NCBI GenBank assembly: GCA_030524205.1
Contig: JAUNGZ010000013.1
Location: forward strand, 1-63,446
Reading direction: 5' to 3'
DNA from: Eubacteriales bacterium
GTDB taxonomy: Bacteria; Bacillota; Clostridia; Oscillospirales; Butyricicoccaceae
Length of the DNA stretch: 63,446 nucleotides
Positions within the stretch are counted from its first letter, which is position 1. Each line of letters opens with the position of its first letter. Below the pieces are notes generated by a model that saw nothing but the letters and a program-made list of their open reading frames with translations, was not told where the DNA came from and made no database searches. The position numbers were made by a program, and so were the translations under genes. Positions 1 to 63,446 of this stretch are shown here, piece by piece.

Positions 1-53
1 CTACCGCTTTATCGGCAAAATTGATTGAATGATACCAATATCTTTAACTATGT
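1..53. other. Left-edge sequence not matching the downstream gene
   Basis: These first bases are AT-rich compared with what follows. They do not continue the reading frame of the regulator that starts at about 54; the frame meets a stop at 45-47. A short open stretch ending in a stop near 26-28 could be the tail of another gene, but it is too short to identify. The junction may be a contig-end error, a deletion or an insertion border. Confidence 0.4.
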
Positions 54-1046
54 GAAACCGGCGCAAGCTATCCCGATATCACACTGCTGCCGCCGCTCGC
101 CCGCGCGCTCGGCCTGACGGTCGACAAGCTGCTCGACTTCCGCGCCCAGCCCACGAACGAGGAGATTCAGGAGCTGACAAAGCGCGTCAGCGTCGTCTTT
201 GAAAAAGACGGCTACGAGGCCGGACAGGCGGCCTGCGAAGCGCTGCTGCGCGACTATCCCGCCTGCCCCACGCTTAAAATCAATATTGCCAACCTGTATT
301 TCCGCTATGTTTCGCTCGACCTGCAAAACCGCCCGAGCGAGCAGCAGGCCGAGCAGTCGATGCAGGACATGCTGCACCGCGCGCTAAAGCTCTTCGAGCA
401 GAGCGAGCAGGAGGCGACCGTGCCCGAGGAGGTCGCGACCGCCCGCGTCATGCGGGTTTCCGCGCTGACCATGCTGGAAAAATACGACGAGGCCGAAGCT
501 ATTCTCGATTCGATCCCGCAGTACCGCGAAATCGACCCGGAATCGTTTTATCCCAGCCTGTACCTCGCCAAGGGCGATTACGACAAGGCGGATGCCTACT
601 GCCGCCGGCAGCTCCGGCAGCACGTGTTCCAAACCGGAATGACGCTGATGAGCCTGACGGCCACCGCCCGCAAAAAGGGCGACAGGGAAATGGCGCACCG
701 CATGGCGGACGCGTTTCAGGCACTGTACGCGTTATTCGGGATAAACGACAGCAACGCCCTGCACATGCAGCTCTTGGTCGCCCTTGACGATGGCGATATC
801 CCCCGCGCGCTCGGCCTGTTTGACGAATACGCCGCCGCCCTGCAGCACTTGACGAACGACGACTCCGGCAACCCGTTTTTCCTGTCCAGCGCGCCCAGCC
901 GCCCGCTTTCGCAAAGCGAGCTGGCGGCGATGAACCACCTGCTGCTGCGCAACGTCGAAAATGAAGAGGCCTACGCCCCCCTGCGCGGCGAGCCGCGCTT
1001 CGAGGCAGCGCTCGAACGCCTGCGCGCCGCCCTGCCCACCGAATAA
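54..1046 (+). CDS. XRE-type regulator with C-terminal TPR-like region, 5' truncated
   Basis: The visible frame begins with residues ETGASYPDITLLPPLARALG, the end of a Cro/C1 helix-turn-helix domain; such domains usually have KWE just before this point. The following ~280 residues are rich in paired helices resembling tetratricopeptide repeats (LARALGL..., ALLRDYPACPTLKINIANLYF, then several ALxxLxxY repeats). This architecture is typical of Clostridial regulators that sense a peptide or small ligand through the TPR part. The recognition helix and the start codon are missing, because the frame hits a stop at 45-47. An internal ATG at 360 exists but would discard the domain. A strong terminator follows the stop codon. 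Family is fairly clear; the target is unknown. Confidence 0.7.
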   Translation, partial: ETGASYPDITLLPPLARALGLTVDKLLDFRAQPTNEEIQELTKRVSVVFEKDGYEAGQAACEALLRDYPACPTLKINIANLYFRYVSLDLQNRPSEQQAEQSMQDMLHRALKLFEQSEQEATVPEEVATARVMRVSALTMLEKYDEAEAILDSIPQYREIDPESFYPSLYLAKGDYDKADAYCRRQLRQHVFQTGMTLMSLTATARKKGDREMAHRMADAFQALYALFGINDSNALHMQLLVALDDGDIPRALGLFDEYAAALQHLTNDDSGNPFFLSSAPSRPLSQSELAAMNHLLLRNVENEEAYAPLRGEPRFEAALERLRAALPTE

Positions 1047-1052
1047 AGAAAG

Positions 1053-1096
1053 CGCCCGCAGCGGCTCAAGCCGCTGCGGGCGTTTTTCCCTTTTTG
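1053..1096 (+). terminator. Rho-independent terminator
   Basis: A 13-bp GC-rich stem (CGCCCGCAGCGGC with loop TCAA) is followed by TTTTTCCCTTTTT. It ends the truncated regulator gene. Confidence 0.9.
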
Positions 1097-1162
1097 TCGA
1101 TCGAGACGCTTTTTACATTCAGAATGGAATCCCCGTATTGCCGGGAAATAAATATAAAAAAA

Positions 1163-1201
1163 CCACGCGGACGCATTTTTTTCGATGCGTTCTCAGCGTG
1201 G
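1163..1201 (-). terminator. Terminator of the 30-codon gene
   Basis: Read on the minus strand, outer arms CCACGC/GCGTGG and inner arms ACGCAT/ATGCGT form a two-part hairpin followed by TTTTTTT. It lies 13 nt after the stop codon of the small ORF. Confidence 0.75.
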
Positions 1202-1213
1202 ACAAATCCGCTT

Positions 1214-1306
1214 TTATTTTTCGCTCTGCGTCTCATGCTCGTCACCGAAAATGAAATCGTCGATGTCCGGCGTGTCGGGCTGCTGCGGGATTCGGATATG
1301 TCGCAT
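1214..1306 (-). CDS. 30-residue acidic micro-protein, function unknown
   Basis: A short ORF encodes MRHIRIPQQPDTPDIDDFIF followed by GDEHETQSEK. It has the full set of gene signals: a promoter at 1346-1373, the ribosome site AAGGAGGTG about 11 nt before the ATG, and its own terminator. The product has a basic N-terminus and an acidic Asp/Glu-rich C-terminus, with no membrane segment and no cysteines. I do not recognise a family. It could be a regulatory peptide, a small binding partner or a leader-type peptide. The signals support translation; nothing shows the role. Confidence 0.6.
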   Translation of the reverse strand: MRHIRIPQQPDTPDIDDFIFGDEHETQSEK

Positions 1307-1345
1307 ACGGATTATCGCACCTCCTTTTTTCTTATTCTGTTATTC

Positions 1346-1373
1346 AGTATAACATAATATGCTGCGAAAACAA
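1346..1373 (-). promoter_or_regulatory. Promoter of the 30-codon gene
   Basis: On the minus strand TTGTTT and TATACT are separated by 16 nt. An inverted repeat GTTACA-CAAA-TGTAAC lies just upstream at 1390-1405 and could be an operator. Confidence 0.6.
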
Positions 1374-1409
1374 GCAAAATTCCTGTAAAGTTACACAAAT
1401 GTAACATTT

Positions 1410-1446
1410 TCAAAAATAAAACAGCCTGCTTACAGCAGGCTGTTTC
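1410..1446 (-). terminator. Terminator downstream of the 6S-like RNA
   Basis: Stem AACAGCCTGCT/AGCAGGCTGTT with a three-base loop, followed on the minus strand by TTTTATTTTT. It ends transcription of the RNA at 1495-1695. A further GC-rich hairpin lies between the RNA and this terminator. Confidence 0.8.
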
Positions 1447-1494
1447 CTTGGCGCCCCGGCCAAAGCCGCAGCTTTGCGCGGGGGAAAATCATCA

Positions 1495-1695
1495 TAAAAG
1501 CCCCGCCCTGCCGATGCGGCCCGATTAGTAACCTGCACGAATATGCAGGTGGGTTTTCTGTTTGGCATGTCTGCGCTTCCAACATCCGCGTGCACACGGG
1601 AGGCCTGCTGCTCGATGTCAAAACCTGTCGAAATCCCGTACTAAAAATGTGGGTTAAAAAGGGGCCGCTGTCGCACAGGGCAGGGTGCGGGGAAA
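1495..1695 (-). ncRNA. ssrS: Probable 6S RNA
   Basis: About 195 nt on the minus strand fold into a long closing stem: CCCCGC/GCGGGG, CCTGCC/GGCAGG and GGGCCGC/GCGGCCC, interrupted by small internal loops. The middle is an open, less paired region. On the 3' side there is a hairpin ACCTGCA/TGCAGGT just before the closing stem. This matches the 6S RNA plan (closing stem, central bubble, 3'-side hairpin), which mimics an open promoter and binds RNA polymerase. The sequence lies directly after the DUF1292 gene and may be processed from its transcript. Identification rests on structure only. Confidence 0.6.
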
Positions 1696-1700
1696 ACGGA

Positions 1701-1970
1701 TTACTCCTCTTCCTCCGCGTGTTCCATTACAATATCAAAAACCGCGTCCGCGATCGCGTCGTCCTCGACCGCTTCCAGCATTTCCTCGCCGTTTTCCTCT
1801 ACGATCTGCATGATGACGACTTCCGCGTCCTCCTCGATCGCAAGCTCGGCCGGAATGAACGCCAGATAGGTCGTGCCTTGATATTCCACGGTGTCGATGT
1901 GTTCAAACTCGACCTCGTTGCCGTCCTCGTCGATCAGCGTGACAAAATCGTTGCCGTACTCCTCGCTCAT
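1701..1970 (-). CDS. DUF1292 domain protein
   Basis: This 89-residue, very acidic protein begins MSEEYGNDFVTLIDEDGNEV and contains the motif tyrosine-leucine-alanine-phenylalanine-isoleucine-proline typical of DUF1292 (YrzB-like) proteins. The family is widespread in Firmicutes with no established biochemical role. A consensus site AAAGGAGGTG precedes the ATG. The C-terminus ends in EEEE. The probable 6S RNA follows within a few bases of the stop codon. Confidence 0.85.
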   Translation of the reverse strand: MSEEYGNDFVTLIDEDGNEVEFEHIDTVEYQGTTYLAFIPAELAIEEDAEVVIMQIVEENGEEMLEAVEDDAIADAVFDIVMEHAEEEE

Positions 1971-2141
1971 CGTTCCGGCACCTCCTTTTGTATTTCAAAT
2001 TTGGGAGGGGGCAGCCCCTCTCCTTATGTTAAGCATAGCAAATCAAGTTCCGTTTGTAAAGTCAAAATTCGGCGCCGCGCACTGTCATAGTATGCCTTCC
2101 ACGCCGACTATCATACCAGCCAAAAACAAAGAAATAAAGCC

Positions 2142-2170
2142 TTGACTTTGCGCATGCTTTCTGGTATAGT
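2142..2170 (+). promoter_or_regulatory. Promoter of infC-rpmI-rplT
   Basis: TTGACT and TATAGT with a 17-nt spacer, about 180 nt before the infC start. This leaves a long transcribed leader. Confidence 0.85.
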
Positions 2171-2177
2171 TATTCAG

Positions 2178-2340
2178 GTAACAAGGAAGAAGGCAATGTC
2201 CTCACCCGCAGCGCTTCAGCGAACGGGTCAATAAGCGTAAAGCCGCTAGCCGCGGTTTTTCGGTTTATGTTTGGGAGGACGGTCTGCTTTGGATCGGTCC
2301 TTTTTCTTTTTGTCTTTCACCCATTTTTGTTTGGAGGTGC
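2178..2340 (+). promoter_or_regulatory. infC operon leader with attenuator-like terminator
   Basis: The leader contains several potential hairpins. The last, AGGAC/GTCCT at 2276-2301, is followed by TTTTTCTTTTT and looks like an intrinsic terminator inside the 5' UTR. In Bacillus this operon is controlled by L20 binding to its leader and causing premature termination. The same logic is plausible here, but I cannot confirm an L20 site. Confidence 0.55.
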
Positions 2341-2346
2341 TTACCA

Positions 2347-2865
2347 ATCAGCAGCATGGAACATCAAATCAACGAAGAGATCCGCGATAAGGAAGTCCGT
2401 CTGGTCGGCGACGACGGCGAACAGCTCGGCATCGTCCCCATCCAGCAGGCGCAGGATATCGCCGCAGAAAAGGGCATGGATCTGGTTAAGATCGCCCCGC
2501 AGGCCAAACCCCCGGTATGCAAAATCATGAACTACGGCAAATACCGCTTTGAACAGGCCAAGCGTGAAAAAGAGGCGCGCAAGAACCAGAAGATCGTGGA
2601 GCTCAAGGAGATCCGCCTGACCCCCAACACCGACATCGGCGACCTGAACACCAAGGTCAAAAACGCCTGCAAGTTCCTCAAGGAAGGCGACAAGGTCAAG
2701 GTTGCGGTCCGCTTCCGCGGCCGTCAGGTAACGCATGCGTCGCTCGGTCAGGATCTGCTCCGTCGCTTTGCTGAAATGTGCAGCGAATGCAGCACGGTGG
2801 AAAAGCAGCCCAAGCTCGAAGGCCGCCAGATGCTTATGTTCTTGGCGCCCATCAAGGAAAAGTAA
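2347..2865 (+). CDS. infC: Translation initiation factor IF-3, ATC start
   Basis: IF-3 binds the 30S subunit, discriminates the initiator tRNA and start codon, and prevents premature 50S joining. The sequence HQINEEIRDKEVRLV near the N-terminus and the C-terminal region with KLEGRQM are family hallmarks; ~172 residues is normal. I place the start at ATC 2347: the site GGAGGTG (2334-2340) lies 6 nt upstream, whereas the first ATG (2356) is 15 nt away. Rare start codons are typical of infC and let IF-3 repress its own translation. First gene of the infC-rpmI-rplT operon. Confidence 0.93.
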   Translation: MSSMEHQINEEIRDKEVRLVGDDGEQLGIVPIQQAQDIAAEKGMDLVKIAPQAKPPVCKIMNYGKYRFEQAKREKEARKNQKIVELKEIRLTPNTDIGDLNTKVKNACKFLKEGDKVKVAVRFRGRQVTHASLGQDLLRRFAEMCSECSTVEKQPKLEGRQMLMFLAPIKEK

Positions 2866-2910
2866 ACCAAAAGCGCGTTTTATGCGCAAATTCAGAGAGG
2901 AGCAACCCTT

Positions 2911-3114
2911 ATGCCTAAGATCAAAACGCACAGCGGTGCAAAGAAGAGATTTTCCGTCACCAAGAACGGCAAGATCAAGAGAGGCCACGCCGGCAAGCGC
3001 CATCTGCTCAACGGCCATGGCAAGAACACGAAGCTCAAGCGTCACCTGCGCAAGGAAGGCTTCGCGGATACCACCAATGTAGCGCAGGTTAAGCGCCTGA
3101 TTCCCTACAAATAA
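2911..3114 (+). CDS. rpmI: 50S ribosomal protein L35
   Basis: A small basic protein of 67 residues starting [20 protein letters not shown], with GHAGKRH and a C-terminal LIPYK, all typical of L35. It sits between infC and rplT, as in most bacteria, and carries its own site GAGAGGAG. It is an assembled component of the large subunit. Confidence 0.97.
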
Positions 3115-3149
3115 GTAAAAAACATCTTTTCATATAGGAGGCAATCACA

Positions 3150-3503
3150 ATGGCAAGAGTTAAGGGCGCAATGATGACGCGCAAAAGAAGAAAGAAGATT
3201 TTAAAGCGTGCCAAGGGTTACTGGGGCGCCAAGTCCACCCACTACAAGGTAGCCAATCAGGCGGTTATGAAGAGCCTGAAGTACGCGTATATCGGCCGCA
3301 AGCAGAAGAAGCGCGACTTCCGCCGCCTGTGGATCACCCGTATTTCGGCAGCCGCCAAGTCCTGCGACATGAATTACAGCCGCTTCATGAACGGCCTGAA
3401 GAAAGCCGGCATCGACCTCAACCGCAAGATGCTCGCTGACCTCGCCGTCAACGACAAGGTTGCGTTCGCCGCGCTGGCTGAAAAGGCCAAGGCTGCTCTT
3501 TAA
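3150..3503 (+). CDS. rplT: 50S ribosomal protein L20
   Basis: 117 residues starting [20 protein letters not shown], with the long basic N-terminal helix and the motif [16 protein letters not shown] that are conserved in L20. L20 is needed for early 50S assembly and in Bacillus also represses its operon through the leader. Preceded by ATAGGAGGC. It is the last gene of the operon and is followed by a terminator. Confidence 0.97.
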
Positions 3504-3541
3504 AAAAACAAAACGGACGCGTTTGCGTCCGTTTTCTTTTT
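3504..3541 (+). terminator. Terminator after rplT
   Basis: Hairpin AAAACGGACGC/GCGTCCGTTTT followed by CTTTTT. Confidence 0.9.
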
Positions 3542-3601
3542 GCCCGCCGCTTTCCGCAGTGGGCGCAGGGATTTTGCGGCCGGTCCGCACAGGGTTTTTT
3601 A

Positions 3602-3630
3602 TTGTGCTTTTTCCCAAAATGCGGTATACT
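3602..3630 (+). promoter_or_regulatory. Promoter of the phosphoribosyltransferase gene
   Basis: TTGTGC, 17 nt, TATACT, about 40 nt upstream of the ATG. Confidence 0.65.
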
Positions 3631-3667
3631 AAGCATATCAGATGAATTGGAGAAAGGTGGTCAATCT

Positions 3668-4306
3668 ATGCAGCAGCCGATCCGCATCGTTTCCCGCGTC
3701 AACAGCAAGCTATATGCCGACGCGATCCCGGGACATTTCGCAACCAACCATTCCCATATCAATTATTATATTGACATGTCGGAGATCAAGCACAGCATGT
3801 CCATGTCGCTTGAGGCGGCGCGCAGCATCGCGTTCCATTTCGCCTCGGTCAGCGTGGATACCATCATGTGTCTGGAAGGCACGGAATATATCGGCGCATA
3901 TCTCGCGCGCGAGCTTTCGGGTTCCAGCATCAGCGGCATGAATTCCGGTAACGAAGTCTACTTGGTCGAGCCGGAAAACAACGTCAACGGTCAATTTATG
4001 TTTGCGGACAACCTGCGCCCGATGATCGAGCACCGCAACGTGCTGGTTTTGGTCAACACCGCTTCGACCGGCCAGACGCTTGCCCAGACGCGCGAGTGCG
4101 TCGAGTATTACGGCGGACGCGTCGCAGGTTATTCCGCTCTGTTTTCCAACATCTCCGAGCTGGACGGCAAGCCGGTCGTCAGCCTGTTCTCGGGCGCGGA
4201 TTTTCCGCATTACCACAATTTCGTGCGCGGCAAGGACTGCCCCGCCTGCGCCGCCGGCACGCCGCTTGACGCAATCGTCACGCCGCGCGGTTACACCAAA
4301 CTGTAA
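3668..4306 (+). CDS. Type I phosphoribosyltransferase-like protein (orotate PRTase-like)
   Basis: 212 residues. The fold pattern (TIMCLEGTEYIGAYLAREL early, then the hydrophobic strand VLVLVNTASTGQTL near residue 125) matches type I phosphoribosyltransferases and is closest in layout to orotate PRTase. The usual PRPP loop carries two acidic residues before the TTGGT stretch; here they read N-T, and the loop is ASTGQTL. The catalytic PRPP site is therefore altered and the protein may be regulatory or act on another substrate. A C-terminal CPAC pair could bind metal. It has its own promoter and terminator, and the start follows GAGAAAGGTGG. No pyrimidine genes are nearby. Confidence 0.65.
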   Translation: MQQPIRIVSRVNSKLYADAIPGHFATNHSHINYYIDMSEIKHSMSMSLEAARSIAFHFASVSVDTIMCLEGTEYIGAYLARELSGSSISGMNSGNEVYLVEPENNVNGQFMFADNLRPMIEHRNVLVLVNTASTGQTLAQTRECVEYYGGRVAGYSALFSNISELDGKPVVSLFSGADFPHYHNFVRGKDCPACAAGTPLDAIVTPRGYTKL

Positions 4307-4310
4307 ACAA

Positions 4311-4353
4311 AAAAAACAGCAGGAACCGTTCATACGGCGCCTGCTGTTTTTTT
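4311..4353. terminator. Bidirectional terminator
   Basis: AAAACAGCAGG/CCTGCTGTTTT hairpin with A and T runs on both sides, between convergent genes. Confidence 0.85.
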
Positions 4354-4703
4354 CATCCGTTCTGACAGTCCCGGCGCGGGCAGCAGCCGCTTCGCGGACA
4401 ATGCGCGCGCGTTTGGCACACCTCAACGTCTCCGCCTTCGATGCGCAGCGTCTTGCCGTTAACCACACAGTCGGCAAGCTTGCGGCGGGCCGCGTTGTAA
4501 ATCGCCTGCACCGTTGTGCGCGCCACGCCCATCTGCGCGGCCGCCTGCTCCTGCTGCAAGCCCTCCAAATCAATCAGGCGCACGGCTTCATACTCGTCCA
4601 GCCCCATGCACACGGTTTGGCCGCAGCAGCCACTGCCGCGCGGCGCAAATTCGCTGCAGCCCGGAGGGCCGCATACGCGGCGGCACTTTTTCGGCCGCGG
4701 CAT
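4353..4703 (-). CDS. DUF134 (UPF0251) helix-turn-helix protein
   Basis: 116 residues starting MPRPKKCRRVCGPPGC, the signature opening of DUF134 proteins. A sigma-factor-like helix-turn-helix follows (GLDEYEAVRLIDLEGLQQEQ, then AAAQMGVARTTVQAIY). The many cysteines (CRRVC, CSEF, GCCGQTVC, and several near the C-terminus) suggest a metal or Fe-S sensor. The ATG overlaps the stop codon of the upstream NifX-like gene, so the two are translationally coupled. The family is usually seen beside dinitrogenase-cofactor-like proteins; the targets are unknown. Confidence 0.85.
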   Translation of the reverse strand: MPRPKKCRRVCGPPGCSEFAPRGSGCCGQTVCMGLDEYEAVRLIDLEGLQQEQAAAQMGVARTTVQAIYNAARRKLADCVVNGKTLRIEGGDVEVCQTRAHCPRSGCCPRRDCQNG

Positions 4704-5098
4704 CAGCCGTGGCCGTGGCAGGCGTGCCCGTGCGAGCCGCAGCTGTGCCCTTCCCCGTGGTTCTCGTGGTGGCTGCACTTCACGTTCGGATCATACCGCA
4801 AAGCGTCGGACAGGAGCGCTTCCACCGCTTGGTCGGCCCCGCCCTGCACGCCGCCGAACAGGCGGATGCCCGCCTCCGCAAGCGCGGCCTGCGCTCCGCC
4901 GCCGATACCGCCGCAGATCAGCGTATCCACGCCGCGCGCTTTTAGAAAGCCGGCCAGCGCCCCATGACCCGAGCCGTCTGTGCCGACGATTTCAGAGGAA
5001 GTGATTTTCCCGTCCGCCACCTCATATAGCTTAAATTGTGCGGTGTGTCCAAAATGCTGGAACACGCCGCCGTTCTCATACGTCACTGCGATTTTCAC
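4703..5098 (-). CDS. NifX/NifB-type (dinitrogenase FeMo-cofactor biosynthesis family) protein
   Basis: 131 residues. The core KIAVTYENGGVFQHFGHTAQF and the ICGGIGGGAQAALAEAGIRLF stretch are typical of the NifX-like fold that carries Fe-S or Mo-Fe clusters. The C-terminus is a His/Cys-rich tail (SHHENHGEGHSCGSHGHACH), a likely metal-binding extension. I use the GTG at 5098 because GAGGAGG lies 8 nt upstream and the family normally starts with M/V-KIAV. No nitrogenase genes are present, so a general metal-cluster chaperone role is more likely. Coupled to the DUF134 gene downstream. Confidence 0.8.
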   Translation of the reverse strand: MKIAVTYENGGVFQHFGHTAQFKLYEVADGKITSSEIVGTDGSGHGALAGFLKARGVDTLICGGIGGGAQAALAEAGIRLFGGVQGGADQAVEALLSDALRYDPNVKCSHHENHGEGHSCGSHGHACHGHG

Positions 5099-5145
5099 TG
5101 TGCGCGCCTCCTCGATAATTTTCGGCATATACCGATTATATGAAT

Positions 5146-5173
5146 AGGATACCACGTTTCCGGCATATGTCAA
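5146..5173 (-). promoter_or_regulatory. Promoter of the NifX-like/DUF134 pair
   Basis: TTGACA, 16 nt, TATCCT on the minus strand. Confidence 0.6.
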
Positions 5174-5180
5174 GAATAAT

Positions 5181-5687
5181 TTATGTGCGGAGCAGCGCGT
5201 ATATGCAGCTGTCGTAAATTTCACCGTATTTGCAAACGCTCTGTCTTTTAATCCCTTCGAGCACAAAACCCAGTTTTTCCAGCACGCGGCGCGAACCTGC
5301 GTTGTGCGCGAAAGGCTCCGCCTCGATGCGGACGATGTCGAACGCTTCGAACGCCGCTGTGCAGATCCGCCTTGCGGCCTCTGTCATCACGCCCCCGCCC
5401 CAATGCTCCTCCGCGAGCCAATAGCCCAACTCGGCGCTGCGGCGGTACACGTCCGCACCGCAGAATACGCCCACGCTGCCCACCGCACGTCCGCCGATCA
5501 CGATTGCACGGCAGATCTGGCGGCTCTCGTCGTCCGCCGCGCACATTGCCACATAGCCCTCCGCGTCCGCCCGCGTGTACGGATACGGAAACACGTCGCG
5601 CAGATTGGCCGCGATTTTTTTATTGTTCGCGCAGGCCGCTATGTCGTCGATAAACCGCGCGTTCCATTTTTCCAGTGTAAAATTCAT
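5181..5687 (-). CDS. GNAT N-acetyltransferase (RimJ/RimL-like)
   Basis: 168 residues. The motif ELGYWLAEEHWGGGVMTEA (acetyl-CoA site) and the later IEAEPFAHNAGSRRVLEKLGF are typical of the ribosomal-protein/small-molecule GNAT group. Starts at the ATG at 5687, which overlaps the stop codon of the upstream membrane gene (ATGA). Substrate not predictable from sequence. Confidence 0.85.
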   Translation of the reverse strand: MNFTLEKWNARFIDDIAACANNKKIAANLRDVFPYPYTRADAEGYVAMCAADDESRQICRAIVIGGRAVGSVGVFCGADVYRRSAELGYWLAEEHWGGGVMTEAARRICTAAFEAFDIVRIEAEPFAHNAGSRRVLEKLGFVLEGIKRQSVCKYGEIYDSCIYALLRT

Positions 5688-5959
5688 TCCCGCTCCCTTC
5701 TCCGATGCCGCCGCACCGTCCATACAAGCGCGGCGCCAAGCAGCAGGCATAAGCAGGCCCAGCCCGCCGGCACGAGCGCCACACCCGCCCACGGCGCGGC
5801 CGCCAGCACCGCCCTGCCCGCGGCATAAAGCAGCAGTAACGCCGCACCCCAAGCGATACGCCCTCTTTTCGTGCCGATCCGCATGGCAATACACGCGCCC
5901 AGCGACACGAACGGCAGTAAAATCAAATATGTGCCGGCGGCGTTCAGCAGACCAACCAT
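5684..5959 (-). CDS. Small membrane protein, function unknown
   Basis: 91 residues with three hydrophobic segments and a short, very basic C-terminus (RRHRRRE). The start follows GGGAGGTGG with proper spacing; a longer frame upstream is not needed. Coupled by an ATGA overlap to the acetyltransferase. I recognise no family. Confidence 0.65.
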   Translation of the reverse strand: MVGLLNAAGTYLILLPFVSLGACIAMRIGTKRGRIAWGAALLLLYAAGRAVLAAAPWAGVALVPAGWACLCLLLGAALVWTVRRHRRRERE

Positions 5960-5984
5960 GCGGCCACCTCCCTTTGCTGCTCCC

Positions 5985-6013
5985 AGTATAGCACAAAACC
6001 GCCGGACAAACAA
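5985..6013 (-). promoter_or_regulatory. Promoter of the membrane protein/acetyltransferase pair
   Basis: TTGTTT, 17 nt, TATACT on the minus strand, directly after the trmB terminator. Confidence 0.65.
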
Positions 6014-6040
6014 GAAAAAGCGGCCTTACCGGCCGCTTTA
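6014..6040 (-). terminator. Terminator of trmB
   Basis: AAAGCGGCC/GGCCGCTTT stem with TTTTTCTT following on the minus strand. Confidence 0.85.
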
Positions 6041-6051
6041 CCGCGCTCTAT

Positions 6052-6711
6052 TTACTTGCGCAGGAACTCGGGCAGGCGCCGCCGGGCTTCCAGCCGGTAA
6101 ATGCGCGCGCCCTCCGCGGAAAATTTCTCCTCGTACTCGGTCATCACGTTGCCCTCCAAGTCCGAATGGTGCAGATCGAGCGAAATATTTTGCAGCAGCC
6201 AGCCGAACTGGCAGATTTCAGCGAGCGTCCACTCGAAAAACCGCTGGTTGTCGGTTTTAAAGCAGAGGTCGCCCTTCTGCGTCAGGATTTCGTCGTACAC
6301 CTCGAGGCAGGCGCGCCACGTCAGGCGGCGCTTGCGCTGGCGGTTGGGCGGCCACGGATCGGAGAAGTTGAGGTAGATGCGGTCGACCTCGCCGGGAGCG
6401 AACACGGCGCGCAGCTCGGCCGCGTCAAAGGAAACAAAGCGCAGATTGGGCAGCGGATGCCGCTGGCAGCGCTCGGCCGCCATGATCAGCGCGCCTTCCT
6501 CCCGCTCGACCGCGATAAAGTTGATTTCCGGGTGCTTCTCGGCCATGCCGATGGCAAACCGCCCTTTTCCGCAGCCGATCTCAACATGCAGCGGATGGTC
6601 GTTTGCAAACAGCGCGCGCCACTTGCCGCGGTTTTCCACCGGTTCAAACGCCATTACGTCGGCGCAGGCCGCGAAACGAACGTCCAGATTTTTCTTTTTG
6701 CGCATTCTCAT
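6052..6711 (-). CDS. trmB: tRNA (guanine-N7)-methyltransferase
   Basis: 219 residues. The SAM-binding motif EIGCGKG lies at residues 44-50, NFSDPWPP at about 115-122, and a C-terminal TEYEEKF segment is present, all diagnostic of TrmB. The enzyme makes m7G46 in the variable loop of tRNAs. The basic MRMRKKK N-terminus is common. Single gene with its own promoter and terminator, divergent from malQ. Confidence 0.95.
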   Translation of the reverse strand: MRMRKKKNLDVRFAACADVMAFEPVENRGKWRALFANDHPLHVEIGCGKGRFAIGMAEKHPEINFIAVEREEGALIMAAERCQRHPLPNLRFVSFDAAELRAVFAPGEVDRIYLNFSDPWPPNRQRKRRLTWRACLEVYDEILTQKGDLCFKTDNQRFFEWTLAEICQFGWLLQNISLDLHHSDLEGNVMTEYEEKFSAEGARIYRLEARRRLPEFLRK

Positions 6712-6752
6712 GCGTCGAACCTCTCTTTTTCTCGGTATTTTACAGCCTTTTT

Positions 6753-6781
6753 ATTATATCTTCCGCACGTGCGGATGGCAA
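6753..6781 (-). promoter_or_regulatory. Promoter of trmB with palindromic spacer
   Basis: TTGCCA, 17 nt, TATAAT on the minus strand. The spacer contains the perfect 14-bp palindrome TCCGCACGTGCGGA (6762-6775), a possible operator. Confidence 0.7.
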
Positions 6782-6787
6782 GCGAAA

Positions 6788-6817
6788 TTGACAAATTTCC
6801 ATATGGCACGGTATAAT
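6788..6817 (+). promoter_or_regulatory. Promoter of malQ
   Basis: Consensus TTGACA and TATAAT with an 18-nt spacer. Confidence 0.85.
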
Positions 6818-6849
6818 AGCATATGATTTGATTTGGGGGAAGAATGTTT

Positions 6850-8343
6850 ATGTTTTCACGTACCAGCGGCGTGCTCGCGCACGTCACCTCACTGCCCTCG
6901 CCGCACGGCGTGGGCACCATGGGCAAAACCGCCTATGATTTCGTCGATTTCCTTGCGAGCGCGCGCCAAACCTATTGGCAGGTGCTGCCGCTCGGCCACA
7001 CCGGCTTCGGCGATTCGCCCTACCAGTGCTTTTCGGCCGCGGCGGGCAACCCGTACCTGATCGACCTCGACCTGCTGGTGGAGGACGGCCTGCTCACCGC
7101 GGACGAGGTGCGTCAGGGCGACGGGCAGTTCTCGCCGGACGAGGCCGACTTCGAACAGCTCGCCGACACGCGCTGGCCGCTGTTCCGCAAGGCCTATTCC
7201 CGCGTGGACGGAGCGCTGCGCGAAAAAATCGCAGCCTTTACCGCCGAAAACGCCGAATGGCTGCCCGACTACGCGCTGTTCATGGCGCTGAAAGAGGAAA
7301 AATATCACGATATGCCGGTCTACATGTGGCCGGACAAAGCCGTGCGCGACCGCGTGCCCGCCGCCCTGCAAAAGGTGACGGACGAGCTGCGGAACGAGAT
7401 CGACTTCCGCATTTTCCTGCAATACGTCTTTTTTGCCCAGTGGACCGCACTGCGCGCCTACGCGCGCGAAAAAGGCGTGCAGATTATCGGGGACATCCCG
7501 ATTTACGTATCCGCCGACTCGGCGGACGTTTGGACGCACCCCACGCTGTTCAAGCTCAAGGCCGACCGCAGCCCCAAGCTGGTGGCCGGCGTGCCGCCCG
7601 ACTATTACTCCGAAACCGGCCAGCTTTGGGGCAATCCGGTTTACGACTGGGATGCGCACCGCGCGGAGGGCTACGCTTGGTGGATCTGGCGCATGAAAAG
7701 CAACATGGCGCTGTTCGACGTCGTCCGGCTCGATCACTTCCGCGGCTTCGCGGCGTTTTGGGAGGTCAAGGCCGGCTCGGAAAACGCCATTAAGGGCCAC
7801 TGGCGCAAGGGGCCGGGCATGGAGCTGTTCAGGGCCATCGAAAAGGCGCTCGGCCCCATCCCGCTGATCGCCGAGGACCTTGGCGTGCAGACCGACGAGG
7901 TGCGCGAGCTGCTTGCCGAAAGCGGCTTCCCCGGCATGAAGGTGCTGATTTTCGGCTTCACACCCGACGAGGACAACGAGCACCTGCCGCACAACTATGC
8001 GCAGAACGCTATCGTCTACACCTCGACGCACGATTCGCAGACCGTATGCGAGCAGATCATGGACCTGTGCAGCGAGCGGGAAAAGCAATTTGCCTACCGC
8101 TATCTGCGCACCTCGCACAGCGAGGCCATGGGCTGGAGCGCGATCAAGGCCGTCTGGGCCTCGCCCGCCCGCATCGCGATGACGACGCTGCAGGACCTGC
8201 TCTCGCTCGGCGCGGACGCGCGGATGAACACCCCCGCCACCATCGGCGGCAAGAACTGGCGCTGGCGCGTGCGGGCGGAGGCGCTTAACCCGACCGTCTC
8301 GGCCCTGCTCGGCGAAATTACGGAAACCTACAAACGCAGTTAA
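6850..8343 (+). CDS. malQ: 4-alpha-glucanotransferase
   Basis: GH77 amylomaltase, 497 residues, transferring alpha-1,4-glucan segments between maltodextrins. Visible landmarks: WQVLPLGHTGFGDSPYQ near the N-terminus, the nucleophile region DVVRLDHFRGF at about residue 290, IAEDLG (acid/base) at about 340, and STHDSQT. The second of two in-frame ATGs (6844, 6850) is better spaced from GGGGGAAG. No glycogen or maltose genes are adjacent. A HAD-LUD gene follows 20 nt later, probably in the same transcript. Confidence 0.95.
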   Translation: MFSRTSGVLAHVTSLPSPHGVGTMGKTAYDFVDFLASARQTYWQVLPLGHTGFGDSPYQCFSAAAGNPYLIDLDLLVEDGLLTADEVRQGDGQFSPDEADFEQLADTRWPLFRKAYSRVDGALREKIAAFTAENAEWLPDYALFMALKEEKYHDMPVYMWPDKAVRDRVPAALQKVTDELRNEIDFRIFLQYVFFAQWTALRAYAREKGVQIIGDIPIYVSADSADVWTHPTLFKLKADRSPKLVAGVPPDYYSETGQLWGNPVYDWDAHRAEGYAWWIWRMKSNMALFDVVRLDHFRGFAAFWEVKAGSENAIKGHWRKGPGMELFRAIEKALGPIPLIAEDLGVQTDEVRELLAESGFPGMKVLIFGFTPDEDNEHLPHNYAQNAIVYTSTHDSQTVCEQIMDLCSEREKQFAYRYLRTSHSEAMGWSAIKAVWASPARIAMTTLQDLLSLGADARMNTPATIGGKNWRWRVRAEALNPTVSALLGEITETYKRS

Positions 8344-8363
8344 CAAAAAGGATAGAGGGACGC

Positions 8364-9602
8364 ATGAAAATCACCACGGCTATTTTTGATCTGGACGGCA
8401 CGCTGCTCAACACGCTGGGCGATCTGACCGACAGCGTGAACACCGCGTTGCTGCGGCACGGCTTTGCCGCCGTGACCGAGGAGCAAACGCGCGAGCGCGT
8501 CGGCAACGGCGTGCGCAAGCTGGTTGAGCGCTGCCTGCCTGAAAACAAACGCACAGAGGCGATGATCGACACCTGCCTTGACGAATTCCGCACCGCATAC
8601 GGCGAGCGCATGATGAACCGCACCCAGCCGTACGACGGGATCGTCAAGCTGCTGAAGGAACTGAAAAAAGCGGGCATTGCGGTCGGCGTGCTGTCCAACA
8701 AATACGACCTTGCCGCCAAGAGCCTGATCCGGCATTATTTCGGCGATCTGGTACAGGTGACCTTCGGCGAACGGCCGGGCGTGCCGCGCAAGCCCGATCC
8801 CACCAGCGCGCTGGCTCTGCTGCGAGAGCTGGGCGGCGAGGCCTCGACCACGCTTTACATCGGAGACAGCGCAACCGATATGGAAACCGCAAAAAACGCG
8901 GGGCTGACCGCCGTCGGCGTCGCATGGGGCTTCCGTTCGGCGGAAACGCTGAGGGACGCGGGCGCGGACGCGCTGGTGCGCGAACCAACGGAGCTGCTGC
9001 CGCTGTTTGAGCGCGGGCTGCTGAACGTCGACACGATCTGCAAGGCGTTTACCGACCGCGGCTTCGACTTTACTTACTTCCCGACCACGCAGGAGGCTCT
9101 GCCCTATCTGACCGGCGCATGCACGGGCAAAACCGTCACGCTCGGCGGCTCGGTCACGCTGCGCGACATGGGCTTTCCCGAGGCGTTTTCCAACAGCACC
9201 GCCGCGCACTGGCACTGGACGACGCCCGGCGATTACAAGCAGGATCCGGACGTTTACCTGTGCTCGGCCAACGCACTTTCCGAATCGGGCGAGATCGTCA
9301 ATATCGACGGCACAGGAAACCGCGTCGCGGGCACGCTGTTCGGCCCGAAGCAGTGTATTTTCGTATGCGGCGTCAACAAATTGTGCGCTGATCTGGAGAG
9401 CGCGGTCGAACGCGCGCGCAACGTCGCCGCGCCGCTGAACGCCAAACGGATCGGCTTCAACACGCCCTGCGCCGCAGACGGCAAGTGCCACGACTGCCGC
9501 GGCCCGAACCGCATCTGCCGCGCGCTTGTCATCCATATGGCGCCGCCGCTCGGGCTGGAAAAATGCGAGGTCGTGCTGATCGGCGAGCAGCTGGGATTTT
9601 GA
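8364..9602 (+). CDS. Fusion of HAD phosphatase and LUD (lactate utilisation) domain
   Basis: 412 residues in one open frame. Residues 1 to about 212 form a HAD phosphatase of the phosphoglycolate phosphatase type: FDLDGTLLNT at the start, GVLSNKYDL, and YIGDSATDMETAKNAG. The remaining ~200 residues match LUD/DUF162 proteins: PTTQEALPYL, LGGSVTLRDMG, NSTAAHWHW, and a C-terminal Cys motif CAADGKCHDCRGPNRIC. LUD proteins take part in lactate oxidation (LutB/LutC) and related redox functions; stand-alone LUD proteins are common in Clostridia. I know no standard function for the fusion. A terminator follows. Confidence 0.85.
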   Translation: MKITTAIFDLDGTLLNTLGDLTDSVNTALLRHGFAAVTEEQTRERVGNGVRKLVERCLPENKRTEAMIDTCLDEFRTAYGERMMNRTQPYDGIVKLLKELKKAGIAVGVLSNKYDLAAKSLIRHYFGDLVQVTFGERPGVPRKPDPTSALALLRELGGEASTTLYIGDSATDMETAKNAGLTAVGVAWGFRSAETLRDAGADALVREPTELLPLFERGLLNVDTICKAFTDRGFDFTYFPTTQEALPYLTGACTGKTVTLGGSVTLRDMGFPEAFSNSTAAHWHWTTPGDYKQDPDVYLCSANALSESGEIVNIDGTGNRVAGTLFGPKQCIFVCGVNKLCADLESAVERARNVAAPLNAKRIGFNTPCAADGKCHDCRGPNRICRALVIHMAPPLGLEKCEVVLIGEQLGF

Positions 9603-9639
9603 AAAAAACGGCGCGTTTGGTCAAAATGCGCCGTTTTTT
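9603..9639 (+). terminator. Terminator after the HAD-LUD gene
   Basis: AAAAACGGCGC/GCGCCGTTTTT hairpin followed by TTTTTTC. Confidence 0.85.
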
Positions 9640-9741
9640 CTCGTCTGCAACTCTAAGTTGCGGGTTTTCCAGCTCTGCTTGGTGGCATGCTAACCGCGCA
9701 TGCGGTACGATTAGGCCATCAAGCAAGGAGGTAATGCAATT

Positions 9742-10371
9742 ATGACGCTTGGAGAAAAAATCATTTCGCTTCGCAAGGCGCGCGGCCTGTCACAGGAGGA
9801 GCTTGCTATCACGCTGAACATCTCGCGGCAGGCAGTCAGCAAATGGGAGGTCGGGGATGCGACGCCCGACACGGACAAGATCGTTGCGCTGGCCGACTAC
9901 TTTGATGTGACGACCGACTGGCTGCTGCGCGACATGGAGCCCGCGCCCGCCGCGCCGGAGACAGGCAGGCCGTTGACGCTAAAACGGGCCGCCCCTTTGC
10001 TGCTGTGCGTCTACTGGTGCGGTTCCGCCCTCGGCCTCGCCATGCTGTTCCAAGGCCGCTTCGTTTCGGCCAGCGAGTGGCCTTCCCTGATCGGGTTGAT
10101 GCTGCAAATCCTGTTTTCTATCCTGCCCTTCGCCTCGGGTATGATGCTTTGCCAGGATTCCCCGGCAGCGGGGCGCGATTTCTTACGCCTTTTTTGGCGC
10201 GTCAACGTCTGGCTTGTGGCGCTGCTGCCCTCGTCCCTTCTCGTTTCCATCGCGCTCGGGTTTTATCCCAAGCCTTACCATACCTTTTTCGCGCTGGCGG
10301 CCAATCTGGCGGTTTATGCTGCGGTTTGCGGCACCGCTACCTTCCTTCTGCGAAGAAAAGGTGGAAAATAA
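9742..10371 (+). CDS. XRE regulator with C-terminal membrane domain
   Basis: 209 residues. An N-terminal Cro/C1 HTH (LRKARGLSQEELAITLNISRQAVSKWEVG) is followed by a linker and about four hydrophobic segments from residue 85 on. Such membrane-tethered XRE proteins are frequent in Clostridia and often control their own or a neighbouring transporter gene. Ribosome site AAGGAGG precedes the ATG. Upstream at 9688-9706 the repeat GCATGC-TAACCGC-GCATGC could be its operator. Monocistronic as far as seen. Confidence 0.85.
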   Translation: MTLGEKIISLRKARGLSQEELAITLNISRQAVSKWEVGDATPDTDKIVALADYFDVTTDWLLRDMEPAPAAPETGRPLTLKRAAPLLLCVYWCGSALGLAMLFQGRFVSASEWPSLIGLMLQILFSILPFASGMMLCQDSPAAGRDFLRLFWRVNVWLVALLPSSLLVSIALGFYPKPYHTFFALAANLAVYAAVCGTATFLLRRKGGK

Positions 10372-10390
10372 AAAAAATGTAAAATAACGC

Positions 10391-10419
10391 TTGACTTCAC
10401 CACAGCCCTTTGCTATAAT
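10391..10419 (+). promoter_or_regulatory. Promoter of tRNA-Gly
   Basis: TTGACT, 17 nt, TATAAT, ending 36 nt before the tRNA. Confidence 0.85.
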
Positions 10420-10455
10420 AAATATCGCGCTGATGAGTTCGGCGCGATAGAAAAT

Positions 10456-10531
10456 GCGGCTGTAGCTCATCTGGTAGAGCGCCACCTTGCCAAGGTGGAG
10501 GTAGCGAGTTCGAGCCTCGTCAGCCGCTCCA
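10456..10531 (+). tRNA. tRNA-Gly (anticodon GCC)
   Basis: 76 nt with acceptor arms GCGGCTG/CAGCCGC, D-arm GCTCATCTGGTAGAGC, anticodon arm CCACC-TTGCCAA-GGTGG (anticodon GCC), T-arm with GTTCGAGCC, and an encoded CCA end. Confidence 0.97.
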
Positions 10532-10570
10532 AAAAGAAAGAACCAGTCTTCGGACTGGTTCTTTCTTTTT
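10531..10570 (+). terminator. Terminator of the tRNA-Gly gene
   Basis: Perfect 18-bp stem starting AAAAAGAAAGAACCAGTC with loop TTCG; the right arm itself ends in a T-rich run. Confidence 0.9.
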
Positions 10571-10591
10571 GGATACCTGCGGGACATTATA

Positions 10592-10696
10592 CTACTTTTG
10601 GACGGCGGAGCCGCCCAAAAGTAGACGCGGCCACTCGGCCGCGGCTCGCTCCCGCTCGCAAGAAAGCATCATGCGAAGCTGGGCGCTTTCTTTTTT
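10592..10696. repeat. Block of consecutive hairpins (block A)
   Basis: Three hairpins follow the tRNA terminator: 10592-10624 (arms CTACTTTTGG and inner CGGC, one mismatch), 10626-10643 (CGCGGCC/GGCCGCG), and 10660-10692 (AAGAAAGC/GCTTTCTT, followed by T6). No gene lies in 10571-10768. The block resembles the hairpin blocks at 41.2, 48.5, 51.7 and 56.8 kb but lacks the shared 26-bp element. Confidence 0.7.
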
Positions 10697-10768
10697 ACTC
10701 TGTTTTCCCTGTACGCTGGGCCAAACGAATCGTAAGCTGTCAGCCCGACAAATGGGAGATTGTCAGCA

Positions 10769-11080
10769 TCAGAAATTGAAGTATGGTAATCCAATATATT
10801 CTTTCGGCAAATTTTCTTCTTCGTACACATCGGTGAGCGTTGTAACTAACATTGACGTTTCCTCACAAATGCATTGATTTAGATACGCTATAAAATCTTT
10901 TTCATTATAACGCACACCGACTGTATTACCCATTGGAACACGGTACTTTGCCGCATCGGGGCTTTCATGCAGCCAGTGACAGCAAAAATCCAAACAATAT
11001 TTTTCAAGTTCATTTGCCACTTCGTCCGGAACTGAAAAAACGCTTATCTCACTGTCTGCGCTTAATAGCACATTTTTCAT
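10769..11080 (-). CDS. Hypothetical protein, 103 residues, AT-rich gene
   Basis: A soluble protein with several Trp, Cys and Tyr residues (YCLDFCCHWLHESPDAAKYR) ending in LPYFNF. I do not recognise a named domain. The gene is clearly more AT-rich than its neighbours and uses different codons, suggesting recent acquisition or relaxed selection. It starts 12 nt after the pyridoxal kinase gene on the same strand behind GAGGCGGGA, so co-transcription is likely. Confidence 0.7.
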   Translation of the reverse strand: MKNVLLSADSEISVFSVPDEVANELEKYCLDFCCHWLHESPDAAKYRVPMGNTVGVRYNEKDFIAYLNQCICEETSMLVTTLTDVYEEENLPKEYIGLPYFNF

Positions 11081-11092
11081 AGCATTCCCGCC

Positions 11093-11923
11093 TCAACTCT
11101 CGCCTTCCATCACCCGCCCGAGCAGCTTTTCAAACTGCACGCCGTGCATCGGGTCTGTCTGCCGCGCGGCGGTATAGGCGATGCAGTCCCCCACAAATTC
11201 GCCCGCGCGCTCGCAGGCCGCCCCGAGCGGCGCGCCGTTCAGCAGCGCCCCCAGCATGACGGCGGCGAACAGGTCGCCCGTTCCCGGGTAATACCGGTCG
11301 ATGCGGCGGTGCAGAGAAAGCGCGCCGCCCTCGCCGTCGAAGCAGCCCGAGCCGACGCGTCCCGGCTCGAAATCCAAGCCGGTCAGCACGGCCTGCGCGC
11401 CGTAGGTCTGCCGGAGCGCGCGCAGCCAGTCCCACGCCTCGTCCGCGTTTCGCGGCTTGTCCGCCGGGTCGCGATCGAGCAGGATAGCCGCCTCGGTCGT
11501 GTTGGGCGTGATGATGTCCGCGATCGCGCACAGCTCGCGCATACGCGTGCACATCTCCGCCGTGTAGGTGCCGTACACCTTGCCGTTGTCGCCCATCACC
11601 GGGTCGATCAGCGTCAGCCCGCCGTCCGCCTTCAGGCGCAGCGCGGCCTCGCGCACATACCCGATCTGTGCGGCCGAGCCCAGAAAGCCCGCGTACACCG
11701 CCTCGAACCGCAGACCGAGCCTGTCGTACTGCTCGACCGTGCCCTGCATGGCGCCGGTCAGATCGGTGTTCACCCAGCCGGGAATGGCCGTATGGGTCGA
11801 AAATACCGCCGTCGGCACCGGCACGCATTGGTGCCCGGCGGCGGAAAGCACCGCAATGATCGGCACGAGCGAAGATCGACCGAAGCCCGATAAATCGTGC
11901 AGCGCCAAAACCTTTTTCTGCAT
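11093..11923 (-). CDS. pdxY: Pyridoxal/pyridoxamine kinase (PdxY/PdxK family)
   Basis: 276 residues. Starts KVLALHDLSGFGRSSLVPII, as in ribokinase-fold vitamin B6 kinases; VMGDNGKVYGTY, the substrate-loop ITPNTTEAAILL, and the catalytic YYPGTGDLFAAV (Asp as base) are visible. It phosphorylates pyridoxal, pyridoxamine or pyridoxine for salvage to PLP. Own promoter; the AT-rich hypothetical gene follows. Confidence 0.9.
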   Translation of the reverse strand: MQKKVLALHDLSGFGRSSLVPIIAVLSAAGHQCVPVPTAVFSTHTAIPGWVNTDLTGAMQGTVEQYDRLGLRFEAVYAGFLGSAAQIGYVREAALRLKADGGLTLIDPVMGDNGKVYGTYTAEMCTRMRELCAIADIITPNTTEAAILLDRDPADKPRNADEAWDWLRALRQTYGAQAVLTGLDFEPGRVGSGCFDGEGGALSLHRRIDRYYPGTGDLFAAVMLGALLNGAPLGAACERAGEFVGDCIAYTAARQTDPMHGVQFEKLLGRVMEGES

Positions 11924-11952
11924 AAAGCTGTTTCACATCCTTTACCCTGTCC

Positions 11953-11981
11953 ATCATACGATGGATCGGCGGCAAAGTCAA
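11953..11981 (-). promoter_or_regulatory. Promoter of pdxY
   Basis: TTGACT, 17 nt, TATGAT on the minus strand, back to back with the promoter at 11988. Confidence 0.75.
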
Positions 11982-11987
11982 TCGTCC

Positions 11988-12016
11988 TTGCTTTCTCCCT
12001 GCCGCAATGGTAAAAT
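11988..12016 (+). promoter_or_regulatory. Promoter of the GHL10 gene
   Basis: TTGCTT, 17 nt, TAAAAT. Confidence 0.7.
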
Positions 12017-12054
12017 AAGAATAAGATTACGCTCATTGCCAAAGGAGTTAAGAC

Positions 12055-13338
12055 ATGCTGAAGCAACGCATTTTATCGGCCGTTCTGCTGTTTTCCCTGC
12101 TGCTGCCCGCCGCCTATGCGGCGCCTGACGAGGAAGTCCCGAAGGACGGGATTCGGGGCGTCTGGGTATCCAGCGTTTACAATATCGACTACCCGACCAA
12201 GCAGGGCATGACAGCCGCGGAGCTGAAAAGCGAGGCCGACGCAATGCTCGACAACATCGCCGCGATGGGGCTGAACACCGTGTTTTTGCAGGTACGCCCG
12301 ACGGCGGACGCGCTGTACCGCTCCGATCTGTTCCCGTGGAGCCGCTTTGTCAGCGGCGCGGCCGGGCAGGAGCCGGACGGCGGCCTCGACCTGCTGGCCT
12401 ATTGGGTCGCTGGCGCGCACAGCCGCGGCCTGCAGCTTCACGCATGGATCAACCCCTACCGCATTACCAAGGAGGGTCAGTCCGAATACGACGCGCTGCC
12501 GTCGGACAGCCCGGCCAAGGCCCATCCCGAGTGGGTGGTCAAGCATGAGGACAACTACTACTTCAATCCCGGCCTGCCCGCCGTGCAGCAGCTTGTCGTC
12601 GACGGCGCGGCTGAAATCGTGCGCAACTACGAGGTCGACGGCATCCATCTGGACGATTACTTCTATCCCGACGCTGATTTCGACGATGAGGCGGCTTTTG
12701 CCCGCTACGGCGAGAAATTCGACGATATCGACGATTGGCGGCGCGACAATGTCAACACGCTGATCGCGGCGCTCGATAAAACGCTGCACAAGATCAAGCC
12801 CACACTGTCGTTCGGCGTCAGCCCCGCCGGTATTTGGGACAATAAAGCCGATAATCCGCGCGGCAGCGAGACCAACGGCCGTTCCTCCTATCGCGAGATC
12901 TACTGTGACTCGCTCGAATGGATTAAGGACGGCACGGTGGATTATATCTGTCCCCAGCTTTACTGGTCGATCGGCTTTGAACCCGCCGACTTCGAGGTTC
13001 TGATCGAATGGTGGCAGAACGCGGTCGCAACGAGCGACGTTGCGCTGTATATCGGCATGGGCGCTTACCGCGCCGCCGAGGCCAAGCCCGGGGACGTTTG
13101 GTACGGCACCGACGAGCTGGAACGGCAACTCGATATGATCGACAAGGGAATCGACATTCAAGGCGAGGTGTTTTTCAGCTATTCTTCGCTGATCAACACG
13201 CCGAACTGCGTCTCCATGCTGACGCAGCACTACGGCGCGCAGGACGGCACGCTGCCCGACGGCGCGGGCGGCGATACCGCCAAGCAAAACAGCCTGCTTG
13301 ATATTTTCTCCCGCTTTATTACCAGCTTGTTCTATTGA
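12055..13338 (+). CDS. Secreted GHL10 (DUF187/YngK-like) glycosyl hydrolase-like protein
   Basis: 427 residues with a signal peptide (KQRILSAVLLFSLLLPAAYA). The mature part has GIRGVWVSSVYNIDYP, NTVFLQVRPTADALY, LHAWINPYR, and GIHLDDYFYP with the two acidic residues, all hallmarks of the GHL10 family (YngK-like). The family is a TIM barrel acting on cell-surface or peptidoglycan-associated glycans; exact substrate unproven. It is the first gene of a run with the thioesterase, MNT-like and HEPN genes. Confidence 0.88.
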   Translation: MLKQRILSAVLLFSLLLPAAYAAPDEEVPKDGIRGVWVSSVYNIDYPTKQGMTAAELKSEADAMLDNIAAMGLNTVFLQVRPTADALYRSDLFPWSRFVSGAAGQEPDGGLDLLAYWVAGAHSRGLQLHAWINPYRITKEGQSEYDALPSDSPAKAHPEWVVKHEDNYYFNPGLPAVQQLVVDGAAEIVRNYEVDGIHLDDYFYPDADFDDEAAFARYGEKFDDIDDWRRDNVNTLIAALDKTLHKIKPTLSFGVSPAGIWDNKADNPRGSETNGRSSYREIYCDSLEWIKDGTVDYICPQLYWSIGFEPADFEVLIEWWQNAVATSDVALYIGMGAYRAAEAKPGDVWYGTDELERQLDMIDKGIDIQGEVFFSYSSLINTPNCVSMLTQHYGAQDGTLPDGAGGDTAKQNSLLDIFSRFITSLFY

Positions 13339-13357
13339 TTTCAGGAGGTGCATCCCC

Positions 13358-14095
13358 GTGGCCGATCTTCTTTCCCGCGAGTACGAGGTCAATTACAGCC
13401 ATATCGACAACCGCGGCGTCGCCCGGCCGTCCTTCCTGTTCGACGTGATGCAGGACGCGGCCACCGTGCACGCCGAGGCGCTGCATCTGGGCCCGGCCGA
13501 GAACCATATCCTATGGGTGCTCTCGCGCATGAAGGTGACGCTGCTGCGCCCGTTGGGACCTTACGAGCGCGTCCGCTGCGAAACCTGGTGCCCGGGCATC
13601 CGCGGCGCAAGCTGGTACCGCTGCTTTACCTTTTTTGCCGACGAGCAGATGATCGGAGACGCGCAGTCGATGTGGGTTACGCTCGACCCGGTCTCCCACC
13701 GCATCCTGCGGCCGGGCGCGTTTCCCGCGGCGGAAGGGTATCTGCATGCCGCACGGGGCGATTTGTTCGATCCGCTGCCTAAGCTGTCCTGCGAAACCGT
13801 GCGCCCGCACCATATCCATCCGGTGTGCTACTCCGATCTGGACGTCAACAACCACGTCAACAACGTGCGCGTCGTCGAGCTGGTTTCGGACGCGCTCGAT
13901 CTCCAGCACCAACCGGGCTTCGTTTCCGAGCTGCAAGTCAACTATACGGCGGAAACCGCCTTCGGAGAGCAGCTTGCGCTGTCCTGCGGCACGGTCGGCG
14001 GCGCGCGCTATGTGCGCGGCGAGGCCGGCGGGAAAACGCATTTTGAAGCGCTCGCCACACTCACGCCGTTCGAAAATCAGGGGGCATGGACATGA
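13358..14095 (+). CDS. Acyl-ACP thioesterase
   Basis: 245 residues, two hotdog folds. The N-terminal half has YEVNYSHIDNRGVARPSFLFDVMQD, the C-terminal half SDLDVNNHVNNVRVVELVSD, the Asn/His signature of FatA/FatB-type enzymes. It releases fatty acids from acyl-ACP. Start is GTG 13358 with CAGGAGGTG upstream. Its stop codon overlaps the next start (ATGA). Confidence 0.9.
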   Translation: MADLLSREYEVNYSHIDNRGVARPSFLFDVMQDAATVHAEALHLGPAENHILWVLSRMKVTLLRPLGPYERVRCETWCPGIRGASWYRCFTFFADEQMIGDAQSMWVTLDPVSHRILRPGAFPAAEGYLHAARGDLFDPLPKLSCETVRPHHIHPVCYSDLDVNNHVNNVRVVELVSDALDLQHQPGFVSELQVNYTAETAFGEQLALSCGTVGGARYVRGEAGGKTHFEALATLTPFENQGAWT

Positions 14096-14403
14096 CCGAT
14101 TCCATCCGGCAGATCGTCGCGGATATCCTGCGGATCTGCCAGCCGCGCCAGATCATTTTATTCGCGGAAAAGCGCACCATGGCGACCGGCAAGCTCAAAG
14201 CGCTCAGCCTGTGCGCGGTCGTGCCGGACGGTACCGACTGCCGCGCGCTCCGCACCCGGCTGCATCTTGCCATTTCGGCCGACGTGCCGGTCAATCTGAG
14301 CGTTTACACCGCCGGCGAATGGGACGGCCTGCGCGAGGACGACACCTCCTACGCGGCATGGATCGCCCGGAAAGGTCAGGTGATTTATGGGCCGGAAGCG
14401 TAG
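14092..14403 (+). CDS. Degenerate nucleotidyltransferase-like (MNT) partner of HEPN protein
   Basis: 103-105 residues. The length and the IRQIVADILRICQPRQIILF opening resemble minimal nucleotidyltransferases, which continue as LFGSRARG...SDIDLLV. Here the aligned part reads LFAEKRTMATGKLKALSLCAVV: glycine-serine and both catalytic aspartates are gone. It is therefore likely inactive as a transferase and may only bind its partner. The start at 14092 is better spaced from GGGGG than the ATG at 14086. Overlaps the HEPN gene by 17 nt. Confidence 0.6.
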   Translation: MTDSIRQIVADILRICQPRQIILFAEKRTMATGKLKALSLCAVVPDGTDCRALRTRLHLAISADVPVNLSVYTAGEWDGLREDDTSYAAWIARKGQVIYGPEA

Positions 14404-14827
14404 AGGCGCGTCGGACAGCCGCTTCTACTACAAATGGCTGGACAAGGCGCTGTGCGACCTGCAGTGCGCGCGCTTGCTGCTGACCTACGGAGGAGACAGC
14501 TATAACATTGCCTTCCACTGCCAGCAGGCCATCGAAAAAGCGCTTAAGGGCTACCTGCTCTACCGCACGGGGCGGCACTTCGACGGACACAACCTGACCT
14601 ACCTGTGCAGGCAGGCGATCCACCTTGATCCCGACGCTTTTACCGAATATCTTGACGAAAGCGCCGCGCTGAACGACCTCTACATCGAAACGCGCTACCC
14701 TACCGACCTGCCCTTTGAGATCAGCGAGCGCGAGGTCCGTCGGTATCTCGATATGGCCGACCGCATGTTTGCCGCTATCCGGGGCGAGCTGTATGCCGGC
14801 GGGCGGCCGCACCGCATTGACGAATAA
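14387..14827 (+). CDS. HEPN domain protein
   Basis: 146 residues. The helices AFHCQQAIEKALKGYLLYRTG and GHNLTYLCRQA, and the late YIETRYP motif, match the HEPN family (PF05168). HEPN proteins paired with MNT proteins form toxin-antitoxin modules in which the MNT enzyme modifies the HEPN nuclease; here the MNT partner lacks its catalytic residues. A terminator follows. Confidence 0.8.
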   Translation: MGRKRRGASDSRFYYKWLDKALCDLQCARLLLTYGGDSYNIAFHCQQAIEKALKGYLLYRTGRHFDGHNLTYLCRQAIHLDPDAFTEYLDESAALNDLYIETRYPTDLPFEISEREVRRYLDMADRMFAAIRGELYAGGRPHRIDE

Positions 14828-14831
14828 AATT

Positions 14832-14866
14832 AAAAAGACTGCCGCGCAGCCGCGGCAGTCTTTTCT
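14832..14866. terminator. Terminator between convergent genes
   Basis: AAAGACTGCCGCG/CGCGGCAGTCTTT hairpin with A and T runs on both sides. Confidence 0.9.
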
Positions 14867-14879
14867 TTTATCCCGCGCC

Positions 14880-16163
14880 TCAAGCGCGCTCGTTTTCCTT
14901 CTGGACCTTGGATGCAAGCCCGTGCCGGATCGGCTTCCACTCCACCTTGCCGACCAGCGCGGCAAGAGAGATCGGGATATACGTCAGCATAAACAACGGA
15001 AAGGTAAACATAAAAGCAATTTTTTTCCACGCGGCGCCCGCAATCTTTTTCCATTCGACCAGCATCGTCGCCGCGCCGAACAGAAACAGGCTCATAGAGA
15101 TGCCCTGCACCGTCATCCAAACGATGCGGCCCAGCATGCGTATGACGCGGTAGGTAATAAACGTCGGCTGGGACAGGCTCGACAGGCAGGCAAACAACGC
15201 GAGCACCAGCACGCCGATGGTCACCAGATTGCTCGGCGCGACCGTCATCAGCATATCGTAGCACGACATGCCGCGCCGTCCGCCGCGCAGGCAGCCGCGC
15301 AGAAGCGAGCCGGTATATTTCGCATCCACCTGATAAAAGCCCTTGCTCCAGCGCAGGCGCTGATCCCAGGACTGGCGGAACTCGGTGGGCTGTTCGTCGT
15401 ACACGACCGCCGTGCCGCAGTAGCCGATCCTGCGGCCGCGCGTCGCGCAGGCGATGGAAAACTCGATGTCCTCGGTCAGCAAATGGTAAGGCCAGCCGCC
15501 GTCCTCCCGGATCGCATCGGCCGCGACCAAAAAGCCGGTGCCCGAAATCGCGCAGTTGACGCCGAGCTGTGTGCGGGGGCGGTTCAAAAAGCGTGCCTCG
15601 CGCAGGAACCACAGCGAATAGCCGGCCGTGATCCAGTTGTCGCAAAAATTCTTGGAGTTCCGGTAGCTGGTCAGCGCCGCATACTCGCCCGTGTCGAACA
15701 TTTTATTCATTTCGCACACAAACCGCGGGTCGACCAAATTGTCCGCGTCGAACACGAAAAAGCCGTCGTAGGCATGCTCTCCCTTGTCGCGGAAAATATT
15801 CTGGAACAGGTAATCGAGCGCATAGCCCTTGCCCACCTGCACCTTATTAAAGCGTTCATAAACGATCGCGCCCGCCTGCCGGGAAACCTCCGCCGTGCTG
15901 TCGGTGCAGTTATCGGCAATGACAAAAATATCGAGCAGCTCGGCCGGATACTCCTGTTTTTTCAGGCTGGCGATTAGCTCCCCGATCACCGCCTCCTCAT
16001 TCCGCGCGGCAATGATCGCGCCGTAGCGGTGCTGGACGGCGTCCGCTTTTCCCTGCCGGCCCTTACCGAAATAGCCGACAATCAGGTAGACGAACTGGTA
16101 CGCATACGCCGCTGTAAAAAACACGAACAGCACAAACTGTAAACTCTCTAAAAATCGAAGCAT
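14880..16163 (-). CDS. Membrane glycosyltransferase, family 2
   Basis: 427 residues: an N-terminal hydrophobic segment, a GT-A catalytic domain and about four C-terminal membrane segments. Motifs: IAARNEEAVIGELI, FFVFDADNLVDP (metal-binding DxD), TEDIEFS, and QRLRWSKGF (QxxRW). These are features of processive GT2 enzymes such as those making polysaccharides. No partner synthase genes are adjacent, so the product is unknown. Single gene with own promoter. Confidence 0.88.
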   Translation of the reverse strand: MLRFLESLQFVLFVFFTAAYAYQFVYLIVGYFGKGRQGKADAVQHRYGAIIAARNEEAVIGELIASLKKQEYPAELLDIFVIADNCTDSTAEVSRQAGAIVYERFNKVQVGKGYALDYLFQNIFRDKGEHAYDGFFVFDADNLVDPRFVCEMNKMFDTGEYAALTSYRNSKNFCDNWITAGYSLWFLREARFLNRPRTQLGVNCAISGTGFLVAADAIREDGGWPYHLLTEDIEFSIACATRGRRIGYCGTAVVYDEQPTEFRQSWDQRLRWSKGFYQVDAKYTGSLLRGCLRGGRRGMSCYDMLMTVAPSNLVTIGVLVLALFACLSSLSQPTFITYRVIRMLGRIVWMTVQGISMSLFLFGAATMLVEWKKIAGAAWKKIAFMFTFPLFMLTYIPISLAALVGKVEWKPIRHGLASKVQKENERA

Positions 16164-16221
16164 GGCGATCCCTCGTCTCCTTCATTTGTATTCCACACAT
16201 CTATTCTCTAATCCTTGTACT

Positions 16222-16249
16222 ATCATAGCACTATTACCACATTATGCAA
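16222..16249 (-). promoter_or_regulatory. Promoter of the glycosyltransferase gene
   Basis: TTGCAT, 16 nt, TATGAT on the minus strand. Confidence 0.7.
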
Positions 16250-16540
16250 CTACTTTTTAGCAGTTTTCAACACATTCTTTGCATTTTTCGCGCTTCGCAC
16301 AAAAAAGCCGGTGAATATTTTTAATTTTTCATCACTCTTTTCTGTCACATGATACTATGATAAGTATGACGAATTTTTATAAAGATTTGTTCTGGAAATT
16401 TCTTAAGATTTTCGAAATATTTGTCCAAAAATTGCCGAAAAATTTGTCGCACTTTGACGGTCACATTCGTTATGGGGGCGGGCGGTTGGTGCCGGCTTGC
16501 GCGCCCGCATTCCAACGTGATTGCCGGAACCCATCGCGTA
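16250..16540. other. AT-rich intergenic region with a 13-bp direct repeat
   Basis: No gene seen. The region is AT-rich and contains CGAAATATTTGTC (16413) and CGAAAAATTTGTC (16436), 23 bp apart, which could be binding sites. Confidence 0.5.
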
Positions 16541-16580
16541 AAAAGCACAAGGGGCACTTTTCAGTGCCCCTTGTGCTTTT
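16541..16580 (-). terminator. Terminator overlapping the end of yjdF
   Basis: Perfect 18-bp stem (AAAAGCACAAGGGGCACT, loop TTTC). The left part of the stem on the minus strand encodes the last residues of YjdF. Confidence 0.9.
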
Positions 16581-16980
16581 CTTTGCGCTTTTGCTGAGCT
16601 CTCGCAAACCGTTCGGCCTCTTCACTTTCCCGTTCCGCACGGGTGCGGGCGCGGCGCGCCTGCTTGCCCTGTTCGCGCTGGGCGGCAAGCGCCTGCTGCG
16701 CCTTCGTGCCGGCGGGCCGCTCCGTCAGCGCGCGCTTGACCGCGCGCTGCATCCGCTTGGGGTTTACGCGCCTGTCCCGCATTTCCCCCGCCCGCATCGG
16801 CGGGCTGAAGCGCAGCCGCCGCCAATTTTCCAGCAGGAACGCGTGCACCTCGCCGTCGCCCGGCTCGGCGCCGAACGTGATTTTGCTGACTTCATACCCA
16901 TCGCCGCTCTCCCGTTCGTACAGGCCGACCCAAAACGGATCTTCAAAGTACACGGTCAAACAGCATTTTACCTTGCGCAT
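16561..16980 (-). CDS. yjdF: YjdF family protein (DUF2992)
   Basis: 139 residues starting MRKVKCCLTVYFEDPFWVG, with KITFGAEPGDGEVH, NPKRMQRAVKRAL, GTKAQQAL and the basic KEKHKGH end, matching YjdF/DUF2992. The C-terminal third is a charged coiled coil (Ala/Arg/Glu/Gln). Function is not established; the family is usually controlled by a riboswitch for azaaromatic compounds, suggesting a role in toxin response. The ATG follows AAAGGAGG. Confidence 0.9.
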   Translation of the reverse strand: MRKVKCCLTVYFEDPFWVGLYERESGDGYEVSKITFGAEPGDGEVHAFLLENWRRLRFSPPMRAGEMRDRRVNPKRMQRAVKRALTERPAGTKAQQALAAQREQGKQARRARTRAERESEEAERFARAQQKRKEKHKGH

Positions 16981-16999
16981 AAGATCGTCCTCCTTTTGT

Positions 17000-17097
17000 G
17001 CTCGCGCGCACAAGGAACGGACAACCAAAGGAGGCAGGTTACTGACGGCGAGTTCCGCCGCGGCCGGACTACCAACCGGCCTGTGTTTTTATCCTTG
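17000..17097 (-). promoter_or_regulatory. yjdF riboswitch (azaaromatic-sensing), predicted
   Basis: The ~100-nt structured leader between the promoter and yjdF contains the stem GGCCGG/CCGGCC, a GCGGCGGAACTCGCCGTC hairpin and the segment CAGTAACCTGCCTCCTTTGG that can mask the ribosome site. The position and the gene identity fit the yjdF RNA motif. I could not run a covariance model. Confidence 0.6.
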
Positions 17098-17104
17098 CGC
17101 CTTC

Positions 17105-17133
17105 ATTATACCCCCCGGCAGCGGCCGCGTCAA
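17105..17133 (-). promoter_or_regulatory. Promoter of yjdF
   Basis: TTGACG, 17 nt, TATAAT on the minus strand. Confidence 0.8.
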
Positions 17134-17156
17134 ATCCCGTCTTATCCATGACAAAC

Positions 17157-17188
17157 AAAAGCGCCGCCCCAACGCGGGCAGCGCTTTT
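17157..17188 (-). terminator. Terminator of corA
   Basis: AAAAGCGC...GCGCTTTT hairpin with GCCC/GGGC inner stem. Confidence 0.8.
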
Positions 17189-17189
17189 C

Positions 17190-18131
17190 TCAGTATAAAT
17201 TCTTTCGTTTCATCATAAACCATGCGCCAAAGCAGGCGACCACGGAAATGATCAGCGGAATCCACCAGAACAGGTCGCCCGGAATCGCGCCGCCTTCAAT
17301 ATTCATCCCGTAGAAGCCGAACACGATATTGGGGATCGTCATGATGATGGTCAGCACGGTCAGCACCTTCATGATGATATTCAAGTTGTTGGATACCACC
17401 GAGGCGTACGCGTCCATCGTACCGGACAAAATGCTCGAATAGATACCGGCCATCTCGATGGCCTGCCGGATCTCAATCAGCGCGTCCTCCAGAATGTCGC
17501 GGTCGTCCTCGTACAGCTTGAGCACGCGGCCGCGCAGCACCTTTTCCATCGTAACCTCGTTTCCCTTGAGGGACGCCGAGAAGTAAACCAGCGATTTGGA
17601 AAGGCCGAGCAGCTGGATCAATTCCTCATTCTGGAGCGAATCGTACAGGCGCTTCTCAATCTTGGTGAAATCGCGTTCGATCATGCGCAGGTTTTTGAGG
17701 AACCGCCCTGCGACGCGCAGCAGGATTTGAAATACAAACCGTGTGCGCAGCGCCGTATGCACGCCTTTGACCGCGCCCTCCGCAATCGACCGCAGGATAA
17801 TGCTGTCCTCCAGACAGACGGTGATGACCGCCGTTTGACCGACCACAATGCCCATTGGCAGCGTGCTGAACATCTGCCCGCCATCCTCGACCGAGTTTTT
17901 CTCGACCATCGGGATATCGACAATCATCAGCAGCTGTTCTTCCTCCGTCTCGACGCGCGAGCTTTCCTCCGGGTCGAGCGCGGCGCGGATAAATTCTTCC
18001 TCCACACACGCGGCGCGCGCAATCGCGTCAATTTCATCCGAGCTCGGGCGCACCATATTTACCCAACAGCCTTCGGCAAACCCTTCGATTTCAGTCACTC
18101 TGCCGTCGACGGTCTTGTAAAATTCTACCAT
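17190..18131 (-). CDS. corA: CorA-type magnesium/divalent cation transporter
   Basis: 313 residues. A long cytoplasmic N-terminal domain, a coiled stretch (RMIERDFTKIEKRLYDSLQNEEL), and two C-terminal membrane helices with the family motif GMN in FGFYGMNIEG. CorA forms a pentameric Mg2+ channel. A leader of about 100 nt upstream carries a possible leader peptide and a GC-rich hairpin, so the gene may be regulated by attenuation. It lies downstream of ftsZ on the same strand. Confidence 0.93.
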   Translation of the reverse strand: MVEFYKTVDGRVTEIEGFAEGCWVNMVRPSSDEIDAIARAACVEEEFIRAALDPEESSRVETEEEQLLMIVDIPMVEKNSVEDGGQMFSTLPMGIVVGQTAVITVCLEDSIILRSIAEGAVKGVHTALRTRFVFQILLRVAGRFLKNLRMIERDFTKIEKRLYDSLQNEELIQLLGLSKSLVYFSASLKGNEVTMEKVLRGRVLKLYEDDRDILEDALIEIRQAIEMAGIYSSILSGTMDAYASVVSNNLNIIMKVLTVLTIIMTIPNIVFGFYGMNIEGGAIPGDLFWWIPLIISVVACFGAWFMMKRKNLY

Positions 18132-18155
18132 ATTTAACCACCTTTCCGCGGCGGC

Positions 18156-18224
18156 TTACACAGAGGCGCCACCGCGAGCTTTTTGTTTTTGCTTACTTCG
18201 AGGGTCCGCACTCACAGTGATCAC
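18156..18224 (-). CDS. Possible corA leader peptide (22 codons)
   Basis: In the corA 5' region a short frame from GTG 18224 encodes VITVSADPRSKQKQKARGG and ends 24 nt before the corA ATG. AAAGGAG lies just upstream; the GTG at 18215 is better spaced (19 codons). A hairpin CGCGG-GGC/GCC-CCGCG overlaps its end and the region before the corA ribosome site. It is suggestive only. Confidence 0.35.
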   Translation of the reverse strand: MITVSADPRSKQKQKARGGASV

Positions 18225-18263
18225 ACTCCTTTTTACGAGAATTTTACAAGGCCCTTTCAGACC

Positions 18264-18289
18264 AAAACAGCCCTGTAAAGGGCTGTTTT
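18264..18289. terminator. Terminator downstream of ftsZ
   Basis: AAAACAGCCCT-GTAA-AGGGCTGTTTT hairpin with T runs in both directions. Confidence 0.75.
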
Positions 18290-18312
18290 TAGCAGATTAA
18301 ATCAATTTCAGC

Positions 18313-19470
18313 TTAGCGATCCTTATCAAAAATACGCATCAGCACATCAAACGCCGCGTCGTCCGAGCCAAGCTCGTTCGACTGCGTCTGCACCGGCTGC
18401 GCGGGCTTGTCCTCCGCCGCAGCGGTGGCCGCTTCCGTAAACAGACCAGCGCCTGCGGCGGGCTCGTCCTTCTTGCCTTCCATGTTCAGCTTTGCGGAAT
18501 TGGGGGCGGCGTCAAAGCCGGTCGCAATAACGACGACGCGGATTTCATCGTCCATCGTATCGTCGATGAACGCGCCGAAGATAATGTGCGCGTCCGGATG
18601 CGCGGCCTGCTGCACCATGGTCGCCGCGGTCTCGACCTCGTCCAGACCGATATCGTCCGAGCCGATAACCGACACGATGACGCCGCGCGCCATGTCGATC
18701 GAGGTTTCGAGCAGCGGGCTGGAAATCGCCATGCGCGCCGCTTCCGCGGCCTTATCTTTCCCAGCGGCGCGGCCGGTGCCGATATGGGCGTAGCCCGCGT
18801 CCTTCATGACCGAGGTAACGTCGGCAAAGTCAAGGTTGATGAAGCCCGGCACGGTGATCAGCTCGGAAATATTGGCAACCGCCTGACGGAGCACGCCGTC
18901 CGCGATTTCAAACGCGTTTTTAAAGGTGATCTTCTGCTCGGAAACAAACTTGAGGCGTTCATTCGGAATAATAACGAGCGAATCGACGTTTTTGCACAGA
19001 TCGTCGATGCCGCCGAGCGCCTGCTCGAGACGCTTTTTGCCCTCGAACGCGAACGGACGGGTGACAACGCCAACGGTCAGGATGCCCATTTCGCGGGCGA
19101 TCTGCGCCACGACCGGCGCCGCGCCCGTACCCGTGCCGCCGCCCATGCCGGCGGTGATGAACACCATATGCGTATTTTGAAGCGCCGCGGCGATCTGATC
19201 CTTGCTTTCCTCTGCGGCCTTGCGGCCGATTTCCGGGTTTGCGCCCGCGCCCTGACCCTTGGTCAGCTTTTCGCCGATCTGGATCTTGGTGCCGGCCTGT
19301 GAGAAGTTCAGCGCCTGCATATCCGTGTTGATCGAGATGAACTCAACGCCCTGCACACCGCTTTCGACCATGCGGTTAACCGCGTTGCCGCCGCCGCCGC
19401 CGATACCGATGACTTTGATATTGACTACATTATCCAAGCCCTGTTCAAACTCAAAACCCATTGTTGCCAT
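18313..19470 (-). CDS. ftsZ: Cell division GTPase FtsZ
   Basis: 385 residues. The tubulin signature GGGTGTG is at residues 110-116, with [13 protein letters not shown] early and NIDFADV-like T7 loop region ([13 protein letters not shown]). A variable acidic linker precedes the conserved C-terminal tail ([16 protein letters not shown]), which binds partners such as SepF/FtsA. FtsZ forms the Z-ring. It ends the dcw cluster here and has its own promoter region upstream. Confidence 0.98.
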
Positions 19471-19568
19471 CCTCCGTTATGATAAAGAATCGTTCAGATT
19501 ATTCTTGTTACACGCCGTTGGGCCGCGCGCGCTCTGCTGCGCGCAGGCGAGCTGTCCCTATTGTTTTA

Positions 19569-19597
19569 ATTTTACCCCCATTTGTCTTGTTTTGCAA
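19569..19597 (-). promoter_or_regulatory. Promoter of ftsZ
   Basis: TTGCAA, 17 nt, TAAAAT on the minus strand within the 294-bp ftsQ-ftsZ gap; the rest of the gap holds no gene. Confidence 0.6.
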
Positions 19598-19764
19598 CAT
19601 AAATTAGTGAATTCCTCAAAAAAACTTGAAATTTTCTGTATCTTTCCACCAAAGAAGCCGGGGATATTCCGCGCCGACTCGCAGTATAAAAAGCGCGGCG
19701 GCATACTTTTTGTAATATTTTCACCTTTTTCGCCGTCCGACGCGCCTGTAAGGGAAACCGAGGG

Positions 19765-20736
19765 TCAATCGCCGTCGTCCTCGGAACCGTCGTCCGCCCC
19801 ATCGAAGCCGTCTCCGTCTCCGCCGTCCTGCCCGGCGTCCGTCTCTTCAGGCTGCGCCGATTGGCCGTCCTCGCCGTTCTGCGGCTCGTCCGTTTTGCCG
19901 GGGCTCAGCACCGGCGCGCCGCCGTCCAGACCGGTCGCGGACCGCGCCACGTTTTCCGCCGTGTCAGGTACGAAATGCAGCCGGCCCTTCGCATCCCAAT
20001 ACAACCGGCCGATATCCGACGGCGAAAGCCTGCCGGAGATAACCGTCTGCGCAAACCGGAGCCGGTAGGCCAGCTCGTCCACCGTGCCGACGTGGATATC
20101 GAACTGCTGCTGGCAGCCGATGCGGATATCGGTCAGCGACTGCAGATTGATAAAGTCCAGCTCGCCCAGCATATCGGCCGCGTCGAGCGTTTTCAGCACC
20201 GTCAGCAGCGCGTCGGAATAAGCGTCCGACGTGCGCTCCAGCATCTCGCCCGGCTTGAGCCCGAGCAGCGACAGTCCGGTCACCGTCGGCAAGCCTCCAG
20301 CGTCGGCGCGCTGCTCAAGAATCTTGCCCTGCTCGCTGAGCAGATAGTAGCCGCCGTCCGCCGGAACCGCGAGCGAGGCGGTACATTCGGTTGCCGTAAG
20401 GATCAGCGTGTCGGGCAGGTGCCGCCTGATCTGAACCGTCTGCAAATACGGGAACCTTTGCAGCAGCGCATTCGAGGTTTTCACCTTATTCCAAAGATAA
20501 AGGTTGTCCCCTTTCCGCACATCCATACCGGCGACGATCTCCTCGGCGCTGTATTTCGTCACGCCTTCGACCGATATGGTCTTGACCTTGAAGAAAATGG
20601 TCAGCGCGAGCACGGCCGCCGCCAGCAGAATGCCGACGAACAGCACGCGCCCGATCGCATGAAAAATCCGCTGCCTTCGTCCCGCCCGCCTGCGCATCTG
20701 TTCGGGCGTTTTCTGTTTTCGTCTCCTGCGCTTCAT
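19765..20736 (-). CDS. ftsQ: Cell division protein FtsQ/DivIB
   Basis: 323 residues. A basic cytoplasmic start (MKRRRRKQKTPEQMRRRAGR), one membrane helix (residues ~30-50), then a POTRA domain (FFKVKTISVEGVTKYSAEEIV) and the beta domain. The C-terminal ~60 residues are acidic and low-complexity (Asp/Gly/Glu). It connects early and late divisome proteins. Located between murG and ftsZ. Confidence 0.92.
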   Translation of the reverse strand: MKRRRRKQKTPEQMRRRAGRRQRIFHAIGRVLFVGILLAAAVLALTIFFKVKTISVEGVTKYSAEEIVAGMDVRKGDNLYLWNKVKTSNALLQRFPYLQTVQIRRHLPDTLILTATECTASLAVPADGGYYLLSEQGKILEQRADAGGLPTVTGLSLLGLKPGEMLERTSDAYSDALLTVLKTLDAADMLGELDFINLQSLTDIRIGCQQQFDIHVGTVDELAYRLRFAQTVISGRLSPSDIGRLYWDAKGRLHFVPDTAENVARSATGLDGGAPVLSPGKTDEPQNGEDGQSAQPEETDAGQDGGDGDGFDGADDGSEDDGD

Positions 20737-20753
20737 CCAAACGCCCCTTTGCC

Positions 20754-21890
20754 TTACTTACGGTGATTCCGAACCGCCTGCATGATTTCCCGGTAGATTT
20801 TGTCGCTTGCATCGTGCGCGGCCAGTTTTGTCGCGTCGCGCCCCATCTGCTTGAGCCGGTCATCGTCCCGCAGCAGATCCTGTATCTCGTCGAACAGACG
20901 CTGCGGGCTTGCGTCCTTTTCCAGCAGTACGCGGCAGCCGCCCGCTTTCTCCAGCGCCCGGGCGTTCTTTTCCTGATGGTTTTCCGCCACGAACGGCGAG
21001 GGCACCAGCAGCGCCGGACGGCCAAGCATGCACAGCTCGCCCAGCGTCGCCGCGCCTGCGCGGCAAACGATCAGATCGGCCGCCGCCATGCGGTCCGCCA
21101 TGTCGTAGATATATTCCGTCAGTTCCAGATTCGGGTGGTTCTGCAAATCCGCGCCCTGCTCGGCGGCCATCCGCGGCAGCCATTCGCGCGCGGCCGCGCC
21201 GGACGCGTGCACATGGTGGTAGCGCACCTTGTTTTTGCACTCCAGCGCGAGCAGCCCGGCCATGTGCTCATTCATATATTTTGCGCCCATCGAACCCCAA
21301 AAGGACACGACAAGCCGGTCCTTCTCGGTTAAGCCGAAGCGCCGGCGGGCCTTTTCCCGATCCGCTGCCAAAATCTCGCCGCGCACGGGCGCGCCGGTGA
21401 CGATCACCTTATCGCCTCCGCCGAGCAGCTCCCTCGCCTGCTCAAAGCAGACCAGCACGCGGCCTGCCTTCTTGGCCAGCATTTTGGTCACCTTGCCGGG
21501 CAGGGCGTTCACCTCGAGCAGCACGGTGGGAATGCCCATCTGCTGCGCCGCGCGCACGACCGCGAACGACGCGTAGCCGCCGCAGCCGATCACGCAGTCC
21601 GGCCGCGCCTTTTGCAGCAGCTTCTTGGCCTTGCCGACCGCCGACACCGCCAGACGCGCCGCCTTGACATTGTGCGCGATGCCCTTCGGGCTCATCGAGC
21701 GCGACAGGCCGATAATCTCGATCACGTCGAGCGGATATCCCTCCCGCGGCACCAGTTTGTTTTCAATCCCGCGCGCCGAACCGGCAAACCGCACAACCGT
21801 ATCCGGATGCCGCTGTTCAAAATACCGCGCAATGGCAAGCCCGGGCGTGACATGGCCGCCCGTGCCGCCGCCGGTGATATACAATCTCAT
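20754..21890 (-). CDS. murG: UDP-GlcNAc:lipid I GlcNAc transferase MurG
   Basis: 378 residues, family GT28. The N-terminal glycine loop ITGGGTGGHVTPG, CGGYASFAV, and a C-terminal IVCRAGAATLGEL followed by PALLVPSPFVAENHQEKNA are diagnostic. It converts lipid I to lipid II on the inner face of the membrane. 18 nt upstream of ftsQ. Confidence 0.97.
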   Translation of the reverse strand: MRLYITGGGTGGHVTPGLAIARYFEQRHPDTVVRFAGSARGIENKLVPREGYPLDVIEIIGLSRSMSPKGIAHNVKAARLAVSAVGKAKKLLQKARPDCVIGCGGYASFAVVRAAQQMGIPTVLLEVNALPGKVTKMLAKKAGRVLVCFEQARELLGGGDKVIVTGAPVRGEILAADREKARRRFGLTEKDRLVVSFWGSMGAKYMNEHMAGLLALECKNKVRYHHVHASGAAAREWLPRMAAEQGADLQNHPNLELTEYIYDMADRMAAADLIVCRAGAATLGELCMLGRPALLVPSPFVAENHQEKNARALEKAGGCRVLLEKDASPQRLFDEIQDLLRDDDRLKQMGRDATKLAAHDASDKIYREIMQAVRNHRK

Positions 21891-21912
21891 TTGTTTTCCC
21901 CCAATACCCCGT

Positions 21913-23154
21913 CTATTCGCTCTGCCGGGTGTCGATCCGCATGTACCTTGATATATTGAGCAGTATTCCCATTTCTCCGAGCTGCATCAAAAGCGCCGTG
22001 CCGCCGAAGCTGAAAAACGGCAGGCTCGCGCCCGTAACCGGAATTACGCCGGTGACGACGAACAGGTTCATCAGCGTTTGAATGGCGAGCTTGGCGGTGA
22101 TGCCGGTCGCCAGCATGGCGCTGAACTTGTCGGGCGAGGCGCGCGCAACCGTGAAACCGCGGTAAATCAAATAAGCGAACAGCAGAATGACGATCAACGC
22201 GCCGATAAACCCCATTTCCTCGCACCACGAGGAAAAAATGAAGTCGTTCTGCGGCTCCGGCAGATACAGGTGCTTCTGCCTGCCCTGCCCCAGCCCTAAG
22301 CCGAACGCGCCGCCCGAGCCGATGGCGATCTGACTCATCGAGCCTTGAAACCCGTCGCCCCGCAGGTCGATGAAGGGGTTCAGCCAAACCGCGAAGCGCT
22401 CGCGTACATGCTCAAACATAAAGTAGAACGCGGTGACGACCGCCGCGCCCGCCGCGCCGATCGGCAGGAAGTACCACAGCCGCATGCCGCCCGCGAGCAG
22501 CAGGATTACGCCGATGCCGCAAATAATCAGCATAGCCGACGTATGCGGCTCGAGCGCCAGCAGCACGATATAAACCGCGAGCAAAAAGCCGTAGGGCCTG
22601 ATCAGCCCTTTCAGACTGCGCACGCTCTGAGAATCGCGCGCGATCCAGCAGGAAAAACACACGATAACCGCGAACTTGGCAAGCTCGGACGGCTGAAAGC
22701 CGAACAGCCAGCGCCGCGCGCCGTTGGTCACCGTGCCGACGCCCGGAATGGCCACCAAAATCAGCAGCACAACGGACACCGCCATGATCGGTTTATAAAA
22801 CCGCGCATACACCTTATACGAGATTTTGGAAATGATGATCATCGCCACAACGCCGACAGCGGCGTTGATGCTCTGGCGGGAGATGAAGTAAGTCACGCTG
22901 CCGTGCAGAAAATAGCCGCTGGAATAGCTGGCCGAGCACAATGCGATCAGGCCGATCAGCAGCAGCAGTATCGTTGAAAAGAACAGGCCGGCGTCCCACG
23001 CATGCGCCCGCGGACGCTGCCTTTCGCCCGTCCGCGCCACCTGCCGCTCGCGCGGAGCGACCGCACGAGCCGGGATTGGCGCGGGCAGCGCGCTCGGCTG
23101 CAGCCGCGGCTGCGTCCGGCGCACCGGACGCCCTTGTCTGGTTCTCGTAGCCAT
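21913..23154 (-). CDS. ftsW: SEDS glycosyltransferase FtsW (SpoVE-like)
   Basis: 413 residues: a ~75-residue Arg/Pro-rich cytoplasmic N-terminus, then about ten membrane segments. GARRWLFGFQPSELAKF, the loop Asp region (FIDLRGDGFQ), NDFIFSSWCEEMGF and PVTGASLPFFSFGGTALL are SEDS hallmarks. It polymerises lipid II with its partner PBP during division. I take ATG 23154 with CGGAGGTG upstream. In many Clostridia murD precedes this gene; here mraY does. Confidence 0.95.
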   Translation of the reverse strand: MATRTRQGRPVRRTQPRLQPSALPAPIPARAVAPRERQVARTGERQRPRAHAWDAGLFFSTILLLLIGLIALCSASYSSGYFLHGSVTYFISRQSINAAVGVVAMIIISKISYKVYARFYKPIMAVSVVLLILVAIPGVGTVTNGARRWLFGFQPSELAKFAVIVCFSCWIARDSQSVRSLKGLIRPYGFLLAVYIVLLALEPHTSAMLIICGIGVILLLAGGMRLWYFLPIGAAGAAVVTAFYFMFEHVRERFAVWLNPFIDLRGDGFQGSMSQIAIGSGGAFGLGLGQGRQKHLYLPEPQNDFIFSSWCEEMGFIGALIVILLFAYLIYRGFTVARASPDKFSAMLATGITAKLAIQTLMNLFVVTGVIPVTGASLPFFSFGGTALLMQLGEMGILLNISRYMRIDTRQSE

Positions 23155-23186
23155 GGGGGACACCTCCGAACGGGTCGAAAAAGAAG

Positions 23187-24194
23187 TCACAATATCGGAG
23201 CCAGCGCGCCGAAGTACGCCAGCAGGCAAAGCAGAATGGTCACGCCCGAGAAAATCAGCACGATTTTCTTCTCGCCCCAGCCGCACATCTCAAAATGATG
23301 ATGGATGGGCGCCATTTTGAACAAGCGCTTGCCGCCGGACGCTTTGAAGTACGTCACCTGCAAAATAACCGACAGCGTCTCGATAATATAGATCAGGCCG
23401 ACCAGCAGCAGAATCAGCGGCATATCGCATGCAAACGCCAAGCCCGCGACCGCGCCGCCGAGAAAGAGCGAGCCGGTGTCGCCCATGAAAACCTTGGCGG
23501 GATTGAAGTTGTAGATCAAAAAGCCAACCAGACCGCCCGCGAGCGCCGCGGCGAAAATCGTCACGCCCAGATCGCCCCGCGCAATGCCGACGCAGGTGAA
23601 GAACACCGCGACCGGCAGCGTCACGCCGGCGGCCAGACCGTCGATGCCGTCGGTCAGGTTGACCGCATTGTCCGCGCCGACAATGACGACCGCGGCAAAA
23701 ACGATGTACAGCGGCCATGGCAGCGGCAGCAGCTTATCGGTAAAAGGGAGCCAAATCTTAGGCAGGCCGTCCGATTCCAAAAACAGGACCAGAATGAACA
23801 CCGCCGCGACGAGAATTTGCAGCACCAGCTTTTGCTTGGCCGTCAGGCCGGCGTTTTCCTTTTTCTTGATCTTGGCATAATCGTCAACCAGACCGACCGC
23901 ACCGTAAGCGACCGAAAGCCCGAGGATGGCCAGCGACGAAACCGAAAATCCCCCGCTCAGCAGATTGCCGGCGGCCACGGCGGCCGCAATGCCGATGATA
24001 AACATAAAGCCGCCCATCGTCGGGATATTCTGCTTGTTCATATGCCACTTTGGACCGATTTCGAGAATCTTCTGTCCAAATTTCATCTTGCGCAGATAGC
24101 GGATGACCGCCGGGCCGATGGCCGCGGTGATCACAAACGCGACCGCGCAGACGATAACCGGCAGCGTCAGCGCGCCTTTATCAACAAAATTCAT
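23187..24194 (-). CDS. mraY: Phospho-MurNAc-pentapeptide transferase MraY
   Basis: 335 residues, about ten membrane segments. Motifs GLVDDYAKI, NAVNLTDGIDGLA, and APIHHHFEMCGWGEKKIV are typical. It forms lipid I from UDP-MurNAc-pentapeptide. Its start overlaps the murF stop codon by 4 nt. Confidence 0.97.
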   Translation of the reverse strand: MNFVDKGALTLPVIVCAVAFVITAAIGPAVIRYLRKMKFGQKILEIGPKWHMNKQNIPTMGGFMFIIGIAAAVAAGNLLSGGFSVSSLAILGLSVAYGAVGLVDDYAKIKKKENAGLTAKQKLVLQILVAAVFILVLFLESDGLPKIWLPFTDKLLPLPWPLYIVFAAVVIVGADNAVNLTDGIDGLAAGVTLPVAVFFTCVGIARGDLGVTIFAAALAGGLVGFLIYNFNPAKVFMGDTGSLFLGGAVAGLAFACDMPLILLLVGLIYIIETLSVILQVTYFKASGGKRLFKMAPIHHHFEMCGWGEKKIVLIFSGVTILLCLLAYFGALAPIL

Positions 24195-25573
24195 CCTTCA
24201 ACGTCCTCCCCTAAAAACAGCGCGAGCGCCTGCTCCATTTTCATGCCGCGGCTGCCCTTAAACAGCAGCGCGTCGCCCGGCTTTGCGTCCTGCCGGAGCG
24301 CCGCTGCCAGCGCCGGTTGATTATCAAACGCAAAAGCGTTTATCATGCCGCGCTCCTTTGCGCCGGCGACCATCGCGTCCGCGTCCGGTCCGTAAGCGTA
24401 CAGCGCATCGGCGTTTTCCGCGGCGGCGCGGCCCGCGCGGCGGTGTCCCTCCTCGGCGTAGCCGCCCAGCTCGAGCATCGAGCCGAGCACCGCGAAGCGG
24501 CGGCCCTCCGGCGCCATCGAGCGGAGCACCCGCAGGGTGGCCTCCATCGCGTCCGGACTTGCGTTATAGCAGTCGGCAAAAATGGAGAAGCCGTTTTGCT
24601 CGTAGATATTCTGACGCATGCCGCTCGCCTCATAAGAGGCCAGCCCGGCCGCGATGCTGTCCGGCGCCTGGCCGAGCAGCAGGCCGACGGCCGCAGCCGC
24701 CAAGGCGTTCAGCACGTTATGCGCGCCCGGAACGCCGAGCTTTGCGGAAAAGCGGCCGCCCACCGGCAGCCCCTCGGCGCGCAAACTGTTATTTACTATA
24801 TCAAATGCGCCGTCCTCACGCAAGTATGCCGTCAGGTCGCACGCGGGATTTTCCATGCCATAAGTAACGACCCGGCAGCCCAGATCGTTCCGTCTGTCCC
24901 ACAAAAGCGGCTCGTCGCCGCAGAAAACGGCGCAACCGCCGGGCTTTAAGCCCTCGAGTATTTCCAGCTTGGCCTTGCAGATGCCCTCGCGCGAGCCGAG
25001 GAATTCGATGTGCGAGGTGCCGATATTGGTGATCACCGCGATATCGGGCCGCGCCGCCGCCGTCATGCGGGACAGCTCGCCGAAGTGGTTCATGCCCATC
25101 TCGGCGATCATCACCTCGGTGCGCTTATCCATGCACAGCAGCGTCAGCGGCAGGCCGATCTCGTTGTTGAGGTTGCCTTCTGTTTTCAGCGCGCGGAACG
25201 ACTGGCTGACGACCGCGTACAGCAGCTCCTTGGTGGTCGTTTTGCCGACCGACCCGGTCACGCCGACGACCTTGCCGCCGCATAGCGCGCGGTAGCCGCC
25301 CGCCAAATCCAACAGTGCCTGCGAGGTGTTTCCCACATACAGCGCGGGCACCGGATACCCTTCGTTCCTTCGGTGGGATACGACCGCCGCCGCGCCGCCC
25401 GCGACCGCTTTGGCGATAAAGTCATGCCCATCGTATTTTTCGCCCTTGATCGGCAGAAACAGCGCGTTATCCGGAATGCGGCGCGAATCGGTGGAAACCG
25501 CCGTCAGCTCCGCGTTCCCCTTCGCCTCTCCGTGCGTCCATTCCGCCGCCTGCGCGAGCGTAAAGCCTTCCAT
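24191..25573 (-). CDS. murF: UDP-MurNAc-tripeptide:D-Ala-D-Ala ligase MurF
   Basis: 460 residues, Mur ligase fold. N-terminal substrate domain (STDSRRIPDNALFLPIKGEKYDGHDF), ATP site GVTGSVGKTTTKELL, NEIGLPLTL, and the C-terminal domain with FADCYNASPDAMEATL. It completes the pentapeptide. Between murE and mraY. Confidence 0.96.
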   Translation of the reverse strand: MEGFTLAQAAEWTHGEAKGNAELTAVSTDSRRIPDNALFLPIKGEKYDGHDFIAKAVAGGAAAVVSHRRNEGYPVPALYVGNTSQALLDLAGGYRALCGGKVVGVTGSVGKTTTKELLYAVVSQSFRALKTEGNLNNEIGLPLTLLCMDKRTEVMIAEMGMNHFGELSRMTAAARPDIAVITNIGTSHIEFLGSREGICKAKLEILEGLKPGGCAVFCGDEPLLWDRRNDLGCRVVTYGMENPACDLTAYLREDGAFDIVNNSLRAEGLPVGGRFSAKLGVPGAHNVLNALAAAAVGLLLGQAPDSIAAGLASYEASGMRQNIYEQNGFSIFADCYNASPDAMEATLRVLRSMAPEGRRFAVLGSMLELGGYAEEGHRRAGRAAAENADALYAYGPDADAMVAGAKERGMINAFAFDNQPALAAALRQDAKPGDALLFKGSRGMKMEQALALFLGEDVEG

Positions 25574-25599
25574 CCGTACGTCCCCCCGTGTCCTTCTTT

Positions 25600-27045
25600 T
25601 TACTTCCCGCGGTCCGCGAAATACGCGGCCACGATTTCACGCTCATCCATATGGTGCTTGACATGGTTGACCTCCTGATAGGTCTCGTGTCCTTTTCCCA
25701 TCAGCACCAGCACGTCGTCCTTCTTCGCGTGCGCCAGCGCCCAGCGGATGGCCTCCGGCCGGTCGACGATGACCTGCATGGGCGTTTTGGAATCCTGCAT
25801 GCCCGCAAGGATGTCGTCGATGATCGCCTGCGGGTCCTCGGTGCGCGGATTGTCGCTCGTCACGACGCAGAAATCAGCCAGCTCGGCCGCGATCCTTCCC
25901 ATTTTGGGCCGCTTCGTCTTATCGCGGTCGCCGCCGCAGCCGAACAGCGCGACAACGCGCCCTTTCGCAAAGCCCCGCACGGCGCGGAGCACGTTGTCAA
26001 CGCCGTCCGGCGAGTGCGCGTAGTCGATCAGCACGGTGTAGTCGGTCTCGGTCGGCACGACCTCGACGCGGCCCTTGACGCCGGTTGCCGTGGCAAGCGC
26101 TGCCGCGGCGTCCGCGAGCGGCACGCCGAGCTGCACCGCGACGCCGAGCGCGGCAAGCCCGTTTTCGGCCGAAAAATGCCCCGGGATCGGCAGCTTGACG
26201 CGGGCAAGCTCGCCCTTGGTGTTGGCGATGAACTCGACGCCGTCCGCGTGCAGCCGGAGGTTTTTGGCGGTCAGATCGGCTGCGTCCTTCTCGCAGGAGA
26301 AGGTCAGGCACGGGCACCTTGCGTCGTCCAGCATGGCCTTTGCCGCCGGGTCGTCAAGATTGACCACGCCCTTATCGCAGACCGAAAACAGCAGCGCCTT
26401 GGCTTTGCGGTATTCCTCCATCGTTTTGTGGAAATCGAGATGGTCCTGCGTCAAATTGGTAAACGCGCCGACCGCAAAGCGGATGCCGTGCACACGGTCG
26501 AGCACCAGCGAGTGCGAGGAAACCTCCATCACCACATGCGTGCAGCCTGCCTCGCGCATACGCGCGAACAGCGCGTGCAGCTCATAGCTTTCGGGGGTCG
26601 TGCGCTCGGTTTCGACCGTCTCGTCGCCGATCAGGTTCTGGTTAGTGCCGATCAGCCCGACCTTGTGCCCCGCCTGCTCCAAGATGTGCTTGACAAGATA
26701 GGTCGTGGTCGTTTTTCCGTTCGTGCCGGTCACGCCGACCATGGTCATCGCGTCCGCCGGATGGTCAAAGCGGTTCGCCGCGATTTCGGCCAGCGCTTCG
26801 CGGGCGTTTGCCACCACAACCGCCGGCACGCCCGCGGGCGCTTCCTCGCACACGACCGCCGCCGCGCCCTGCTCGATCGCCTTGCCGATATACCGGTGCC
26901 CGTCGGTCGCGTAGCCGCGGATCGCGACGAACAGGTCGCCCGGGCCGACGGCGCGCGAATCATAGCGCACCTCCCGGATATCCAGATCGTCAGCCGCCGT
27001 GCGGCTGATTACCGAAACGCCTTTCAGCAATTCCTGTATTTTCAT
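25600..27045 (-). CDS. murE: UDP-MurNAc-tripeptide synthetase MurE
   Basis: 481 residues. VRYDSRAVGPGDLFVAIRGY, ATP site GVTGTNGKTTTTYL, TTPESYELH, and the substrate motif DNPRTEDP, which in this family is associated with meso-diaminopimelate as the third residue. This suggests a DAP-type peptidoglycan. The ribosome site overlaps the stop of the upstream PBP gene. Confidence 0.95.
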   Translation of the reverse strand: MKIQELLKGVSVISRTAADDLDIREVRYDSRAVGPGDLFVAIRGYATDGHRYIGKAIEQGAAAVVCEEAPAGVPAVVVANAREALAEIAANRFDHPADAMTMVGVTGTNGKTTTTYLVKHILEQAGHKVGLIGTNQNLIGDETVETERTTPESYELHALFARMREAGCTHVVMEVSSHSLVLDRVHGIRFAVGAFTNLTQDHLDFHKTMEEYRKAKALLFSVCDKGVVNLDDPAAKAMLDDARCPCLTFSCEKDAADLTAKNLRLHADGVEFIANTKGELARVKLPIPGHFSAENGLAALGVAVQLGVPLADAAAALATATGVKGRVEVVPTETDYTVLIDYAHSPDGVDNVLRAVRGFAKGRVVALFGCGGDRDKTKRPKMGRIAAELADFCVVTSDNPRTEDPQAIIDDILAGMQDSKTPMQVIVDRPEAIRWALAHAKKDDVLVLMGKGHETYQEVNHVKHHMDEREIVAAYFADRGK

Positions 27046-27054
27046 ACGTTCCTC

Positions 27055-29442
27055 CTATCGGTCGCTTACATCGGTCGTGTTGGCAAATTCAACGGTGATC
27101 ACGGCGCCGATGTTCACTTTCGTTCCCGCGACCGGATTTTGCTTGCTCGCCGTGGTGTCGCCCGTTACCTGCGCGCTTGCCACGCCCTTTTGCTTCAGAT
27201 ACAGTCCGTATTCCGCCAGCGTGTCGCGGCAGTCGGACGGACTGAGCCCGGTCAAATCGGGCACTTCGATCTGCTCTGCCGGCTTGCTTTCTCCCATGTA
27301 CAGAATGACCGAGCCGCTCGCCGGGATCTTGATCCCGCCCGCCGGCACCTGATCGGTCACCTTGTCGCCGTCGCCGACGATGCGGTAGGACAGTCCGGCG
27401 TCCTCAAGCGCCGCGGCCGCCTGCGGCTGGTCCCGCCCGATCAAGCTGGGCACCGCGATCTCGCGACGGTCGCTTTCCTGCTCCGCGTAACTCGGCGTAA
27501 CGCCGATATACGGCAGCACATCCTCCATCAAACGACCGACGACAGGCGCGGCCACCGCGCCGCCGCCGTGCGGCGAGGATTCCGGCAGGTCCTGCACGGC
27601 AACCAGCACGACGATCTGGGGATCGTCCATCGGGGCTACGCCGATAAAGGACGCGGTGTAGCGTTTTTCCTCGTCGCCCGCCTGCTCCTGAATTTCAGAG
27701 GTAGCCGTCTTGCCGCCCACGCGGTAGCCCGCGACGTAAGCGTTTTTGCCCGTGCCGCCGTTGACGACGGCCTCCATCGCCTGCCGCATAAAGGCGGAGG
27801 TCTGTGCGGAAATGACCTGACGGACGACCGTGGTCTCGGTGGTCGATTTGACCGAGCCGTCGCTGTTCAGGATTTCCTTGACGACATAAGGCTTTTTAAG
27901 CTTGCCATCGTCCACGATGGCCGCAACCATGCTGACCATCTGGATCGGCGTAACCGTGAAGCGCTGTCCGAACGAAGCGACGGCAAGCGAAACCTCGTTC
28001 CACTGGTCGGACTTGGTGATGTCGTGGAAAATGCCCTTGCTTTCGTTGGGCAGGTCGATTCCCGTCTTATCGGTCATGCCGAACGCTTTGTAAAACTCAT
28101 AAAAACGGCTGAGGCCGGTTTTCGCGGCAATCTGCATCATGCCCACGTTGCAGGAGTTAACGAGCGTTTCCTCCAGTGTCAGCGAACCGTGCCCGCCCGT
28201 TTTCCAGCAGCCTATGGGCTTGGACCAGTCGCCCACCATCATCGAGCCGCCGCAGAAGAAGGTGTCCCCATCGTGCACAAGGCCGAGCTCGTATGCGGTC
28301 GCGACGTTCATCAGCTTGAAGGTCGAGCCGGGCTCGTAGGTATCGGTAACGACCGGGTTGTACCACATTTTGTACATTTCCTCGGTGCGCGCCTCGCCGA
28401 TCGCGGTATAGAGCTTTTTATTGCTCTGGATGCTCTCCGGCAGGTTTTCCAGACCGCCCTCCCGATAGTATTTGTCGGAAATTTCCGCCGATACGCCCGC
28501 TTCCGTCAAAATCGCCTGTATTCTGGTTTTCAGTTCGTCCAGATAGCGCTCGTTGGAAATAACGCGCGGTTCGTTGGGATCGAAGTCGGGCAGCGACGCC
28601 ATTGCGAGCACCGCGCCCGTTTTTGCGTTCAGCACAATGCCCGACACGCCGCGGCGGGCGTTCGGGTTATCGGCCAGCGCGGTCTCAAGATGTTTTTCCA
28701 GATAGCTCTGAATATCGCTGTCGATGGTCAGCACAAGCGAATTGCCGTCCTGCGCGGGAATGTACTGCTCATAGTCGTACGGCATATCCTGATTTTTAGC
28801 GTTCTGTGCGCGCACGATGCGGCCCGCCGTGCCGGCGAGCTCGCTTTCATACTCGGACTCCAAGCCGTACACGCCCACGTTTTCGCCGTTGACGTAGCCC
28901 AGCACAGCCGACAGGTATTCGCCGTATTTGTAATAGCGCTTGGTGTCGGGTTCGGGGTAAACGCCGGTGCATTCGGCGTCCTCGAGCGCGGCGTACAGCA
29001 GCTTCGCGGTGTCCTTATCGACCTTTTGGGCGATAATCTCATACATCGAATCGGTCTTCTGCACTTTTTTCAGCACGGTGTCGTAATCCAGCTCGAGCGT
29101 GTCGGAAAGGATTTTCGCCAGCGTCTGCTGCTGCGTTTCCGCCGAGATCCCCTTTTTCACCTTGGCCTCGCTGATCACGCCCTTGGGGTTGACGGTCACG
29201 CGCTCAACCGAGGCCGACTCGGCCAGCACCTGCATGTTGGTATCATAAATCGTGCCGCGGTTGGGGGTCACGATCGCGTCGCGCGTCTGCAGTGTCGTCG
29301 CCTGCTGCACATAAAACCGCTGGTTGAACACCTGCATATACAGCAGGCGCACGCAGACGATGCCGAAGCCGACGACCACGAAAGCCAGCGTCAAAAAAAC
29401 AATGCGCGAACGCATTTGATTGCTCGGTCCCTTTACTGCCAT
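27055..29442 (-). CDS. Class B penicillin-binding protein with PASTA domains (SpoVD/FtsI-like)
   Basis: 795 residues: one N-terminal membrane helix, a PBP dimerisation domain, a transpeptidase domain and two C-terminal PASTA domains (VPSLIGRDQPQAAAALEDAG, VPDLTGLSPSDCRDTL). Active-site motifs: STFK near residue 373, SCN near 427, and KTAT near 577 in place of the common KTGT. It crosslinks septal or spore peptidoglycan with FtsW-type SEDS proteins. Start chosen at ATG 29442 with GTGGAGGA upstream. Only one such PBP is seen here, so it may serve division, sporulation or both. Confidence 0.92.
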   Translation of the reverse strand: MAVKGPSNQMRSRIVFLTLAFVVVGFGIVCVRLLYMQVFNQRFYVQQATTLQTRDAIVTPNRGTIYDTNMQVLAESASVERVTVNPKGVISEAKVKKGISAETQQQTLAKILSDTLELDYDTVLKKVQKTDSMYEIIAQKVDKDTAKLLYAALEDAECTGVYPEPDTKRYYKYGEYLSAVLGYVNGENVGVYGLESEYESELAGTAGRIVRAQNAKNQDMPYDYEQYIPAQDGNSLVLTIDSDIQSYLEKHLETALADNPNARRGVSGIVLNAKTGAVLAMASLPDFDPNEPRVISNERYLDELKTRIQAILTEAGVSAEISDKYYREGGLENLPESIQSNKKLYTAIGEARTEEMYKMWYNPVVTDTYEPGSTFKLMNVATAYELGLVHDGDTFFCGGSMMVGDWSKPIGCWKTGGHGSLTLEETLVNSCNVGMMQIAAKTGLSRFYEFYKAFGMTDKTGIDLPNESKGIFHDITKSDQWNEVSLAVASFGQRFTVTPIQMVSMVAAIVDDGKLKKPYVVKEILNSDGSVKSTTETTVVRQVISAQTSAFMRQAMEAVVNGGTGKNAYVAGYRVGGKTATSEIQEQAGDEEKRYTASFIGVAPMDDPQIVVLVAVQDLPESSPHGGGAVAAPVVGRLMEDVLPYIGVTPSYAEQESDRREIAVPSLIGRDQPQAAAALEDAGLSYRIVGDGDKVTDQVPAGGIKIPASGSVILYMGESKPAEQIEVPDLTGLSPSDCRDTLAEYGLYLKQKGVASAQVTGDTTASKQNPVAGTKVNIGAVITVEFANTTDVSDR

Positions 29443-29538
29443 GTGCTTTTTGTCCTCCACTGCCGTTTGGTCAAAAAAAGCGTAAGGAGTCAGAAGTTTC
29501 CACCTCTCACTCCCCTGTTACGCATCCTATTCATTTGG

Positions 29539-30027
29539 TTACCGGATATATTCCACAACAGCGGAAAAGCTGCGCGCCAGACCGGCGAACAGCGCGTCGA
29601 GCGACACGCCGCTTTCCGCGACGGTCACGCTGTCGGGATTGACAAGCTCGATGTACTCGATCTGAGAGCTGTCCATCTTTACCATGCCAAGGTTTTGAAC
29701 CGCGTATTCTTCCACCTGCGTCATATCCATGCTGTGCGCCTGCTTGCTCGACAGCGAAACGCTTTCCGCCGTCAGCTCGTCGAGCCGGTCGGTCTGCGCG
29801 GAGACCTCGGCCGTCAACTGGGTGAGCTGCATTTGGCAAAACAGGATATAAACCGCTGCTACCGCCAAAACGCCGATACAAACGATAACGCCGGGCCGAA
29901 CGCCGGACTTTTTGCGCCTGCGGGGAGTGGGTACAGCGCGCAGATCGCGCCGCTCCTCGCGGCGCGCAGGTGTAAAGCGCTCGTCGTATTGTTTGTATGC
30001 TACGCTTTCCCTGCTGGCTGTCATCAT
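29539..30027 (-). CDS. ftsL: FtsL-like division protein
   Basis: 162 residues: a basic cytoplasmic N-terminus (~65 residues), one membrane helix (VIVCIGVLAVAAVYILF), then a short coiled coil (LTQLTAEVSAQTDRLDELTAE) and EEYAVQNLGMVKMD, which resembles the FtsL heptad/NLGM pattern. Location between rsmH and the PBP gene fits FtsL exactly. Low sequence conservation is normal for the family. Confidence 0.85.
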   Translation of the reverse strand: MMTASRESVAYKQYDERFTPARREERRDLRAVPTPRRRKKSGVRPGVIVCIGVLAVAAVYILFCQMQLTQLTAEVSAQTDRLDELTAESVSLSSKQAHSMDMTQVEEYAVQNLGMVKMDSSQIEYIELVNPDSVTVAESGVSLDALFAGLARSFSAVVEYIR

Positions 30028-30052
30028 TGCATTTCCTTTCTTGCTCGCCCGT

Positions 30053-30988
30053 TCATATTTTCTCACATACGCGCAGCTTGGCGCTGCGCGCTCTCGGGTT
30101 TTCCCCGATCTCTTTTTCGTCCGGCACAATCGGCTTGCGCGGCGTCAGTTTTACCTTGGGTGTTTTGCCGCACACGCACACCGGGAATTCCTTCGGGCAG
30201 GTGCAGCCCTGCGCCGCCTGCTGAAACGCAGCCTTGACGATGCGGTCCTCCAAGCTGTGAAAGGTGATCACCGCCAGACGCCCGCCGGGAACCAGACAGT
30301 CGATCGCTTTGTCCATCGCCTCGCGCACCGCGCCGAGCTCGTCGTTCACCGCAATGCGGATCGCCTGAAAGCTGCGCTTGGCCGGATGCTGTTTTTCCCG
30401 CTTTGCCTTGCCCGGCATCGCGCGTTTGATCACCTCGACCAGCTCGAGCGTGGTCCCGATCGGTTTTTTCTCCCGCTCGCGCTCGATCGCGGCGGCTATC
30501 AGCGGCGCATAGCGCTCTTCGCCGTATTCAAACAGAATGCGGCGAATTTCGTCTCTGCTCCATTCGTTCACAATCTCGTAGGCGGTCAGCTTTTGCTGCC
30601 GGTCCATGCGCATGTCGAGCGGCGCGTCCTGCATGTAGGAGAAGCCCCGCTCCGCGTGGTCGAGCTGCGGCGAGGATACGCCGAGATCGAACAGGATGCC
30701 GTCCGCGCCCGCAAGGCCCAGCCCCGCAAGCACCTTGTCGATATCCCGAAAATCGCTTTTGACAGGCGTTACGCGCTGCCAGACCGTTTCCAGCCGGACG
30801 CGCGCATTTTCCAGCGCCTCGTCGTCGCGGTCGATGCAGATCAGACGCCCGGTATCATGCAAACGCTCCGCAATGCGGAGCGAATGTCCGGCGCCGCCGG
30901 TCGTCGCGTCGACGTAAACGCCGTCCGGCTTGATCCGCAGCGCCTCCAAACAGGCTTCGAGCAAAATGGACACGTGATGAAATTCCAT
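30053..30988 (-). CDS. rsmH: 16S rRNA (cytosine1402-N4)-methyltransferase RsmH
   Basis: 311 residues. Starts MEFHHVSILLEACLEALRIK, then YVDATTGGAGHS (SAM site), FDLGVSSPQLDHAERGFSY, and ITFHSLEDRIVK. It methylates C1402 in the ribosomal P site. GGAGGGAAG precedes the start. Second gene of the dcw operon. Confidence 0.97.
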   Translation of the reverse strand: MEFHHVSILLEACLEALRIKPDGVYVDATTGGAGHSLRIAERLHDTGRLICIDRDDEALENARVRLETVWQRVTPVKSDFRDIDKVLAGLGLAGADGILFDLGVSSPQLDHAERGFSYMQDAPLDMRMDRQQKLTAYEIVNEWSRDEIRRILFEYGEERYAPLIAAAIEREREKKPIGTTLELVEVIKRAMPGKAKREKQHPAKRSFQAIRIAVNDELGAVREAMDKAIDCLVPGGRLAVITFHSLEDRIVKAAFQQAAQGCTCPKEFPVCVCGKTPKVKLTPRKPIVPDEKEIGENPRARSAKLRVCEKI

Positions 30989-31008
30989 GCTTCCCTCCAG
31001 CCCGCAGG

Positions 31009-31416
31009 TTAAAAATCAATATCCTCCAGCTCGGCCTCGTCGCACTGGTCGTTGTAGGCAATCCAGCGCTCGCTGTCCCAGATTTCCGCGCGGTCCATCA
31101 TGCCCACGACGGTGACATCCTTGCGCAGGCCCGCAAACTCGCGCAGGTCGGCGCGGATCAGGATGCGTCCCTGTGCGTCCAGCTCGACGTCCATCGCTTT
31201 GGCCATGTAATACCGCTGCGTCCGGCGGGCCGTTTCGCTGCCGCCCAGACTCTTGAGCTGCCGCTCGAAGGCTTCCCACTCCCGCTCGGGGTATGCGTAT
31301 AAGCAGCCGTCGCGGCCTTTGGTGACGGTGAAGCGTTCGCCCAGCGCGTCGCGGAGCTTGGCCGGCATCGCCAGACGCCCCTTGGCGTCAATGGAATGCT
31401 TGTACTCACCCTTCAC
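31009..31416 (-). CDS. mraZ: Transcriptional regulator MraZ
   Basis: 135 residues from GTG 31416. Two AbrB-like SpoVT domains: GEYKHSIDAKGRLAMPAKLR and MDVELDAQGRILIRADLREF. MraZ represses the dcw operon by binding direct repeats in front of itself. The start choice follows the family, which begins just before GEY. A longer frame exists upstream but would run through the operator. Confidence 0.92.
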   Translation of the reverse strand: MKGEYKHSIDAKGRLAMPAKLRDALGERFTVTKGRDGCLYAYPEREWEAFERQLKSLGGSETARRTQRYYMAKAMDVELDAQGRILIRADLREFAGLRKDVTVVGMMDRAEIWDSERWIAYNDQCDEAELEDIDF

Positions 31417-31453
31417 CGATTCACACCCACTTTCCCTTTGGTGGAATCTGTGA

Positions 31454-31479
31454 CACTTCGCCCCACTTCTCACCACCTT
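31454..31479 (-). promoter_or_regulatory. MraZ box-like direct repeats
   Basis: Read on the minus strand, three units start with GTG at a 10-bp period: GTGGTGAGAA, GTGGGGCGAA, GTGTCACAGA. MraZ operators are GTGGG-type repeats with this period. They lie between the promoter and mraZ. Confidence 0.7.
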
Positions 31480-31485
31480 GAATCC

Positions 31486-31514
31486 ATTATACCGATGACC
31501 TCTCTAGATTGCAA
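31486..31514 (-). promoter_or_regulatory. Promoter of the dcw operon
   Basis: TTGCAA, 17 nt, TATAAT on the minus strand. Confidence 0.85.
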
Positions 31515-31669
31515 GATTTTTTTCGTATTTTTTTGCAGAACATTGCGCCTATTATGCGATCATTCGACGTAATTTTGCAATTTTCAAACACTTGTTCGAT
31601 ATTTTCTTTTTTTGATGCCGTCATATCCATGACTGCAACCGGTGGGGAGAAATCCCATAGATACGCAAA

Positions 31670-31699
31670 AAAACACCGCCCCCAAAGGGACGGTGTTTC
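31670..31699 (-). terminator. Terminator after the coaD operon
   Basis: AAACACCG/CGGTGTTT hairpin with inner CCC/GGG, followed by TTTTTTT on the minus strand. Confidence 0.85.
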
Positions 31700-31711
31700 T
31701 CATTTCTCTAT

Positions 31712-32167
31712 TCACTTAGCGATCGTTTTAAAGCGCTGGCGCGCTTTGCGCACCTCTTCCAGCGAAAGCGCGACGGCTTCCTCGGTGCGCTTGAGCGTAT
31801 CCTCGCAGTACTCGTTGGCAACGCGGCGCAGCTCGCGCGACTGTATTTCAGCGTTGCCCTGCACCTCCTTGGCCTTGCGGCGCGCCGCAACGACAATTTC
31901 CGTTTCGGACACCATCTGCCGCGCGTCCTCCTCCGCCTGACGGCGGATTGCCTCGGCTTCCCGCTTGCCTGCGGCCAGCATGTCGTTTCGCTTTTCCACG
32001 ATATCCTGCGCCATTTTCAAGTCGTTCGGCAAGGTTGCGCGCAGCTCATCGAGCAGATCGAGCAGACGATCCCGTTCCAGAATGCATTTCTCGCCCGCAA
32101 GCGGAATCCCCTTTGCATCCTGCACCATATCGTACATGCTGCCTATCAGTTCGTCTAAAGTTGCCAT
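31712..32167 (-). CDS. Coiled-coil protein, function unknown
   Basis: 151 residues, almost entirely charged coiled coil (AGKREAEAIRRQAEEDARQM). The opening LDELIGSMYDMVQDAK and the overall plan resemble proteins often annotated as ATPase or F0 subunit b-like, seen next to coaD in Clostridia. No nucleotide-binding motif is present, so those names are not supported. A division- or DNA-associated scaffold is possible. It starts 3 nt after the coaD stop. Confidence 0.7.
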   Translation of the reverse strand: MATLDELIGSMYDMVQDAKGIPLAGEKCILERDRLLDLLDELRATLPNDLKMAQDIVEKRNDMLAAGKREAEAIRRQAEEDARQMVSETEIVVAARRKAKEVQGNAEIQSRELRRVANEYCEDTLKRTEEAVALSLEEVRKARQRFKTIAK

Positions 32168-32170
32168 CGT

Positions 32171-32656
32171 TTAGCCTTCCTTTCCTGTGCGGCGCACAAT
32201 ATCGTCCATGATCTCGTCGGGAACAAAACCGGCGACGCTGCCGCCGTGTACCGCAATATCCTTGACCACCGAGGAGGACAAATACATATATTCCGCGCTT
32301 GTCATCAAAAACACCGTATCAAGCTCCGGATTAAGCTTGCGGTTGGCAAGCGCCATTTGGAATTCATACTCGAAATCCGATACCGCGCGCAGGCCCTTGA
32401 CCACCGCGCACGCGCCCTGCTGCTTTGCATAATCGGCAAGCAGCCCGTCGAACGAGGTGATTTCGACGTTGGACAGATCGCCCGTCGTCCGCCACAAAAA
32501 ATCCATGCGCTCCTCCGCGGAGAACATCGGCGTTTTGTTTTGGTTATGCATCACCGCAACGATCAGCCGATCGAATACGATCGACGCGCGGCGGATGATA
32601 TCCAAATGGCCGAGGGTGACCGGGTCAAAGCTGCCCGGATAAATCGCAGTTCTCAT
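32171..32656 (-). CDS. coaD: Phosphopantetheine adenylyltransferase
   Basis: 161 residues. Nucleotidyltransferase motif TLGH at residues 14-17 after YPGSFDPV, then MFSAEERMDFL, VVKGLRAVSDFEYEFQMA and the C-terminal YLSSSVVKDIAVHGG. It makes dephospho-CoA from phosphopantetheine. An alternative ATG lies 9 nt upstream. The gene overlaps rsmD by ~32 nt, which implies tight coupling. Confidence 0.96.
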   Translation of the reverse strand: MRTAIYPGSFDPVTLGHLDIIRRASIVFDRLIVAVMHNQNKTPMFSAEERMDFLWRTTGDLSNVEITSFDGLLADYAKQQGACAVVKGLRAVSDFEYEFQMALANRKLNPELDTVFLMTSAEYMYLSSSVVKDIAVHGGSVAGFVPDEIMDDIVRRTGKEG

Positions 32657-33212
32657 GTTTTTCATCCGTTCCGCCGTCCCGCAGACGCAGAACGGTAATC
32701 AAAGTCGCGCCGTAGCGGCGGCTCGTGACCACGGAAAAACCGTGCCGGAACGCATCCTCTACTGCACTTTCGCATATTATTATACCATTTGTAGACAGAA
32801 TGTCAAACCTTTCTATCTGTGCAAGCGCATTTTCCAGAATTTTACCCCCGTAGGGCGGATCGAGGAAAATCAAGTCATAGCGCCGCTTTGCCGTTCGTGA
32901 GACAAAGCCCCCCGCTTCTGTGCGGTGCAGGGACGCCCGTTCGGACACGCGCGCCGCCTGTGTATTATTACGCAGCGTATTGTATGCTGCGGCGGCCCGT
33001 TCGACAAAATCGCAATGCGCCGCGCCGCGGCTGAGCGCCTCGATGCCAAGCTGCCCCGTGCCCGCGAACAGGTCGAGAACCTCTGCGTCCCCCACATAGT
33101 TCTGAATTAGGTTAAACACATTTTCCTTGACGCGGTCGGTCGTCGGCCGCGTGTCCATGCCGGGCACCGGCGTCAGTTTGCAGCCGCGTGCGGAACCGGA
33201 TACGACGCGCAT
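32625..33212 (-). CDS. rsmD: 16S rRNA (guanine966-N2)-methyltransferase RsmD
   Basis: 195 residues. RVVSGSARGCKL, TRPTTDRVKENVFN, DLFAGTGQLGIEALSRGA (SAM site) and the catalytic FLDPPYGG are typical. The coaD-rsmD order is widely conserved. Confidence 0.95.
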   Translation of the reverse strand: MRVVSGSARGCKLTPVPGMDTRPTTDRVKENVFNLIQNYVGDAEVLDLFAGTGQLGIEALSRGAAHCDFVERAAAAYNTLRNNTQAARVSERASLHRTEAGGFVSRTAKRRYDLIFLDPPYGGKILENALAQIERFDILSTNGIIICESAVEDAFRHGFSVVTSRRYGATLITVLRLRDGGTDEKHENCDLSGQL

Positions 33213-33215
33213 CGG

Positions 33216-35039
33216 TCAGTCCTCCTTGTGGAAATATTCGTAAACCGCGCCCGCGGCGTTTTTCGGCAGGACGCGGGCCAGCTCCTGCTCGCTCGCGTTT
33301 TTGATGTTTTCGATGCTGCCAAAGCGCCGCAGCAGCTCGCCTCTTCGCTTTTCCCCCACGCCCTCGATCTTGTCGAGCGTCGAGCCGCGCACCTTTTTGC
33401 CGCCCAGCTTGCGGTTGTACTCGATGGCAAAGCGGTGCACCTCCTCTTGGATGCGGCCGATCAGCGCAAACAACGCGGGCGTGGCCGAAATGCCGAACTC
33501 GCGTCCGTCCGGCGCGACCAGCGCGCGCGTGCGGTGCTTATCGTCCTTGACCATGCCGAAGCAGGGCGTATCGAGGCCGAAGGAAGCGAGCACCTCCTTG
33601 CACACGCGCACGTGTCCGAGGCCGCCGTCGATCAGGAACGCGCTCGGCAGCGGGGAAAATTTTTCGTCCCCGTCCACATAGCGCTGCACGCGGCGGGTGA
33701 GCATTTCCCTCATCGAGGCATAGTCGTCCTGCCCGTTCGCGGCGCATTCGATCTTGAATTTGCGGTAATCGCTTTTCTTGGGCTGGCCCTCGGCAAACAC
33801 GACCATTGAGCCGACCGTGTCGGCTCCTGCGAAATTGGAGATATCATACGCCTCCAGCCGCAGCGGCAGGGCGCGCATGCCTGTGACGTTTTGCAGCAGC
33901 TCGAGCGATTTATGCCGCCGTTCGGACTGCATTTCGCGCCGCTCGATTTCCTCCCGCGCGTTCTTTTCGGCAAGACGCGTCAGCACCCGGCGGTCGCCGC
34001 GCTGCGGCACGGCCAGCTCGACCCTCCGCTCCGCGAGCGACGACAGGTATTCGGCCACCGCCTCCTGCTCCTCGATTTCATGCGAGAGCAGCACGGTTTT
34101 GGGCACGGCGCCGCGCTGCGCATAATATTGCTTGATAAAAGCGGACAGCACCTCGGCCGGATCCGACTCGGTCAGATGGAACAGCGTGTACTCCTTGTCC
34201 GCCAGCGCGCCGCCCGCATAGTGCAGCACGCACACGCAGGCGCGCGTCTGCCCCTGCACGAAGGCCGCCACGTCCAGCTCGGCGAAGGCGCCCGCCACCA
34301 CATGCTGGCGGCTGCCCAGCTTCTGCACGGCGCGCAGCCGGTCGCGCAGCAGGGCGGCGCGCTCGAATTGCAGCTCCTCCGCCGCCTCCGCCATTTTTTC
34401 GGCAAGCTCGCGCTCCAGCTTTTTCGCGTTGCCCTCGAACAGCGACACCGCCTGATCAATCAGCGCATGGTACTCCTCGGGGCTTACCTTGCCCGTGCAC
34501 GGCGCGCAGCAGCGGCCGAGATGCTGGTTCAGGCAGGGCCGGTCCTTGCCGATGTCGCGCGGAAACACGCGCGCGCAGGTTTTGAGATGCAGCGCCTCGC
34601 TGATCGTATCGATCGCGCGGCGCGCGGCGACGCGGCCCGGATAGGGTCCGAAATACCTCGCCCCGTCCCGCGCGGGCTTCGACACGACTGAAAACGCCGG
34701 ATAGGGCGCTTCGACCGTCAGCCGGATATAGGGATAACCCTTATCGTCCTTTAAAAGGATGTTGTACTTGGGCTTGTATTTTTTGATCATCGAGTTTTCC
34801 AGCACGAGCGCCTCGAACTCGCTGTCGGTCACGATGATGTCGAAATCGTCGATATGGCTGACGAGCTGCCGCGTTTTCGCGTTCAGGCTTTCGGGCGGCT
34901 GGAAATAGTTGCTCACCCGGTTGCGCAGCGCCTTGGCCTTGCCGACGTAAATCACCTTGCCCGTTTTATCCTTATGCAGATAAACGCCCGGCGAAAGCGG
35001 CAGCTTGCGCACGCGCTCTTTGAGTTGTTCGCGGGTCAT
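33216..35039 (-). CDS. uvrC: Excinuclease ABC subunit C
   Basis: 607 residues. N-terminal GIY-YIG nuclease (GVYLHKDKTGKVIYVGKAK, residues 18-36), CAPCTGKVSPEEY Cys region, a UvrB-binding UVR segment (LEREL...AAEELQFERAALLRDRL), RNase H-like second nuclease (AYDISNFAGADTVGSMVV), and C-terminal helix-hairpin-helix (STLDKIEGVGEKRRGELL). It makes both incisions in nucleotide excision repair. Followed closely by rsmD. Confidence 0.97.
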   Translation of the reverse strand: MTREQLKERVRKLPLSPGVYLHKDKTGKVIYVGKAKALRNRVSNYFQPPESLNAKTRQLVSHIDDFDIIVTDSEFEALVLENSMIKKYKPKYNILLKDDKGYPYIRLTVEAPYPAFSVVSKPARDGARYFGPYPGRVAARRAIDTISEALHLKTCARVFPRDIGKDRPCLNQHLGRCCAPCTGKVSPEEYHALIDQAVSLFEGNAKKLERELAEKMAEAAEELQFERAALLRDRLRAVQKLGSRQHVVAGAFAELDVAAFVQGQTRACVCVLHYAGGALADKEYTLFHLTESDPAEVLSAFIKQYYAQRGAVPKTVLLSHEIEEQEAVAEYLSSLAERRVELAVPQRGDRRVLTRLAEKNAREEIERREMQSERRHKSLELLQNVTGMRALPLRLEAYDISNFAGADTVGSMVVFAEGQPKKSDYRKFKIECAANGQDDYASMREMLTRRVQRYVDGDEKFSPLPSAFLIDGGLGHVRVCKEVLASFGLDTPCFGMVKDDKHRTRALVAPDGREFGISATPALFALIGRIQEEVHRFAIEYNRKLGGKKVRGSTLDKIEGVGEKRRGELLRRFGSIENIKNASEQELARVLPKNAAGAVYEYFHKED

Positions 35040-35103
35040 GTCCGCCCCTTCCCCCTTTCCCAGTCCCAGACGGCCCCGCCTTATTCAAAGCCGGGCAAAA
35101 ACA

Positions 35104-35130
35104 AAAGCGCCGATGCAATATCGGCGCTTT
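35104..35130 (-). terminator. Terminator of the HPr-like gene
   Basis: AAAGCGCCGA/TCGGCGCTTT hairpin followed by TTGTTTTT on the minus strand. Confidence 0.85.
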
Positions 35131-35147
35131 CCTCAGGATGCGATAAC

Positions 35148-35411
35148 TTAGTCAGTAAAATTGGACGTGATCAGTTCAACCAACGCAGCGACAGCCTCTT
35201 CCTCGTCCGGGCCGTCCGCGATCAGGTTGATGGTAGTGCCCTTGGTGATGCCAAGGGAAAGGATGCCGAGCAGACTCTTCGCGTTGACGCGGCGCTCTTC
35301 CTTCTCTACCAGAATGGTGCTCTTAAATTCATTGGCCTTCTGAATGAAAAAAGTTGCGGGCCGGGCATATAAACCTACCTGATTGGTAACCTGTACCTCT
35401 TTCGAAAACAT
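35148..35411 (-). CDS. HPr-like protein with Tyr at position 15 (Crh-like)
   Basis: 87 residues, the standard HPr length when started at ATG 35411. The region VGLYARPATFFIQKA corresponds to the HPr active site GLHARPA, but the phosphorylated His15 is Tyr. The regulatory Ser46 is kept (NAKSLLGILSLGI). Bacillus Crh shows the same pattern with Gln15: it cannot take part in sugar transport but acts in CcpA signalling after Ser46 phosphorylation. A similar regulatory role is likely. Own promoter and terminator; no PTS genes adjacent. Confidence 0.85.
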   Translation of the reverse strand: MFSKEVQVTNQVGLYARPATFFIQKANEFKSTILVEKEERRVNAKSLLGILSLGITKGTTINLIADGPDEEEAVAALVELITSNFTD

Positions 35412-35450
35412 AATCTGCATCGCTCCTATTTCTTCAAATCCGATATATAT

Positions 35451-35479
35451 AGTCTAGCGCCTTTTCCTCGTTTCGTCAA
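35451..35479 (-). promoter_or_regulatory. Promoter of the HPr-like gene
   Basis: TTGACG, 17 nt, TAGACT on the minus strand. Confidence 0.7.
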
Positions 35480-35594
35480 GGAGAATTTACCGCCGGGGCG
35501 TTTGTGTTTTTCATGAATTTTTTCCTGCAAATAGCAATTCTATCGGGCATTTTGCCCTGTTCCCCCGGTTTTTACCCTCAAAAGAATGCATTTT

Positions 35595-37988
35595 TCAGCG
35601 TAATTCAACGACTGTCACGCCCTGTTCTCCCTCTCCGTACACGCCGCTGCGGACACTTTTGACCCGTTTATTGCTTCGCAGATGCTGTTGGACGGCGCTG
35701 CGAAGCACGCCGGTCCCCTTGCCGTGGATGACGGTGACCGACGGGAGGCCCGCCATCAGCGCGCGGGAAAGGAAATTGTCGACCTCGAACAGCGCCTCCT
35801 CGGCGCTCATGCCGCGCACGTCGACCTCGCTCTCCGCCGAGCGGAGACTCAGCTCCCGCTTCGGCGCATCCCTACGCGGCGGGGGCGCGGGCTTTTTGGC
35901 CGTTTTCGGCTCCTCGACCACGCGCAGCTCGTTTTCCTTGACGGTCATTTTCATCGCGCCCGCCTGCACCTGCACGCCGCCCTCCGCGTCCGCGGGGGCG
36001 AGCACGGTGGCCAGCACGCCGCCGACGTTGAGCAGCCGCACGCGGTCGCCCTTGCGCACGGGGCGGATCTCGTCCGCCTCGACCACGCGCTTCTGCACGC
36101 CTCTGCGCTGTTCGTTTTCGGTCTGCGTGATCACGCCGCGCAGCGCGGCCTTGGCCGCGGCGAGGTTTTGGTCGGCCGCCGACTTCTGCGACTGCCTTTT
36201 AAGCGTTTCCAATTCGTCGAACACGGTTTCGGCGGTCATGCGCGCGTCCTTTAGGATGCGGTCGGCCTGACCGCGCGCGCTTTCGATCAGCCGGTCGGCC
36301 TTCTCCTCGGCCGCGTCGCGGGCGGCGCGCATTTTATCGCGCTCGGACTGGGCGGCGGCGCGCATGCGCGCGATCTCGTCCTGCATCTGCTCGATGCGGC
36401 GGCGCTCGCGCTCAAGCTCGGCCAGCACATCTTCAAAGCGCGCGTCCTCGGTCGACACCTGCTCCTTTGCGCGCTCGATGATCGTCGGCTGCAGCCCCAA
36501 GCGCCCCGCGATGGCAAACGCGTTTGATTTGCCCGGGATGCCGGTCAGCAGACGATAGGTCGGCTGCAAGGACTGCACATTGAACTCGCAGGACGCGTTC
36601 TCCACGCCCTCGGTCGTCAGCGCGAAGGTTTTCAGCTCGGCATAGTGCGTGGTCGCCGCGACGCACGCGCCCATCTGCCGCGCGTAGCCGATGACCGCGA
36701 CGGCGAGCGCCGCGCCCTCGACCGGATCGGTGCCCGCGCCGAGCTCGTCGAACAGCACAAGGTCGCCCCGCGCGCAGCAGTCCATGATGGACACAATGGT
36801 TTTCATGTGCGCGGAAAAGGTGGAGAGCGACTGCTCTATCGACTGCTCGTCTCCGATATCGGCGTAGACGTGCTCGAACAGGCCGATCTCGCTCCGCTCG
36901 TTCGCCGGAATATGCAGGCCGCTCGCCGCCATGAGCGACAAAAGCCCGAGCGTTTTCAGCGACACGGTCTTGCCGCCCGTGTTTGGGCCGGTGATGACGA
37001 GCGTGTCGTATTCGCCGCCGATGGCCACGTCAATCGGCACGGCTTTGTCCTTATCCAGCAGCGGATGGCGCGCGCGCAGCAGGCTGCACCGTCCCTCCTC
37101 GTCGAGCAGCACGGGCGCGGCGGCGTTCATCTCAAACGACAGCTTCGCCCGCGCGAAGATAAAATCGAGCGACACGAGCGCCTCGACGTCCTGCTCGATC
37201 GCGCCTCTGTACAGCGCGACCTCGGCGGACAGCTCGGCCAGAATGCGCTCGATCTCGGCCTCCTCGCGGCCCTCGAGCACCTTGATCTGGTTGTTGATTT
37301 CGACCACGGCGGCGGGCTCGACGAACACGGTAGCGCCCGTGGACGAGGTATCGTGCACCAGACCCGGCACCTCGCCCCGGTGCTCGGCCTTGACGGGCAC
37401 GACATAGCGCCCGTTGCGCTGGGTGACGATGGTCTCCTGCAAATACTTCGAGCGCTCGCCCGAGATCATGCGCCCGAGCGTCTCGCGCACCTTGCCCGAA
37501 ATGCGGCGCAGCTCGCGCCGGATGCTCAGCAGCTCGCTTGACGCACCGTCCGCGATCTCCTCCTCGGAGACGATCGCGGTCGTGATGTTTTCCTCGAGCG
37601 TGCGGTTGCCCGACAGCAGGCCGAAAATTGGCGTAAGCGTTGTTTTTTCCTCGTGCTCGGCGTCGTATGCGAGCGCGCGGCGCGCGGTTTGCAGCACGCT
37701 CGCCACATCCAGCAGCTCGCGCGGGTTCAGCGTACCGCCCCGGTCGGCGCGCGACAGGATCGCGCCCACCTCCCGCACGCCGCCGAAGGACGGACTGCCC
37801 TGCCGGATCATCAGGTTTTTCGCGTCCGTGGTCTGATCCATCCAGAGCTTTGCCTGCTCGCGGTCGTCCAGCGGCCGCAGGGCAAGACACTTTTCCTTCG
37901 CCCCGTCCGACGCGGCCTGCGCGGCCAGCCGGTCGAGGATTTCGTAATATTCTAAAGTTTTTAATGATTTTTCGCCTAATTTGTTCAT
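35595..37988 (-). CDS. mutS2: Endonuclease/ribosome-rescue ATPase MutS2
   Basis: 797 residues. MutS-type ATPase with Walker A GPNTGGKTVSLKT near residue 334, FDELGAGTDPVEGAAL (Walker B), a long coiled coil, a KOW-like segment, and a C-terminal Smr domain (DVRGMSAEEALFEVDNFL, VIHGKGTGVLR). MutS2 lacks the mismatch-binding domain; it suppresses recombination and, in Bacillus, acts on collided ribosomes. Confidence 0.96.
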   Translation of the reverse strand: MNKLGEKSLKTLEYYEILDRLAAQAASDGAKEKCLALRPLDDREQAKLWMDQTTDAKNLMIRQGSPSFGGVREVGAILSRADRGGTLNPRELLDVASVLQTARRALAYDAEHEEKTTLTPIFGLLSGNRTLEENITTAIVSEEEIADGASSELLSIRRELRRISGKVRETLGRMISGERSKYLQETIVTQRNGRYVVPVKAEHRGEVPGLVHDTSSTGATVFVEPAAVVEINNQIKVLEGREEAEIERILAELSAEVALYRGAIEQDVEALVSLDFIFARAKLSFEMNAAAPVLLDEEGRCSLLRARHPLLDKDKAVPIDVAIGGEYDTLVITGPNTGGKTVSLKTLGLLSLMAASGLHIPANERSEIGLFEHVYADIGDEQSIEQSLSTFSAHMKTIVSIMDCCARGDLVLFDELGAGTDPVEGAALAVAVIGYARQMGACVAATTHYAELKTFALTTEGVENASCEFNVQSLQPTYRLLTGIPGKSNAFAIAGRLGLQPTIIERAKEQVSTEDARFEDVLAELERERRRIEQMQDEIARMRAAAQSERDKMRAARDAAEEKADRLIESARGQADRILKDARMTAETVFDELETLKRQSQKSAADQNLAAAKAALRGVITQTENEQRRGVQKRVVEADEIRPVRKGDRVRLLNVGGVLATVLAPADAEGGVQVQAGAMKMTVKENELRVVEEPKTAKKPAPPPRRDAPKRELSLRSAESEVDVRGMSAEEALFEVDNFLSRALMAGLPSVTVIHGKGTGVLRSAVQQHLRSNKRVKSVRSGVYGEGEQGVTVVELR

Positions 37989-38001
37989 GCCAAACTCCTG
38001 T

Positions 38002-38406
38002 TTATGTGAAAGATAGCAAATCGCCCAACAAGCCGTAGGCGGCCAGCAACAGCACGAAAGACACAGCTACCGCGATTCCAAATATTCGCCATATCCGATA
38101 AATGCGGCGCGCCATTTCGCTCATGTCCCGCGCCAGCGGAAACAGGAAGCACAAATTCCCCAGCATGCCGCCGCAGAAGAATCCGCGCGCCGTCAGCTTT
38201 TGATATTCCGCATTGGGCACACTGCGTTTCAGATCGTTCAATGCGTTGTGCAGCCCCCAGAACAGCTCGGCCAAAGCGGCGACAGCCGCCGCGCCAAGCA
38301 AGATGCCGGCCTGACACCCCGTTATCCAAAGCAGCAGCGCCGCCGCGTCCAGCACGGCAAGCGAAATGAAATTCCAGCGCAGCGCAAGCGTTCCCACAAA
38401 TCTCAC
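38002..38406 (-). CDS. Membrane protein, function unknown
   Basis: 134 residues with three to four hydrophobic segments (LAVLDAAALLLWITGCQAGIL; GGMLGNLCFLFPLA; GIAVAVSFVLLLAAYGLLG). No family recognised. It lies between recO and mutS2 on the same strand with small gaps and probably belongs to the same transcript. Confidence 0.65.
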   Translation of the reverse strand: MRFVGTLALRWNFISLAVLDAAALLLWITGCQAGILLGAAAVAALAELFWGLHNALNDLKRSVPNAEYQKLTARGFFCGGMLGNLCFLFPLARDMSEMARRIYRIWRIFGIAVAVSFVLLLAAYGLLGDLLSFT

Positions 38407-38421
38407 CGCGCAGTTCTCCTC

Positions 38422-39180
38422 TCATTGTCCGGGCGGCTTAAGCGAACGGTAAAAGGTCAGGCTGTCAAACCCGCGGCCCAGATGGTACTGCGCGTACGCC
38501 TCCGCCATGGCGCAGAACTGCCCGCGCGCGGGGCCGGTCAGCGCAAACGCATAGGTTTTCCGCGGCTCGCTTGTCAGCACATGGACGAGCGCACGCAGGG
38601 TGGAATCGGCCAAGCGCACGAAATCCCCGGCGGCGCGGCGGGCGCAGGCTTCGTCCGCCGCCTGTCCGGCGCGGACCGAAAAGTAAAGGGGCGGCGTTTC
38701 GATCGTCTCGCCGCACACGCCGCAGGCGGTCAGGTCGGGCGCGTATCCCGATTCGGCCAGCGCGCGCCACTCAAACGCCGCCTTGACCAGCGCGGGATCG
38801 CGTTTTTTCCCCTCAAGCGCGGCCAGCGCGCCGAGCAGCAGGCGGCAGAACGCCGGGGCGTCCTCGTCGGGCGTGGTCAGCGCGGCGGTCAGCTCGGCCA
38901 GATAGCAGGCCAGCGCGTACCGCTCGATATCCTGCGTCAACTCGAAAAAGGAGTGCACCAGATCGGCCTCGCGCAGCGTGTAGCGTCCGCCGCGCTCGGA
39001 CAGGATAAACGCCGAAAAGCAAAACTGCCGCGCCGCCGGCACTTGCTTTTTGCCGCGGCGCGCGTTCTTGCACAGAATTTCAATTTTGCGGCCGTCCTCC
39101 GACAGCGCGGTCAGGTAGCGGTCATAGTCGCCGAAATCGACCTCGCGCAGGCCGAGCGCGCGCGTTTTGACCTCGGCCAT
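38422..39180 (-). CDS. recO: DNA repair protein RecO
   Basis: 252 residues. The OB-fold N-terminus (KTRALGLREVDFGDYDRYLTAL; KIEILCKNARRGKKQ) and a zinc region beginning CGVCG fit RecO. It loads RecA together with RecR. The start codon follows the era stop directly (TAAATG). Order era-recO is the usual Firmicutes order. Confidence 0.93.
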   Translation of the reverse strand: MAEVKTRALGLREVDFGDYDRYLTALSEDGRKIEILCKNARRGKKQVPAARQFCFSAFILSERGGRYTLREADLVHSFFELTQDIERYALACYLAELTAALTTPDEDAPAFCRLLLGALAALEGKKRDPALVKAAFEWRALAESGYAPDLTACGVCGETIETPPLYFSVRAGQAADEACARRAAGDFVRLADSTLRALVHVLTSEPRKTYAFALTGPARGQFCAMAEAYAQYHLGRGFDSLTFYRSLKPPGQ

Positions 39181-40077
39181 TTATTGGTCCTCATAGCCGA
39201 AGTTGCGCATTTGGTACTGGTTGTTGCGCCAGCCCTCCTTGACCTTGACCCATAGCTCCAGATAAACCTTGGCGTCCAGCATTTTTTCGATATCCTGCCG
39301 CGCCTGCCGGCCGATCTCCTTGAGCATCGCGCCCTGTTTGCCGATAATAATGCCCTTGTGGCTGCTTTTCTCGCAGTAAATGACGGCGTTTATCTCGATC
39401 AGCCCGTCCTCCCGCTCGTGCCATTTCTCCACGCCGACGGCGACGCCGTGCGGCACCTCGCGGTCTAAAAGCCGCAGCATTTTCTCGCGCACGATCTCGG
39501 CGGCGAGCTGGCGCTCGGGCTGGTCGGAAACCATATCCTCCGGGAACAGCGGCGGGCCTTCGAGCGAATATTTCTGAATCTCGCCCAGCAGGTCGTCCAG
39601 CCCCTCGCCCGTGCGGGCCGAAACCGGGATGATCGCCTCAAACTCGTGCGCGGCGGCATAGGCCGCGATGACGGCGAGCAGCTCCTCCTTGGCGAGCGTG
39701 TCGATCTTGTTGATCACCAGAACCGCGGGCATTTTATGCTGCTCGATCTGGGCGATCAGCGTCTGCTCGGCGGGGCCGATGTTCGCGATCGGCTCGACGA
39801 CCAGCGCGGCCACGTCGACCTCGGAGACGGTGTCCGTCACCACCTTGCACATGAAGTCGCCCAGACGGGAGCGCGGCTTGTGCAGGCCGGGCGTGTCCAG
39901 AAAAACGTACTGGGTATCGTCCCGGCTTAACACGCCCGTGATGCGGGTGCGCGTGGTCTGCGGCTTATTGGACACGATCGCGACCTTCTGCCCGACCAGC
40001 CGGTTTACCAGCGTCGACTTGCCGACGTTCGGGCGGCCGACAACGGAGACGACCGCGGTTTTCGTAATTTTATTCAT
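39181..40077 (-). CDS. era: GTPase Era
   Basis: 298 residues. G1 GRPNVGKS at 14-21, G3 DTPG, G4 NKID, and a C-terminal KH domain (SSHKGIIIGKQGAMLKEIGR). Era binds the 3' end of 16S rRNA in 30S maturation. Start at ATG 40077, overlapping the dgkA stop (ATGA). Confidence 0.97.
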   Translation of the reverse strand: MNKITKTAVVSVVGRPNVGKSTLVNRLVGQKVAIVSNKPQTTRTRITGVLSRDDTQYVFLDTPGLHKPRSRLGDFMCKVVTDTVSEVDVAALVVEPIANIGPAEQTLIAQIEQHKMPAVLVINKIDTLAKEELLAVIAAYAAAHEFEAIIPVSARTGEGLDDLLGEIQKYSLEGPPLFPEDMVSDQPERQLAAEIVREKMLRLLDREVPHGVAVGVEKWHEREDGLIEINAVIYCEKSSHKGIIIGKQGAMLKEIGRQARQDIEKMLDAKVYLELWVKVKEGWRNNQYQMRNFGYEDQ

Positions 40078-40541
40078 TGTATTCTCCCATATCGAAATAT
40101 AAACCACAAAGCGGCCGGCGCGGAAACCGCCAGCGCCGCCCCGAGGTACAGATGCGAGGCAATGTACTGCAGGGCGCGCGGCAGCACGCCCTCCCCGATA
40201 AAAATGCACAGGCCGACCGCCACGCAGGCCGCCGCGCACACGAACACGCCCGCAGCGGCGATATCCTTGGCGTTGCGCACCATGCCGTCGTAGCCCGAGG
40301 CCTGCTTGTCGCACAGGCGCTCGATCGCGGTGTTCATCAGCTCCGCGCCCATCGTCAGGCCGAAGCAGACGCAGAGGATCGCGCCCTCCGCCGTCGTGGC
40401 GCGCCCCATAAGCGCGAACGCGGTCACGTAAAACGCCGTGACCATATGCACGCGGAAGTTGCGCTCCCCATGGATGCAAAGCCCCAGACCGCGGAACGCA
40501 TTGAGAAAGCTCTCGTGCAGCTTGCGGATGTTTTTCTTCAT
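40074..40541 (-). CDS. dgkA: Diacylglycerol/undecaprenol kinase family protein
   Basis: 155 residues. The motifs NFRVHMVTA, ELMNTAIERLCD and AKDIAAAGVFV are those of the DgkA/UdpK family, followed by an extra pair of C-terminal hydrophobic helices. Firmicute members phosphorylate undecaprenol. An alternative ATG is at 40550. Coupled to era. Confidence 0.92.
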   Translation of the reverse strand: MKKNIRKLHESFLNAFRGLGLCIHGERNFRVHMVTAFYVTAFALMGRATTAEGAILCVCFGLTMGAELMNTAIERLCDKQASGYDGMVRNAKDIAAAGVFVCAAACVAVGLCIFIGEGVLPRALQYIASHLYLGAALAVSAPAALWFIFRYGRIQ

Positions 40542-40542
40542 A

Positions 40543-41046
40543 TCAGGCATCTCTCGTCAGCCCCAAAAAAGCGAGGTTTTCCTCCTCCTTGGCGCGCATC
40601 AGGCGGGCGTCCTGCTCGCCCCGCTCATGGTCGTAGCCCAGCAGGTGCAGCACCGAATGCGTGGTCAGGTATCCGCATTCCCGCGCGGGCGAATGGCCGA
40701 ACTCCGCCGCCTGCTCGCAGGCGCGCGTATAGCACAGGATCATATCGCCCAGCATGACGCAGCCCGAGTCCGGCTCGGTTTCCAGCTCCTCCTGCGCCTT
40801 GCCGTTTAAAAATTCATACATCGGGAAGGACAGCACGTCGGTCACGGCGTCCTTCTCCCGGTATTCGGCGTTCATCGCGCGGATATCGTCCGCGTCGACC
40901 ACGGTAACGTCGATTTCGGCGGCAAACGGCACGTTTTCGCTTGCAAGCACGCGTTTGGCGCAGGTTTCGATCAGCTCGCGGACGGCTTGCTCGTCCGCCA
41001 CCTCGGTGTCGAACCCAATATTGATCTGATGCTCCCGCTTTTCCAC
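40543..41046 (-). CDS. ybeY: Endoribonuclease YbeY
   Basis: 167 residues from GTG 41046, with GGGGAGGGA upstream. The zinc motif HSVLHLLGYDH and DVLSFPM are diagnostic. It processes rRNA ends and takes part in ribosome quality control. Upstream lies a promoter and hairpin block B. Confidence 0.95.
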   Translation of the reverse strand: MEKREHQINIGFDTEVADEQAVRELIETCAKRVLASENVPFAAEIDVTVVDADDIRAMNAEYREKDAVTDVLSFPMYEFLNGKAQEELETEPDSGCVMLGDMILCYTRACEQAAEFGHSPARECGYLTTHSVLHLLGYDHERGEQDARLMRAKEEENLAFLGLTRDA

Positions 41047-41089
41047 GCGGCGTCCCTCCCCATCTATTCCTGTTGCCGGCTGTTTCTAT

Positions 41090-41117
41090 ATTATACCGTT
41101 TGTTTCGCGTTTTGAAC
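41090..41117 (-). promoter_or_regulatory. Promoter of ybeY-dgkA-era-recO
   Basis: GTTCAA, 16 nt, TATAAT on the minus strand. Confidence 0.6.
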
Positions 41118-41132
41118 AGCCCAATCGCCAAA

Positions 41133-41386
41133 AAAGCAGGCGAAAAGCCGCCTGCTTTCAGCTTGTCAAAAAAGTCCTCGCGCCGCAGCGCGTTTCAAAT
41201 AGAAAATGGCGGCAACGCCGCCATTGCTCTCATTAAATCGCCGCACGGCGGCGAAAGCGGATAGAGGGCTACGGCCTCATAAAAAGTCGCGGCATAAGGT
41301 GAATTGCCCCTGTGGGGCAATTCACCTTATGCCCGCAAGGCGCCCGCAGAAGCCGGAATTTCGATCGGAAGCGTGGTTTCGATCGA
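41133..41386. repeat. Block of consecutive hairpins (block B)
   Basis: Between the traX-like gene and ybeY, with no gene inside. Units: 41133-41158 (AAAGCAGGCG arms), 41179-41192 (CGCGC), 41205-41225 (AATGGCGGC), 41238-41254 (TCGCCGC), 41291-41333 (perfect 20-bp arms, loop TGT), and the 26-bp shared element at 41361-41386 (minus orientation). Loops are short, mostly 3-6 nt. Confidence 0.85.
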
Positions 41387-41394
41387 GTGGCCGT

Positions 41395-42149
41395 TCACCC
41401 GCCGATCATCACGCCCACGTTTCCGTGCAGCGCGAGGCGGAGCAGACCGCAGGCAGCCAAATGCAGCGGATAATACGCATAAAAGAACCATCCGCCGCCC
41501 TTCCGCGCGCCCCTCTCGCCGTTATAGCGCCCCAGCAGCGGAATCGAAAGCGCGACGAACAGTTGGAGCGCGCCGTAAACCGGATGGATGAAAACGGCGT
41601 ATACGGCGGCGTATGCCGCCACCCAAACCATCATGCCCGTCATCTGCTTTTTGAAATCGCCCCGGTTTTGTCCGATGTACAGAATAGCCATCACGGCGAT
41701 GCTGCTCCAATCCGCGCAGAACGCGGCCGCAGCAAGCAGCAGAATCAGCAGGGTCTTCTGCCGCCGCTTCAGCCCCGCGCTGTCATTGACCGCCAAGGCG
41801 AGCAGGCCGCAGAACAGCGCCCAGATGACGCTCGTCTGGTTGAACACCGTCGTTTGAAACGGGATAAACGGTATGCCGAACGCAAAGTTGTAGGCAAAAT
41901 GCCCGAGCACGGCGAAAACCAGCAGCCTGCCCGCGTATTTTCTCCAATCGCGCGTGTAATGATAGCCCTCCGCGATGAAAAACCAGAAGATCGGCGCCGC
42001 TATCCTGCCGATAACATGCAGCGCGAGAATCCACCAAGCCGTCGGATAGCCGGGAAACAGGACCGAGGTCAGATGATCCACCGTCATGGCGATCATCGCA
42101 ATCAGCTTCAGCCGGCTTTCATCCAGCTGTTTTGGACGCGCGCCGCCGC

Positions 42150-42153
<4 letters not shown>
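41395..42153 (-). CDS. TraX family membrane protein
   Basis: 252 residues, about eight membrane helices. The opening LKLIAMIAMTVDHLTSVLFPG, GRIAAPIFWFFIAEGYHYT and YAYYPLHLAACGLL are typical of TraX (PF05857), known from F-pilin acetylation but common as chromosomal acyltransferase-like proteins of unknown substrate. Its start overlaps the phoH stop (ATGA). Its presence separates phoH from ybeY; in Bacillus this place holds the 7TM-HD gene yqfF. Confidence 0.88.
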
Positions 42154-43193
<1,040 letters not shown>

Positions 43194-43227
43194 TTTCCCG
43201 CGCGGCCCAAACGCCGCCGCGCGGATG

Positions 43228-44460
43228 TTACGGCGCGGCCCCGTCCTCCTCCGCCGCGGGCGGCTCGGCCGGGATCTCGCTGTCGTCGAGCGCTTCCTCG
43301 CCGATCTGCTCGACCGCGTCGGCGGTCAGCTTCAAAACGGCCGCGCCGTTTTGCTCGGTCACGTTTTCGGTGTGCGCGGTGATCGTGCCGTCCATTCCGG
43401 CCGCGATATCGCCCAGCGCGCGGGCGATCATATCGACGCGCACCTCGTCCGCCGTGCGGGTCACGGTTTCACGCTCATAAAAAACAAAGGTCTGCTCGAC
43501 AAGCGACACGGGGAAAACCACGCTGTCCGACAGCCACGCCGTCTTTGTTTTTATTATTTTATCACAAGTGCCGCCCGCAATTCCACTCCCAAAATATAAA
43601 TTTAACCGTTTATTTCCGAAAACAAGCGCATATTGCCGCCGCACCTTGCCCGTGTAAACCTTTTTGTCCACCGTCAGCGCCCGCGCGGCGGTCGTTTGAT
43701 ACGCCGTGTACGCGTCGACCGCGCCGCGCGCGTGCGTCAAATGGTAGGCGCCTCCCTCGGCAGTCGGCGGCACCAGTCCGGAAATCAGCGTGTCGCCCGC
43801 CGCGACCGCATCTCCCGCCCGCACCGCGGGCTGGCCGTCCTGCACGCGCAGCGCGCGGATCACGCCGTCACGCACGGCGACCACCTTGACCACCGCGTCC
43901 TGATCGAGCATTTCGGACGGCTTTTCCGCGCCGCGCGCCTCGACCGTCAGGCGGTTGCCCTCGATATTGAGCATAAAGTACGTCATATCCGGCTGCATTT
44001 TGAGTATTTTCCAGCGGATCTGCTTGACGTCGATCGCGCGCCGCCGCGCGCCGATGCGCACGCCCAGCTCGTCAAGCTGCCGCATGATCTCGGCGCGCGG
44101 CAGCGTCTGGTCAATATGCGCCTCGATGGCCCAAATATGCGTGCACAGCGCCCAGAGCAGCAAAATCAGCGCGGCCAGACCGCCCCACAGCGCGTACCGC
44201 GGCCGCAGCTTTTCCGCCGCAAACGGCGCGCCGCGCCGCCGCACAATATGCACCCGGCAGCCGGTGCGTCCCATACAGCCCCGCAGCGCCCGGAAATCCG
44301 CGACCGACAGCGTCGCGTATAATTCATTCCACGCGGTGCGCTTCATGTGCCGCAGCGTCAGCGAGTTTTGCGCGCAGGCGTTTAAAAAACGCGGCAGGCT
44401 CGCCCCTGTCACGCGCACGCGTACCTGTCCGCGCGCCAGCAGCCAAAGCCGCCCTATCAT
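43228..44460 (-). CDS. yqfD: Sporulation protein YqfD
   Basis: 410 residues from ATG 44460 with GGAGGAGGG upstream. The N-terminus MIGRLWLLARGQVRVRVTGA, a membrane helix near residue 100, and a large extracytoplasmic part match YqfD. In Bacillus the gene is sporulation-specific (SigE). The C-terminus is an acidic, Ala/Glu/Pro-rich tail. Coupled with yqfC. Confidence 0.9.
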   Translation of the reverse strand: MIGRLWLLARGQVRVRVTGASLPRFLNACAQNSLTLRHMKRTAWNELYATLSVADFRALRGCMGRTGCRVHIVRRRGAPFAAEKLRPRYALWGGLAALILLLWALCTHIWAIEAHIDQTLPRAEIMRQLDELGVRIGARRRAIDVKQIRWKILKMQPDMTYFMLNIEGNRLTVEARGAEKPSEMLDQDAVVKVVAVRDGVIRALRVQDGQPAVRAGDAVAAGDTLISGLVPPTAEGGAYHLTHARGAVDAYTAYQTTAARALTVDKKVYTGKVRRQYALVFGNKRLNLYFGSGIAGGTCDKIIKTKTAWLSDSVVFPVSLVEQTFVFYERETVTRTADEVRVDMIARALGDIAAGMDGTITAHTENVTEQNGAAVLKLTADAVEQIGEEALDDSEIPAEPPAAEEDGAAP

Positions 44461-44489
44461 CCGTTTCCCTCCTCCATGCCCGAAGCGGA

Positions 44490-44750
44490 CTATCCGCCCG
44501 AGGTGTATTCCACCGAAACGATCGTACCGGTCACGGCCAGCTCGTCGAGCGAAAGCGCCGCCAGCGTCAGCCCGTCTCCCGTGATGCGCACCTCGCAGCC
44601 GCTGCACCGAACGCGCAGCAGGCCGTCGTCATATTCCAAAATTCCGCGGTGGTTTTCCACTACGACCCGGCTGTTGCCGATGATCTCCACCCGCGGGCGG
44701 CTGCTGTGCAAATCCTCCGCCAGAGCCGCGCCAAACCCATCGTGCGCCAT
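44490..44750 (-). CDS. yqfC: Sporulation protein YqfC (YabP family)
   Basis: 86 residues. VEIIGNSRVVVENHRGILEYDDGLLRV and a C-terminal LAVTGTIVSVEY match the YabP/YqfC fold. The yqfC-yqfD-phoH order is typical of spore formers. A SigE-like -10 lies 24 nt upstream. Confidence 0.93.
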   Translation of the reverse strand: MAHDGFGAALAEDLHSSRPRVEIIGNSRVVVENHRGILEYDDGLLRVRCSGCEVRITGDGLTLAALSLDELAVTGTIVSVEYTSGG

Positions 44751-44773
44751 GCGTTTCCTCCTCCGTTCGGGCT

Positions 44774-44818
44774 ATTGTATGCGCTCCCGGCATCAAACTT
44801 GCCTGCCGGACATAGGCT
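44774..44818. promoter_or_regulatory. Divergent SigE-like promoter elements
   Basis: On the minus strand CATACAAT (44774-44781) is a full match to the SigE -10 consensus in front of yqfC. On the plus strand GGCATCAAA and CATAGGCT (44811-44818) resemble a weaker SigE pair in front of ylbJ. Both genes belong to the SigE regulon in Bacillus. Confidence 0.55.
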
Positions 44819-44847
44819 GAACGACCGAGTTTATCCGAGGTGAAGCT

Positions 44848-45888
44848 ATGAAGCTGTTTTTGTCGCTCGCGCTGTTTTTCGCGTTTCTGCTCTGCCCCGC
44901 CGCCTGCGCCGACGGCGTGCGCGACGGGCTCTCCCTCGCCGCGCGCGAGGCGCTGCCCGCGCTCTTCCCCTTCTTTCTGGCCAGCGGCTTGATCGTGCGC
45001 ACCGGTCTTGCCGCGCGGCTTGCCCGGCTCGCCGCGCGGCCGCTCGCCTTTTTGTACGGCCTGCCGCCCGAGGCCGCGCCCGCGGTCGTCCTAGGGCTGA
45101 CCGGCGGGTATCCGGTCGGCGCGGCGACCGTTGCCGAGTTGCTGGGTCAGGGCGCGCTGCAAAAGGAGGACGCCGCGCGCGTCAACGCCTTCTGCAACTG
45201 CGCCAGCCCCGGCTTCTGCATTGGGCTGGTCGGTCTGGGCGTTTTCGGCAGCGCGCGGACGGGCGCCGTTTTATACGGCGTTCACGCGCTCGCCGCGCTG
45301 CTGACCGGGCTGTTCGCCGCGCGAAGCGCCGGCGGAGGAAAAATTCCGCGCCGCGCCGCGCTACCGCCCGCGGACGAGGGCTTTTCCGCTGCTTTCTGCG
45401 GCGCGGCCCAGCAGGCCGCGGCGACCGCGCTGACCGTGACGGCCTTTCTGACTGTTTTCTCCGTGCTGCTCGCCCTGCTGGGCCCGGTCCTGCACGCCGT
45501 GCCGAGCGGCGATATGCTGACCGGCGTGATCGAGCTGACCAACGGGCTGGATGAGCTTTCGGCGCTGCCGCTGCCCATCGGCGCGCAGCTTACGCTGGCC
45601 TCGTTCCTGCTGGGCTTCGGCGGCCTGTCCGTGCAGTTTCAGGTGCGCGCGCTTGCCGCGCCGTTCGAGCTTCCCATGGGCGGCTTCACCGCCGCCAAGC
45701 TGCTGCACGGCACGATTGCCGCGGCGCTGACCGCGTTTTTATTCCATCTGTCGCCCGAAGCGCTGACCGTATTCGCGCCCAACGCCGCGCAGAAAGCCGC
45801 CGTTCAGGATTGGACGGGCGCGGTTTTGCTGATTCTTTTGATCGTATTTCCATTTTGGGGTGGAAAAAAGCCGAAAAATGCAGTATAA
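44848..45888 (+). CDS. ylbJ: YlbJ-like sporulation integral membrane protein
   Basis: 346 residues, about eight hydrophobic segments. REALPALFPFFLASGLIV, GLTGGYPVGAATVAEL and NAFCNCASPGFCIG match YlbJ, of the nucleoside-recognition (Gate) family. Needed for heat-resistant spores in Bacillus. AGGTG upstream of the ATG. Divergent from yqfC. Confidence 0.9.
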   Translation: MKLFLSLALFFAFLLCPAACADGVRDGLSLAAREALPALFPFFLASGLIVRTGLAARLARLAARPLAFLYGLPPEAAPAVVLGLTGGYPVGAATVAELLGQGALQKEDAARVNAFCNCASPGFCIGLVGLGVFGSARTGAVLYGVHALAALLTGLFAARSAGGGKIPRRAALPPADEGFSAAFCGAAQQAAATALTVTAFLTVFSVLLALLGPVLHAVPSGDMLTGVIELTNGLDELSALPLPIGAQLTLASFLLGFGGLSVQFQVRALAAPFELPMGGFTAAKLLHGTIAAALTAFLFHLSPEALTVFAPNAAQKAAVQDWTGAVLLILLIVFPFWGGKKPKNAV

Positions 45889-45979
45889 TAAAATATAATT
45901 TAAAGTTCTCCTTTTCAACAAAAAGGATTCGCCCGCGCGTCGCGGGAACATAAAAAACATATTTTAGGAGTGACAACGC

Positions 45980-46219
45980 ATGAAGCTTAAAAAGCTGCTG
46001 CGACGGGATATCGAACCACGCTGTACGTACTGCGCGCACGGCACACCGCTGGCCGACGGACAGCGTCTGACCTGCCGCCGCCGCGGCGTGGTGGACGGAG
46101 CGGACCACTGCCGCGCGTTCCGCTACGACCCGCTGCGCCGCACGCCGCCCAAGCCGGCCGCGATCCGCGGCAAGTTCACCAAGGCGGACTTCTCGCTGGA
46201 GGACGCGCATGAAAAATAA
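45980..46219 (+). CDS. Small Cys-containing protein, function unknown
   Basis: 79 residues: MKLKKLLRRDIEPRCTYCAH with a CxxC pair, then CRRRG and CRAFRYDPLRR, giving four cysteines that could bind zinc. Ends in GKFTKADFSLEDA. Proteins of this plan are widespread in Clostridia without known role. TTTAGGAGTG upstream. The last 11 nt overlap the next gene. Confidence 0.75.
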   Translation: MKLKKLLRRDIEPRCTYCAHGTPLADGQRLTCRRRGVVDGADHCRAFRYDPLRRTPPKPAAIRGKFTKADFSLEDAHEK

Positions 46220-47666
46220 CGGTTTATTCCGCCGTCTGTCGGCGCTTGCGCTTTGCTGCGCGCTTCTGCTGGCGCTTCCCCTGCCCCAAGCCTTCGCCAC
46301 TGGCGACGATTTTGACGAGGACGTAAGCGACACCGATACCGCCGGTCAGGACGGCGCTGCCGACGCCGGCGGCACGCAGGACGCCACCACCTCCGGCGGG
46401 CTGGCTGATCCCCAAATCGACGCGACCGCCGCGCTGCTGGTCAATCCGGACACCGGCATGGTGCTGTATGAGAAAAACGCGGACGAAAAACGCTATCCGG
46501 CCTCGACCACCAAAATCATGACCGCGCTGCTCACGCTTGAACACGCCGACCTTGCCGACACCGTGACCGCCGAGGAAGTGGATTTCGAGGGCGTCGCGGC
46601 CGACGCCTCCAACGCCGATATCAAGGTCGGCGAAACGGTGACGGTAAAGGATCTGCTGTACGCGATCATGCTGCCCTCCGCAAACGAGGCGGCCAACATG
46701 CTGGCGCGCCACGTCGGCGGTTCGGTCGAAGGCTTTGTGGAAATGATGAACGCCAAGGCCGAGGAGCTGGGCTGCAAGGGCACGCACTTTATGAACGCCA
46801 ACGGCCTGCACGATCCCGAGCACTACACAACGGCGCGCGACCTGCTGATCATCACGCAGGCCGTCATGCAGGACGAAACCTTTACCAATATCGTCGATAC
46901 CGTACAGTACCGCATGGCGGCGACTAATATGCATCAGGAACGCATCATTTACACCACCAACCAGCTGATTTTCAGCAGCTTCCAGCCGTGGTATTACGCC
47001 TACTGCAAGGGCGTTAAAACCGGCCATACCTCGGAGGCGGGCAACTGTCTGGTGTCCTACGCGGTGCGCGGCAAGGCGCGGCTGTATTCGGTCGTGCTGG
47101 GCTGCGCGGACGCGCCGGATTCCTCCACCGTGGCCAAAAGCTTTACCTCAACCTCCCAGCTGTTCGACTGGGGCTTTACCAATTTTGTATCCAAAACGCT
47201 CGCCAAAAAAGGCGACGAAATCACCCGCGTCAAAATTGAGCTCTCCACTGACACGGACGAGCTGGTGCTGACCGCCCAGAACGATCTGGTCGCCTCGATC
47301 CCGAAAAATCTGGAGCTGGAGGATCTGGACGCCACCCCGACCGTGCCCGAAAGCCGCAAAGCGCCCGTCAAAGCGGGCGATGTGATCGGCAGCCTGACGT
47401 ATTCCTACGCGGGCGTCGAATACGGCACGGTGCAGCTTGTCGCGCTGAACGATGTGGAGATGAGCCAAGTGCTCTATTACGCGGACAAGCTTGAGAATTT
47501 CTTCAAAAGCTCGGTTTTCAAGATCGTTCTCGTAGTACTCGCCATATTTATCGTTCTGTATATCCTGTTCAACCTGACCTTTGGCGGCATGCGCCGCCGC
47601 AAGCAGCGCAAGAATATGCGCTCGCGATACGAAAACGCCAATTATCAGCGCAGACGCAGAAAATAA
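46209..47666 (+). CDS. D-alanyl-D-alanine carboxypeptidase (DacF/PBP5 type)
   Basis: 485 residues. Signal peptide, a ~50-residue acidic linker, then the S11 peptidase: STTK (active Ser), SAN and KTG in GVKTGHTSEAGNC. A C-terminal domain and a membrane helix (IVLVVLAIFIVLYILF) follow, ending in a basic tail. It trims the pentapeptide of peptidoglycan. Overlaps the Cys-protein gene. Confidence 0.94.
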   Translation: MKNNGLFRRLSALALCCALLLALPLPQAFATGDDFDEDVSDTDTAGQDGAADAGGTQDATTSGGLADPQIDATAALLVNPDTGMVLYEKNADEKRYPASTTKIMTALLTLEHADLADTVTAEEVDFEGVAADASNADIKVGETVTVKDLLYAIMLPSANEAANMLARHVGGSVEGFVEMMNAKAEELGCKGTHFMNANGLHDPEHYTTARDLLIITQAVMQDETFTNIVDTVQYRMAATNMHQERIIYTTNQLIFSSFQPWYYAYCKGVKTGHTSEAGNCLVSYAVRGKARLYSVVLGCADAPDSSTVAKSFTSTSQLFDWGFTNFVSKTLAKKGDEITRVKIELSTDTDELVLTAQNDLVASIPKNLELEDLDATPTVPESRKAPVKAGDVIGSLTYSYAGVEYGTVQLVALNDVEMSQVLYYADKLENFFKSSVFKIVLVVLAIFIVLYILFNLTFGGMRRRKQRKNMRSRYENANYQRRRRK

Positions 47667-47684
47667 GCGGAAACCGAAAAGAAA

Positions 47685-47715
47685 AAGAAGCCGCCCAAGA
47701 GGGCGGCTTCTTTTT
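47685..47715. terminator. Terminator between convergent genes
   Basis: AAGAAGCCGCCC-AAGA-GGGCGGCTTCTT hairpin with A and T runs on both sides. Confidence 0.9.
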
Positions 47716-47719
47716 GCGG

Positions 47720-48286
47720 TTAAATTTTCGCCATCTGCGCGTTGACCGCGTCCTCGGTGGCGCGCATCGCGTCAAGCGTCTGCGAGAGCAGCTCGTCGAG
47801 CGTCAGGCCGCACAGCTCGGCGCCCTGCGCGATCACCTCGCGCGAGCAGCCGGCGGCAAATTTTTTATCCTTGTACTTCTTTTTCAGACTCTTCAGCTCC
47901 ATATCCTGCACGCTTTTCGAGGGGCGCATCAGCGCGGCCGCGCCGATCAGCCCGGTCAGCTCGTCGGAGGCGAACAGCAGCTTTTCCATCTCGTGCGTCG
48001 GTTCAACCTCCGAGCAGAGTCCCCAGCCGTGGCTGCACACCGCGTGAACCGTTTGCTCGTCCGCGCCGCCCGCGCGCAGCAGCTCGGGCGCTTTTTGGCA
48101 GTGCTCCTCCGGCCATTGTTCAAAGTCGATATCGTGCAGCAGGCCGACCGTGCCCCAGAAATCCGCGTCCTCGCCCCGCCGCTCCGCAAAATACCGCATC
48201 ACGGCCTCGACCGTCAGCGCGTGCCGCAGATGAAACGGCTCCTTGTTGTACTGCCGCAGCAGCTCCCATGCTTTTTGCCTTTCCAT
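47720..48286 (-). CDS. HD domain hydrolase
   Basis: 188 residues. The metal motif begins H in RHALTVEAVMRYF, with the HD pair in LLHDIDFEQWP and further His in HAVCSHGWG. It resembles small HD phosphohydrolases of unknown substrate. Start 48286 follows CCGGAGG. The 26-bp palindrome of block C lies just upstream. Confidence 0.85.
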   Translation of the reverse strand: MERQKAWELLRQYNKEPFHLRHALTVEAVMRYFAERRGEDADFWGTVGLLHDIDFEQWPEEHCQKAPELLRAGGADEQTVHAVCSHGWGLCSEVEPTHEMEKLLFASDELTGLIGAAALMRPSKSVQDMELKSLKKKYKDKKFAAGCSREVIAQGAELCGLTLDELLSQTLDAMRATEDAVNAQMAKI

Positions 48287-48302
48287 AAAAACCTCCGGTT
48301 TT

Positions 48303-48710
48303 TCGATTGCGACCACGCTCGCAATCGAGAGTTCCGCCTGCGAACCGCGCCCTACGGGCACAGTTCTCCGGCAGTTTGTAAAAATTCCAAGGCGCATGTC
48401 CTTGGAATTTTTGAAAATGGCGGCGCTGCCGCCATTTTCTCTTGAAATACGCGCCTCCGGCGCGAATCCTCAAAGCAGCCGCGCCCCGCGCGGCGAGCTT
48501 TCCCCCGCCCGCAGGCGCGCACGACAGCGCGATACAATCCGGATTTTGCCCTGCAAAATCCATACAAAACGCGAGCTTCGCCCGCGCTTTGTATCCCCCG
48601 ACTCCAGCGGCCTTGGGCCGCGTCCGGGGGTATCGCGGTGAAGTTTCCAAGAAACTTCACCGCGTATATAGGGGGCATGGATGCCCCCTATAATAGGCCG
48701 AAGGCCTATT
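48303..48710. repeat. Block of twelve consecutive hairpins (block C)
   Basis: No gene in the 420-bp gap. Units in order: 48303-48328 (shared 26-bp element), 48342-48366, 48380-48412 (13-bp arms), 48413-48439 (GAAAATGGCGGC, loop GCT), 48450-48464, 48478-48494, 48541-48561 (GGATTTTGC), 48562-48594, 48595-48630, 48634-48664 (CGCGGTGAAGTTTC, 14-bp arms, loop CAA), 48667-48692 (TATAGGGGGCAT, loop GG), 48692-48710 (AATAGGCC). The last overlaps the rodA stop codon. Several are directly adjacent without spacer. Confidence 0.9.
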
Positions 48711-49836
48711 GGAGCCACGACGGCTTCTCCCGCATCCGCACGCCCGCCGCAATGCCAAGCGCGGCGAACATCGTGACGACCGAGGTGCCGCCGTAGGAAA
48801 AGAACGGCAGCGTCAGGCCCATAACAGGCAGCAGGCCGACGCACATGAAGATGTTCATAAACGTCTGGAACAGGAACATGCCCGCGATGCCGACCGCCAG
48901 CATGGACGAAAACGCCGTCGACGCGCGGTAGCTGACGTAGAACAGGCGCGCAATCAGCAGCACCAGCAGGCAGATGATGATGACGCAGCCGACAAAGCCC
49001 AGTTCCTCGCCCGCGACCGAGAAAATATAGTCGGTCTGATTTTCCGGTACGATCTGCATCTGCGTCATCGTGCCGCTTGTCAGCCCCTGCCCCGTCATCT
49101 GCCCGGCGCCGATCGCGATTTTTCCGTTCGTTGTCTGCCGGGCAAGATCAGGGTTGATGGAAGGATCAAACAGAACCAAAATGCGGTTCTTTTGATAATC
49201 CTGCAGCAGGAAATTCCACAGCAGCGGCACGCTCGCCACGCCGAGCACCGCGCCCACGCCGATCCACCGCAGCGGCATTCCCGCCGCGAACAGCATGATC
49301 AGCGCGATCATGAAATATTGGATCGCCATGCCGGTATCGCCCGAGGAAACCACCACCGCGCCCATCATGATCAGCGTGTGCAGGCCGATCGCGAACAGCC
49401 CCTGCCACTCGCTGATGTGCTCCTTGATTTCAGAAATATGCGCGGCCAGCGTGAAAATGAAAATCAGCTTGCCCAACTCGCCCGGCTGCAGATTGGTCAC
49501 GCCCAGATTGAGCCACGCGCGCTGACCGTTGACCTCGATGCCAAGCGGCGTGAACAGCAGCAGCTGCAAGCCGATATTGACTAAAATAAAGATTTTCCAC
49601 CAGTTGCTCATGGATTCCAGATCAATCAGGCTCATCACGACGAACGCGCCCAAACCGATCACGATCGCCGCGCCCTGTATCACCAAATTGCGCGTGCTGC
49701 CGTCAAGCGCGGTCACCGGGTTGAGCGTCGCCGAATAAATCAAAACCATGCCGAACGCCGAACACAGCAGCGCGAGTATAATCAAATAAAGGTCGGTATT
49801 CTTAATGTAATGCTTTACGGCCTTGAAAATGTCCAT
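48706..49836 (-). CDS. rodA: SEDS glycosyltransferase RodA
   Basis: 376 residues, about ten membrane segments. GQRAWLNLGVTNLQPGELGKL, a VVSSGDTGMA segment, QTDYIFSVAGEELGF and GLTLPFFSYGGTSVV are SEDS motifs; the close match to RodA rather than FtsW fits the stand-alone location. It polymerises peptidoglycan for cell elongation. Confidence 0.93.
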   Translation of the reverse strand: MDIFKAVKHYIKNTDLYLIILALLCSAFGMVLIYSATLNPVTALDGSTRNLVIQGAAIVIGLGAFVVMSLIDLESMSNWWKIFILVNIGLQLLLFTPLGIEVNGQRAWLNLGVTNLQPGELGKLIFIFTLAAHISEIKEHISEWQGLFAIGLHTLIMMGAVVVSSGDTGMAIQYFMIALIMLFAAGMPLRWIGVGAVLGVASVPLLWNFLLQDYQKNRILVLFDPSINPDLARQTTNGKIAIGAGQMTGQGLTSGTMTQMQIVPENQTDYIFSVAGEELGFVGCVIIICLLVLLIARLFYVSYRASTAFSSMLAVGIAGMFLFQTFMNIFMCVGLLPVMGLTLPFFSYGGTSVVTMFAALGIAAGVRMREKPSWLQ

Positions 49837-49956
49837 GCCGACCCTCCTTTTCTCAAAATAAATGTCTGCTTTATATCATACCACAACAGGAGGGCGTTTG
49901 CGAGAAGCAATTTCGGCAAATTTTTTGCCCGTCACGCTGGAAAACTGTGCAGAACA

Positions 49957-49966
49957 TTGCTATAAT
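49957..49966 (+). promoter_or_regulatory. Extended -10 promoter of fhs
   Basis: TTGC-TATAAT (TGn extended -10), 35 nt before the start. Confidence 0.55.
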
Positions 49967-50001
49967 GATGTCACTGTGTAAATGTACGGGAGGAAATGAG
50001 T

Positions 50002-51672
50002 ATGCTATCCGATATTGAAATCGCGCAGAACTGCCGGCTGCGCCCCATTACCGAGGTCGCTTCCGCCGCCGGGCTGGACGCCGACGATCTGGAGCTGTAC
50101 GGCAAATACAAGGCCAAGCTGTCCGCCGAGGTGTGGAACAAGGCCAAGGACATGCCGAACGGCAAGCTGGTGCTTGTCACCGCGATCAACCCCACGCCCG
50201 CGGGCGAGGGCAAAACGACCACGACCGTCGGCCTCGGCCAAGCACTGGCAAAGCTGGGCAAAAAAGCGATGATCGCGCTGCGCGAGCCCTCGCTCGGCCC
50301 GGTGTTCGGCGTCAAGGGCGGCGCGGCGGGCGGCGGCTACGCGCAGGTCGTGCCGATGGAGGACATCAACCTGCACTTCACCGGCGACATGCACGCCATC
50401 ACCGCCGCGAACAACCTGCTGTGCGCCATGCTGGACAACCATATGCAGCAGGGCAACCTGCTGAACATCGACCCGCGCCGCATCATTTTCACCCGCGTGA
50501 TGGATATGAACGACCGCGCCCTGCGCAACATCACCATCGGCCTTGGCGGCAAGGCCAACGGCGTGCCGCGCGAGGATCATTTTATGATCACGGTCGCAAG
50601 CGAAATTATGGCCATCCTGTGTCTCGCCTCCGACCTTGCCGATCTGAAAAAACGGTTCGGCGACATTCTGGTCGCCTATTCCTATGCCGGCAAGCCGATT
50701 TATGCAAGGGACCTGCGCGCCGAGGGGGCAATGGCCGCCTTGATGCGCGACGCGATCAAGCCCAATCTGGTGCAGACGCTCGAGGGCACGCCCTGCCTGA
50801 TGCACGGCGGTCCGTTCGCCAACATCGCGCACGGCTGCAACAGCGTGCAGGCCACCGGTCTCGCCCTCAAGCTTGCCGACGTCGCCGTGACCGAGGCAGG
50901 CTTCGGCGCAGACCTCGGCGCGGAAAAATTCATGGACATCAAATGCCGCAAGGCCGGGCTTTCGCCCGACTGCATCGTGCTGGTGGCGACGGTGCGCGCG
51001 CTCAAGTATAACGGCGGCGTGCCCAAGGCCGAGCTGAACGCCCCCGACCTCGCGGCGCTCGAGCGCGGCATCTGCAACCTCGACGCGCATCTGGACAATA
51101 TGGAGAAATTCGGCGTGCCGGTCGTCGTCGCGGTAAACGCCTTCCCGACCGATACCGAGGAGGAGGTCGCCTTCATCCGCGAGCACTGCGCAAAGCGCGG
51201 CGTGCGCGTGGCGCTCTCCGAGGTGTTCGCCAAGGGCGGCGAGGGCGGCAAGGCGCTGGCAAGCGAGGTGCTCGCCGTCCTCGACGAGGGCAAGGCCGAT
51301 TTCCGCCTGCTGTATGAGGACGAGCTGCCGCTCGAGCAGAAGATCCGCCGCATTGCCAAGGAAATTTACGGCGCGCTCGGCGTGACCATTGCGCCCGCCG
51401 CGCATAAGGAGCTGCAGAACATTACCGAAATGGGCTACGGCCATCTGCCGGTATGCGTGGCTAAAACGCAGTATTCGCTGTCGGACGACCCGGCGCTGCT
51501 CGGCCGGCCGACCGAGTTTGTCGTAAACGTCCGCTCGGCGCGGCTGGCGGCTGGCGCGGGCTTCGTCGTCGTCGAGACCGGCGCGATCATGACCATGCCC
51601 GGCTTGCCCAAAATCCCCGCCGCCGAAAAAATCGACGTGACGGGCGACGGGAAGATCACGGGATTATTCTGA
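50002..51672 (+). CDS. fhs: Formate-tetrahydrofolate ligase
   Basis: 556 residues. Nucleotide motif [15 protein letters not shown] at 65-79, [21 protein letters not shown], and [16 protein letters not shown] are typical. It makes 10-formyl-THF from formate, used for purine synthesis and C1 metabolism in anaerobes. ATG 50002 is better spaced from GGGAGG than 49996. No other Wood-Ljungdahl genes nearby. Hairpin block D follows 5 nt after the stop. Confidence 0.97.
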
Positions 51673-51677
51673 TACGT

Positions 51678-51782
51678 TTGATTGGAACCACGGTTCCAAT
51701 CGAAGGACGCCCTTCCGGCCTTCGGCCGGAAAGGACTTACGCGCCGAAGCGCCCGCGGAATTTTCATTCCGCGGGCGCTTCG
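51678..51782. repeat. Block of consecutive hairpins (block D)
   Basis: Between convergent fhs and pdaA-like genes. Units: shared 26-bp element at 51678-51703, 51713-51731 (TTCCGGCC, loop TTC), and 51745-51782 (17-bp perfect arms starting CGAAGCGCCCGCGGAAT, loop TTTC). No gene in 51783-51883. Confidence 0.85.
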
Positions 51783-51883
51783 CCTTTGTATCAGCCCGTA
51801 GGCCTGTATCCTCTTACCGCTGCCGCCGTTCCCTATTCAATATGCGCTGCGCGCGGTGGAAGGGACTTGCCGCCGAAAAAGCG

Positions 51884-53098
51884 TCAGTCCGTCGGCGCGC
51901 TTTGCGCATCGGCGTACGACCGGGACGTATCCAGCCCGACCGCCTGCGTTTCCCTGTCGTAGGTCACGCAGCAGTCGAGCGCGCGCGCCAGATCGCGCAG
52001 CCCCACATAATTCGCCCCGTCGATCGAATACGCATCCACGCCGAGCGGCGCGCCGTCCAGCGTGATCGTCTGCGGGCTGGCGTACGCCTGCACCGCCGCC
52101 GCGTCGCGCGGCCCCGCAAGCTCGGCTCCGTTCGGCGCGTAGACCTCGCCGCTTACCAGCGCCACGCTGTCGCTCGCCTTGTCGTAGGACACCGAAAACG
52201 CCTTTTCCGTTCCGGCAAGCGCCTGCGCGGCGTCACGCAATTTGACGTAATTGCTGCCGCCGATCAAGAACGCCGTCGGCGCGGCCGGCGCGCCGTCCAC
52301 GGTAAACGCGGCGGCGTTGGGGACGGCGGTCACCGTCGGATTCGGCAGGCCGGGCAGGGCGGACAGAGCCGCAAATTCGTAGCCCTTGGCCTTCCAGTCG
52401 GTGATCAGCTCGTCCAGCACGGCCGCGTCCGTCGAGGAAATGGCGTGCAGCAGCACGATCGCGCCGTTGTGCACGCGGGCGTCGAGCGTCTGCATCGCGG
52501 AGGCATAGGAGGGCTGGTCGTTCACGTCGTAATCCTTATAGGCCACGCTCCACAGCGTCGTGTGGTAGCCGAGCGACTGCGCCCAGCGCAGGTTGTCGTA
52601 GGTGTACGAGCCCTCGGGCGGGCGGAAAAACGGCGCGAGACGGCGGCCCGTGACGGCGGCGTACTTGGTTTCCAGACCGCGCAGCTCGCTTTCGAACCGC
52701 TCCTGCGAGACCTTGGTCATGTTCGGATGGTTGACCGAGTGGCTGCCCACCAGATGTCCCTCGTCCCCCATGCGCTTTGCGAGCGCGGGCGCGGCGTCCA
52801 GATAATGCCCGACGACGAAAAACACCGCGGGCACGTGCCGCCGTTTGAGCGTATCAAGGATTTTCGCCGTGTTGCCGTTTTCATATCCGCAGTCGAAGGT
52901 GAGATAAATCGTCTTGTCCGCCGCGCCGCCCATGTAGTACGCGCCGTACCGCGCGAGGGTCTCGGCCGTGTCCTCGCCCGAGGGCGGCATATTGGCCCCG
53001 TTTCGGTAGGAAAGTCCCCAGTCGGTCGCGCCCGCCGCGCCCCCGAGCAGGCCGCACGCCAGCGCGGCGCACACGAACCGTTTGAACGGATTCTTCAT
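51884..53098 (-). CDS. Polysaccharide deacetylase, PdaA-like, with stalk domains
   Basis: 404 residues. Signal peptide (KRFVCAALACGLLGGAAGA), then a NodB domain: TFDCGYENGNTAKIL, the metal-binding GSHSVNHPN, RPPEGSYTYDNL, and LLHAIS near its end. The C-terminal third has two copper-amine-oxidase-N-type stalk repeats (DGAPAAPTAFLIGGSNYVKLRD; LDGAPLGVDAYSIDGANYVGLRD). PdaA removes acetyl groups from MurNAc for the spore cortex. Divergent from the ABC-F gene. Confidence 0.9.
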   Translation of the reverse strand: MKNPFKRFVCAALACGLLGGAAGATDWGLSYRNGANMPPSGEDTAETLARYGAYYMGGAADKTIYLTFDCGYENGNTAKILDTLKRRHVPAVFFVVGHYLDAAPALAKRMGDEGHLVGSHSVNHPNMTKVSQERFESELRGLETKYAAVTGRRLAPFFRPPEGSYTYDNLRWAQSLGYHTTLWSVAYKDYDVNDQPSYASAMQTLDARVHNGAIVLLHAISSTDAAVLDELITDWKAKGYEFAALSALPGLPNPTVTAVPNAAAFTVDGAPAAPTAFLIGGSNYVKLRDAAQALAGTEKAFSVSYDKASDSVALVSGEVYAPNGAELAGPRDAAAVQAYASPQTITLDGAPLGVDAYSIDGANYVGLRDLARALDCCVTYDRETQAVGLDTSRSYADAQSAPTD

Positions 53099-53125
53099 TA
53101 AAAATCCCCTCCTGTCCTTTTGTTC

Positions 53126-53154
53126 AGTATAGCAAACGTCCGCCCGCTTGACAA
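53126..53154 (-). promoter_or_regulatory. Promoter of the pdaA-like gene
   Basis: TTGTCA, 17 nt, TATACT on the minus strand. Its -35 overlaps the -35 of the divergent promoter at 53148. Confidence 0.75.
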
Positions 53155-53176
53155 CCGCCGAAAAACGCGGTATACT
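53148..53176 (+). promoter_or_regulatory. Promoter of the ABC-F leader
   Basis: TTGACA, 17 nt, TATACT. Confidence 0.85.
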
Positions 53177-53207
53177 GCTCGTAAGTTTAAGGATTTGAGG
53201 TGGAAGG

Positions 53208-53216
53208 ATGAAGTAA
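53208..53216 (+). CDS. Two-codon leader ORF (Met-Lys-stop)
   Basis: ATG AAG TAA preceded by GAGGTGGAAGG in the leader of the ABC-F gene. Its stop codon is the first part of the large terminator hairpin, so ribosome stalling here would keep the hairpin from forming. Very short leader ORFs are known before some antibiotic-response genes. Confidence 0.55.
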   Translation: MK

Positions 53217-53293
53217 GCTCTCTTGCAGAAAATGACTGACGGGCAAACCCGCCGCGGTTTGTCATGCCGTTTTGCAGGAAAGCTTATTTTTTT
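53214..53293 (+). terminator. Attenuator hairpin in the ABC-F leader
   Basis: Outer arms TAAGCT/AGCTTA, then TGCA...AAAATGAC paired with GTCAT...TTTTGCA, and inner CAAACC/GGTTTG; followed by TTTTTTT. It ends about 90 nt before the ABC-F start codon, so it must be overcome for expression. Confidence 0.75.
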
Positions 53294-53379
53294 CTTTGCC
53301 GCCTTTTTTTGCGCCCTCGTGCGTCCGAAAGCGGCCTGTTTTCCTGCGCCGTCTTTTGTCACACGGGAGGTGCATTTTT

Positions 53380-54855
53380 ATGTCCATTATCGAAATTACA
53401 AACCTAAGCTTCGGTTATGAAGGCAGCTACGAAAATATTTTTGAAAACGTGTCGCTTCGGCTGGATACCGATTGGCGGCTCGGCCTCGTCGGGCGCAACG
53501 GACGCGGCAAAACAACGCTTTTGCGCCTTTTGCAGGGTGCATACGAATATGCAGGGCAGATCCGCTCGTCCCTGTCGTTCGACTATTTTCCCTTTCCCGC
53601 GCCCGACCCGGCAAAAAGCGCGCTTGACGCGGTCGAGGCCATCGCGCCCGATTACGAATATTGGCGCTTTGCGCGCGAGCTGCACTGGCTCGGCCTGTCC
53701 GACGAGGTCCTGTACCGCCCGTACGGCACGCTGTCCGGCGGCGAACAGGTCAAAACGCTGCTCGCCCTGCTGTTTTCGCGCGAAAACCGCTTTCTTCTGA
53801 TCGACGAGCCGACAAACCACCTCGATCTGGCGGGCCGCGCGCTCGTGGCCGATTATCTGCGCTCGAAAAGCGGGTTTCTGCTTGTTTCGCACGACCGCGC
53901 ATTCCTTGACGGCTGCGTCGACCATATTTTGTCGATCAATAAAATGAATATCGAGCTGCAAAAGGGCAATTTCTCCTCTTGGTTCTGCAATAAGGCGCGG
54001 CAGGACGCTTTTGAGCTGGCCGAGAACGAACGGCTGCGCGGCGATATCCGCCGGTTGGACGAAGCGGCGCGCCGCGCCGCCCGTTGGTCGGACAGGACCG
54101 AGCAGGGCAAGCACGCGCGCAATTCCGGCCTGCGTCCCGACCGTGGCTTTGTCGGCCACAAGGCGGCCAAGCTGATGCAGCGCGCCAAATCCATCGAAGC
54201 GCGCAAAACGGAGGCCGCCGCCGAAAAAGCGGCGCTGCTGCACAATATCGAGCGCGCGGACGAGTTGGCGCTTCACCCGCTTGTCTACCGCGCGCAGACG
54301 CTGATCGAGCTGACCGACGTCTGCGTCCGGTACGGCGGCGCGCCGGTCGTCGAGGGCGTGCGGTTTGCCGTCGCGCGCGGCGCGCGCATCGCGCTTTCCG
54401 GCCCGAACGGCTGCGGCAAATCCAGCCTGCTCCGGCTGGCCGCCGGACTGGACGTGCCCCATACCGGCGAGGTGCGCCGCGGCAGCGGGCTGACCGTGTC
54501 CTACGTGCCGCAGGACGCTTCCTTCCTCTCCGGCAGCGTGACCGGCTACGCCGCGCGGTGCGGCGTAGACCGCAGCCTGTTTCTGACCATTCTGCGCAAG
54601 CTGGACTTTCCGCGCGCGCTGTTTGAACGGGACATGGCTTTTTACAGCGAGGGGCAGAAAAAGAAGGTTCTGCTCGCCCGCAGCCTGTGCGAGCAGGCGC
54701 ATCTCTACATCTGGGACGAGCCGCTGAATTTCATTGATGTATTCTCCCGCATCCAGCTCGAACGGCTGCTGGACGAATACCGGCCGACGCTGCTGTTCGT
54801 CGAGCACGACAGGGCGTTCTGCGACCGGATCGCGACCGAGACTGTCCGCCTGTGA
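53380..54855 (+). CDS. ABC-F ATPase, Lsa-type ribosomal protection family
   Basis: 491 residues with two ABC domains and no membrane part. First Walker A GRNGRGKTTLL (~residue 39), signature LSGGEQVK, DEPTNHLDLAG; second GPNGCGKSSLL, a degenerate signature SEGQKKKVLLARSL, and IWDEPLNFIDVF. The linker carries DAFELAENERLRGDI and SDRTEQGKHARNSG. This pattern (YIWDEPLN in domain 2, SEGQKKK signature) is typical of the Lsa/Vga-like group that displaces lincosamide, pleuromutilin and streptogramin A antibiotics. The attenuated leader fits. Actual resistance is untested. Confidence 0.88.
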   Translation: MSIIEITNLSFGYEGSYENIFENVSLRLDTDWRLGLVGRNGRGKTTLLRLLQGAYEYAGQIRSSLSFDYFPFPAPDPAKSALDAVEAIAPDYEYWRFARELHWLGLSDEVLYRPYGTLSGGEQVKTLLALLFSRENRFLLIDEPTNHLDLAGRALVADYLRSKSGFLLVSHDRAFLDGCVDHILSINKMNIELQKGNFSSWFCNKARQDAFELAENERLRGDIRRLDEAARRAARWSDRTEQGKHARNSGLRPDRGFVGHKAAKLMQRAKSIEARKTEAAAEKAALLHNIERADELALHPLVYRAQTLIELTDVCVRYGGAPVVEGVRFAVARGARIALSGPNGCGKSSLLRLAAGLDVPHTGEVRRGSGLTVSYVPQDASFLSGSVTGYAARCGVDRSLFLTILRKLDFPRALFERDMAFYSEGQKKKVLLARSLCEQAHLYIWDEPLNFIDVFSRIQLERLLDEYRPTLLFVEHDRAFCDRIATETVRL

Positions 54856-54857
54856 CC

Positions 54858-54886
54858 TTGCCATTTCCCGCCCGCCGTGGTATGAT
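54858..54886 (+). promoter_or_regulatory. Promoter of tsaE-tsaB
   Basis: TTGCCA, 17 nt, TATGAT. Confidence 0.65.
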
Positions 54887-54921
54887 AAGCAGAGAATTTT
54901 CACACAGGAAAAGGTGTTTGA

Positions 54922-55347
54922 ATGGAAGTGACCACCCATTCCCCCGAGCAGACCGAGGCGCTCGGCGCGGAATATGCCAAAACGCTGCGGCCGGGCGATG
55001 TGGTCGCCTTTTCGGGCGATCTCGGCGCGGGCAAAACGGCGTTCACGCGCGGCATTCTGCGCGGCCTTGGCTACGAGGGCCGCGTGACCAGCCCGACCTT
55101 TGCCATCGCAAACGAATACGAAACCCCGGGCGGGCCGGTCGTGCACTGCGACCTGTACCGCCTGCTCGACAGCGAGGCGCTGTTCGAGATCGGCTTTGAC
55201 GAATATCTGGACGGCCGCCGCATCGTGCTGATCGAGTGGAGCGAAAACGCCGCCGGCGTGCTGCCCGAATGCCATAAAACCGTGCATATTGCGTACGGGA
55301 AGGCGGAAAACGACCGTATCATCACGACCGGGGAGGCGAAAGCATGA
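54922..55347 (+). CDS. tsaE: tRNA t6A biosynthesis ATPase TsaE
   Basis: 141 residues. Walker A GDLGAGKT at 32-39, SPTFAIANEYETPGG, HCDLYRLLD and IEWSENA are diagnostic. Part of the threonylcarbamoyl transfer complex. Its stop overlaps the tsaB start (ATGA). Confidence 0.96.
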   Translation: MEVTTHSPEQTEALGAEYAKTLRPGDVVAFSGDLGAGKTAFTRGILRGLGYEGRVTSPTFAIANEYETPGGPVVHCDLYRLLDSEALFEIGFDEYLDGRRIVLIEWSENAAGVLPECHKTVHIAYGKAENDRIITTGEAKA

Positions 55348-56045
55348 AAATCTTGGCGTTTGAGTCAAGCGCGGTTTCCGCCTCGGTCACGCTGACCGAG
55401 GACGAAAGGCTGATCGCGCAATCCTTTCAAAACTGCGGCCTGACGCACTCGCGCACGCTGCTGCCCATGGCGGAAAGCCTGCTGGCAAACTGCGGCGTGC
55501 CGCTTGGCGATATCGACGTGCTCGCCGTCGCGCACGGCCCCGGCTCGTTCACCGGCGTGCGCATCGGTGTGGCGACCGTCAAGGGCCTTGCGCTCGGCGC
55601 GGGCAAGCCCTGCGTCGGCGTGTCCACGCTCGAGGCGATGGCCTGGGGCGCGCGCGCCCTCGGCGGCGGGCTGTGCTGCGTGATGGACGCCCGCGCGGGA
55701 CAGGTGTACAACGCGCTGTTTTCCATCGAAAACGGCGTGCCGCGCCGCCTGTGCGGCGACCGCGCGGTCAAGCTTGCCGACCTCGGCGAAGAAATCGGCC
55801 AAACGCCGTATTTTCTGGTTGGAGACGGGGCCGATCTATGTTATAATATGCTCAAAGAGAACTGCGCGGGGCTCGTCCCCGCGCCGCCCGAGCTGCGCTA
55901 CGCCGCCGGATACGGCGTGGCGGCGGCGGCGCTGCCGCTTGCGCGCGCGGGCAGGGTCTGCGACCCCCAGCAGCTCGACGCGTTTTATCTGCGCCGGCCG
56001 CAGGCCGAGCGCGAACGTCTGAGCCGTCTTTCCGGGCAAAACTGA
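55344..56045 (+). CDS. tsaB: tRNA t6A biosynthesis protein TsaB
   Basis: 233 residues, ASKHA fold. ILAFESSAVSASVTL, GLTHSRTLLPMAE, HGPGSFTGVRIGVATVKGLA are family motifs. It is the TsaD partner in t6A synthesis. rimI and tsaD, which often follow, are not here; upp follows instead. Confidence 0.95.
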   Translation: MKILAFESSAVSASVTLTEDERLIAQSFQNCGLTHSRTLLPMAESLLANCGVPLGDIDVLAVAHGPGSFTGVRIGVATVKGLALGAGKPCVGVSTLEAMAWGARALGGGLCCVMDARAGQVYNALFSIENGVPRRLCGDRAVKLADLGEEIGQTPYFLVGDGADLCYNMLKENCAGLVPAPPELRYAAGYGVAAAALPLARAGRVCDPQQLDAFYLRRPQAERERLSRLSGQN

Positions 56046-56057
56046 ACACCAAGATAA

Positions 56058-56702
<645 letters not shown>

Positions 56703-56707
56703 ATTTT

Positions 56708-56938
56708 CGATTGAAACCACGCTTTCAATCGAAGCGGCCATGCCGGAACGCTGTTCCGGACATGTCCAAATCGGGAAAAAGTTCCGACACGCGAAACTTT
56801 TTCCCTTCCTTGTATCAAAAGCGCGGGCGGAGCTCGCGCTTTTGATACAACTTGCGGCGAGCCGCAAGTTTCTATTGAATGGCGCTGCGGCGCGAGAAAA
56901 AAGAGAACAACGTGCGGTGCGGCGGAGAGCCGCACCGT
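56708..56938. repeat. Block of consecutive hairpins (block E)
   Basis: Between upp and the acetyltransferase gene. Units: shared 26-bp element at 56708-56733, 56741-56764 (CCGGAAC, loop GCT), 56774-56806 (GGGAAAAAGTT), 56811-56851 (16-bp arms TTGTATCAAAAGCGCG), 56850-56871 (AACTTGCGGC, loop GA) and 56916-56938 (CGGTGCGGC), the last followed by TTTTT just before the next gene. Confidence 0.85.
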
Positions 56939-56956
56939 TTTTATGGAGATACCTTT

Positions 56957-57496
56957 ATGGAACTGCAAGTTTTTGAAACCGAATCCGAGCGGCTGCGCTT
57001 CCGGCGGCTGCGGGCGGACGATTTCGCGCTCGTCGCCCCCATATTGCAGGACGAGCAGACCATGTACGCGTGGGAGCACGCCTTTTCTTACGACGAGGTG
57101 ATCGACTGGATCGCGGACATGCTGCGCCGCTACCGCGAGGACGGCTGCGGCTGCTGGGCGGCGCTCGACAAGGTCTCGGGCGAGCTGGCCGCGCTCGCGG
57201 GCGTTATTCTGGAAGCGCCTGAAGAAGGCGAAGCCCCCTGCCCCGCGCTGCTCTGCATCGTCGCGCGGGAGCGCTGGGCGCAGGGCTACGGCGCAGAATG
57301 CGCCAAGGCCGCGCTGGCCTACGCCTTTGACCGGCTGGAGGCCGAACGCGTGATCGCGCTGATCCGGCCGGAAAACGAGCCCTCGCTGCGCGTTGCCGCG
57401 GCCTGCGGCATGCGTCCCGTAGGGCAGATGGTCAAGCATTATCAAGGCAAGGAGCTGCCGCACTTGATCTGCGAAGCCGTCCGGCCGCAGGCATGA
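56957..57496 (+). CDS. GNAT N-acetyltransferase
   Basis: 179 residues. FETESERLRFRRLRADDFALV opening, ARERWAQGYGAECAKAALAYAF (acetyl-CoA site) and NEPSLRVAAACGMRPVGQ are typical of the RimJ/RimL-like group. The ATG at 56957 is 8 nt after GGAG. Substrate unknown. Confidence 0.87.
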   Translation: MELQVFETESERLRFRRLRADDFALVAPILQDEQTMYAWEHAFSYDEVIDWIADMLRRYREDGCGCWAALDKVSGELAALAGVILEAPEEGEAPCPALLCIVARERWAQGYGAECAKAALAYAFDRLEAERVIALIRPENEPSLRVAAACGMRPVGQMVKHYQGKELPHLICEAVRPQA

Positions 57497-57498
57497 AA

Positions 57499-57524
57499 AA
57501 AAACCGCCCTCCGGGCGGTTTTTT
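57499..57524. terminator. Terminator between convergent genes
   Basis: AAAACCGCCC-TCC-GGGCGGTTTT hairpin flanked by A and T runs. Confidence 0.9.
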
Positions 57525-57526
57525 AT

Positions 57527-58036
57527 TTACCGATATTGCTCCGCCCAGACGGGCGCATTCGCCGCGAGCGATTTGGGCACGTCCAGCACGCGCTGGTTGG
57601 CGCTGCCGCGGAATTTCAGGTCGATATCGCGCTCGGCCTCGATAAAGGGACCGTCGACCAGCAGATCGAGCTGCGAGAGCAGCTTTTGCACAAAGGGATC
57701 GGACTGCGAGAGCAGCTGCTCAAAGGTGTAGCCCGTGTAAGCCATCAGATGCTTGCCCTTTTTCTTCAGCTCGACCGCCAGAAGGTACAGCGGTTCAGGC
57801 TGACAGAACGGCTCGCCGCCCGAAAAGGTAACGCCGCTCACCAGCGGATTACGGCACATATCGCGCAGCAAATCGTCCAGATCGGCATTCTGCCCGCCCG
57901 CGAAATCGTGCGTCTGCGGGTTGTGGCAGCCCGGACAGTGATGCGGACAGCCCTGCGTAAACAGCGTATACCGGAATCCCGGGCCGTCGACGATCGACTC
58001 GCCGACCGTGCCCGCGATGCGGATAAGGCCTTCCAT
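57527..58036 (-). CDS. nrdG: Anaerobic ribonucleotide reductase activating enzyme
   Basis: 169 residues. Radical SAM motif CPHHCPGC with Cys at 30, 34 and 37, then FSGGEPFCQPE. It generates the glycyl radical on NrdD. Its ATG overlaps the stop of the small radical-domain ORF (TAATG). Gene order nrdD - small ORF - nrdG. Confidence 0.95.
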   Translation of the reverse strand: MEGLIRIAGTVGESIVDGPGFRYTLFTQGCPHHCPGCHNPQTHDFAGGQNADLDDLLRDMCRNPLVSGVTFSGGEPFCQPEPLYLLAVELKKKGKHLMAYTGYTFEQLLSQSDPFVQKLLSQLDLLVDGPFIEAERDIDLKFRGSANQRVLDVPKSLAANAPVWAEQYR

Positions 58037-58221
58037 TACGCCGTATGCTCCTCGGTCAGCGAGCAGCACATGGTATCGTGCTTGACGCGGTCTTGCACCT
58101 CCGCGCGTTTGGCGTTATTGAAACGGTCGAGCGTGCCGACCAAGTAGCCGGTGATCCGACGGATTCTCTCAAAGCCGACGCCCTCGCCGATCAGCTGTTC
58201 CTGCATCATTGTCTTTTCCAT
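58036..58221 (-). CDS. Separate glycyl-radical segment of class III ribonucleotide reductase
   Basis: 61 residues. The core ERIRRITGYLVGTLDRFNNA followed by KRAEVQDRVKH matches the C-terminal end of NrdD in other bacteria, where R-x-x-G-Y holds the radical glycine and is followed by a basic NAGK...VKH-like stretch. Here it is a separate ORF, 17 nt downstream of the nrdD stop, with its own AAGAAAGGAAG ribosome site. It presumably docks onto NrdD so that NrdG can activate it. The identity of the motif is clear; that it works in trans is inference. Confidence 0.75.
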   Translation of the reverse strand: MEKTMMQEQLIGEGVGFERIRRITGYLVGTLDRFNNAKRAEVQDRVKHDTMCCSLTEEHTA

Positions 58222-58238
58222 GATAAATGCTTCCTTTC

Positions 58239-60572
58239 TTAATCCTTGACGATTTTCAGTTCGTTGGGCTGACGGTCGGCCTCCTCGGCGGGATCGCCGT
58301 GGTAGCCCAGCGTCATGCTGTTAAGTTCCTTATAAAGGCCGAGCTTTTGCAGCTTGGAAAGCGGCACGCCTTCGCCCTCATGCCGGCCGCAGCGCGGGCA
58401 GGTCTCGCCGATAATACCGGTGTAGCCGCAGACGGGATCGCGGTCGATCGGATGGTTGATCGCGCCGTAGCCGATGCCGGCTTCCTTCATCGCGCGCACG
58501 ACCGCCTCAAACGCCTCGAGGTTCTGCGACGGGTCGCCGTCCAGCTCGATATAGCTGATATGGCCGCCGTTGGTCATTTCATGGTACGGGGCCTCTCTTG
58601 CAATCTTGTCAAACGCGGAAATCGAGTAATAAACCGGCACATGGAACGAGTTGGTATAGTAATCGCGGTCAGTCACGCCGTCGATCTTGCCGTACTTCTG
58701 CCGGTCGATCTTGACAAACCGGCCGGACAGCCCTTCGGCGGGCGTTGCAATCAGCGAAAAATTCAGGTTGTACCGGTCGCTCGCCTTGTCCATGCGTTCG
58801 CGCATGTGGCTGACGATTTCCAAGCCGAGGTTCTGCGCTTCGTCGCTCTCGCCGTGGTGCTTGCCGATCAGCGCCTTGAGGCACTCGGCAAGGCCGATAA
58901 AGCCGAGCGTGAGCGTGCCGTGCTTAAGCACCTCGCCCACCTGATCGTCCGGACCGAGCTTGTCCGAATCAATCCAGACGCCCTCGCCCATCAGGAAGGG
59001 GTAATTGCGCACCCGCTTATTGCATTGGATGCGGAAACGGGCGAGCAGCTGCTCGATTACCAAATCAATCTTGCGGTCGAGATCCTCGAAGAACCAGTCG
59101 ATATCACCATGGCTGCGGATCGCGATGCGCGGCAGGTTGACCGAGGTAAACGACAGGTTGCCGCGGCCGGTGACGATCTCGCGCGTCGGGTCGAAATGGT
59201 TGCCGATCACGCGGGTGCGGCACCCCATATAAGACGCCTCGGTATCCGGATGACCGGGCTTATAATATTTCTTGTTGAACGGTGCGTCAAGGAACGAGAA
59301 GTTCGGGAACATTCGCTTGGCTGACACGCGGCAGGCCAGCTTGAACAAATCGTAGTTGGGGTCGCCCTCGTTGTAGTTGACGCCCTCCTTGACCTTGAAA
59401 ATATGGATCGGGAAAATCGGCGTTTCGCCGTTGCCGAGACCCGCCTCCGTCGCGAGCAGGAGCTGCTCTACCGCCAGACGGCCTTCCGGAGAAGTGTCCG
59501 TACCGTAGTTGAGCGAGGAGAACGGAATCTGCGCGCCCGCGCGCGAGTGCATGGTATTCAGATTATGCACCAGCGCTTCCATCGCCTGATAGGTCGCCTT
59601 GCGCGTTTCCTTATCGGCGTATTTGCGGGCGAACGCCACGCAGCGCGCCGCGTTCTTTTCATCGAGCGTCTCCGCCAGCGCGGCGGCCATGGCCTCGTCG
59701 TAGCCGTTGCCGCCCGCGAGGCAGGCCCATTTGCCGGTCTGCAGCTCGATGCGCTCGGTCAGCGCCTTGGCGTCGATCTCGTTATTCTCGTCCGCGCCGA
59801 ACACCTCGAGCGCCTTGGCGAGATTGTCGCGGAACAGCTTGCGGAAGGTCTTTTTCACGCCGGGCGCCATCGAATAATCAAAGTTTGGCACCGACTGCCC
59901 GCCGTGCTGGTCGTTCTGGTTGGACTGGATGGCGATGCAGGCAAGCGCGGAGTACGAACGGATGTCGTTCGGCTCGCGCAGAAAGCCGTGACCGGTTGAA
60001 AAGCCGCCGCTGAACAGCTTCAAAAGGTCGATCTGGCAGCAGGTGGTCGTCAGCGTCAAAAAGTCGAGGTCGTGGATGTGGATATCGCCCTCGCGGTGCG
60101 CCTTGGCGTGCGCAGGGTCGAGAATGAACATCTCGTAAAACTGCTTGGCGCCCTCGGAGCCGTACTTGAGCATGGTGCCCATTGCGGTGTCCCCGTCGAT
60201 ATTGGCGTTTTCGCGCTTGACGTCGTTTTCAAGGGAGGACTGAAAGGTCAGATCCTCGTACACCTTCATCAGCCGGGTGTTCATTTCGCGCACGCGAGTG
60301 CGCTCGTTCCGGTAAAGGATGTACTTCTTGGCCGTGCGGGCATGTCCGTTTTTGATCAGGACCTTTTCCACTGTATCTTGTATCTGCTCCACCGTCGGCG
60401 TTTCGCCGGCGGCTACGATTTCAAGCGCCTTTTCAACCTGCCCGGCAAGGTCGCGCGCCATTTCATAGTCCTGACCGCCCGAAGCCTGCGCCGCGCCGAA
60501 GATCGCGCCCGCGATCTTTTCAATTTCAAAGGGGGCCTTGCGCCCGTCCCGCTTGACAATCTGCTGAATCAT
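58239..60572 (-). CDS. nrdD: Anaerobic ribonucleoside-triphosphate reductase, large part
   Basis: 777 residues. N-terminal ATP-cone (VKRDGRKAPFEIEKI, residues ~1-95), then the ten-stranded barrel with GDIHIHDLDF, TTTCCQIDL, IQSNQNDQHGGQS and YMGCRTRV. The C-terminal zinc region (VCGYTGIIGETCPRCGR) is present, but no radical motif R-x-x-G-Y follows; the frame ends ~45 residues later. The radical Gly lies on the next ORF. It reduces NTPs to dNTPs without oxygen. NrdR boxes and DnaA-type boxes lie upstream. Confidence 0.94.
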   Translation of the reverse strand: MIQQIVKRDGRKAPFEIEKIAGAIFGAAQASGGQDYEMARDLAGQVEKALEIVAAGETPTVEQIQDTVEKVLIKNGHARTAKKYILYRNERTRVREMNTRLMKVYEDLTFQSSLENDVKRENANIDGDTAMGTMLKYGSEGAKQFYEMFILDPAHAKAHREGDIHIHDLDFLTLTTTCCQIDLLKLFSGGFSTGHGFLREPNDIRSYSALACIAIQSNQNDQHGGQSVPNFDYSMAPGVKKTFRKLFRDNLAKALEVFGADENNEIDAKALTERIELQTGKWACLAGGNGYDEAMAAALAETLDEKNAARCVAFARKYADKETRKATYQAMEALVHNLNTMHSRAGAQIPFSSLNYGTDTSPEGRLAVEQLLLATEAGLGNGETPIFPIHIFKVKEGVNYNEGDPNYDLFKLACRVSAKRMFPNFSFLDAPFNKKYYKPGHPDTEASYMGCRTRVIGNHFDPTREIVTGRGNLSFTSVNLPRIAIRSHGDIDWFFEDLDRKIDLVIEQLLARFRIQCNKRVRNYPFLMGEGVWIDSDKLGPDDQVGEVLKHGTLTLGFIGLAECLKALIGKHHGESDEAQNLGLEIVSHMRERMDKASDRYNLNFSLIATPAEGLSGRFVKIDRQKYGKIDGVTDRDYYTNSFHVPVYYSISAFDKIAREAPYHEMTNGGHISYIELDGDPSQNLEAFEAVVRAMKEAGIGYGAINHPIDRDPVCGYTGIIGETCPRCGRHEGEGVPLSKLQKLGLYKELNSMTLGYHGDPAEEADRQPNELKIVKD

Positions 60573-60615
60573 AACCCGTAAGTCCCTTTCCTCATTTGCC
60601 GCCGGCTGCGGCGCT

Positions 60616-60662
60616 TACTAAATTTCGTAGTTAATTCTCATACATCGCACCATATCTTGTGC
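60616..60662 (-). promoter_or_regulatory. Pair of NrdR boxes
   Basis: GCACAAGATATGGTGC (60647-60662) and ACTACGAAATTTAGTA (60616-60631), both near-palindromic and close to the NrdR box consensus. Their centres are exactly 31 bp apart, the known spacing for NrdR. They lie just downstream of the -10. Confidence 0.75.
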
Positions 60663-60673
60663 CTGTATTCATT

Positions 60674-60702
60674 ATTTTACCTCCGCGCTTGCGCAATGTC
60701 AA
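60674..60702 (-). promoter_or_regulatory. Promoter of nrdD
   Basis: TTGACA, 17 nt, TAAAAT on the minus strand. Confidence 0.85.
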
Positions 60703-60783
60703 GGGGCAAAGGGCTTTTTGGCACATTTGCAAGAAATGTATACTGAATCTTGTCTAATTCACTGAATTTTGTATTTTTTCTTC

Positions 60784-60882
60784 TGTGGACAGTGTGTACA
60801 TCTGCCTGTGGATAAGCGGCTCGCTGTGGAAAACGCTGTGCCGCGGCTGTGGATGCGCTGTGGAAAACGTCCTTGTGGGCAA
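60784..60882 (+). promoter_or_regulatory. Cluster of DnaA-type boxes
   Basis: Six TGTGG-starting 9-mers in the same orientation within 99 bp: TGTGGACAG (60784), TGTGGATAA (60807), TGTGGAAAA (60825), TGTGGATGC (60848), TGTGGAAAA (60859), TGTGGGCAA (60874). Three fit the DnaA consensus TTWTNCACA fully. An AT-rich tract lies at 60719-60780. No dnaA or dnaN gene is in the window. Confidence 0.75.
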
Positions 60883-60886
60883 AAAA

Positions 60887-60914
60887 GGCCGCCCACTATA
60901 TATAGTGGGCGGCC
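60887..60914 (-). terminator. Terminator of the P-II-like gene
   Basis: 28-bp perfect palindrome with arms GGCCGCCCACTATA, followed by TTTTTT on the minus strand. Confidence 0.85.
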
Positions 60915-60926
60915 CGCAGTATTTTT

Positions 60927-61625
60927 TCAGTCGGCCAGACCGATCGCTCCGGATACCGGCAAGGAAATCACGATGCCGTGGCTTTTGGTTTTCATGCCGA
61001 CGGCCTGCATGATCGAGGTCATAATCGCCTGCTTCTCAGCGCTTTTGACGACGAGGAAAACAATCTCTTTTTCGGCCTGTATTTCAATGCCGAAAAACTG
61101 CTGCACCTCTTCTTCCGCCACGCCGCGCGCCGTGATGACCGTGCCGCCCCGCGCGCCCGCCTTGCGCGCCACATCCATGACCAGATTGGTGTAGCCCTGC
61201 TCCATGATTACGGCGACAACGTCAAAACCGTCCGCCTTTCCGGCCTCGTTCACGCTCTGCTCCTCCTCCTCATCCGTTTGTGTTAAGAGTTTGTGCCACC
61301 GCACGCCGATCCCCGTAATGGGGATGGAGAAAGCGATGCCTCTGCCCGGATAACGCATCCGAAGATCCCGCCCGAGCGCATACAGCAGCTGCTCGGCGCG
61401 CTGCTCGCTCGCCAAGCAGAAGGCGATGGCCTTTGCCGTTTCGCCCAGCCCGAGCAGATCGAGCATTTCCGTGCGCGCCGTGCCGTGCGCGGCGCATATA
61501 AAATCAATCATCGCATGGTTTTGGCGATAGGTCTGCAGCACCTTTTCTCCATCGTTCCAATCCACCACGGCGATCACCAGCTCAACCGAGCCGTGCGCCG
61601 TCACTTGGGGCTGATATTCAGGCAT
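60927..61625 (-). CDS. Tandem P-II-like regulator
   Basis: 232 residues with two ferredoxin-like P-II-type halves. The second is clear: GFDVVAVIMEQGYTNLVMDV, ARKAGARGGTVITARG, EKEIVFLVVKSAEKQAIM. The first (residues ~15-110: GSVELVIAVVDWNDGEKVLQ) is more diverged. The upstream partner is a DUF1538 membrane protein; the genes overlap by 8 nt. P-II proteins sense nucleotides or other ligands and gate transporters, so gating of the DUF1538 protein is likely. Confidence 0.8.
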   Translation of the reverse strand: MPEYQPQVTAHGSVELVIAVVDWNDGEKVLQTYRQNHAMIDFICAAHGTARTEMLDLLGLGETAKAIAFCLASEQRAEQLLYALGRDLRMRYPGRGIAFSIPITGIGVRWHKLLTQTDEEEEQSVNEAGKADGFDVVAVIMEQGYTNLVMDVARKAGARGGTVITARGVAEEEVQQFFGIEIQAEKEIVFLVVKSAEKQAIMTSIMQAVGMKTKSHGIVISLPVSGAIGLAD

Positions 61626-63150
61626 GCGGCACACCCTCCTCCAATACGATAATTTCGTCCTCATCCTCCGCCGGAGCGCCGGTCTGCGCCTCTTCCTCAT
61701 GCGGCCGGCGGTGCTTATACAGAATCCCTAGGATCTGAATGGCCAGTAACGGCGTCATGGCGACCATGGCGACCACACCGAACGCATCGGTCAGCACATT
61801 GCCGCCCAGCGCCTCGCACGCACCCATGGCAAACGGCAGCAGAAAGGTCGTTGTCATCGGCCCGGACGCCACGCCGCCCGAGTCGAAGGCGATGCCGGCA
61901 AATATTTTCGGCGAAAAAAATGTCAGCAGCAGCGCCAGCGCATAACCCGGCAGCACCATCCAGTATATAGATATCCCGGTCAGCACGCGCAGCATGGCCA
62001 AGCCGACCGAGCACGCCACACCGATCGACAGGCTGAGCATCATCGCGCGCTGGGAGATGCCGCCGTTGGTGATCGCCTCCACCTGCTTATTCAGCACGTG
62101 GACGGCCGGTTCCGCCGTGACCAAAAAATAGCCGATCAGCATGCCGAGCGGCAGCAATATCCAACTGTGCCCGCTCTGCGCGAGCTGCTGTCCCAGAAAG
62201 TACCCCGCCGGCATAAAGCCGACGTTCACGCCGGTCAAAAACATGGCAAGACCGATAAATGTATACACAAAGCCGATTCCGATTTTTTTCATCTGCAAGC
62301 GGTGGAACCGGTGGAACACCAGCTGAAATATCGCGCAGAACAGAATGATAGGAAGCAGCGCCGCACAGACCTCTCGGACATAATCAGGCAATCGATGCAC
62401 GAACTCCGCCGCCACCTGCCGTGTATCCTGCAATTCCGGAACAGTGATCGGCGTGTAGCCCGGATCGCCGCCGCGATAGAAAATACCGAGCAGCAGCACC
62501 GCCAAGATCGGCCCGATGCTGCACAGAGCGACCAATCCAAAGCTGTCGTCCTGCGCGTCCCGGTCGCCGCGGATAGAGGCAAGGCCGATGCCGAGCGCCA
62601 TGATGAACGGCACGGTGATCGGCCCGGTCGTCACGCCGCCCGAGTCAAACGCTACGGAAACAAACTCGTTCGGTACAAAAACAGACAACAGGAATACCGC
62701 GATATAAAATATGATCAGCAGGGTGGCCAACCGCACCTTAAATAAGGTTCGCAGCATTGCGGCCACAAAAAACAGGCCCACGCCCACGGCCACCGTCCAA
62801 ATTAAAACAGCATTCGGGATCGACGGCACCTGCTCTGCCAGCACCTGCAAATCAGGCTCCGCTATGGTGATCAGTATGCCGATCAGCAGCGTGACTCCAA
62901 TGACCACCGCCAGCTTTTTTGTCTTTGGAAGCTGTGCGCCGATGCCGTCGCCCATTGGGATCATCGACATATCGGTACCCAGCGAAAAAAACGCCATTCC
63001 CATGATCAGCAGCAGCGCGCCGGCCAAAAACAGCGCCACCGTGCCCACCGGCATCGGTGTAACCGTAATGCTCAGCGCCAGCACGATCAGCGTGATGGGC
63101 AGCACGGACGACAGCGCTTCCTTCAATTTTTCCTTTAGGATTTTGTTCAT
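61618..63150 (-). CDS. DUF1538 membrane protein, internally duplicated
   Basis: 510 residues, about twelve to fourteen membrane helices in two related halves. Each half has the motif FDSGGV(T/A)(T/S)GP (residues ~165 and ~410), with DSFGLVALCSIGPIL and DAFGVVAMVAMTPLL at equivalent points. DUF1538 (PF07556) proteins are putative transporters of unknown substrate. Acidic C-terminal tail (AEDEDEIIVLEEG). Start at ATG 63150; a TATAAT with extended -10 lies at 63187-63192. Confidence 0.85.
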   Translation of the reverse strand: MNKILKEKLKEALSSVLPITLIVLALSITVTPMPVGTVALFLAGALLLIMGMAFFSLGTDMSMIPMGDGIGAQLPKTKKLAVVIGVTLLIGILITIAEPDLQVLAEQVPSIPNAVLIWTVAVGVGLFFVAAMLRTLFKVRLATLLIIFYIAVFLLSVFVPNEFVSVAFDSGGVTTGPITVPFIMALGIGLASIRGDRDAQDDSFGLVALCSIGPILAVLLLGIFYRGGDPGYTPITVPELQDTRQVAAEFVHRLPDYVREVCAALLPIILFCAIFQLVFHRFHRLQMKKIGIGFVYTFIGLAMFLTGVNVGFMPAGYFLGQQLAQSGHSWILLPLGMLIGYFLVTAEPAVHVLNKQVEAITNGGISQRAMMLSLSIGVACSVGLAMLRVLTGISIYWMVLPGYALALLLTFFSPKIFAGIAFDSGGVASGPMTTTFLLPFAMGACEALGGNVLTDAFGVVAMVAMTPLLAIQILGILYKHRRPHEEEAQTGAPAEDEDEIIVLEEGVPHA

Positions 63151-63186
63151 TGACAGCCCCCTTCTCACAAACTTATGTACAACTTA

Positions 63187-63195
63187 ATTATACCA
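63187..63195 (-). promoter_or_regulatory. Promoter of the DUF1538/P-II pair
   Basis: ATGG-TATAAT, an extended -10, about 37 nt before the start; no good -35. Confidence 0.5.
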
Positions 63196-63244
63196 TAAGC
63201 GGTGAGCGGCTGCTATCGAAGCGGGGAAATCTTAACAAAAACAA

Positions 63245-63270
63245 AACGCCGACCCTCTCGGATCGGCGTT
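63245..63270 (-). terminator. Terminator of the rRNA operon
   Basis: AACGCCGA/TCGGCGTT stem followed by TTTTGTTTTTG on the minus strand. Confidence 0.9.
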
Positions 63271-63274
63271 CAGT

Positions 63275-63390
<116 letters not shown>

Positions 63391-63446
63391 TTTTAGAAGA
63401 TATTACACCTTCAAAACTGAACAACAACTACTTACAAGCTATAAAG
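63391..63446 (-). other. Start of the 23S-5S spacer
   Basis: AT-rich sequence with TTCAGTTTTGAAGGTG, typical of rRNA spacers. The 23S gene should lie beyond the window edge. Confidence 0.75.

Follow-up and report, generated by a model that had tools for sequence, protein, structure and literature searches.

A 26-bp palindrome behind stop codons in an Agathobaculum relative is probably one hairpin of a MITE-like element that targets terminators

Why should the same oriented palindrome stand a few nucleotides behind the stop codons of different genes? The question arises from the window, a stretch of 63,446 nucleotides (contig JAUNGZ010000013.1) from an Agathobaculum relative whose genome assembly (G000) comprises 2.21 Mb in 47 contigs and is 82% complete. 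The initial annotation had described four copies of a 26-bp palindrome here, which we call HP1. A search allowing up to three mismatches returned exactly four matches (Table 1), and 100 dinucleotide shuffles of the window gave none. Three of the copies lie precisely where they had been placed, while the fourth begins one base to the left of the 56708 first given. Two copies fit the pattern exactly; those at 41361 (TCGATCG...CCGATCGA) and 51678 (which starts TTGATTG and contains ACCACGGT) each carry two mismatches. Pfam confirms the neighboring gene calls traX, fhs, and upp, but gives no match at E ≤ 1e-5 for the proposed HD gene (47723-48289).

A genome-wide search and a covariance model, both suggested as checks when the palindrome was first described, show that the window holds a small part of a family. 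The strict search (≤3 mismatches) found 57 distinct sites with 33 distinct sequences in G000, against 0 sites for a backwards-pattern control, and the covariance model, run over both strands, matched 137 times; 79 sites were kept after removal of opposite-strand duplicates and the weakest matches. The reported covariation of the arms is strong: across 35 distinct sequences, pairing holds in 95.5% of cells and both sides have changed in 55, a count equaled in 0 of 500 shuffles, with a covariation score of 0.348 versus 0.126 for shuffled alignments. Pair 12-15 is either C-G or T-A in these sequences, so that only the central AC is both unpaired and invariant in that set; across the window's species, the outer TCG/CGA and the central AC are near-invariant. 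The idea of a constant, selected core did not survive the comparison. Positions 11/16 take several combinations within the palindrome's own family, and copies fetched from a sister species with a one-contig genome (G010) hold the same arms (TCGATCGAAA/TTTCGATCGA) around CAAAGCCCCA or a one-base variant of it instead of CCACGC. A further repeat subfamily, in A. desmolans, has a different sequence in the HP1 slot. Since slot or loop is replaced in both, the loop core is under no general constraint.

The placement just after a stop codon, in the sense direction, holds genome-wide. With gene positions in G000 taken from a simple gene finder trained on the fetched stretches, 58 of the 79 model sites (and 44 of the 57 strict ones) lie in sense between -8 and +16 nt from a stop codon, compared with 5.2% of random intergenic positions on a random strand, and the tabulation of distance and orientation that had been proposed finds only 1 of the 79 sites adjacent to a gene end in antisense. 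The remaining 21 sites include 6 at ≤30 nt from a gene start, 8 farther from a start, 4 that overlap a predicted gene, 2 farther past a gene end, and 1 at a contig end. Six G000 copies stand at distance -8 (for example C7:51476, C24:111168, and C41:4042); here, the stop codon ends at HP1 position 8, and the element itself supplies the end of the reading frame. Where HP1 stands beside a gene start, a small hairpin separates it from the start codon and holds the ribosome binding site (RBS) in its loop, as at 48285-48302 of the window and at C30:27790, C5:5238, and C41:28632 of G000.

HP1 had also been said to mark the edge of a hairpin block, and a real modular block does follow it. The complete element is a string of hairpins of about 160-270 bp, MITE-like and without a transposase gene. 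Starting from HP1, the block on its 3' side consists of a second module (type A, B, or C, or a short one) and the linker TTTGTAT, followed by HP3, a hairpin that resembles a terminator (A-run, GC stem, T-run), and then by HP4 (for example AAAATGGCGGC...GCCGCCATTTTC) and HP5 (for example GCGCGCTGCGGCGCG). The modules are interchangeable, and the block covaries as HP1 does. We excised 22 type-B blocks, while automated typing left 75 of 170 elements unclassified. A few HP1-like palindromes have no block (e.g., C7:52551 and C18:41131), and convergent genes may bear two facing elements (C4:45807/46121 and C28:50107/50428).

Table 1. Parts of the four element copies and adjoining terminators in the window.
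Feature	Position	Strand	Basis or remark
Complete element of copy 1, with the traX-like gene on one side and the terminator of that gene on the other	41158..41386	-	component features below
HP1 of copy 1, 8 nt past traX stop	41361..41386	-	pattern match and Pfam
HP5 of copy 1	41179-41191	-	
Right end of copy 1, GACTTTTTTGACAAGCTGA	41158-41176	-	
Terminator hairpin abutting right end of copy 1	41134..41157	-	AAGCAGGCGGCTTTTCGCCTGCTT then T-run
HP1 of copy 2, upstream of RBS of minus-strand gene (putative function)	48303..48328	+	
Type-B module, linker, and HP3 of copy 2	48330..48413	+	model R2 match, E 3.4e-14
HP4 (48413-48439) and HP5 (about 48451-48464) of copy 2	48413..48470	+	right end approximate
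HP1 of copy 3, 5 nt past fhs stop	51678..51703	+	pattern match and Pfam
Type-A block of copy 3	51704..51870	+	right end approximate
Parts of copy 3: long hairpin 51745-51782, linker 51785-51793, HP5 51844-51855		+	
HP1 of copy 4, 4 nt past upp stop	56707..56732	+	pattern match and Pfam
Type-C block of copy 4 (linker and HP3 56810-56850, HP5 56881-56894)	56733..56911	+	right end approximate
upp terminator hairpin, kept downstream of copy 4	56915..56937	+	similar hairpin behind upp in element-free congeners

Mobility of the family, with terminators as its target, is well supported by copies in sister species, which have terminal inverted repeats. Many of these copies carry a further hairpin, HP0, on the 5' side of HP1, which bears the terminal repeat GAGGCTGTCGAAAAAC..., and their right end reads ...TTTTTCGACA[AG][AG]CTGA. 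The left repeat is GAGRCTGTCGAAAAAC or CAGRCTGTCAAAAAAC, and the right one is about (C)TTTTTCGACARRCTGA. Whole terminator hairpins of the host gene flank the element on both sides in 17 of 21 testable HP0-bearing copies (17 of the 38 rows in this set were left out because their right end was not recognizable) and in 15 of 17 testable copies among the 20 fetched from G010, where the bounds of 3 elements were not determinable. Pooled and retested, this amounts to duplication of a whole terminator, 21-42 bp long, in 32 of 38 sister-species copies, and the duplicated targets differ in sequence from one copy to the next. A duplication score of at least 18 was reached by 31 of the 38 self pairs versus 3 of 1406 cross pairs serving as control, although one cross pair scored 29, above many self scores. 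Six of the tested sister copies have no duplication (L167, L069, L079, L136, L331, and L335). Counts of stop codons did not discriminate the orientation of the sister copies, at 26 of 32 either way.

Orthologous loci point to insertion in the same way. There is no element-like signal behind fhs in 22 of 23 congeners or behind upp in 23 of 24. The fhs exception, G015, has the fhs terminator on both sides of an element; the upp exception, G022, has what by eye is a decayed, inverted element-like stretch after upp. A terminator-like hairpin without an element follows soon after the upp stop in most congener loci as judged by eye, and a strict count of T-tailed hairpins gives 13 of 24 fhs loci and 11 of 25 upp loci. 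At upp in the window's genome, the element lies between stop codon and terminator. The locus after the gene at C24:101016 is an old one: the element is present there in the window's genome and five others, with several hairpins changed on both arms across these six genomes, and this persistence suggests that some copies may be retained by selection.

The copies in the window's own genome are less complete than those of its sisters. The right repeat is recognizable in some of them only, the left repeat is missing, and no full HP0 and no convincing short target duplication were found; duplication of a terminator was seen in 0 of 57 tested, with 5 weak, chance-like matches. A terminator still follows the element at two of the four window copies (Table 1). 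Across G000, a strict finder, which misses visible hairpins, placed a terminator after HP5 in at least 7 of 46 copies, with HP5 not found in a further 12 of 58.

We judge it likely, at a probability of roughly 80%, that HP1 is a hairpin module of a non-autonomous MITE-like element that targets Rho-independent terminator hairpins by their structure, and not an independent signal. An incoming element would integrate at a terminator hairpin recognized by structure, its ends joining at the 5' feet once this hairpin is extruded, perhaps through an IS1182-family transposase acting in trans, and repair would then copy the whole stem-loop. As for the copies of the window's species, they may have lost the left repeat together with the upstream terminator copy, or they may have replaced the hairpin on insertion, as IS1272 does; either course would bring HP1 directly behind the stop codon, ahead of any other hairpin. 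An inserted copy has terminator-like hairpins of its own (A-run, GC stem, T-run), through which transcription may still terminate, so that insertion would be nearly neutral. Coordinated changes of the two arms would be maintained at the level of DNA, either by selection for hairpin DNA or by copying from arm to arm.

Such a target would also account for where the palindrome stands. The foot of the terminator hairpin lies at a median of 8 nt past the stop codon in 57 element-free G000 genes with a recognized terminator, a distance that matches that of HP1 in element-bearing genes. Because terminators stand just after stop codons, an element that lands on them would place an oriented palindrome there as well. 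The strength of the orientation bias in the window's genome (58 sense, 1 antisense) goes beyond what a symmetric hairpin target explains. We give about even odds to a broader proposal, namely that a genus-wide, hairpin-built family lands on terminators by structure and copies each one whole, representing the stem-loop-duplicating branch of such transposition; that in each genome it has come to occupy the 3' ends of dozens of genes; and that its own hairpins are kept near-perfect by arm-to-arm copying while modules are swapped. On the main reading already, the 3' ends of genes in a gut-bacterial genus are being remodeled by mobile DNA.

The closest published parallel is IS1272/TnSha1 of the IS1182 family. 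According to two reports, IS1272 targets a hairpin of any sequence, often a terminator, and deletes or replaces it without duplication (PMC4923244 and PMC5678879); the terminal inverted repeats of about 16 bp are a further likeness. The elements described here differ in that sister-species copies duplicate the whole hairpin, and in having no transposase gene. The same source outlines a "pathway b," modeled but not shown, in which a stem-loop attacked at its 5' foot would come out duplicated in full (PMC5678879), and our elements look like natural products of this pathway. With 32 natural examples of whole-hairpin duplication at hand, 5'-foot attack on an extruded hairpin becomes testable. The initial annotation had set against its own proposal the prospect that the pattern is a known REP-like or IS end; an IS-type end is what we find, and the REP-type half of that prospect fails for lack of a RAYT gene in the window's genome.

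Other repeat classes share single traits with the family. Bacterial MITEs are likewise short, intergenic, gene-free, and bounded by terminal inverted repeats and a duplicated target, and their truncated copies resemble REPs (PMC10969869), but here the target duplication is of variable length, being the whole terminator, the interior is made of interchangeable covarying hairpins, and the element is G+C-rich. BOX, RUP, and SPRITE of pneumococcus are also modular intergenic repeats, with nesting and with SPRITE terminator-like; this likeness is one of description, and the accessible part of the same article does not mention terminator duplication for them (PMC10969869). IS1634/IS1549 resemble our elements in producing long direct repeats of variable length on insertion, but these span 8-514 bp, and no model or palindromic target is described in the accessible text (PMC2266710). 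Our search of mostly open literature found no published description of such a repeat in this genus and, in the accessible parts of the sources, no published whole-terminator duplication, which is no proof of novelty.

The candidate enzyme family is present in the genus. PF13751, the IS1182-type transposase domain, occurs in 9 of 25 genus genomes, but was found neither in the window's genome (82% complete) nor in G010, where copies are numerous. Two scanned PF13751 transposases belong to the IS1182 family by NCBIfam, and an IS1182-family element in G008 has ends AAATAAGGG(A/G)CTGTCGCACTA, similar to GAG(A/G)CTGTCGAAAAAC. Among end-repeat pairs 500-3500 bp apart in the fetched loci, G022, and G010, no autonomous element with exact ends was found. 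The fetched loci contain five such pairs, whose insides were searched for families where they recur among the G022 pairs. G022 has six pairs. In five of these intervals the longest open frames belong to Germane, FtsX, DUF6033 (next to a further frame that has no family), MatE, and IF3, with no transposase among them, and the sixth (L314) has no open frame above 122 codons. The sole pair in G010 is formed by the outer ends of two neighboring short copies with a glutamate-type dehydrogenase between them. At a contig edge of G022 (L309:2-388, contig C37), a fragment of the transposase family HTH_Tnp_1 lies beside, and outside, the end-repeat interval.

The family is concentrated in the genus. An exact-pattern scan of named genomes gave at least 107 stretches, and the 80 listed are all labeled Agathobaculum or Butyricicoccus. 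Among 60 genomes searched at ≤3 mismatches, HP1 occurs in the window's genome and in all of its 24 congeners except G005, G009, and G021; none of 12 genomes from other genera of the family has it, and 2 of 23 genomes of the order have one match each, the one listed having 3 mismatches and being chance-like. Model R2, the type-B block without HP1, finds matches in all 25 genomes of the genus and, in the rest of the family, in 8 of 62, so that G005, G009, and G021 carry the block despite lacking HP1. Phages searched with one copy, plasmids searched with another, and viral contigs searched with the HP1 pattern gave no match. One genome of another genus of the family (G036) has 44 R2 matches with modest E-values, the best being 5e-7, and may harbor a related repeat family. 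A second repeat subfamily in G022 (L307-L310) has the same left end and a different next hairpin (GTTTGGAC...CCAAAC).

These observations bear on three other readings. A structured 3'-untranslated RNA or terminator family, whose transcripts need the hairpins for termination, 3'-end protection, or binding of a protein or small RNA, with HP1 as the bound motif, would account for the strong covariation of HP1 and block, the sense orientation directly past stop codons, the terminator-like HP3, and the persistence of the element at C24:101016 through six genomes with both arms altered. A transcript under selection should, however, show G.U pairs in excess of A.C, and across 555 hairpins of 170 elements the non-Watson-Crick cells are 91 G.T and 131 A.C (HP1, 4 versus 6; HP3-like, 36 versus 60; others, 51 versus 65). 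HP3 may have a built-in A.C, so the A.C excess should not be over-read; a looser set of 183 HP1 sites gives 15 G.U versus 13 A.C, and a small terminator control of 36 hairpins gives 7 versus 4. Hence, covariation alone, from which selection on hairpin and loop had been concluded, does not prove selection on an RNA hairpin, because DNA synthesis that copies one arm from its partner would leave the same covariation; however strongly a bacterial intergenic repeat covaries, it need not be a functional RNA. The 21 Rfam matches in 40500-58500 of the window are weak and all below the gathering score. Taken with the insertion polymorphism at fhs and upp, the terminal repeats and terminator duplications, and the interchangeable loop and modules, this makes an RNA family unlikely as the explanation.

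Still less probable is a site for a DNA-binding protein, be it a regulon palindrome or one bound by a chromosome-organizing or nucleoid-associated protein: the near-invariant TCG/CGA and AC of the window's species would suit it, but several arm positions change freely as pairs, HP1 is part of a longer element, and three congeners have the block without HP1 at ≤3 mismatches. The lowest probability of all, close to nil, goes to a REP/BIME family moved by a RAYT (Y1 HUH) transposase. Abundant, oriented extragenic palindromes are common to both, and 5 of the 25 genomes of the genus have Y1_Tnp genes, but PF01797 finds nothing in the window's genome or in 20 of the 25, and yet HP1 is in 21 of 24 congeners. 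To our knowledge, target duplications and terminal inverted repeats are not features of Y1-type transposition, and the presence of both here counts against such a mover. The RAYT/REP reading is thus largely refuted by the missing PF01797 in the window's genome, and the terminator-targeting MITE-like element remains the reading we prefer.

Some copies show additional structure. An extra hairpin stretch holding AAGGTGAATTG.../...CAATTCACCTT lies inside hairpins at 41291-41333 of the window and in L096, L097, L102, and L109, as if small hairpins insert into hairpin loops. After HP5, several copies (as in the downstream flanks of C7:45777 and C24:101016 in G000) are followed by short, tandem-like G-rich repeats (GACGGGGGACG...) with CGCGCCG hairpins.
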